From positions 1 to 25,004 of the forward strand of contig JAQBOT010000396.1 of assembly GCA_028287885.1 (NCBI GenBank): a stretch of DNA of 25,004 bases, in the 5' to 3' direction. The translations under genes and the position numbers were made by a program. The stretch's first letter is position 1, and each line of letters starts with the position of its first letter. Source of the stretch: Pedobacter sp. (lineage in GTDB: Bacteria; Bacteroidota; Bacteroidia; Sphingobacteriales; Sphingobacteriaceae). Under the pieces are notes generated by a model that was not told the DNA's origin, did no database searches, and saw only the letters and a program-made list of their open reading frames with translations. Shown here piece by piece: positions 1-25,004 of this stretch.

Positions 1-1
1 C

Positions 2-421
2 CGCGTTGTGATTTTATCCATGCATGATAATGAGAAATATGTTTCGCAGGCTTTCGTTGAAGGTGCTTCCGGCTATTTGCTGAAAAGTGTTAGTGCAGAC
101 GAGATGAACTTTTCTTTGAAACATGTACACTCCGGTGGTAAATATTTGTGCTCAGAGTTATCCATGAACATGCTTGGAAAGTTGAGCCAGAAAAATGTCA
201 ATTCTATCGCAGATAACATTTCTAATATCGAATTCTCCATGCGTGAAATTGAAGTACTGCACTTGATTGCCGACGGTCTTACCAATAGTGAGATGTCAGA
301 AAAACTTTTTCTAAGTAATAGAACCATTGAAGGGCACAGACAAAGTCTTATCGAAAAGACAAATTCTAAAAATACAGCTGCTTTAATCCGCTACGCGGTT
401 TTGAATGGAATTATTCATTAA
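2..421 (+). CDS. LuxR/NarL-family response regulator, 5'-truncated by the window edge
   Basis: This is the C-terminal part of a two-component response regulator. The reading frame is open to the first base of the window, so the true start and the phospho-acceptor aspartate lie upstream. The visible part begins in the receiver domain (RVVILSMHDNEKYV), followed by the segment GYLLKS, whose lysine fits the conserved receiver Lys. The last ~65 residues form a LuxR-type helix-turn-helix (GLTNSEMSEKLFLSNRTIEG), which binds DNA. Family knowledge says that phosphorylation by a sensor kinase controls dimerisation and DNA binding. The cognate kinase is not in the window and the target genes cannot be told. 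A GTG at position 8 is not a credible start because it would delete most of the receiver domain. The class assignment is secure; the role is unknown. Confidence 0.9.
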   Translation, partial: RVVILSMHDNEKYVSQAFVEGASGYLLKSVSADEMNFSLKHVHSGGKYLCSELSMNMLGKLSQKNVNSIADNISNIEFSMREIEVLHLIADGLTNSEMSEKLFLSNRTIEGHRQSLIEKTNSKNTAALIRYAVLNGIIH

Positions 422-488
422 AGAAAGATTTCTCATTCCTAACAAACCAAGAACAAACACACTATCTAACGCAAACTTGAAGACTTTA

Positions 489-920
489 ATGAAACAATTC
501 CTATTCATCCTGCTGTTTACCACAGTAGGTTTTTCTGCTTTTTCGCAAAATAAAGATGCCGTTCTTGGAGAATGGGTAAATGCTACCGGCGAAGCACATG
601 TTGATATCTATAAAAAGAACAGCAAGTATTTCGGCAAAATAGTATGGCTTAAGAATCCAAAGAATGAAGCTGGCGGAACTAAGATGGACGTTAAAAATCC
701 AAATGAAAGCCTCCAAAGCAAGCCAGTACAGGGATTGGAAATTCTAAAGGACTTTGTTTTTGACGGAGAGAAGTGGACAGATGGAAGCATATATGATCCC
801 AAGTCTGGAAAAACATATAGCTGCAACATTACATTAAAGAAGGATGGCAATCTAAATATCAGGGGCTATATAGGCCTTTCAATCATAGGTCGTTCAGAAG
901 TCTGGAAAAAGTTAAAATAA
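489..920 (+). CDS. DUF2147 family secreted protein
   Basis: This is a 143-aa protein with an N-terminal signal peptide (MKQFLFILLFTTVGFSAFSQ), probably cleaved after about residue 19, so it is exported. The mature part matches the DUF2147 pattern: an early GEWVNATGEAHVDIYKK strand, a middle block with KPVQGLEILKDF, and a terminal GYIGLSIIGRSEVWKK. Members are small beta-rich proteins of unknown biochemical function, often annotated as uncharacterised periplasmic proteins. The frame stays open further upstream to position 405, but the ATG at 489 places the signal sequence exactly at the N-terminus and was chosen for that reason. The stop overlaps the next start by one base (TAATG at 918-922), which suggests translational coupling with the Asp-box protein. 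Confidence 0.85.
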   Translation: MKQFLFILLFTTVGFSAFSQNKDAVLGEWVNATGEAHVDIYKKNSKYFGKIVWLKNPKNEAGGTKMDVKNPNESLQSKPVQGLEILKDFVFDGEKWTDGSIYDPKSGKTYSCNITLKKDGNLNIRGYIGLSIIGRSEVWKKLK

Positions 921-1927
921 TGAGAATATTACTTGTACTTGTCATGCTTGCTTTTCAGGGCTATGGACAGGATCTGAGCTTGAAGCAATTGACTACCGGC
1001 AGCAACACAAGCCTAAGAGGGTTGTCTGTTGTTTCTGTCCGTGTTGCATGGGTGAGTGGAAGTAATGGCTACGTGGGGAGGACAGTAAATGGTGGTGCTG
1101 ACTGGCAATGGACTCAGCCAAAAGGATTCGAGAACCTTGACTTCAGAGATATAGAGGCTTTTGATGATCAAAAGGCAGTCATTGTAAATGCAGGATCGCC
1201 AGCGTTCATATTAGTGACTAAAGATGGAGGACAGTCCTGGACGCAAGCATATGTGAACCGCGATTCATCTATTTTCCTGGACGGGATGGATTTCTGGGAT
1301 AATCACACCGGAATTATCTTCGGTGACCCAATTCATTCTAAACTTCAATTGCTAAAAACTGTAGACGGTGGTGCAAGTTGGAAAGACATCTCAGGAAACC
1401 TTAAGCCGGAAATGAAACTTGGCGAAGCAGGCTTTGCCGCTAGTGGAAGCTCTATTAAGGCGATGGGCAAAGGCAAGGTCTGGATCGTGACGGGTGGTTC
1501 AGTCTCTAATGTTTACTATTCTAAAAACTACGGTAATTCCTGGGAGAAATATGCATGCCCGATCGTGCAAGGTGTAAACAGCACAGGTGCCTTTTCTATT
1601 GATCTTACTAGTGATAACAATGGTATTGTTGTTGGCGGAGATTATCTGAAAGAAAAAGAAAACCAAAACAATGTTTTAATTACCAGCAATGGAGGTAGAA
1701 GCTGGACAAAACCTACAATGCCTGTGTTCGGTTACCGTTCCTCAGTTGCCTATATAAGCGACGCCACGGCCGTTGCGGTTGGTTCTTCAGGTGTCGATGT
1801 CTCCAGAGATCGTGGCCTTACCTGGCAGCACTTATCAGATCTTAACTTCAATGCTGTTAAAAAGGCAAAACAAGGTAACCTTGTTCTCGTTGTTGGAGTT
1901 AAAGGTGATATCTTTAAGTTGGAGTGA
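920..1927 (+). CDS. Ycf48-like Asp-box (BNR) repeat protein, probable beta-propeller
   Basis: This is a 335-aa protein with a short signal peptide (MRILLVLVMLAFQGYGQ), so it is probably periplasmic or secreted. It contains at least six Asp-box motifs of the form (S/T)x(D/N)xGxxW: TVNGGADW, TKDGGQSW, TVDGGASW, SKNYGNSW, TSNGGRSW and SRDRGLTW. Their regular spacing and the overall layout resemble the Ycf48/YCF48-related beta-propellers that Bacteroidota genomes often annotate as 'oxidoreductase' or 'photosystem II stability factor-like'. The photosystem name reflects homology only; a function in this organism is not known. Sialidase is unlikely because the arginine triad and FRIP motif are not seen. 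It overlaps the DUF2147 gene by one base, so the two are likely co-transcribed. Confidence 0.8.
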   Translation: MRILLVLVMLAFQGYGQDLSLKQLTTGSNTSLRGLSVVSVRVAWVSGSNGYVGRTVNGGADWQWTQPKGFENLDFRDIEAFDDQKAVIVNAGSPAFILVTKDGGQSWTQAYVNRDSSIFLDGMDFWDNHTGIIFGDPIHSKLQLLKTVDGGASWKDISGNLKPEMKLGEAGFAASGSSIKAMGKGKVWIVTGGSVSNVYYSKNYGNSWEKYACPIVQGVNSTGAFSIDLTSDNNGIVVGGDYLKEKENQNNVLITSNGGRSWTKPTMPVFGYRSSVAYISDATAVAVGSSGVDVSRDRGLTWQHLSDLNFNAVKKAKQGNLVLVVGVKGDIFKLE

Positions 1928-2150
1928 TTTTAAAAAGCCAGACTCCCTTATTCATCTAGTGTTAAATAGGCTTTCGAATTTCAACAGCCTACAGAAATGC
2001 TGCATGTATCTTATGCAGCTTTGAACAAACCCAACGTTTTGAAAGCAAAAAAGTATAAGTTTTCTCGTAGTGTGAAATTCGCAGAAATGTAGCAGCATTG
2101 CTTGTATTACTAGCCTTTCAGCAAAGCTATGTCTCATTTGAATTAGCATG

Positions 2151-2166
2151 GGTTAAAATAATATTA
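2151..2166 (+). promoter_or_regulatory. Candidate activator operator upstream of susC (copy 1 of a shared motif)
   Basis: The sequence GGTTAAAATAATATTA recurs with one change (GGTTAAAATAGTATTA) at 12886-12901, upstream of the second arm of the mannan locus. In both places the motif ends 21-22 bases before a -7-like box and begins 74-77 bases before the start codon. That position is typical for an activator contacting RNA polymerase near -40. The proposed binder is the locus AraC-family protein; this is an inference from context. Confidence 0.6.
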
Positions 2167-2188
2167 TAATAGAAATACAATGTGAGAT

Positions 2189-2196
2189 TAAATTTG
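2189..2196 (+). promoter_or_regulatory. -7 promoter box of the susC operon
   Basis: TAAATTTG fits the Bacteroidota -7 consensus TAnnTTTG exactly. It places transcription start near 2203 and leaves a leader of about 25 nt before the ATG at 2228. No clear TTG -33 element sits at the usual distance, which agrees with a promoter that needs an activator bound at 2151-2166. Confidence 0.6.
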
Positions 2197-2227
2197 GCTT
2201 ATAATTTACAACCAAATATTAAATCAT

Positions 2228-5200
2228 ATGAATACAACTTTACGAGCAATGTGCCTCTTCTTGCTGTGTTTTGTAGCCATCTCCACGATTCAGGCTCAAA
2301 ACAAACAAAGTAGGGTAATTACAGGAACTGTTTATGATGACAAAGGCACATCGTTGCCGGGCGCAGGTGTTTCTATTAAAGGCACAAAAACCGCAGTATC
2401 AACGAACTCAGATGGAAAGTTCTCGATTTCTGTACCAACAAATTCTACAACCTTGGTATTTACTTTCATAGGCATGGCGGCACAAGAAGTCGTTGTAGAT
2501 GGTAAAAACACAATTAATGTTCGTTTATCATCTTCCGCTACAAGCTTGTCAGATGTAGTTGTTATCGGGTATGGTACTCAGAAAAGACAAGACGTAAATG
2601 GTTCAATTTCATCTGTGTTGTCAAAAGACATCGCTAATGTTCCACAACCAAGTCTTGATCAGTTAATTCAAGGTAAAGCGTCTGGTGTAACAATCACTCA
2701 GAACTCCGGCGGTCCAGGAAGTGCGACTTCTGTTCACATCCGCGGTATTACATCTTTCGGCGGTAGCGAACCTTTATACGTTATCGATGGTGTTCCCATC
2801 CAGGGCGATGCAAAAAACACCAGTGGAAACGGACGTTCACCACAATTAACTCGCACAGGGGGTGGCCAAGAAGAAACTGGTACAAGTCCACTTTCCAGAA
2901 TCAATCCAAATGACATAGAATCTATCGACATCCTGAAGGATGCTTCTGCGACTGCGATTTATGGTAGCCGCGGTGCGAATGGTGTTGTAATTATTACAAC
3001 CAAGCGTGGTAAAAATGGTACAGCTAAAATTAGCTACGATGGTTATCTAGGTAGCCAAACGCAAGGCAAATTCCTTAAGATGATGGATTTAAGACAATTT
3101 GCAAGCCTGCAGAATGTTTTAGCCGACAAGTTTAGCCAGCAGAGAAGACAAGAGTTTTCTGATATTAGCCTATTGGGCTCAGGTACCGATTGGCAGCATG
3201 CAATATTCCAGACAGCTCCTCAACAAAGTCATCAACTTTCTGTATCAGGAGGAAAAGAGGGTATTGACTATTATGTGTCAGGAGGATATTTAAAGCAAGA
3301 AGGAACGATCATTGGAAGCGATTTCAAACGCTATTCATTCCGTACCAATGTGAACGGACAAGTAAAGGATTGGTTCAAAGTAGGAAGCAGCATCGCTGCT
3401 GCAAGAACTCAACAGAATATAGGTCTGGGCAGTAATACAGGTATCATATATAACGCGTTGTCAAGCGCTCCAGACAATCCTATTTACAATGCAGATGGTA
3501 CGTTTGCAGGTCCTTCAGTTGATGCAGGTGGTTTAGCGCAAGGCACAGTAAACCCAGTTGCACAGGCATTAAGCTTAACAAACACGCTATTAAGCAGCAA
3601 TGTTAATGGAAGCATGTACGCAGACGTCAAGTTCTTTAAAGACTTAACTTTGCACTCAGAATTAAACGGTGATTTTAGCTGGAATGAGGCTCAGACTTTT
3701 AAGCCAACTTACCAGTGGGGAGCGTTCAGCAACCAGACAGCCAGATTAGACCAATACAATTCAAACAGTACCTACTGGGGCTGGAAAGAATATCTAAATT
3801 ATTCACATACATTCGGTACAAAACATAGCTTAACGGGTCTTGCCGGTTATGAGGTTTGGGAATCAACTTGGGGAGGTGTTTCAAATAAAATAGAAAACTT
3901 CTCTAGCGGTAACATCATCCAGACACTTGGCTTTGGCGATCAAACAACTGATCTTATCGACCAGAATAAAGGCAGCCAGGTTATGGAGTCTTTCTTAGGT
4001 CGTGCTATCTATACATATAGCAACAGATATAGTGCAACGGTAAGTATTCGTTCAGATAAATCTTCCAAGTTTGCAGAAGGACATAAAGTAGGTTACTTCC
4101 CTGCAGTTGCACTTTCCTGGAGACTTTCTGAAGAGCCTTTCATGGCAAAAGCAAAAGGGATTGTTGACAACATTAAAATTAGATTGAACTACGGTGAGAC
4201 AGGTAATCAAAATATCCCGAATTATCTTTACGGTTCTTCAATCAAGGCTGTTGCAACCGGTTTAGGTACTGGATTTATAACAAATAACGTTGCTAATGCT
4301 GACTTAACTTGGGAATCCGCAATTCAAAAGGGAGCAGGTCTAGACTTCAGTTTACTAAATAGCCGTATCGACGCAAGTTTCGACTATTACGTAAAAACAT
4401 CTAAAAACTTCCTTTTTCAAAAGCCATTACCAGCCTTCTTGTTGGGTGGAGTCGCAGAATATTCAGGAGTAGCAGCAATTCAGTCTCCTTATTACAACGC
4501 GGGTCAGATCGAGAACAAAGGCTTTGAATTTAGTTTGAACTCAAGAAACTTAGTAGGCGGAGCTTTCAAGTGGAACACAACGCTAATTTTCTCAAAGTAT
4601 AAAAACCTTGTTAAATCACTAAACGGCAGTCCTGCATTAATTGGTAGCATTAACACAAGTTTCCTGAACATGCCGGTTACGAAGACGATTGAAGGTGGTC
4701 CGGTAGGTCAGTTCTTTGGTTATAGAGTTAAAGGTGTGATTCGGACTGAAGCAGATCTTCAATATATAGCTTCACACCCACAGAATGTAACAGGCGGAAC
4801 TTCACCTGCGGTAATTACAAATGATCCTGGAGTTGCCAACTCCATTTACCTAGGCGACTTACAATACGAAGACATCGATGGTGACGGAAAAGTAGATGCA
4901 AATGATCAGGTTGCACTCGGCAATCCAAACCCAGATTTCACATACAGTATTACAAACAACTTCACTTTCAAGAATTTCGACCTATCTATATTCTTAAACG
5001 GATCACATGGTGGTAAGATTCTTAATGCACTTAAATATCAAATTGCAGGATTATCAGGTTTGTACACCAACCAACTTGCTTCTTCAGCAAATTTCTGGAC
5101 ACCAACCAACTCTAATTCAAACATCCCTGCACCAAGAGGTGGTATTTCCAACAACAACTTGGTTATGTCAGACCGGTTCCTGGAAAGCGCTTCCTTCTTA

Positions 5201-5434
5201 AGGGTACAAAATGTAAGGTTGGGATATACTTTGCCAGAAAAGTGGATTAACAAGGCGAAGCTAAGCCGCTTTAACGTGTATGTAAGTGGACAAAACTTAT
5301 ATGTATTCACTAAGTACTCCGGCCTGGATCCAGAAATTGGTTCCCTAAACCAAAATCCAATTTATACCAATATAGATATGGGCAGGTATCCAATACCACG
5401 CACATTGACAGTTGGAATAAATGCACAGTTTTAA
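2228..5434 (+). CDS. SusC-like TonB-dependent outer-membrane transporter of the mannan locus
   Basis: This 1068-aa protein is a SusC/RagA-family outer-membrane transporter, full length for the family. In order it has a signal peptide (residues 1 to about 23, ending STIQA), a carboxypeptidase-regulatory-like beta-sandwich (about 28-103, ITGTVYDDKG...GVSIKGT), and the family signature VVVIGYGTQKRQDV before the plug. The plug carries LYVIDGVPIQG and ASATAIYGSRGANGVVIITT. A long beta-barrel follows, ending in a C-terminal aromatic residue (VGINAQF). SusC proteins import oligosaccharides across the outer membrane with energy from TonB-ExbBD, with SusD acting as a hinged lid. The gene is 18 bases upstream of susD and followed by mannanase genes, so its cargo is inferred to be mannan- or glucomannan-derived oligosaccharides. 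It opens the first arm and has a recognisable promoter and candidate operator directly upstream. Confidence 0.95.
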   Translation: MNTTLRAMCLFLLCFVAISTIQAQNKQSRVITGTVYDDKGTSLPGAGVSIKGTKTAVSTNSDGKFSISVPTNSTTLVFTFIGMAAQEVVVDGKNTINVRLSSSATSLSDVVVIGYGTQKRQDVNGSISSVLSKDIANVPQPSLDQLIQGKASGVTITQNSGGPGSATSVHIRGITSFGGSEPLYVIDGVPIQGDAKNTSGNGRSPQLTRTGGGQEETGTSPLSRINPNDIESIDILKDASATAIYGSRGANGVVIITTKRGKNGTAKISYDGYLGSQTQGKFLKMMDLRQFASLQNVLADKFSQQRRQEFSDISLLGSGTDWQHAIFQTAPQQSHQLSVSGGKEGIDYYVSGGYLKQEGTIIGSDFKRYSFRTNVNGQVKDWFKVGSSIAAARTQQNIGLGSNTGIIYNALSSAPDNPIYNADGTFAGPSVDAGGLAQGTVNPVAQALSLTNTLLSSNVNGSMYADVKFFKDLTLHSELNGDFSWNEAQTFKPTYQWGAFSNQTARLDQYNSNSTYWGWKEYLNYSHTFGTKHSLTGLAGYEVWESTWGGVSNKIENFSSGNIIQTLGFGDQTTDLIDQNKGSQVMESFLGRAIYTYSNRYSATVSIRSDKSSKFAEGHKVGYFPAVALSWRLSEEPFMAKAKGIVDNIKIRLNYGETGNQNIPNYLYGSSIKAVATGLGTGFITNNVANADLTWESAIQKGAGLDFSLLNSRIDASFDYYVKTSKNFLFQKPLPAFLLGGVAEYSGVAAIQSPYYNAGQIENKGFEFSLNSRNLVGGAFKWNTTLIFSKYKNLVKSLNGSPALIGSINTSFLNMPVTKTIEGGPVGQFFGYRVKGVIRTEADLQYIASHPQNVTGGTSPAVITNDPGVANSIYLGDLQYEDIDGDGKVDANDQVALGNPNPDFTYSITNNFTFKNFDLSIFLNGSHGGKILNALKYQIAGLSGLYTNQLASSANFWTPTNSNSNIPAPRGGISNNNLVMSDRFLESASFLRVQNVRLGYTLPEKWINKAKLSRFNVYVSGQNLYVFTKYSGLDPEIGSLNQNPIYTNIDMGRYPIPRTLTVGINAQF

Positions 5435-5452
5435 TATTTTAAAAGCTCAATC

Positions 5453-7063
5453 ATGAAAATTCAATTTAAATATATCATAGCATTGGCAACTGTAGCTGGC
5501 ATGACCACTTCAGGTTGCAAAAAAGACTTCTTTAACCGACCACCTGAAGACCAGTACACGGTAGGCGGGTACTATACAACTCCTTCACAGGTTCAATCCA
5601 GTACCAACGCGCTTTATGCAGCACCTTGGTTCGGCTGGAATACAAAGGTAAGCTGGGCAATAACTGAACTTGCAAGTGGTAACGGACGTAGTGGTTCGGA
5701 TGATGTTAAGGCATTCGGCAACTTTTCTGTCCCTAACGGCAACTTCGAGTTAAGTGCTGCCTGGAATTCATTGTTCACTGTTATAGCACAATCAAATGCG
5801 GTACTTTACAACTTACCAACTGTGCCTGCCTCGGTACCTAGACCGGTAGTAAACAATGCATTGGGTGAAGCTCATGTTTTACGTGCACTTGCTTATTTTC
5901 ACCTTGTGCGAATTTTTGGTAATGTGCCAATCATTGAGAATCCCTTGGACTTTGTTGGTAGCCCTTCAACAGTTCCAGTAAACCCAGTAACAGATGTATA
6001 TACCTTTATCATCAATGACTTGAAATTTGGAGAAGCAAACTGTACCCCGAATGTAGCCGGAACCGGCCATGTTTCAAGTGGATCCGCATCAGCCTTGCTT
6101 GCTAAAGTGTACTTGTACATGCAGGATTATGAAAATGCACGTAAGCAAGCAGAATTGGTTATTAACAGTCATGAATTTGGATTACTTGGGGTAGATGTAG
6201 CCGGCAAAACGTATGCTGATCTATTTAAAACAGCAAATAACAACAACAAAGAATCCATAATAGCATTACAGTGGCTTGCTACAGGTGGTTATGGCTTCGG
6301 TAATGGCGTTCAGGCATCTTTGGCTTATAGCAGCGAAATCACACAAACTGGAGACGGTTACGGTGTACTGGCTCCAACCTTCGATTTGTTAGATGCCTAC
6401 GAGCCAGGTGATGCAAGAAGAAAACCTACAGTGATGTTGCCTGGTGACTATTATCCCGAAATCAATATAGCAGGTGGTGGTTATACCGTACCAGCAAATG
6501 CTAGTTCTCAAGGTACACATTCACAGATAAAGAAATATGTTGTTGGATCTCCAGCAGATAATGGTGGGAAAAGTGCTTTCCAGTCGACTGGTATGAATAC
6601 TTACATGTTGCGTTTGGCAGATATGTATTTGATTGCTGCTGAGTCTATTTTGGGTAGCTCTGCAGGTGCCAGTGCCACTGGTCTTCCACTTACAGCAAGC
6701 ACAGCTGATGCAACTGCATTGAACTACTTCAACACAATAAGACAAAGAGCAGGTCTTGCGCCGAAAACCACAATAACCTTTGCAGATATCCTACACGAAA
6801 GACGTATGGAGTTTGCGATTGAAGGTGATTATTGGTTTGATTTATGTCGTATTGATGGTTTCAACTCTGCAAACCACCCTAAGGCAATTGCAATTATCAG
6901 CAAACAAGATAGGGGAGATTCAAATACCGACACTCCACCTAAACGCAATGGCAATGGTTATTTTACGCCGAAAAATTCTGATTTCTTATACCCTTATCCT
7001 GCAACAGAAGTAGCGAACGATCCGGCATTACTACAGCCCCCTGTACCTTACGTGTTCAAATAA
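5453..7063 (+). CDS. SusD/RagB-family surface lipoprotein
   Basis: This 536-aa protein pairs with the SusC transporter immediately upstream. It starts with a lipoprotein signal (lipobox TSGC, lipidated Cys22, followed by KK), so it is anchored in the outer membrane and most likely surface exposed. The N-terminal half shows the helical SusD pattern (ALGEAHVLRALAYFHLVRIFG, with the typical R-A-YF-L-R spacing). The C-terminal part contains ILHERRMEFAIEGDYWFDLCR, the characteristic RagB/SusD motif. SusD-like proteins bind glycan and gate the SusC barrel; ligand here is inferred to be mannan oligosaccharide from the neighbours. The 18-base spacing to susC indicates one transcript. Confidence 0.95.
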   Translation: MKIQFKYIIALATVAGMTTSGCKKDFFNRPPEDQYTVGGYYTTPSQVQSSTNALYAAPWFGWNTKVSWAITELASGNGRSGSDDVKAFGNFSVPNGNFELSAAWNSLFTVIAQSNAVLYNLPTVPASVPRPVVNNALGEAHVLRALAYFHLVRIFGNVPIIENPLDFVGSPSTVPVNPVTDVYTFIINDLKFGEANCTPNVAGTGHVSSGSASALLAKVYLYMQDYENARKQAELVINSHEFGLLGVDVAGKTYADLFKTANNNNKESIIALQWLATGGYGFGNGVQASLAYSSEITQTGDGYGVLAPTFDLLDAYEPGDARRKPTVMLPGDYYPEINIAGGGYTVPANASSQGTHSQIKKYVVGSPADNGGKSAFQSTGMNTYMLRLADMYLIAAESILGSSAGASATGLPLTASTADATALNYFNTIRQRAGLAPKTTITFADILHERRMEFAIEGDYWFDLCRIDGFNSANHPKAIAIISKQDRGDSNTDTPPKRNGNGYFTPKNSDFLYPYPATEVANDPALLQPPVPYVFK

Positions 7064-7116
7064 GAAAATATCAGGTTATTAAAAGCAAACCATTTACAAG
7101 ACAAAAAATTTAAGCA

Positions 7117-8313
7117 ATGAAAACTATCATAAATAGACAAAACAGGATCTTCTTGGTATTATCCATTCTGTTAGGAATAAGTCTCGCAGCCTGTAAAAAG
7201 GATAAGAACGAAGGTGGCAGCGGAGCTCCTGTAATTACACGAGTTAGAACAGTTAGTAAAACATTCGTAGATAGCACATTAACTACTACGATCGTTACTT
7301 ACGATGCTAACAGAAAAGCGACAACAAATACATTTGCTAATACAACGCCACAGACGGTTGCATTTGACTCTACAACTACGGAGGGTAAGCTTCAGAATAT
7401 GTATGCCATCATTGGAAGTAATTTTACAAGTGTTACTACAGTTACCTTTAACGGTGCCTCTGTATATTTTAACAAGGCATTGGGTACAGATAGCACCATC
7501 TTATTAAGCATTCCAAAAGATGCTCCGGCTGGTCCGACTCAGAGTAATATACTTCAGGTTACAACTTTGAACGGCATGGCAGAATTCAAGTTCGGTATTC
7601 TATTGCCTCCTCCAACGGTTTCAGAGGTTTCAACACTAAACTTTTCTGAAGGATCACAAGTTGTATTAACTGGTATCGGCCTGGGTTCTGTAACGGGGGT
7701 TAACCTTCAAGGTACCAACGCACAGGCAACCATCGTTGCCAAAGAAGATACAAAGTTGACGCTAAAAATGCCGTCAACAACGGTTAATTCAGCCAAACTG
7801 GTGTTTACTTACCCTTCTGGACAAGCGGCCAGTACACAGGAGTTTGTCAACCTGGACAACACTTATAAGTTTTTTACAGACGACTATAACAATGGTTGGT
7901 CTGGAAACTTCTGGGGTAAAGGCGAGGTATCAGGCGAAGCTGTAAAAACAGGCAGCAAATCTTTGAAGTTAACCTATGCTAAAGGAAACTGGAGCGCAAA
8001 TGGTGTTGCAAACTGGGCTACCGGTATGCCATTAACAACAGACTATAAATATTTATCTTTCTATTTAAAAGGTGGTTCAGTTGAATATACATTGTATATA
8101 ACAGCTGATAAACGGGCAGGTGGTTATGGCAACTCCGACCAGTCTGCTCCAATTGTTGTTCCTGCTAATGTATGGACGTATTATAAAATTCCATTGGCCT
8201 CCCTTGACCTTTGGCATAATGGTAGCCCGTACAACCAAATGGGCTTCTGGATCAAGGGCCCAGATGCGCAGGATGAATCATTCTATCTTGATGATCTTGT
8301 ATTTGTAAAGTAG
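7117..8313 (+). CDS. IPT/TIG-domain surface glycan-binding lipoprotein (SGBP-B type)
   Basis: This 398-aa lipoprotein (lipobox LAAC, Cys26, then KKDK) follows susD by 53 bases. Its middle contains two IPT/TIG-like immunoglobulin folds. The first is at about 90-165 (YAIIGSNFTSVTTVTFNGAS, then ILLSIPKDAPAG) and the second at about 168-245 (SEVSTLNFSEGSQVVLTGIGLG). The last ~150 residues form a beta-sandwich with many aromatic residues (YNNGWSGNFWGKGEVSG, ending ESFYLDDLVFVK). This arrangement matches the surface glycan-binding proteins encoded after susD in many Bacteroidota loci, where the C-terminal domain binds the polysaccharide and the Ig folds act as spacers. It has no catalytic motif. 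The ligand is inferred to be the mannan backbone. A strong terminator begins 18 bases after its stop. Confidence 0.87.
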   Translation: MKTIINRQNRIFLVLSILLGISLAACKKDKNEGGSGAPVITRVRTVSKTFVDSTLTTTIVTYDANRKATTNTFANTTPQTVAFDSTTTEGKLQNMYAIIGSNFTSVTTVTFNGASVYFNKALGTDSTILLSIPKDAPAGPTQSNILQVTTLNGMAEFKFGILLPPPTVSEVSTLNFSEGSQVVLTGIGLGSVTGVNLQGTNAQATIVAKEDTKLTLKMPSTTVNSAKLVFTYPSGQAASTQEFVNLDNTYKFFTDDYNNGWSGNFWGKGEVSGEAVKTGSKSLKLTYAKGNWSANGVANWATGMPLTTDYKYLSFYLKGGSVEYTLYITADKRAGGYGNSDQSAPIVVPANVWTYYKIPLASLDLWHNGSPYNQMGFWIKGPDAQDESFYLDDLVFVK

Positions 8314-8330
8314 TAATTCTAAAATTTGTT

Positions 8331-8373
8331 AACCTGGTCTGCAGTCATTATTGACTACAGGCCAGGTTTTTTT
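8331..8373 (+). terminator. Intrinsic terminator between the binding-protein gene and the first GH26 gene
   Basis: A long hairpin with arms starting AACCTGG and ending CCAGGTT, and inner pairing AGTCA/TGACT around a TTAT loop, is followed directly by a run of seven Ts that includes the last two bases of the arm. It ends only 19 bases before the next start codon, in the middle of a same-strand gene series, so it probably reduces, rather than blocks, expression of the downstream enzymes relative to the SusCD-binding protein genes. Confidence 0.85.
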
Positions 8374-8391
8374 ATACCTTAAATAAAAAAC

Positions 8392-9624
8392 ATGCAGTTC
8401 AATAATCGAATGTTATTTTCCTTAAGCTTGTTGTTAGCGATGCATGTTTCAGGCTGTAAAAAGGGCGCTATTACGCCTGTCGTAGCGCCCATTGTTCCGG
8501 CACCTGTAATTACGGTGGCGGCTCCAACAATGGCTACGGCTAAAAGCTGGCTTGTAGACAAGGGCGCAACAGATGAAACTGCAGCCTTATTCTACAACCT
8601 ACAGAAGGTTGCGAAAACCAATGTGCTTTTTGGTCATCAAGATGATACAAAACGTGGAGTTACAAATGCTTCCGGCCAATGGGCAAATGAACAACAATTC
8701 TCTGACGTTGCGTTTGATAAAAGCGATGTTAAAGCAATTACCGGTGCGTATCCGGCGGTTTATGGACACGACTTTCTGCATATCGCCAATTTTGCAACGG
8801 GTGCCTGGTTTGATTACGAGAAATCCACTGCACGCACCTTAACCATCGAAGCGTACAATCGTGGTGGTATTAATACCTATTGTTGGCATTACGCCAATCC
8901 TGTAAGTAAAGCCAGTTTCTACTGGGCGGACTCGCCAGTAGAAGCCGTTAGCAAAATTCTACCAGGTGGTTCTGAGAATACGACATTTAATAATTCATTA
9001 AAAACGATTGCCGATTACGCCAAAACTCTTGTTGGTGCAGATGGAAAGTTGATTCCAATTATCTTCAGGCCTTTTCATGAGATGGATGGCAATTGGTTCT
9101 GGTGGGGTAACGGTCACAGTACTTCAGCCCAATACATTGCCTTATACCAATACACTGTCACTTACCTGCGCGACAATTTAGGGGTCCATAACTTTATCTA
9201 CGCATGGTCTCCTGACCGCAATTTTACTTCTGAGGCTCAGTACATGAACTATTATCCAGGTGATGCATACGTAGATCTGCTCGGAACCGATAACTATGAA
9301 GACATGAAATCAGCCTCCCCTGAGGTTGCTGCATCGAAATTCCGCATTGTTTCCGACTACGCCAAGAACCACAACAAGCTGGCTGCCCTTACAGAAACAG
9401 GGTTGCAGAACGTATCTAAATCTGATTGGTTTACTCAACAATTATTGAAATCACTCAAGAGTCAAGGAGTAGAATTCGCTTATGCTTTAGTTTGGGCAAA
9501 TACAAAAGATGCCTATTGGACCCCATTTCCCGGACATCCCGCTGCTGCTGATTTACTTAAGTTCAAAAATGATGGATATGTGCTTTTCGGAGACAAACTT
9601 CCTTCCATGTACCAGATAAAATAA
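8392..9624 (+). CDS. GH26 beta-mannanase, lipoprotein (first of three)
   Basis: This 410-aa glycoside hydrolase family 26 enzyme is predicted to cleave beta-1,4-mannosidic bonds with retention of configuration. The N-terminus carries a lipobox (VSGC, Cys22, then KKG) and a Pro/Ala/Val-rich linker (about 27-45), so it is probably displayed on the outer membrane. The catalytic domain begins near residue 60 with LFGHQDDTKRG. The acid/base Glu230 lies in FRPFHEMDGNWFWWG and the nucleophile Glu335 in ALTETGL, both matching the family. It sits directly downstream of the SusCD-binding protein group but after a terminator, with a 6-base gap to the GH5 gene. A surface endo-mannanase making large fragments for SusC is the likeliest role; GH26 can also hold lichenase or xylanase activity, but the locus argues for mannan. 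Confidence 0.92.
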   Translation: MQFNNRMLFSLSLLLAMHVSGCKKGAITPVVAPIVPAPVITVAAPTMATAKSWLVDKGATDETAALFYNLQKVAKTNVLFGHQDDTKRGVTNASGQWANEQQFSDVAFDKSDVKAITGAYPAVYGHDFLHIANFATGAWFDYEKSTARTLTIEAYNRGGINTYCWHYANPVSKASFYWADSPVEAVSKILPGGSENTTFNNSLKTIADYAKTLVGADGKLIPIIFRPFHEMDGNWFWWGNGHSTSAQYIALYQYTVTYLRDNLGVHNFIYAWSPDRNFTSEAQYMNYYPGDAYVDLLGTDNYEDMKSASPEVAASKFRIVSDYAKNHNKLAALTETGLQNVSKSDWFTQQLLKSLKSQGVEFAYALVWANTKDAYWTPFPGHPAAADLLKFKNDGYVLFGDKLPSMYQIK

Positions 9625-9630
9625 CAAACA

Positions 9631-10626
9631 ATGAAAAAAACAAGAATGATCAAGTTCTACGCTGCTTTGGTTTGTGTAGCCATGTCCACTGGATTTTTAA
9701 AGAGCGAGGCTCAGGTGAAACCCCGGAACGCTGGAGTTTCTCCGTTGAAGGTTATAGATGGTAAGTTGCTGAATCAGCAGGGACAGCCAGCACAACTGCG
9801 AGGCATTAGCCTGTCTTGGAGCATTTGGGCTGGACGCAAATATTACAACCCAGATGTCGTAAGCTGGTTGAAAGCAGATTTCAAGATTAACTTACTCCGT
9901 GTTTCAATGGCGGTAGAGCCGGACAGCGGATACTTGCAGGATCCCATGGGGCAGGAGCAACTCGTAACTAAGATTATTGATGCGGCGATTAGCAAAGGCT
10001 TGTATGTACTCATTGACTGGCATGATCACCATGCAAATAAAAACCTGGTACAATCAAAAGCTTTTTTTGCGAAGATGTCAAAACGCTATACTGGTGTTCC
10101 GAATGTGATCTATGAAATCTGGAACGAACCTGAGCGAATAGACTGGAGTATTATAAAAAATTATGCGGAACAAGTTATAGCAGAGATCAGGAAGAATGAC
10201 AAGGATAATATCATCGTTGTGGGTAGTCCAAGCTGGGATCAGGATGTTGATGTCGCAGCCAAAGATCCAATCCAGGGGGTAAGCAACGTTGCTTATTCTT
10301 TTCACTTTTATGCATCAGATCCAGGTCACCAGGAGCATCTGATGGCAAAGGCTGACGAAGCTTTGAAATTGAAGTTACCCCTATTTGTCACTGAATGGGG
10401 AGTAGGAGAAGCAAATGGTGATGGCGAATTTAACGTCGCTTTAACTACAAAATGGCTAAATTGGATGGAAGCAAATCAGTTGAGCTGGGCAAACTGGAAC
10501 ATAACGGACAAGAAAGAAACTACTGCAATCCTCAATCCTGGTGCTTCTGTAAAGGGCCATTGGTCAACTGGGGATTTAACACCTGCAGGATTATACATTA
10601 GAAATCAGTTGAACAGATTAAATTAA
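9631..10626 (+). CDS. GH5 endo-glycanase (endoglucanase/glucomannanase type)
   Basis: This 331-aa single-domain glycoside hydrolase family 5 protein has a signal peptide (about residues 1-27, ending KSEAQ), so it is exported without a lipid anchor. Family landmarks are QLRGISLSWSIW near 57-68, the strand LLRVSMAVE, YVLIDWHDHHANKN, the acid/base Glu166 in VIYEIWNEPE, SFHFYA, and the nucleophile Glu255 in FVTEWGVG. The pattern resembles the bacterial endoglucanase-like GH5 group (subfamily 2 style) more than classical GH5 mannanases. In a mannan locus this suggests cutting next to glucose in glucomannan, or a genuine mannanase that diverged; the sequence alone does not decide. It lies 6 bases after GH26 and 5 bases before GH27, so these three genes form one tight unit. 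Confidence 0.88.
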   Translation: MKKTRMIKFYAALVCVAMSTGFLKSEAQVKPRNAGVSPLKVIDGKLLNQQGQPAQLRGISLSWSIWAGRKYYNPDVVSWLKADFKINLLRVSMAVEPDSGYLQDPMGQEQLVTKIIDAAISKGLYVLIDWHDHHANKNLVQSKAFFAKMSKRYTGVPNVIYEIWNEPERIDWSIIKNYAEQVIAEIRKNDKDNIIVVGSPSWDQDVDVAAKDPIQGVSNVAYSFHFYASDPGHQEHLMAKADEALKLKLPLFVTEWGVGEANGDGEFNVALTTKWLNWMEANQLSWANWNITDKKETTAILNPGASVKGHWSTGDLTPAGLYIRNQLNRLN

Positions 10627-10631
10627 TACCT

Positions 10632-11864
10632 ATGAAAAACTTAATTGCGGCATTGTTGATCTCCGCCTCCGGGCTGAGCGCATCCGCTCAAGGAAATAAT
10701 TACGTCCAAAATTACAAGAAATTTGACAACCTCGCCATGACACCCCCAATGGGTTGGAATAGCTGGAACAAGTTTGCCTGTAATGTAGATGAAGGCTTAA
10801 TTCGTCAGACTGCTGATGCAATGGTGAGTTCTGGAATGAGAGATGCCGGATACACGTACATTAATATTGACGATTGCTGGCACGGGGAAAGAGATAGCCT
10901 GGGTTTCATACACGAAGATCCCAAACGTTTTCCATCCGGAATGAAGGCCCTAGCTGATTACATTCATTCGAAAGGTTTAAAGATGGGAATTTACTCAGAC
11001 GCCGGATCTCAAACCTGCGGCGGCCGTCCAGGTAGCCGAGGTTTTGAATTTCAAGATGCAAAAACCTATGCAAGCTGGGGCATAGATTATTTGAAATACG
11101 ATTGGTGTAATACAGACGGCTTAAAGGCAGAAGGCGCGTACAAGACAATCACTGCCGCGCTGCGCAAGGCAGGAAGGCCGATGGTTTTAAGTATTTGTGA
11201 ATGGGGAACAGATAAACCATGGGCATGGGGCCCTGAAGTTGGGCACCTATGGCGTACCACTGGCGACATATACAACTGTTTCGATTGTATAGAGGACAAC
11301 GGTACATGGAAAGCCTGGGGCGTAATGCAGATCCTTGACAAGCAGGAGGGATTACGGAAATATGCAGGTCCGGGGCACTGGAATGATCCGGATATGCTCG
11401 AGATCGGTAATGGAAAATTAACACCTTCTGAAGATCGTGCGCATTTTTCTATGTGGGCCATGATTGCTGCGCCACTAATTGCCGGAAATGACCTACGCAA
11501 TATGAATCAAGAGACCAAAGCTGTCCTTAATAACAAAAATGTAATTGCTGTTAACCAGGATGTTCTGGGGATTCAGGGCTTCAAATATGCCGTTCGCGAT
11601 AGCGTAGAGATCTGGTTCAAGCCTCTAAATCAAGGCAAATGGGCTGTAGCTTTTCTAAATAGGTCTAAAAACGTCAAAAAGATCAACTTCGATTGGAAGG
11701 CTGAAACTGTTAAAGATGAAATATTTAAGAAAGACCTGAATTCACAGCAACAGGTATATAAATTAAAGAACCTTTGGACCAATAAAGCTTCTGGCACTAC
11801 AAAGTCTTCATTGACAGCAAAGCTACCTGCACATGATATTTTGATGATGCAGCTAGAGAAATAA
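10632..11864 (+). CDS. GH27 alpha-galactosidase
   Basis: This 410-aa enzyme of glycoside hydrolase family 27 removes alpha-1,6-linked galactose side chains from galactomannan or galactoglucomannan. A signal peptide (ending SASAQ, cleavage near residue 19) points to the periplasm or outside. The barrel starts with the family signature MTPPMGWNSWNKFAC and continues with YTYINIDDCWHGERD and MGIYSDAGSQTCGGRPGS. The nucleophile is Asp157 in YLKYDWC and the acid/base is Asp212 in LWRTTGDI. The C-terminal ~100 residues form the usual antiparallel beta domain. It is the last gene of the first arm, 5 bases after GH5, and ends at a hairpin shared with the convergent regulator gene. Removing galactose exposes the backbone to the mannanases and the disaccharide pathway. 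Confidence 0.95.
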   Translation: MKNLIAALLISASGLSASAQGNNYVQNYKKFDNLAMTPPMGWNSWNKFACNVDEGLIRQTADAMVSSGMRDAGYTYINIDDCWHGERDSLGFIHEDPKRFPSGMKALADYIHSKGLKMGIYSDAGSQTCGGRPGSRGFEFQDAKTYASWGIDYLKYDWCNTDGLKAEGAYKTITAALRKAGRPMVLSICEWGTDKPWAWGPEVGHLWRTTGDIYNCFDCIEDNGTWKAWGVMQILDKQEGLRKYAGPGHWNDPDMLEIGNGKLTPSEDRAHFSMWAMIAAPLIAGNDLRNMNQETKAVLNNKNVIAVNQDVLGIQGFKYAVRDSVEIWFKPLNQGKWAVAFLNRSKNVKKINFDWKAETVKDEIFKKDLNSQQQVYKLKNLWTNKASGTTKSSLTAKLPAHDILMMQLEK

Positions 11865-11869
11865 ATTGA

Positions 11870-11906
11870 TCCGGAATGAGGTTTAAATGAAAACCCTCGT
11901 TCCGGA
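11870..11906. terminator. Bidirectional terminator between GH27 and the AraC-type gene
   Basis: TCCGGAATGAGG (11870-11881) pairs with CCTCGTTCCGGA (11895-11906) with a single G-T wobble, and three more T-A pairs extend the stem past a bulged C. T-rich stretches flank it on both strands (ATAATTTT to the right, ATTTATTT to the left when read on the minus strand). The hairpin can end transcripts from both sides. Its right arm lies inside the last codons of the regulator gene. Confidence 0.75.
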
Positions 11907-12758
11907 ATAATTTTCCCTGAATTCCTTAGGGGTACACTGCTTTTTCTTTTTAAAGAAACGATTGAAATTTGAAATGTTGTTGAAGCCGCAGTTGTACGAT
12001 ATCTCAGCAATAGAATGTGTAGTCTCTATGAGCATTTTGGTTGCATGCCCCAATCGAATTTCGTTTAAGCTGTCTATAAACGTATTCCCAGTTCGCTTTT
12101 TGATGAACCTGCTGAACGACACCTCAGTCATGCTTACCAATTTAGAGATGTCCTTTAAAGAAACAGGCTTATGAAAATTTGCGTTCATAAATTCATAAGC
12201 CTTGTCGATCCGGCGACTGTTATAATTAAACAGTTGGTCGTTATTAAAGCTAACATCCGATAAGAGCCGCATAGACTTAGAGGTAGAAAGCTGGTGCAGA
12301 ATACTCATAAGTTCCAATACAGAATCGAAGCCCTGCATTTGATTGATCGCAAGTAGCCTTTTGGAAACAAGTTGTGCCGTTTCCTTCGGGAACAAAATGC
12401 CGCGTGCCGAGCGTTCGAACATCCTCCTAATGAATGCCAGTTGATTTCTCTTCAGCAGTTTGTCGTCAAATAGATCTTTGTGCCATTGAATCGTCACCTC
12501 TGTTATTTCCTCGCGTTTGCAGTTGTGGGTAAGCCAAACATGTGACAAGTTCGGTCCGATTAGTACCAGGTCTATATCGTTGATATCTTCAACATTGTCG
12601 CCTACAATCCGCCTTGCACCCTTTGCATTTATAACCAGGTTCAACTCATAATCTTCATGAAAATGCAATGGAAAATTGAATTCATGTTTTACTCTTGAAA
12701 ATATCGTAAAGCAGTCGCTTTGCGTTAATGGCGTTATTTCTTTAATGATGTTGTTCAT
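11883..12758 (-). CDS. AraC-family transcriptional regulator of the mannan locus
   Basis: This 291-aa regulator has an N-terminal cupin-like sensing domain (about 25-110) with the histidine/glutamate pattern FPLHFHEDYELNLV (His32, His34, Glu38) and HVW at 73-75. A C-terminal AraC double helix-turn-helix (about 205-285) follows: MTEVSFSRFIKKRTG for the first, HSIAEISYNCGFNNISNFNR for the second, then CTPKEFREN. It has no membrane segment, so it would sense a cytoplasmic ligand, perhaps an imported mannobiose or mannosyl-glucose. The frame continues upstream to a TTG at 12851, but the ATG at 12758 (MNNIIKEITPLTQ) begins where related regulators begin. It reads toward GH27 and away from the second arm. 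The likely targets are the two promoters that share the GGTTAAAATA motif; this is inferred. Confidence 0.9.
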   Translation of the reverse strand: MNNIIKEITPLTQSDCFTIFSRVKHEFNFPLHFHEDYELNLVINAKGARRIVGDNVEDINDIDLVLIGPNLSHVWLTHNCKREEITEVTIQWHKDLFDDKLLKRNQLAFIRRMFERSARGILFPKETAQLVSKRLLAINQMQGFDSVLELMSILHQLSTSKSMRLLSDVSFNNDQLFNYNSRRIDKAYEFMNANFHKPVSLKDISKLVSMTEVSFSRFIKKRTGNTFIDSLNEIRLGHATKMLIETTHSIAEISYNCGFNNISNFNRFFKKKKQCTPKEFRENYSGTRVFI

Positions 12759-12885
12759 ACAATCCAATGGTTGGTTTGTATTGTTGTCTCTGTAAAAAAG
12801 CATCAATACACTTTTATAAATATAATCGTTTTTCGCGATCCAGCGCAACAATATATGGTGTATGGTCGATTAATCTATGTGAATT
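12759..12885. other. Divergent upstream region of the AraC-type gene
   Basis: This spacer lies between the regulator start and the operator of the second arm. On the minus strand TATATTTA (12817-12824) is one base from the -7 consensus TAnnTTTG and would give a leader of about 50 nt for the regulator. That is only a weak promoter call. No gene is seen here. Confidence 0.3.
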
Positions 12886-12901
12886 GGTTAAAATAGTATT
12901 A
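12886..12901 (+). promoter_or_regulatory. Candidate activator operator upstream of the second arm (copy 2 of the shared motif)
   Basis: GGTTAAAATAGTATTA matches 15 of 16 bases of the motif at 2151-2166 upstream of susC. The hexamer TGAATT also precedes both copies (12880-12885 directly; 2139-2144 with a 6-base spacer), and GTGAGATT follows both (12909 and 2182). The equal placement relative to the start codon (74 versus 77 bases) supports a functional site for a common regulator. Confidence 0.6.
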
Positions 12902-12922
12902 CTGTGTCGTGAGATTGATGCC

Positions 12923-12930
12923 TAATTTAG
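12923..12930 (+). promoter_or_regulatory. -7-like promoter box of the second arm
   Basis: TAATTTAG differs in one base from TAnnTTTG. It lies 21 bases after the shared operator motif and 37 bases before the ATG at 12960, compared with 22 and 39 bases for the susC promoter. The parallel geometry is the main support, since the box itself is imperfect. Confidence 0.5.
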
Positions 12931-12959
12931 TTGCACTTATAATAGACCAGATCAACTGT

Positions 12960-14099
12960 ATGAACATGAACATCCAACCCGTATTCAGGTGGCTGGCCAT
13001 CCTGTTGTTTTTATCCATCCATTGTTACCCAAGCTACGGGCAGCAGGCGGACATAAAGGCAACAACACAAACCAAAAAGCTTTACAAGAACCTATTTAGT
13101 CTTTTGGGTAAATCCGTATTATTCGGGCACCAGGACGATCTTGCCTATGGCATTGGTTGGAAATATGAAAAGAACCGGAGTGACATTAAAGAGTTAACTG
13201 GAGATTATCCTTCGATGTTCGGCTGGGACATCTCCGGAATTGAAAAGGATAAAACGGAAAACATAGACGGTGTATCTTTTGGTAAAATGAAAGAATTTAT
13301 TCGGAAGGCTTATGATATGGGTACTGTTAACACCATCAGCTGGCACTTAGACAACCCATTAAACGGAAAAACCGCCTGGGACACCACTTCAACAACTGTT
13401 CCTTCCATACTTCCCGGGGGCGTTAAACACCAGCTATATAAAACCTGGCTAGACAAGGTAGCTGTATTTATGGCTGACCTGAAAGGCACAGATGGAAAAG
13501 CAATTCCAATCCTCTTCAGGCCTTATCATGAACTTACCGGCAGCTGGTTCTGGTGGGGTAAGAATGAATGTTCCCCTGCAGACTATATCGCACTTTACCG
13601 CTTTACAGAAGATTATCTAAAGAAATCAAAAGGGATTCACAACCTGATCTATGTGTATAATGTTTCCGATTTCAAATCTACATCGGATTATCTGGAGCGA
13701 TATCCCGGAGATAACTATATCGATATTCTAAGTTTTGATGCCTACCAATATGGGCCGGTTTCCAATGGAGCTGCTTTTTCAAAAGACCTTCAATCTAAAC
13801 TTGCCATACAACAGAAAATTGCTGAAGAACATGGTAAGATCATGGCAATAGCGGAACTTGGATACCTGGAGATTCCAGATGCAAACTGGTGGACTAAAGT
13901 ATTATGGGAAGGGATGAAAGACTATAAGGTCTCTTACATTATGCCTTGGAGAAATGTCGGCTTTCGTCCTGTTGAGAAAGATAATCATTACTTCGCCCCG
14001 TATAAGGGACAGACCTCAGCAGCGGACTTCATTAACTTTTATAATCTAGACAAGCTGATGTTCCAAAAGAAAGCAAGTCAATACAAACTCTATAAGTAA
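12960..14099 (+). CDS. GH26 beta-mannanase, soluble exported form (second of three)
   Basis: This is a 379-aa GH26 enzyme with a signal peptide (MNMNIQPVFRWLAILLFLSI, cleaved near GYQQ-like SYGQQ) and no lipobox, so it is probably periplasmic. It contains LFGHQDDLAYGIGW, MFGWDISG, INTI-like VNTISWHLDNP, the acid/base Glu191 in FRPYHELTGSWFWWG and the nucleophile Glu299 in AIAELGY. The nucleophile context differs from the ALTETG of the other two copies, hinting at a distinct subsite or product profile. The frame extends to a GTG at 12909, but that would place the promoter box inside the gene, so the ATG at 12960 was chosen. Its stop overlaps the next GH26 start by one base. A mannobiose-releasing role in the periplasm fits the downstream transporter and epimerase; this is inferred. 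Confidence 0.9.
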   Translation: MNMNIQPVFRWLAILLFLSIHCYPSYGQQADIKATTQTKKLYKNLFSLLGKSVLFGHQDDLAYGIGWKYEKNRSDIKELTGDYPSMFGWDISGIEKDKTENIDGVSFGKMKEFIRKAYDMGTVNTISWHLDNPLNGKTAWDTTSTTVPSILPGGVKHQLYKTWLDKVAVFMADLKGTDGKAIPILFRPYHELTGSWFWWGKNECSPADYIALYRFTEDYLKKSKGIHNLIYVYNVSDFKSTSDYLERYPGDNYIDILSFDAYQYGPVSNGAAFSKDLQSKLAIQQKIAEEHGKIMAIAELGYLEIPDANWWTKVLWEGMKDYKVSYIMPWRNVGFRPVEKDNHYFAPYKGQTSAADFINFYNLDKLMFQKKASQYKLYK

Positions 14100-15256
14100 T
14101 GATTTTTAAAATTATACGAAGACTTCCTGCACTGCTAATACCACTGTTCCTCATTTGTTCCTGCAGCAGCAGAATTGTAAATCAAGGCATTGCCAAAAAC
14201 AATACGGTCGACAAAAAAGCCAGCAGGGAAACCAAGGCATTATTTTATAATTTGAAACGAACTGCAGGCAAAGGTTTCCTATTCGGACAGCAGGATGCAA
14301 GCATGTACGGGGTAGGATGGACCGGAGATTCAGACCGAAGCGACGTCAAATCTGTAACAGGATCTCATCCTGCCTTATTCGGTTGGGATTTGGAGGGGGT
14401 TGCAAAAGATGATTCAGAAGCCAACCTAAGCAAAAATGCAGAACGAATTAGAAAGCTTTGCATTGAAGCCTATCTTAAGGGCGGAGTAAATACGCTAAGT
14501 TGGCACATGCAGAACTTCGTAACAGGGAAAAACTTTTACGATACCACGCGCTGTGTTACAGCTATACTTCCCGGGGGCGCAAACCATGAGTCTTTTGTTA
14601 AGGCCTTGGATCATATTGCTGATTTTATCGGTTCTCTTAAAACTAAGAATGGTCAAGCCGTTCCCGTTATTTTCAGACCATTTCATGAGCATACCGGCAA
14701 TTGGTTCTGGTGGGGCAAACCGTTCTGCAGCACAGATGAGTTTAAAGCACTATGGCAATTCACCATTCATTACTTTAGAGATAAAAAGCAGCTACATAAT
14801 GTTTTGTACGCGTATTCCCCTGATCGGATTTCAGGTAATTTCGACAATTATCTGGAACGTTATCCCGGAGACAACTATGTAGATGTTCTAGGTTACGATG
14901 ACTACTGGGAGTTTAAAGACATTAAAGACACCACAAGCATGAAGTTGGGCGTCAAAGCACTTGCGCAGATCGCATCTTATGCGATATCGAAAAACAAGGT
15001 AGCGGCATTAACTGAGACCGGTTTGGAGAAGATCCCTGAAAACGTTTGGTTCACCACGTTGCTGAAAATGATCAAGTCCGACCCAATGGCATCGAAGATT
15101 TCCTACTTAATGGTTTGGCGAAACGCGCATACCGGTCATTTTTATGCGCCATATCCTGGGCATAGCAGTGTTCCTGATTTCCTCAACTTTTTCAACGACC
15201 CTCAAACGCTGTTCTTAAATGATATCCAGCATACATTTTATCAAACAGCAAAATAG
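14099..15256 (+). CDS. GH26 beta-mannanase, predicted lipoprotein (third of three)
   Basis: This 385-aa GH26 enzyme starts with a positively charged, hydrophobic N-terminus ending LICSC, an acceptable lipobox with Cys22. The catalytic domain has LFGQQDASMYGVGW, LFGWDLEGVA, VNTLSWHMQNF, the acid/base Glu197 in FRPFHEHTGNWFWWG and the nucleophile Glu306 in ALTETGLE. It overlaps the previous GH26 gene by one base (TAATG at 14097-14101), so the two are probably translated in a coupled way. The copies are clearly homologous but well diverged, so this is an old duplication rather than a recent one. Related GH26 pairs in other Bacteroidota divide labour between endo cutting at the surface and mannobiose release in the periplasm. 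Which copy does which here cannot be fixed from sequence. Confidence 0.9.
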   Translation: MIFKIIRRLPALLIPLFLICSCSSRIVNQGIAKNNTVDKKASRETKALFYNLKRTAGKGFLFGQQDASMYGVGWTGDSDRSDVKSVTGSHPALFGWDLEGVAKDDSEANLSKNAERIRKLCIEAYLKGGVNTLSWHMQNFVTGKNFYDTTRCVTAILPGGANHESFVKALDHIADFIGSLKTKNGQAVPVIFRPFHEHTGNWFWWGKPFCSTDEFKALWQFTIHYFRDKKQLHNVLYAYSPDRISGNFDNYLERYPGDNYVDVLGYDDYWEFKDIKDTTSMKLGVKALAQIASYAISKNKVAALTETGLEKIPENVWFTTLLKMIKSDPMASKISYLMVWRNAHTGHFYAPYPGHSSVPDFLNFFNDPQTLFLNDIQHTFYQTAK

Positions 15257-15298
15257 ACTTTGCTAGTTCATAGCATATAAACACCGCAAGAATTAAAT

Positions 15299-17125
15299 AT
15301 GAAATTACAACTTATCGATATCTCTATTCTGTTGCTTTATCTCGCAACCATGATTTTTATTGGGTTCTGGTACCGAAAGAAAGCGAAGCAGAATAAGGAA
15401 AGTTACATGCTGGGCGGTAAGTCGCTGCCTTGGTATAAACTCGGACTGAGTGATGCTTCAGATATGTTCGACATCAGCGGAACCATGTGGATGGTGGCAC
15501 TTTGTTTCGTTTACGGTTTGAAAAGCATCTGGATTCCATGGCTTTGGCCAGTCTTCAATCAAGTTTTCATGATGATGTTTTTAAGCAAGTGGCTCCGTCG
15601 AAGTAACGCAAATACAGGAGCAGAATGGCTGCAAACCAGGTTTGGACTAACGGGTAAAGGGGTTAGAGCTTCACACATTGTAGTTATTGCCTTTGCCTTG
15701 CTTAGCTGCTTTGGTTTCCTTGCCTATGGATTTATAGGACTGGGTAAGTTCATGGAAATTTTTATCCCATGGGATGTGGTCAAAGGTTATGTACCCTTTG
15801 ACGTACCAGCGGCTTATGTACCACACGTATACGGAATCGTTTTTACCCTGTTTGCAATGTTTTATTCCATTCTCGGCGGTATGCACAGTATTGTACTTGG
15901 TGACATGATTAAGTATGCGATCATGACGGTTGCCTGTATTGCAATTGCGGTCATTGCAATGACTCATTTAAAAGGTAACACGCTTAATGTGCCAAAAGGT
16001 TGGGACAACCCATTCTTTGGATGGAAGCTGGATCTCGACTGGAGCCGCATTGCTGCGGATGCGAACAAGAAAATTGCCGACGATGGTTTTAGCTTGTTTA
16101 GCTTGTTTTTCGGAATGATGTTGCTAAAAGGTGTGTTTGCTTCCCTGGCCGGCCCGGCACCAAACTATGACATGCAGAAAGTTCTAAGTACCCGTAGCCC
16201 GAAAGATGCAAGTAAAATGACCGGCTTTGTAAGCATCATATTACTGCCCATTCGGTATTCCATGGTTATCGGCTTAACGGTACTAGCACTGCTGTACTAC
16301 AATCAGCTGCATTTAAAAGGACCGGATGGCATTACGGACTTCGAAAGGATTTTACCGGCAACAATCAATAATTTTCTGCCGGTCGGGGTACTTGGATTGG
16401 TCCTTACAGGATTGTTGGGTGCGTTTATGGGTACATTTAGCGGTACCCTGAATGCAGCGCAGGCCTATATCGTTAATGATATATACCTTAAATATATTAA
16501 TCCTACTGCGAGTACAAAAAAGATCATCTCAATGAATTATATCGTCGGCATTCTGGTGGTTATTATTGGAATTGCATTGGGCTTTTTCGCCAGAAATGTA
16601 AACGATATTTTGCAATGGATAGTGGGCGGTCTTTATGGAGGTTATGTAGCTGCAAACTGCCTCAAGTGGTTTTGGTGGCGTTTCAATGCCAATGGCTTTT
16701 TCTGGGGAATGGCTGTTGGAATTGTAGCGGCACTGGTTATGCCCTACGTTACCGTTGGACTGCCGCTCTACTGGTGGCCAGCCTTATTCCTGCTGTCGCT
16801 TTCTGGAAGTATAATTGGAACGTATGCAGCTCCAGCAACAGAGGAGGCGGTACTTAAGTCTTTTTATAAGACGGTTAGGCCATGGGGTTTCTGGACGCCA
16901 GTTCACAACCTGGTCGTAGCCGAAGACCCAACATTCGTAGCGAACAATCGATTTAAGCTGGACATGTTCAATGTGGTTTTGGGAATTATTGCGCAGCTCT
17001 GTCTAACCATCTTACCAATGTACTTTATTTTGAGTATGCATACTCCATTGTGGATCACCCTTGCGGTCCTCGCAGTAATCATTGCCGTGTTGAAAAGAAC
17101 ATGGTGGGACAAATTAGAAGATTAA
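15299..17125 (+). CDS. Sodium:solute symporter (SSS family), probable disaccharide importer
   Basis: This 608-aa inner-membrane protein has about 14 hydrophobic segments, starting with ISILLLYLATMIFIGFWY at the N-terminus and ending with a segment ITLAVLAVIIAVL before a basic tail. Typical SSS features are SYMLGGKSLPWYKLGLSDAS after the first helix, GGMHSIVLGDMIKY in the middle, and the GALMGTFSGTLNAAQAYI-like region around 385-400. The family couples sugar uptake to Na+. It lies 42 bases after the GH26 pair and 17 bases before the phosphorylase. In Bacteroides fragilis a sugar transporter gene belongs to a comparable cluster with a GH26 mannanase, mannosylglucose phosphorylase and epimerase (recalled from the literature). 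The likely substrate is beta-1,4-mannobiose or mannosyl-glucose; this is inferred from context, as SSS sequence does not reveal substrate. Confidence 0.9.
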   Translation: MKLQLIDISILLLYLATMIFIGFWYRKKAKQNKESYMLGGKSLPWYKLGLSDASDMFDISGTMWMVALCFVYGLKSIWIPWLWPVFNQVFMMMFLSKWLRRSNANTGAEWLQTRFGLTGKGVRASHIVVIAFALLSCFGFLAYGFIGLGKFMEIFIPWDVVKGYVPFDVPAAYVPHVYGIVFTLFAMFYSILGGMHSIVLGDMIKYAIMTVACIAIAVIAMTHLKGNTLNVPKGWDNPFFGWKLDLDWSRIAADANKKIADDGFSLFSLFFGMMLLKGVFASLAGPAPNYDMQKVLSTRSPKDASKMTGFVSIILLPIRYSMVIGLTVLALLYYNQLHLKGPDGITDFERILPATINNFLPVGVLGLVLTGLLGAFMGTFSGTLNAAQAYIVNDIYLKYINPTASTKKIISMNYIVGILVVIIGIALGFFARNVNDILQWIVGGLYGGYVAANCLKWFWWRFNANGFFWGMAVGIVAALVMPYVTVGLPLYWWPALFLLSLSGSIIGTYAAPATEEAVLKSFYKTVRPWGFWTPVHNLVVAEDPTFVANNRFKLDMFNVVLGIIAQLCLTILPMYFILSMHTPLWITLAVLAVIIAVLKRTWWDKLED

Positions 17126-17142
17126 GATAGTTTATAGAACAA

Positions 17143-18342
17143 ATGATAGATTTTAACAAAAGACTGCAGAAGTTGCAAGAAGCACATGCAGCTTTCATCA
17201 AGTTACCGAACGCAAAAATTGCAGAAAGCAATGGCGTATACAACAGGTATGAACACCCGGTGCTTACTGCGGCGCATGCACCATTAACCTGGAGGTATGA
17301 TTTTAATCCCGAAACAAACCCGTTTCTTATGGAACGGATCGGAATCAATGCAGTTTTTAATGCCGGAGCCATAAAACTTGACGGAAAATACCTGCTTGTT
17401 GCCAGGGTGGAAGCACTAGATAGAAAGTCGTTCTTTGCTGTGGCAGAAAGTCCCAACGGTATTGATAACTTCCAGTTCTGGGAAAAACCTGTTGCATTAC
17501 CGGAAACTGAAGAACCCGATACAAACGTTTATGACATGCGTGTAATCCAACATGAAGATGGCTGGATTTATGGTTTATTCTGTACAGAGCGGAAAGACCC
17601 TGCCGCACCTGCAACAGACCAGTCGATGGCTATTGCGCAATGCGGCATTGTACGTACAAAAGACCTGAAAATTTGGGAACGTCTGCCAGATTTAAAAACC
17701 CCATCTCCGCAACAGCGGAACGTGGTATTACACCCTGAATTTGTTGAGGGTATGTATGGTTTTTACACGCGTCCGCAAGATGGATTCATTGAATCAGGAA
17801 CCGGCGGAGGGATTGGCTTCGGTTTAAGCGCCAGCATTGAGAACGCCGTGATCACAAAAGAAATTATAGTTGATAATAAGCAGTATCATACCGTGTATGA
17901 GGCTAAAAATGGTCTCGGCCCGGAACCGATTAAGACGGAAAAGGGCTGGTTACACCTGGCACATGGCGTTAGGAACACCGCTGCTGGCTTACGTTATGTA
18001 TTGTATATGTTTATGACAGACCTGCAGGACTTAACCAAGGTCATTCACAAGCCGGCTGGGTATTTTATAGCGCCAATGGGGGAAGAGCGAATTGGCGACG
18101 TATCAAACGTAGTCTTTGCAAATGGCTGGATCAAGGATGAGGATGGCAAAGTGTTTATCTATTATGCTTCATCTGACACAAGAATGCATGTAGCAACCAG
18201 TACTATAGAGCAGTTGATGGATTACGTGATTAACACGCCTGAGGATGGTTTAAGATCGGCTACATCTGTTCAGTCGATCAATAAAATCGTTGATGACAAC
18301 AAACGCTTTTCTTTAGAAAGCGGTATATTTCAGGAACAATAA
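17143..18342 (+). CDS. GH130 4-O-beta-D-mannosyl-D-glucose phosphorylase
   Basis: This 399-aa cytoplasmic enzyme (no signal peptide) is predicted to split mannosyl-beta-1,4-glucose with inorganic phosphate into alpha-mannose-1-phosphate and glucose. It shows the GH130 five-bladed propeller pattern. Landmarks are [20 protein letters not shown] near 46-65, [19 protein letters not shown], the catalytic Asp131 in [25 protein letters not shown] and [20 protein letters not shown]. Asp131 has the same number as the proton donor reported for the Bacteroides fragilis enzyme, as recalled. Length and motifs fit the mannosylglucose phosphorylase subfamily (GH130_1) better than mannooligosaccharide phosphorylases. 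It lies directly before the epimerase that makes its substrate, so together they replace a beta-mannosidase and save one ATP equivalent per disaccharide. Confidence 0.93.
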
Positions 18343-18354
18343 GTGGATGCTGCC

Positions 18355-19557
18355 ATGGAGGTAAATACTAGGAGCAAGGAGACTCAGTACCTACAGGAAC
18401 TGGAGTCTGAACTAAACAACATCATTAAGTATTGGAGCACCTATACGCTTGATTTAGTCCATGGTGGCTTTTTGGGTAAGATATCAAATGATAATATAGC
18501 TGAGGAGTTTGCAGATAAAGGTTCGGTTTTAAATTCACGGATTTTATGGTCCTTCTCAGCTGCTTATAATCTGGATAAAACCTATGATCTAGCCCTTGCT
18601 GATCGGGCGTACGATTACCTTGCGGCTCATTTCATCGACTCAGATTTTGGAGGTGTTTACTGGACGGTTGACTATCAGGGTAAACCAAACGATACCAAGA
18701 AGCAGGTTTATGCTGTTGCGTTTACCATTTATGCCTTGAGCGAATACTTTATGGCGCGTGGCTATGATGTTGTTAAGGATCATGCCATTGCGTTGTACCG
18801 GGATCTGGTAAAATACAGCTATGATGCCGATCGTGGCGGCTATTTTGAAGCTTTCAATCGCGAGTGGGAAGCGCTGGATGATTTGCGCCTCAGCGATAAG
18901 GATGCAAATGAAAAAAAAACCATGAACACCCATCTGCATATCCTGGAGGCTTTTACGAACCTTTACCGCATTTGGCCCGATGAAGATCTCAAAAATCGCA
19001 TAATCGCGCTGATTGAAGATTTTAGCCGGTATATCGTAGACGCAGAAACGGCGAGGATGATCCTTTTTTTCGATGAGGATTGGAACAGGAAATCAGATGT
19101 TATCTCTTACGGGCACGATATTGAAGCCTCCTGGTTACTGCAGGAAGCAGCAGAGGTAGTTGATGAACCGGAGTTGTTGAATGGAATCAAATCGCTTGCA
19201 GTTAAAATGGCAGAGGCGTCTTTGGCTGGTGTAGATCCGGATGGAGGCCTTTGGTACGAACAGGAACCTGCCCTTGGGCGCACCATCAAAGAAAAACATT
19301 GGTGGGTACAGGCCGAAGCTATGGTTGGTTTTTATAATGCCTGGCAGGTAAGTCAGGATCCACGCTTTCTGGACGCATCTCTAAATTGCTGGAACTTTGT
19401 ACAGGCTCATATTCTTGACAAGAAAAATGGAGAGTGGTTTTGGGGAATCGGCGAAGATGGTAGCCTCATGGAAAACGAGGATAAGGTAGGTCTATGGAAA
19501 TGCCCGTACCACAACAGTCGGGCATGCATAGAACTAATTCGCCGTATTAAGGAATAA
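18355..19557 (+). CDS. Cellobiose 2-epimerase (AGE superfamily)
   Basis: This 400-aa cytoplasmic enzyme of the N-acyl-glucosamine 2-epimerase superfamily inverts C2 of the reducing sugar of beta-1,4 disaccharides, here most likely mannobiose to mannosyl-glucose. The (alpha/alpha)6 barrel shows LVHGGFLGKI, LNSRILWSFSAAYN, FGGVYWTVDYQGKP, MNTHLHILEAFTNLYR (His193/His195), YGHDIEASWLLQEAA (His254), KHWWVQAEAMVGFYNAW and CPYHNSRACIEL (His386). The histidines fit the catalytic set known for this family. A GTG at 18343 directly abuts the phosphorylase stop and would add four residues; the ATG at 18355 was preferred, but GTG initiation is possible. It is the last gene of the second arm and runs tail to tail into the esterase gene, with only three bases between the stops. 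Confidence 0.93.
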   Translation: MEVNTRSKETQYLQELESELNNIIKYWSTYTLDLVHGGFLGKISNDNIAEEFADKGSVLNSRILWSFSAAYNLDKTYDLALADRAYDYLAAHFIDSDFGGVYWTVDYQGKPNDTKKQVYAVAFTIYALSEYFMARGYDVVKDHAIALYRDLVKYSYDADRGGYFEAFNREWEALDDLRLSDKDANEKKTMNTHLHILEAFTNLYRIWPDEDLKNRIIALIEDFSRYIVDAETARMILFFDEDWNRKSDVISYGHDIEASWLLQEAAEVVDEPELLNGIKSLAVKMAEASLAGVDPDGGLWYEQEPALGRTIKEKHWWVQAEAMVGFYNAWQVSQDPRFLDASLNCWNFVQAHILDKKNGEWFWGIGEDGSLMENEDKVGLWKCPYHNSRACIELIRRIKE

Positions 19558-19560
19558 CTT

Positions 19561-21522
19561 TTACTTATTATTATCTGTGAAACCTTTCCAGCTGTCTGTT
19601 CTAAACGGTAGCATGGGAAGGTTTTCTCTGTTTACAACATTTGCATCTACTGGATTATCCTCCCAGGCATAGCGTACGGATACGGGCAGAAGTACCTTCG
19701 GGTTAGAAACTTTAATTGTGTTTGGACCTGTAATTTCGGCTGTTGCCCAGTAAAACTTATGATCTGCACCAGCGATCTGGAAATTTCCAGGCTTTTGTCC
19801 GTTTGATGTCTTTAGGATCCCGTCAGAATTCTTGATGGTAAGGCTAATGGTTTGTCCTTCTGTTTTAAACTTCTCAAATACCGGGTGCAAAGCTTTAACA
19901 GGTAAATGGTAGACTGTTTGTTCTGCAAGCAAGGCAAGTCTTAAACCTACAGTTTGCTTGTTTTTAGGATGGATGTTGGCCGCATCACCTACGTCAATCG
20001 CGGTTGTCATACCTGTATTTTTTGTTTTCAAGGCAAGAGTTTGTGCTTCACGAACTTCTGCCCAATAGGAATCGCCGGGAGAATCAGCTTTTTGGTGGTA
20101 ATTGGCCAACTGGACGTACAAGAATGGAAAATCTCCCTGACGAAACTTCTTACGCCAGTCGTTTATCATCATCGGGAAAAGGCTGCGGTATTGGAATGCG
20201 CGATCCCAGTTTGATTCCCCCTGATACCAGAGCACACCTTTTATTCCGTAGTTGATTAATGGATTGATCATATTATTATACATCAAGGTTGGCAATGTAT
20301 TCGGTCCGATCTCCTTTTCCGGTCTATCATTCAACGTCTGTTTATAACCGATTCTGTACTGCCAGGTACCCGATAAAGCATGTTTCGTGTTTCCTGTTTG
20401 CATGTAAAATTCCTCAGGTGTATTGCTGAAACCACCATCACCTCCGTAATTTTCCACACGAACAGTAATCCTGTTTTTGCCCTTTCTTAGTAAGCCTGAA
20501 GGAATCGTATAACTTCTCTTCCTGCCCCAAACATCAGGTGTTTGTCCGACTTTCTGGCCATTTACAAAGCTGATGTCTGAGTTTTGTATAACGCCGAGGC
20601 TTAAAATACCAGTTCCCGTCAGCTCCTCCTCGTTTAGCTCAATCTCTTTGCTAAACCAAACAATTCCATCCAGATCCAAGAGATCTGCAAGTCCGCTAAA
20701 CTCCCAGCCATTCGGCAATGGTATGTTTTTCCATTCGTCTATAGATTCGTTTGCCCAGATGTAAGCACCATTTTTAAACCCTTCATCTTGTTGGTTGAAT
20801 TTTCTTACCCAATCTTCATCCATTTGCCGGTGTACCTTGTTGTAGCCAGCCGTGTCGAAAGTAGAAACCGTAGCTGCCTTTTTGCCAAAGCTGGGTTCCT
20901 CTACAAGGCCTTCCTGACTTATCCAGCTTTCAACCACGGTACCGCCCCAGCTAGAGTTGATTAGTCCAATTGGAATATTTAGGTCTTTCTGGATCTTTCT
21001 TCCAAAAAAATACCCTATGGCAGAGAAGTATCTGACGCTTTGCGAACTGCATGGTGTCCAGGATCCTTTACTGTCCTGCTCGGGCTTTAAGGCGATCTTT
21101 TTGTCTACAGTAAACAGCCGAATATTTGGGTAATTGGCTTCTGCAATTTCCTGTGAAGCATTTAACCCAGTTTGCAACGCAAATTCCATATTTGATTGTC
21201 CGGAACAAATCCATACATCGCCGATCAAAATGTCACTAAGAACAATGGTGTTCTTAGCCTTTAGCGTCATATTGTAGGGCCCGCCTGCTGACATTTTAGG
21301 GAGAATAGCGTTCCATTTACCATTTTCTGCGGCTATGATGTGTATTGATTTATTATTAAAAGTTATTGTGACTCTTTCCTTCGGACTTGCAAAGCCCCAG
21401 ATGTGAATTGGCTTTTCACGTTGTAAAACCATATGGCTCCCAACTAGTGCAGGCAGTTTAATTTCTGCACGAAGGCTCTGAAATCCCAAAACAAAGAGAA
21501 TGCTGATAATGAACTTATTCAT
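19561..21522 (-). CDS. Secreted SGNH/sialate-O-acetylesterase-family esterase, probably acetyl-mannan deacetylase
   Basis: This 653-aa exported protein (signal peptide MNKFIISILFVLGFQSLRA) has the layout of Bacteroidota sialate-O-acetylesterase-like enzymes. The segments are an N-terminal Ig-like domain (about 22-100), the first SGNH block WICSGQSNMEF with nucleophile Ser110, SSWGGTVVESWIS, a jelly-roll carbohydrate-binding-like insertion (about 265-375, GIVWFSKEIELNEEE...ITVRVENYGGDGG), then GVLWYQGESNWDRAFQYR and the closing DVGDAANIHPKNK with His518 and nearby aspartates. The name reflects family homology; sialic acid metabolism is not otherwise visible. In this locus the likely substrate is O-acetyl groups on mannan or glucomannan, which block mannanases. 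It faces the epimerase gene with a three-base gap and is preceded, after a repeat array, by the erythromycin-esterase-family gene on the same strand. Confidence 0.85.
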   Translation of the reverse strand: MNKFIISILFVLGFQSLRAEIKLPALVGSHMVLQREKPIHIWGFASPKERVTITFNNKSIHIIAAENGKWNAILPKMSAGGPYNMTLKAKNTIVLSDILIGDVWICSGQSNMEFALQTGLNASQEIAEANYPNIRLFTVDKKIALKPEQDSKGSWTPCSSQSVRYFSAIGYFFGRKIQKDLNIPIGLINSSWGGTVVESWISQEGLVEEPSFGKKAATVSTFDTAGYNKVHRQMDEDWVRKFNQQDEGFKNGAYIWANESIDEWKNIPLPNGWEFSGLADLLDLDGIVWFSKEIELNEEELTGTGILSLGVIQNSDISFVNGQKVGQTPDVWGRKRSYTIPSGLLRKGKNRITVRVENYGGDGGFSNTPEEFYMQTGNTKHALSGTWQYRIGYKQTLNDRPEKEIGPNTLPTLMYNNMINPLINYGIKGVLWYQGESNWDRAFQYRSLFPMMINDWRKKFRQGDFPFLYVQLANYHQKADSPGDSYWAEVREAQTLALKTKNTGMTTAIDVGDAANIHPKNKQTVGLRLALLAEQTVYHLPVKALHPVFEKFKTEGQTISLTIKNSDGILKTSNGQKPGNFQIAGADHKFYWATAEITGPNTIKVSNPKVLLPVSVRYAWEDNPVDANVVNRENLPMLPFRTDSWKGFTDNNK

Positions 21523-21830
21523 GGGCGTAAGTTAGAGAATGGCACTGTTACGCAATGAATATCTTTTATCCATTTCTTGATGTATTACACTCCTTGTCGA
21601 GGCTATAGCCTGCTTGATGAAAGCTTGAATTCAGCTCCTCTACCATCAGGGATCTAGCCCGGCTCATACAAGGAGTATACACGGCATTTAGCCCTGTATG
21701 GGCCCTTTGTGATCCCTGTTTAGGCCCTGTTTGAACCTTGTGTGAGTTTTAGATGTATCCAAGCTGATTAGAAGCCAATAATGCCTGAGCAAGCGATTGG
21801 CAAAAGTCAAACCCGCACCTATGGATTACA
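21523..21830. other. Intergenic region between the two esterase-type genes
   Basis: These 308 bases hold no credible gene. The part nearest 21522 should contain the promoter of the secreted esterase; no good TAnnTTTG box was found there. The middle contains the 11-bp repeat array at 21641-21746, listed separately. The right part (21747-21830) shows nothing recognisable before the erythromycin-esterase-family stop codon. Confidence 0.6.
21641..21746. repeat. Two-sided array of degenerate 11-bp repeats
   Basis: On the plus strand five consecutive 11-mers fill 21692-21746: CCCTGTATGGG, CCCTTTGTGAT, CCCTGTTTAGG, CCCTGTTTGAA and CCTTGTGTGAG. On the minus strand, reading outward from the same centre, four 11-mers fill 21684-21641: CCGTGTATACT, CCTTGTATGAG, CCGGGCTAGAT and CCCTGATGGTA. 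A 7-base spacer (21685-21691) separates the halves. The consensus is near CCYTGTWTGAR. The result is an imperfect palindrome of about 106 bases with a fixed 11-base period. It could fold as a long hairpin in RNA or present helically phased sites to a protein. Its function is unknown. Confidence 0.75.
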
Positions 21831-23123
21831 TCAAAAAGAAAAGGGGTAGGTCTCGGGTACTTTGTGCCCATCTGGTGTGATATGAACCGGGTGCAGGGCT
21901 TGGGTTTTATCGAGGTAGATAAAGGCATCATACCTCGAGTTAAGTACCGTAGGTACATAGTTGCCATATCTTTCATAATCCGGATGGTACACAACGCCAA
22001 TTGCCCGATGGGGCAATGTCTTATTGAAGCGCTCCTTCTTGCTGTGGGTTTCAAAGATCAGAAGCTTGTCCTCGGCAGATTCATCATGCAGAATCTGCTC
22101 AATGCTGCCATGTCTCGCCTCTGGCACTTTCATCACCTGCATAGGCTCGCCCCATGCTTCGCCAGCGATCACGGTTCCTGAATAGGATCCAAAGCCCAGC
22201 AGAACAACATCCTTTTCTCCACGATCTTCCCGAACCAGCTGCCCGATGTTGTACATGCCAGACTTCTTCATATCTGTGTAGCGGGCATCGCCGATGTGGG
22301 TATTGTGTTCCCAGACTATTGTTTTTGCATCCGGTCCATGAAAGTTAAGTAAGCTGTTTAGCGTTTCCATCATATGCCGGTCGCGCATGTTCCATGTATT
22401 GTCGTTAAAGCTCACCATATTGCTGTAATACGCTTCGGCATTGACCGCAATTTGTGCATTCTGCTCTGCGTTAAGGGCGGCCTCAGGATCATGATCGTAA
22501 GAAGCTGCATTCTTGCGTACCTCAGAAAGTAATCTGATCAGTGGCTCACGACAAGAGTCGGACAGCCTAAGCTGTCCTCGCGCATAGCGCTGCTCATCCT
22601 CGCCATAAGGTTCAAAACAGCGAATGGCCTTTTTTGCATATTTGGCAGCCTCAGGATCGGTCTTTTCTAGAAAGTCAAGTATGGATCTCATCGATTCCCA
22701 AAGGCTATACACGTCAAGTCCGTAAAAGCCGATTTTCTCTTCGGCCTCTAGATTGGTGTTGTAATCTTTTAGCCAGTTCATAAGTAATTCGATCTCCCAA
22801 TTTGCCCACATCCAGGTTGGCCAGCGGTCAAATTCATGGAGGAGGTCTATAGATTTTTTGTCCTGATGGTCCAGGCCCTTGATGAAGCGGTTCAGACGGT
22901 AACAATCGGGCCAGTCACCTTCAACCGCGATGAAATTAAAACCTTTTTCTAAAATTAGTCGTTTGCTGATCGCCGTACGCCAGCTGTAATATTCATGGGT
23001 TCCATGAGACGCTTCACCAAGCAGGACGCAATGTGCGTTACCGATGCGCTCCATCAGTGGATCCAGGTCTGCCGGACCTTTTAGCGGATAGGTTTTCTCT
23101 TTATCTTCATAAATCCGGTACAT
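21831..23123 (-). CDS. Erythromycin-esterase-family hydrolase
   Basis: This 430-aa protein has no signal peptide and belongs to the erythromycin esterase/EreA-like family. The N-terminal block VLLGEASHGTHEYY (Glu37, His40, His43, Glu44) carries the residues that in this family form the metal-independent hydrolytic centre. FIAVEGDWPDCYRLNRF follows, and later VWEHNTHIGDARYTDM, another conserved histidine block. Most members from environmental Bacteroidota are not known to confer macrolide resistance, and their natural substrates are unknown, so a resistance claim is not supported. The gene is followed by the 11-bp repeat array and preceded, 33 bases away, by a small same-strand gene with which it may be co-transcribed. 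Confidence 0.88.
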   Translation of the reverse strand: MYRIYEDKEKTYPLKGPADLDPLMERIGNAHCVLLGEASHGTHEYYSWRTAISKRLILEKGFNFIAVEGDWPDCYRLNRFIKGLDHQDKKSIDLLHEFDRWPTWMWANWEIELLMNWLKDYNTNLEAEEKIGFYGLDVYSLWESMRSILDFLEKTDPEAAKYAKKAIRCFEPYGEDEQRYARGQLRLSDSCREPLIRLLSEVRKNAASYDHDPEAALNAEQNAQIAVNAEAYYSNMVSFNDNTWNMRDRHMMETLNSLLNFHGPDAKTIVWEHNTHIGDARYTDMKKSGMYNIGQLVREDRGEKDVVLLGFGSYSGTVIAGEAWGEPMQVMKVPEARHGSIEQILHDESAEDKLLIFETHSKKERFNKTLPHRAIGVVYHPDYERYGNYVPTVLNSRYDAFIYLDKTQALHPVHITPDGHKVPETYPFSF

Positions 23124-23156
23124 AAAGATAAAATTTAGATGGTTTTCAGGTTGGGA

Positions 23157-23393
23157 TCAGCTCTGCTTATTGTACCTGGAGTAGGGGTGAAGTGCTTTGC
23201 CAATCGCTTCAATTATTTCGGGGTTTATGGTGTCATCGTCTACAACGTTCCAGGACCCATCTTTTTGTACAATCACGAAGGAATCTTTGCTAGGAAAAAT
23301 GATACGTAAGCCTTGTTCTCCGTTGTAATCCTCCGGCTCTGCCTGCAATAAAATTTCATTGCCAGTGTCCGGTTCTTTATATGTTATTGTCAT
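23157..23393 (-). CDS. Small protein of unknown function (78 aa)
   Basis: This small acidic protein (MTITYKEPDTGNEILLQAEP at the start, ending GKALHPYSRYNKQS) has no signal peptide or membrane segment. The sequence alternates polar and hydrophobic residues in a way that suggests a small beta-sheet followed by a helix (NPEIIEAIGKAL). It is not a family I recognise. Support for coding comes from a clean ATG start, a balanced composition, and tight placement 33 bases before the erythromycin-esterase-family gene on the same strand. The two may be one transcript. Its role is unknown. Confidence 0.7.
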   Translation of the reverse strand: MTITYKEPDTGNEILLQAEPEDYNGEQGLRIIFPSKDSFVIVQKDGSWNVVDDDTINPEIIEAIGKALHPYSRYNKQS

Positions 23394-23489
23394 GATCTTA
23401 TGATTAATAAACAGTAAACATTATTTGAAGAACAACAGGCTTCAACATCCGGTTTTCAAAATAAAAAATCGGATTTCCACTGGTCTGAG

Positions 23490-23497
23490 TACATTTG
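23490..23497 (+). promoter_or_regulatory. -7-like box very close to the lipoprotein gene start
   Basis: TACATTTG matches TAnnTTTG exactly but ends only four bases before the ATG at 23502. If used, transcription would start at or just after the start codon, giving a leaderless or nearly leaderless mRNA. It could equally be a chance match. Confidence 0.35.
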
Positions 23498-23501
23498 GTT
23501 T

Positions 23502-24314
23502 ATGAGAAATAAATTATACGCACTTATCTTTTCTTGTCTGATTTTAAGCTGTCAATCGGCAAGATTGGAAAAGATCTTAATTCCCCGCACGATCAATGCC
23601 AACGAAGACTTTAACTCTTATGTTGAGAATAAGGAACACGCACTTGCTGTGGTAAAATATGCAGACGAAAGCGCGCAAAACACAAGTAAGGATGTCAAAG
23701 AAACCTTCGCGATAAAACTTGGAGACACATTGCTTCGGATTCAACCCGATCAAAAGGATAAAAATTTTTTTATCGATAAATTTGCTTCCGCGGACTTTGT
23801 AAACACTCAAAAAACCGCAGTTCTTGTTGAAGCTGCAGACAATTCAGGTCTGGTTGGCCCAATATATCTTATTACCTTGAAAAATAATAAAGCAGAGGTG
23901 GTAAGTTTATATAGAGCGTCTACCGGTGCAAACGACAGCCAATTTACAAAAGGCATAATCCGTGTGGGAAGTTCAGGCTATCTGGTCAATAATGATTTCT
24001 TTGTTACCAATGTAAATGCAAAGGTTTATGTGATTCCGCGGCAACAACCGCAAGAAAGGATCCAAGGCAGTTTCTTTCTAAAATCTCCAGACAAGACCAC
24101 TTTTGTTTTTTTAGTTCGGGGTGCATTTTACCAGGTTAACTATCCCACAGGGGATGTATATACCGAGCCGCTGCCAAAAACAGCCCCAAAAGATGCAGTC
24201 AACGTGTATAAATGGGTTCAAGAAAACTATGCCTGGGTGAAAAATGCTAAGGGTACATCATTTTTTAAACAAATAGATCAGAACAAGGTTATTGATATGC
24301 GCCAATCGTACTAG
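23502..24314 (+). CDS. Predicted lipoprotein of unknown function
   Basis: This 270-aa protein has a short lipoprotein signal (MRNKLYALIFSCLILSC, lipidated Cys17), so it is membrane anchored. The mature part is rich in beta-strand patterns (LVGPIYLITLKNNKAEVVSL, GYLVNNDFFVTNVNAKVYVI) and ends with a region containing several tryptophans and tyrosines (VYKWVQENYAWVK). No catalytic motif or known family is recognised. The start at 23502 is required for the signal sequence. It lies 24 bases upstream of the DUF4112 gene, so the two probably form a transcript. Function is unknown. Confidence 0.8.
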   Translation: MRNKLYALIFSCLILSCQSARLEKILIPRTINANEDFNSYVENKEHALAVVKYADESAQNTSKDVKETFAIKLGDTLLRIQPDQKDKNFFIDKFASADFVNTQKTAVLVEAADNSGLVGPIYLITLKNNKAEVVSLYRASTGANDSQFTKGIIRVGSSGYLVNNDFFVTNVNAKVYVIPRQQPQERIQGSFFLKSPDKTTFVFLVRGAFYQVNYPTGDVYTEPLPKTAPKDAVNVYKWVQENYAWVKNAKGTSFFKQIDQNKVIDMRQSY

Positions 24315-24338
24315 GTAAAGGCGCAATAACGACAAAGG

Positions 24339-24824
24339 ATGGCAGAAAACCCGTATCGAAAAGATGTTGTACAGCAACCCGGAATGGGTTGGATAAAGAA
24401 CATCGCCTACTTGCTAGACGAACAATTTCGGCTTCCAGGTACAAACTTCCGCTTCGGGTTGGATCCAATAATTAATCTTGTGCCTGTGCTGGGTGACATC
24501 CCCGGCTTTCTAATCTCTGCAGGCTTGTTGTTGGCTATGGCACGCAAGGGTGCCAGTAACAAAGTGGTCGTTTTAATGGGCATTAACATATTGCTCGATA
24601 CGGTGATCGGTGGAATTCCGCTGATCGGGCAACTTTTCGATTTCTTTTTTAAGTCCAACACGCGGAATTTAAAACTCATGCGTGAACATTATTTAGAAGG
24701 AAAGCATCAGGGTAGTGGAAAAGGTACAATCCTCATTGCTGTCATCGTGATGCTCATTGTTCTTGTGTTGCTTGTGCTCGGCCTGATCAAGCTGAGTGGC
24801 TGGATTGTTGGCTGGTTCTCCTAA
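24339..24824 (+). CDS. DUF4112 family membrane protein
   Basis: This 161-aa protein fits DUF4112. It has a short amphipathic start, then the conserved block LLDEQFRLPGTNFRFGLDPI with its Leu-Asp-Pro-Ile turn, and two hydrophobic stretches around NLVPVLGDIPGFLISAGLLL and VVVLMGINILLDTVIGGIPL. IGQLFDFFFKSNTRNLKLM follows. A third strong membrane helix occupies the C-terminus (about 130-158, ILIAVIVMLIVLVLLVLG). Members occur across bacteria and archaea and their function is unknown. It probably shares a transcript with the lipoprotein gene 24 bases upstream, and a hairpin follows its stop. Confidence 0.87.
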   Translation: MAENPYRKDVVQQPGMGWIKNIAYLLDEQFRLPGTNFRFGLDPIINLVPVLGDIPGFLISAGLLLAMARKGASNKVVVLMGINILLDTVIGGIPLIGQLFDFFFKSNTRNLKLMREHYLEGKHQGSGKGTILIAVIVMLIVLVLLVLGLIKLSGWIVGWFS

Positions 24825-24868
24825 TAATGCGTTTTTTTAGACCCTGTTTGTCGCATTAAAAGTTTTTT
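24825..24868 (+). terminator. Possible terminator after the DUF4112 gene
   Basis: TAATGCG (24825-24831) pairs with CGCATTA (24852-24858) around a 20-base loop, followed after four bases by six Ts. The stem is short and the loop large, so termination would be modest. The loop contains CCCTGTTTGTC, close to one unit of the 11-bp repeat at 21641-21746, which may be chance. Confidence 0.4.
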
Positions 24869-24945
24869 CAGGCTGAAGTACTGATAATTGGTATGCTTTT
24901 AGCGTGGTTATGTCCAGACAAGCAAAACAATAAAGAATATAATTT

Positions 24946-24953
24946 TATATTTG
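24946..24953 (+). promoter_or_regulatory. -7 promoter box for the gene at the right edge
   Basis: TATATTTG matches the Bacteroidota -7 consensus and lies 28 bases before the ATG at 24981, giving a leader of about 20 nt. No clear -33 element is seen upstream. Confidence 0.5.
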
Positions 24954-24980
24954 TCACATTATAGCTTTGAATTACTTAAT

Positions 24981-25004
24981 ATGAAACGAACTTTAGGATT
25001 GGGC
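24981..25004 (+). CDS. Start of a gene cut by the right window edge
   Basis: An ATG at 24981 opens a frame of eight codons (MKRTLGLG) to the end of the window. A good promoter box stands upstream and a Lys-Arg start followed by hydrophobic residues could begin a signal peptide. Nothing can be said about function. Confidence 0.5.

Follow-up and report, generated by a model that had tools for sequence, protein, structure and literature searches.

A candidate AraC-type operator shared by the two arms of a Pedobacter β-mannan locus

Are the two gene arms of a Pedobacter sp. β-mannan locus under the control of one regulator? The window analysed here, a stretch of 25,004 nt, holds a surface/degradation arm (2228–11864; SusC, SusD, a 398-aa protein, GH26, GH5 and GH27) whose first gene encodes a SusC-type TonB-dependent receptor (2228–5434, forward strand), and an import/phosphorolysis arm (12960–19557, forward strand; two GH26 enzymes, a sodium:solute symporter, a GH130 phosphorylase and an AGE-type epimerase). 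Between them lies the reverse-strand gene of a 291-aa AraC-family regulator (11883–12758), with its start codon (ATG 12758) set by comparison with orthologs. A sequence-only reading had pointed to a 16-mer repeated before both arms and had taken it for the binding site of one activator, most likely this protein.

The 16-mer pair was found where expected. Site 1, GGTTAAAATAATATTA (2151–2166, core 2152–2166, forward strand), stands upstream of the susC arm and is kept before susC in relatives; site 2, GGTTAAAATAGTATTA (12886–12901, core 12887–12901, forward strand), stands upstream of the import/phosphorolysis arm, and its counterpart is conserved before GH26 or symporter genes. Site 1 is followed after 22 nt by TAAATTTG (2189–2196, forward strand), which fits the Bacteroidota sigma-A -7 box TAnnTTTG, and site 2 after 21 nt by the -7-type box TAATTTAG (12923–12930, forward strand), one base off that consensus in a variant retained in the GH26 arms of relatives. 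The 16-mers start 77 bases before ATG 2228 and 74 bases before ATG 12960, the latter taken as the GH26 start; ATG 12918 falls inside the promoter. Positions, -7-box distances (21–22) and ATG distances (74–77) all agree with the sequence-only reading. Transcription is predicted to start near 2201 and near 12935, using the -12 to -5 placement of the -7 box in F. psychrophilum (PMC9723704).

Within the window, a search allowing ≤3 mismatches to GGTTAAAATARTATTA returned two matches, both exact, with 0.81 expected; 18 of 100 shuffles also reached two matches, so the window by itself is weak evidence. We therefore scanned the 3,416,165 bases (3.42 Mb; 498 contigs, 92% complete) of the genome, as the sequence-only reading had suggested, and found the sole exact copies of GGTTAAAATANTATTA at these two promoters, with one further match at one mismatch. 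At up to two mismatches there were 21 matches versus 16 for a reversed control, which puts the weaker matches at background level, and extension of the regulon within this genome by such matches was dropped. The looser core GWTAAAATANTAYTR (≤1 mismatch) likewise gave 22 matches, equal to the 22 of its reversed control; among these near-copies, TAnnTTWG at 21/22 nt accompanies only the two in the window.

Comparison with relatives, also proposed by the earlier reading, placed the core (≤1 mismatch) at both arms in all six genus-set genomes that share this two-arm arrangement. In the other five of these, the susC arms have TAAATTTG (once TAACTTTG) at 22 nt, and the GH26 arms have TAnnTTAG at 21–22 nt. 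A copy with ≤2 mismatches lies between araC and the divergent gene in 22 of 26 ortholog loci read, the window excluded; a close copy beside araC is missing at G017:C10, G043:C16, G018 and G094. The core GWTAAAATAGTATTA was found again upstream of mannan operons, next to orthologs of the regulator gene, in other genera and families as well.

Spacing to the -7 box is nearly fixed across relatives. In 80 of their loci, 51 of 58 TAnnTTWG boxes within 61 nt after the core start 21/22 nt behind it (23 at 21 nt, 28 at 22 nt and 7 at all other offsets combined), versus zero at 21/22 nt for the reversed pattern (27 matches) and for eight shuffled patterns in the same loci. The composite as defined in the window (≤2 mismatches) occurs in 47 of the 80 loci, with none for the reversed sequence and two sites over eight wrong offsets. 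A weight matrix was trained on the sites of the 80 loci plus the window, which makes its counts there partly a self-test; at a loose threshold on the summed score, 6 of the 80 loci had no composite. Because copies lacking a proper -7 box can pass this threshold too, later counts use a strict two-part rule. The out-of-sample tests are the window-defined composite in the 80 loci and the matrix in other families, where strict composites occur in 9 of 18 loci (those with a locus given, of 24 matches) and in none of the reversed controls.

The genes behind the 70 strict sites are 24 SusC, 15 symporter, 15 GH26 and 1 epimerase, and 12 of the remaining 15 sites have SusC-, symporter-, GH26- or epimerase-type genes within 2.5 kb. 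Many relatives also carry an extra copy, usually weaker, just upstream of the araC start, which in Mucilaginibacter overlaps the araC -7 box. In the window itself, the best candidate for a third operator near araC scored 10.4 bits, within the control range, and was unconvincing.

Class II activators bind near -41.5, adjoining the core promoter. Given the published -7 box placement (PMC9723704), the operator would span about -49 to -34 and be centred near -42/-41, a position from which class II activators contact RNA polymerase, and would take the place of the -33 element. TTTG 18–21 nt ahead of the -7 box (near -33) occurs at 2 of the 70 strict sites, a scarcity due in part to the core itself, which covers most of that position; the accessible text of PMC7366714 states that no -33 motif was identified in F. 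johnsoniae either. Another element proposed earlier as shared, GTGAGATT, does trail both window copies, but it is absent from the other 68 strict sites and was rejected as unconserved. A scan of 46 offsets for a second half-site gave z scores of 2.9 at -21, 2.7 at -16 and 2.3 at -18; the best offset for a dimer, -21, barely rises above its neighbours and is only suggestive.

The protein encoded between the arms has an AraC-type DNA-binding domain (Pfam HTH_18, E 3e-21; HTH_AraC, E 4e-8), and the profile of its orthologs matches solved AraC-type domains. Pfam detected no domain in the N-terminal region, and none of the best 25 of 31 NCBIfam matches exceeded its model cut-off. A predicted fold (pLDDT 77.4, pTM 0.55) matches AraC 2arc (TM 0.57 on the target) over the N-terminal domain and ToxT/Rns over the full length (TM about 0.5); this moderate result is consistent with an N-terminal cupin-type sensor/dimerisation domain. 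Within the DNA-binding domain, the recognition helices rank high in conservation but not at the top, since 10–13 of 90 windows are equal or higher. Associations between operator base 2 (T/A) and regulator residues were seen (best p = 9e-7, at residue 2), but they are confounded by descent and the best residue lies outside the DNA-binding domain, so no conclusion was drawn from them.

We propose that both 16-mers are one operator for the intervening AraC-family protein, which would activate both arms through it (probability about 0.83). The DNA itself shows that the site exists, where it lies, that it is conserved and that it goes with the regulator gene and mannan genes; from this we infer binding and activation, most likely by a one-component AraC-type protein. 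The core GWTAAAATAGTATTA would end 21–22 nt ahead of each -7 box, and the regulator would sense a mannan breakdown product, probably imported mannobiose or mannosyl-glucose, and then switch on the surface/degradation and import/phosphorolysis arms together. In relatives with an araC-proximal copy, the protein probably restrains its own production as well. Conservation at both arms, fixed spacing, co-occurrence with the ortholog and recurrence beside orthologs together favour the earlier proposal of a single activator site with the AraC-family protein as its probable binder.

It is unlikely that another regulator, such as one of the hybrid type, uses the site. The α-mannan loci of Bacteroides have hybrid systems as their predicted regulators, acting through direct 16-bp repeats with a 5-bp spacer (PMC3878776, accessible text), and a Muricauda β-mannan locus encodes an AraC-type factor alongside a hybrid system (PMC9860051, accessible text); in one relative (L267), the gene that follows a core copy and its -7 box (at 21 nt) was read as sensor-like. 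However, presence of the core tracks this araC ortholog. Among 301 family genomes, the exact core occurs in 64 of the 119 that carry the ortholog versus 20 of the 182 that do not (p = 7e-16, overstated because the genomes are related; control pattern, p = 0.18), and the 55 ortholog-bearing genomes lacking it presumably carry forms with one or two mismatches. A core copy lies within 30 kb of araC in 53 of the 64 genomes, and copies occur upstream of araC in 54 of 81 loci versus 11 in the reversed control. The -7 box follows at 21/22 nt in 17 of 22 exact-core matches from ortholog-bearing genomes and 0 of 7 from the others, among 29 matches in 99 relatives. When the loci of 30 out of 98 matches were read, composites were present in 15 of 21 from genomes with the ortholog and 2 of 9 from genomes without a detected one, the latter covering 9 of the 20 ortholog-less genomes with the exact core; these two composite sites, L244 and L252, would fit a different binder. 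The regulator itself does not resemble a hybrid two-component system (HTCS): in its 291 aa, Pfam finds AraC-type DNA-binding domains and no periplasmic sensor, kinase or receiver.

The AraC-family protein might instead bind and repress both arms, or act as a two-way switch, until released by inducer. E. coli AraC is such a switch, and the araC-proximal copies over the araC -7 box in Mucilaginibacter would suit repression. At the operon promoters, however, a constant 21/22-nt distance keeps the site ahead of the -7 box, on the stretch that a -33 element would otherwise fill, as expected of an activator and not of a repressor, and we regard this alternative as quite unlikely. Very improbable is a general promoter element (an upstream A-rich element or variant -33 box) or a chance repeat: the 16-mer is A+T-rich and near a -7 box, the window statistics are weak and genomic near-copies are no commoner than in the reversed control, but just two of those 22 near-copies form composites, reversed and shuffled controls fail in relatives, and mannan genes lie behind the sites.

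E. coli AraC, RhaS and MelR are AraC/XylS-family activators at class II promoters. The regulator here shares their C-terminal two-HTH domain, its site would similarly abut the core promoter near -41, and its fold model suggests an N-terminal domain like that of AraC. It differs in its Bacteroidota-type promoter (-7 box present, -33 TTTG absent), in a single strong 15-bp core whose weak second half-site is at most possible, and in its β-mannan target genes. The HTCS_Man regulators of Bacteroides thetaiotaomicron, predicted to act on mannan loci, likewise carry an AraC-type DNA-binding domain, and the weak second half-site, if real, would repeat at the 21 bp seen there, but these are hybrid sensor kinases for α-mannan with direct repeats, whereas ours is a one-component protein for β-mannan (PMC3878776, accessible text). 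A further parallel is FG28_RS02325 of Muricauda sp. MAR_2010_75, an AraC-type regulator within a GH26/GH5/GH27/GH130/symporter/SusC/D locus that β-mannans induce as a unit; the accessible part of that study gives no binding site, and the word 'promoter' is absent from it (PMC9860051). No earlier description of this mannan regulon was found in the literature searched.

The predicted operator, regulator and target set can be tested together in many species, the operator could mark β-mannan operons from DNA alone, and the locus is a clear candidate for the replacement of a -33 element by an activator site in Bacteroidota. To our knowledge, few one-component sugar regulators of this phylum have a known operator. 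We lean towards a dedicated one-component β-mannan regulon older than the divergence of Sphingobacteriales, Chitinophagales, Cytophagales and other Bacteroidia lineages, in which the regulator, the 15-bp operator and its exact spacing from the -7 box were held fixed, the operator substituting for the -33 element, while SusC/SusD were exchanged. Median identities are 67% for the regulator (80 loci), 73% for the symporter (53) and 73% for GH130 (59), and 41% for the best SusC match per locus (37 of 80 loci).

The locus in the window serves beta-mannan utilisation and has two arms read in the same direction. The surface/degradation arm (2228-11864, plus strand) encodes SusC, SusD, a 398-aa protein, GH26, GH5 and GH27, and the import/phosphorolysis arm (12960-19557, plus strand) encodes two GH26 enzymes, a sodium:solute symporter, GH130 and an AGE-type epimerase; a gene for an AraC-family protein (araC, 11883-12758) lies between them on the opposite strand. 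Judged by comparison, the start codon of araC is probably ATG 12758 rather than TTG 12851, and that of the GH26 gene opening the second arm probably ATG 12960, not ATG 12918, because the latter falls within the promoter. The 398-aa protein after SusD (7117-8313), which had no match in Pfam and NCBIfam searches, is perhaps a surface glycan-binding protein. On the minus strand 3' of the locus are genes for a SASA-type esterase (19561-21522), also with a weak jelly-roll match and a possible mannan deacetylase, and for an erythromycin-esterase-family protein (21831-23123).

The sequence-only reading had described two 16-mers, before susC (2151-2166) and before GH26 (12886-12901), each followed at a matching distance by a -7-type box (2189-2196 and 12923-12930), and sequences, boxes and distances are all as it gave them. 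Within the window alone the evidence is only modest, with 2 matches at up to three mismatches against 0.81 expected. Genome-wide, GGTTAAAATANTATTA has two exact matches, both in the window, and one match with a single mismatch; at up to two mismatches the genome holds 21, barely above the reversed control (16), and the looser 15-bp core GWTAAAATANTAYTR gives 22 at up to one mismatch, the same number as its reversed control. Among those 22, only the two window copies have TAnnTTWG at 21 or 22 nt. GTGAGATT also lies behind both copies (2182-2189 and 12909-12916), but as a conserved element it failed, being present at 0 of the 68 strict sites other than the window's two; its recurrence in the window is possibly chance.

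The spacing was evaluated in 80 loci from named genomes of Pedobacter, Mucilaginibacter, Solitalea, Sphingobacterium, Chitinophaga, Niastella, Hymenobacter, Flectobacillus and others, with regulator orthologs at 63-92% identity and several genomes shared with the genus set. Counting both strands, 1.50 Mb contains 104 copies of the core at up to one mismatch. TAnnTTWG starts 21 nt behind a copy in 23 cases and 22 nt behind in 28, and only 7 cases fall on all remaining offsets from 0 to 61; not one of the 27 hits of the reversed pattern, nor of the 9-23 hits from each of eight shuffled patterns, has the box at either distance. A composite built from the window only (GTTAAAATARTATTA, 21/22 nt, TAnnTTWG) was found in 34, 47 and 54 of the 80 loci at up to one, two and three mismatches, compared with 0, 0 and 1 site for the reversed sequence and 0, 2 and 4 sites for eight wrong offsets. 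A weight-matrix composite scoring at least 18 reached 74/80 loci (110 sites, 3 in reversed sequence), with a matrix partly trained on these loci and a summed score that can be reached even when the -7 box is poor. Beyond the family, other families of the class gave 24 matches; of the 18 for which a locus was obtained, 9 carry strict composites, at 10 sites with SusC or GH26 behind 9 (reversed sequence, 0).

In the genus set, up to 40 kb was read around each of 26 ortholog loci, the window's own excluded. In all six two-arm genomes (G000, G035, G011, G030, G046 and G040) a core copy with no more than one mismatch precedes each arm, beginning 76-78 nt 5' of the susC ATG and 73-88 nt before the other arm, and the -7 variant depends on the arm, being TAAATTTG (once TAACTTTG) at susC and TAnnTTAG at GH26. 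The interval separating araC from the divergent gene contains a copy with up to two mismatches in 22/26 loci and lacks one in G017:C10, G043:C16, G018 and G094. The first two of these hold one of two regulator orthologs in their genomes, which adjoins a symporter and GH130 without a close operator copy. On the site and its geometry before both arms, the sequence-only reading was right.

Assignment of the site to the intervening AraC-family protein, a putative binder, is most likely right, as core presence tracks its ortholog. A search of 99 genomes, the window's own among them, gave orthologs of at least 60% identity in 25, and the next matches dropped to 39%. The exact core GWTAAAATAGTATTA was found in 19/24 genus genomes with an ortholog versus 2/36 without (reversed control, 5/24 versus 6/36). 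Across the 99 genomes it has 29 matches, 22 in ortholog-bearing genomes, 17 of them with the -7 box at 21/22 nt, and 7 in ortholog-less genomes, none with the box. Among 301 family genomes the figures are 64/119 versus 20/182 (p = 7e-16; control pattern 28/119 versus 31/182, p = 0.18), p-values that overstate independence because the genomes share descent; in 53 of those 64 a core copy lies within 30 kb of araC. Loci from 30 of 98 matches show the composite in 15/21 from ortholog-bearing and 2/9 from ortholog-less genomes, the latter covering 9 of the 20 ortholog-less genomes that carry the core. One locus (L267) has an exact core with the -7 box at 21 nt ahead of a putative two-component sensor gene, and L264 has a similar stretch, a possible link between AraC-type and two-component regulators.

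For 70 strict sites from 56 loci, the window's among them, the gene behind each site was taken to be the longest reading frame with a start no more than about 400 nt away. These were SusC (24), symporter (15), GH26 (15) and epimerase (1); 15 sites were without a direct hit. By tblastn, the 2.5 kb downstream of 12 of those 15 includes SusC, symporter, GH26 or GH130, in L209 after araC itself, and L175, L206 and L211 have none of the four there. The first frame behind L206 looks like a GH30, that behind L157 like a GH5 and that behind L152 like a sugar:cation symporter. Across the 80 loci, regulator, symporter and GH130 hold at 63-92% identity; the best SusC match ranges from 29 to 84% identity with the SusC of the window, with a long match in 37/80. 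The outer-membrane part thus seems to have been exchanged under a constant operator.

A copy of at least 14 bits lies 10-95 nt 5' of the araC start in 54/81 loci, window included, versus 11/81 in reversed sequence; the window itself has no convincing copy there. In ten loci, from Mucilaginibacter and one unclassified MAG (L172, L180, L185, L188, L192, L193, L202, L203, L204 and L208), a weaker copy, mostly GTTAAATTCGTATCA, encloses the araC -7-like box TAAATTCG 36-46 nt before araC, which suggests negative autoregulation in these loci.

Operator, regulator and targets together are well supported as a new regulon of an already known regulation type. In Bacteroides thetaiotaomicron, one account predicts that hybrid two-component systems with direct 16-bp repeats control alpha-mannan loci and that the GntR-type ManR controls mannosides (PMC3878776). 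A Muricauda beta-mannan locus is induced as a unit and includes an AraC-type factor, the account of that locus apparently giving no operator (PMC9860051). Searches of open-licence papers yielded no title or abstract describing this motif.

Mapped promoters of Flavobacterium psychrophilum place the sigma-A -7 box at -12 to -5 (PMC9723704), so that the core would span -49 to -35 where the spacing is 22 nt and -48 to -34 where it is 21 nt. Its predicted centre is -42 or -41, with transcription starts predicted near 2201 and 12935. Of the 70 strict sites, 2 have TTTG at -33, a rarity due in part to the core covering that place. Bacterial activators binding at such a position have the class II layout, and by this predicted placement the core would be a class II activator site. 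The N-terminal domain of the regulator's fold model, which is of moderate quality, resembles that of Escherichia coli AraC, and the model has full-length matches to ToxT and Rns. Judging from the pathway, the regulator's inducer would be an imported manno-disaccharide.
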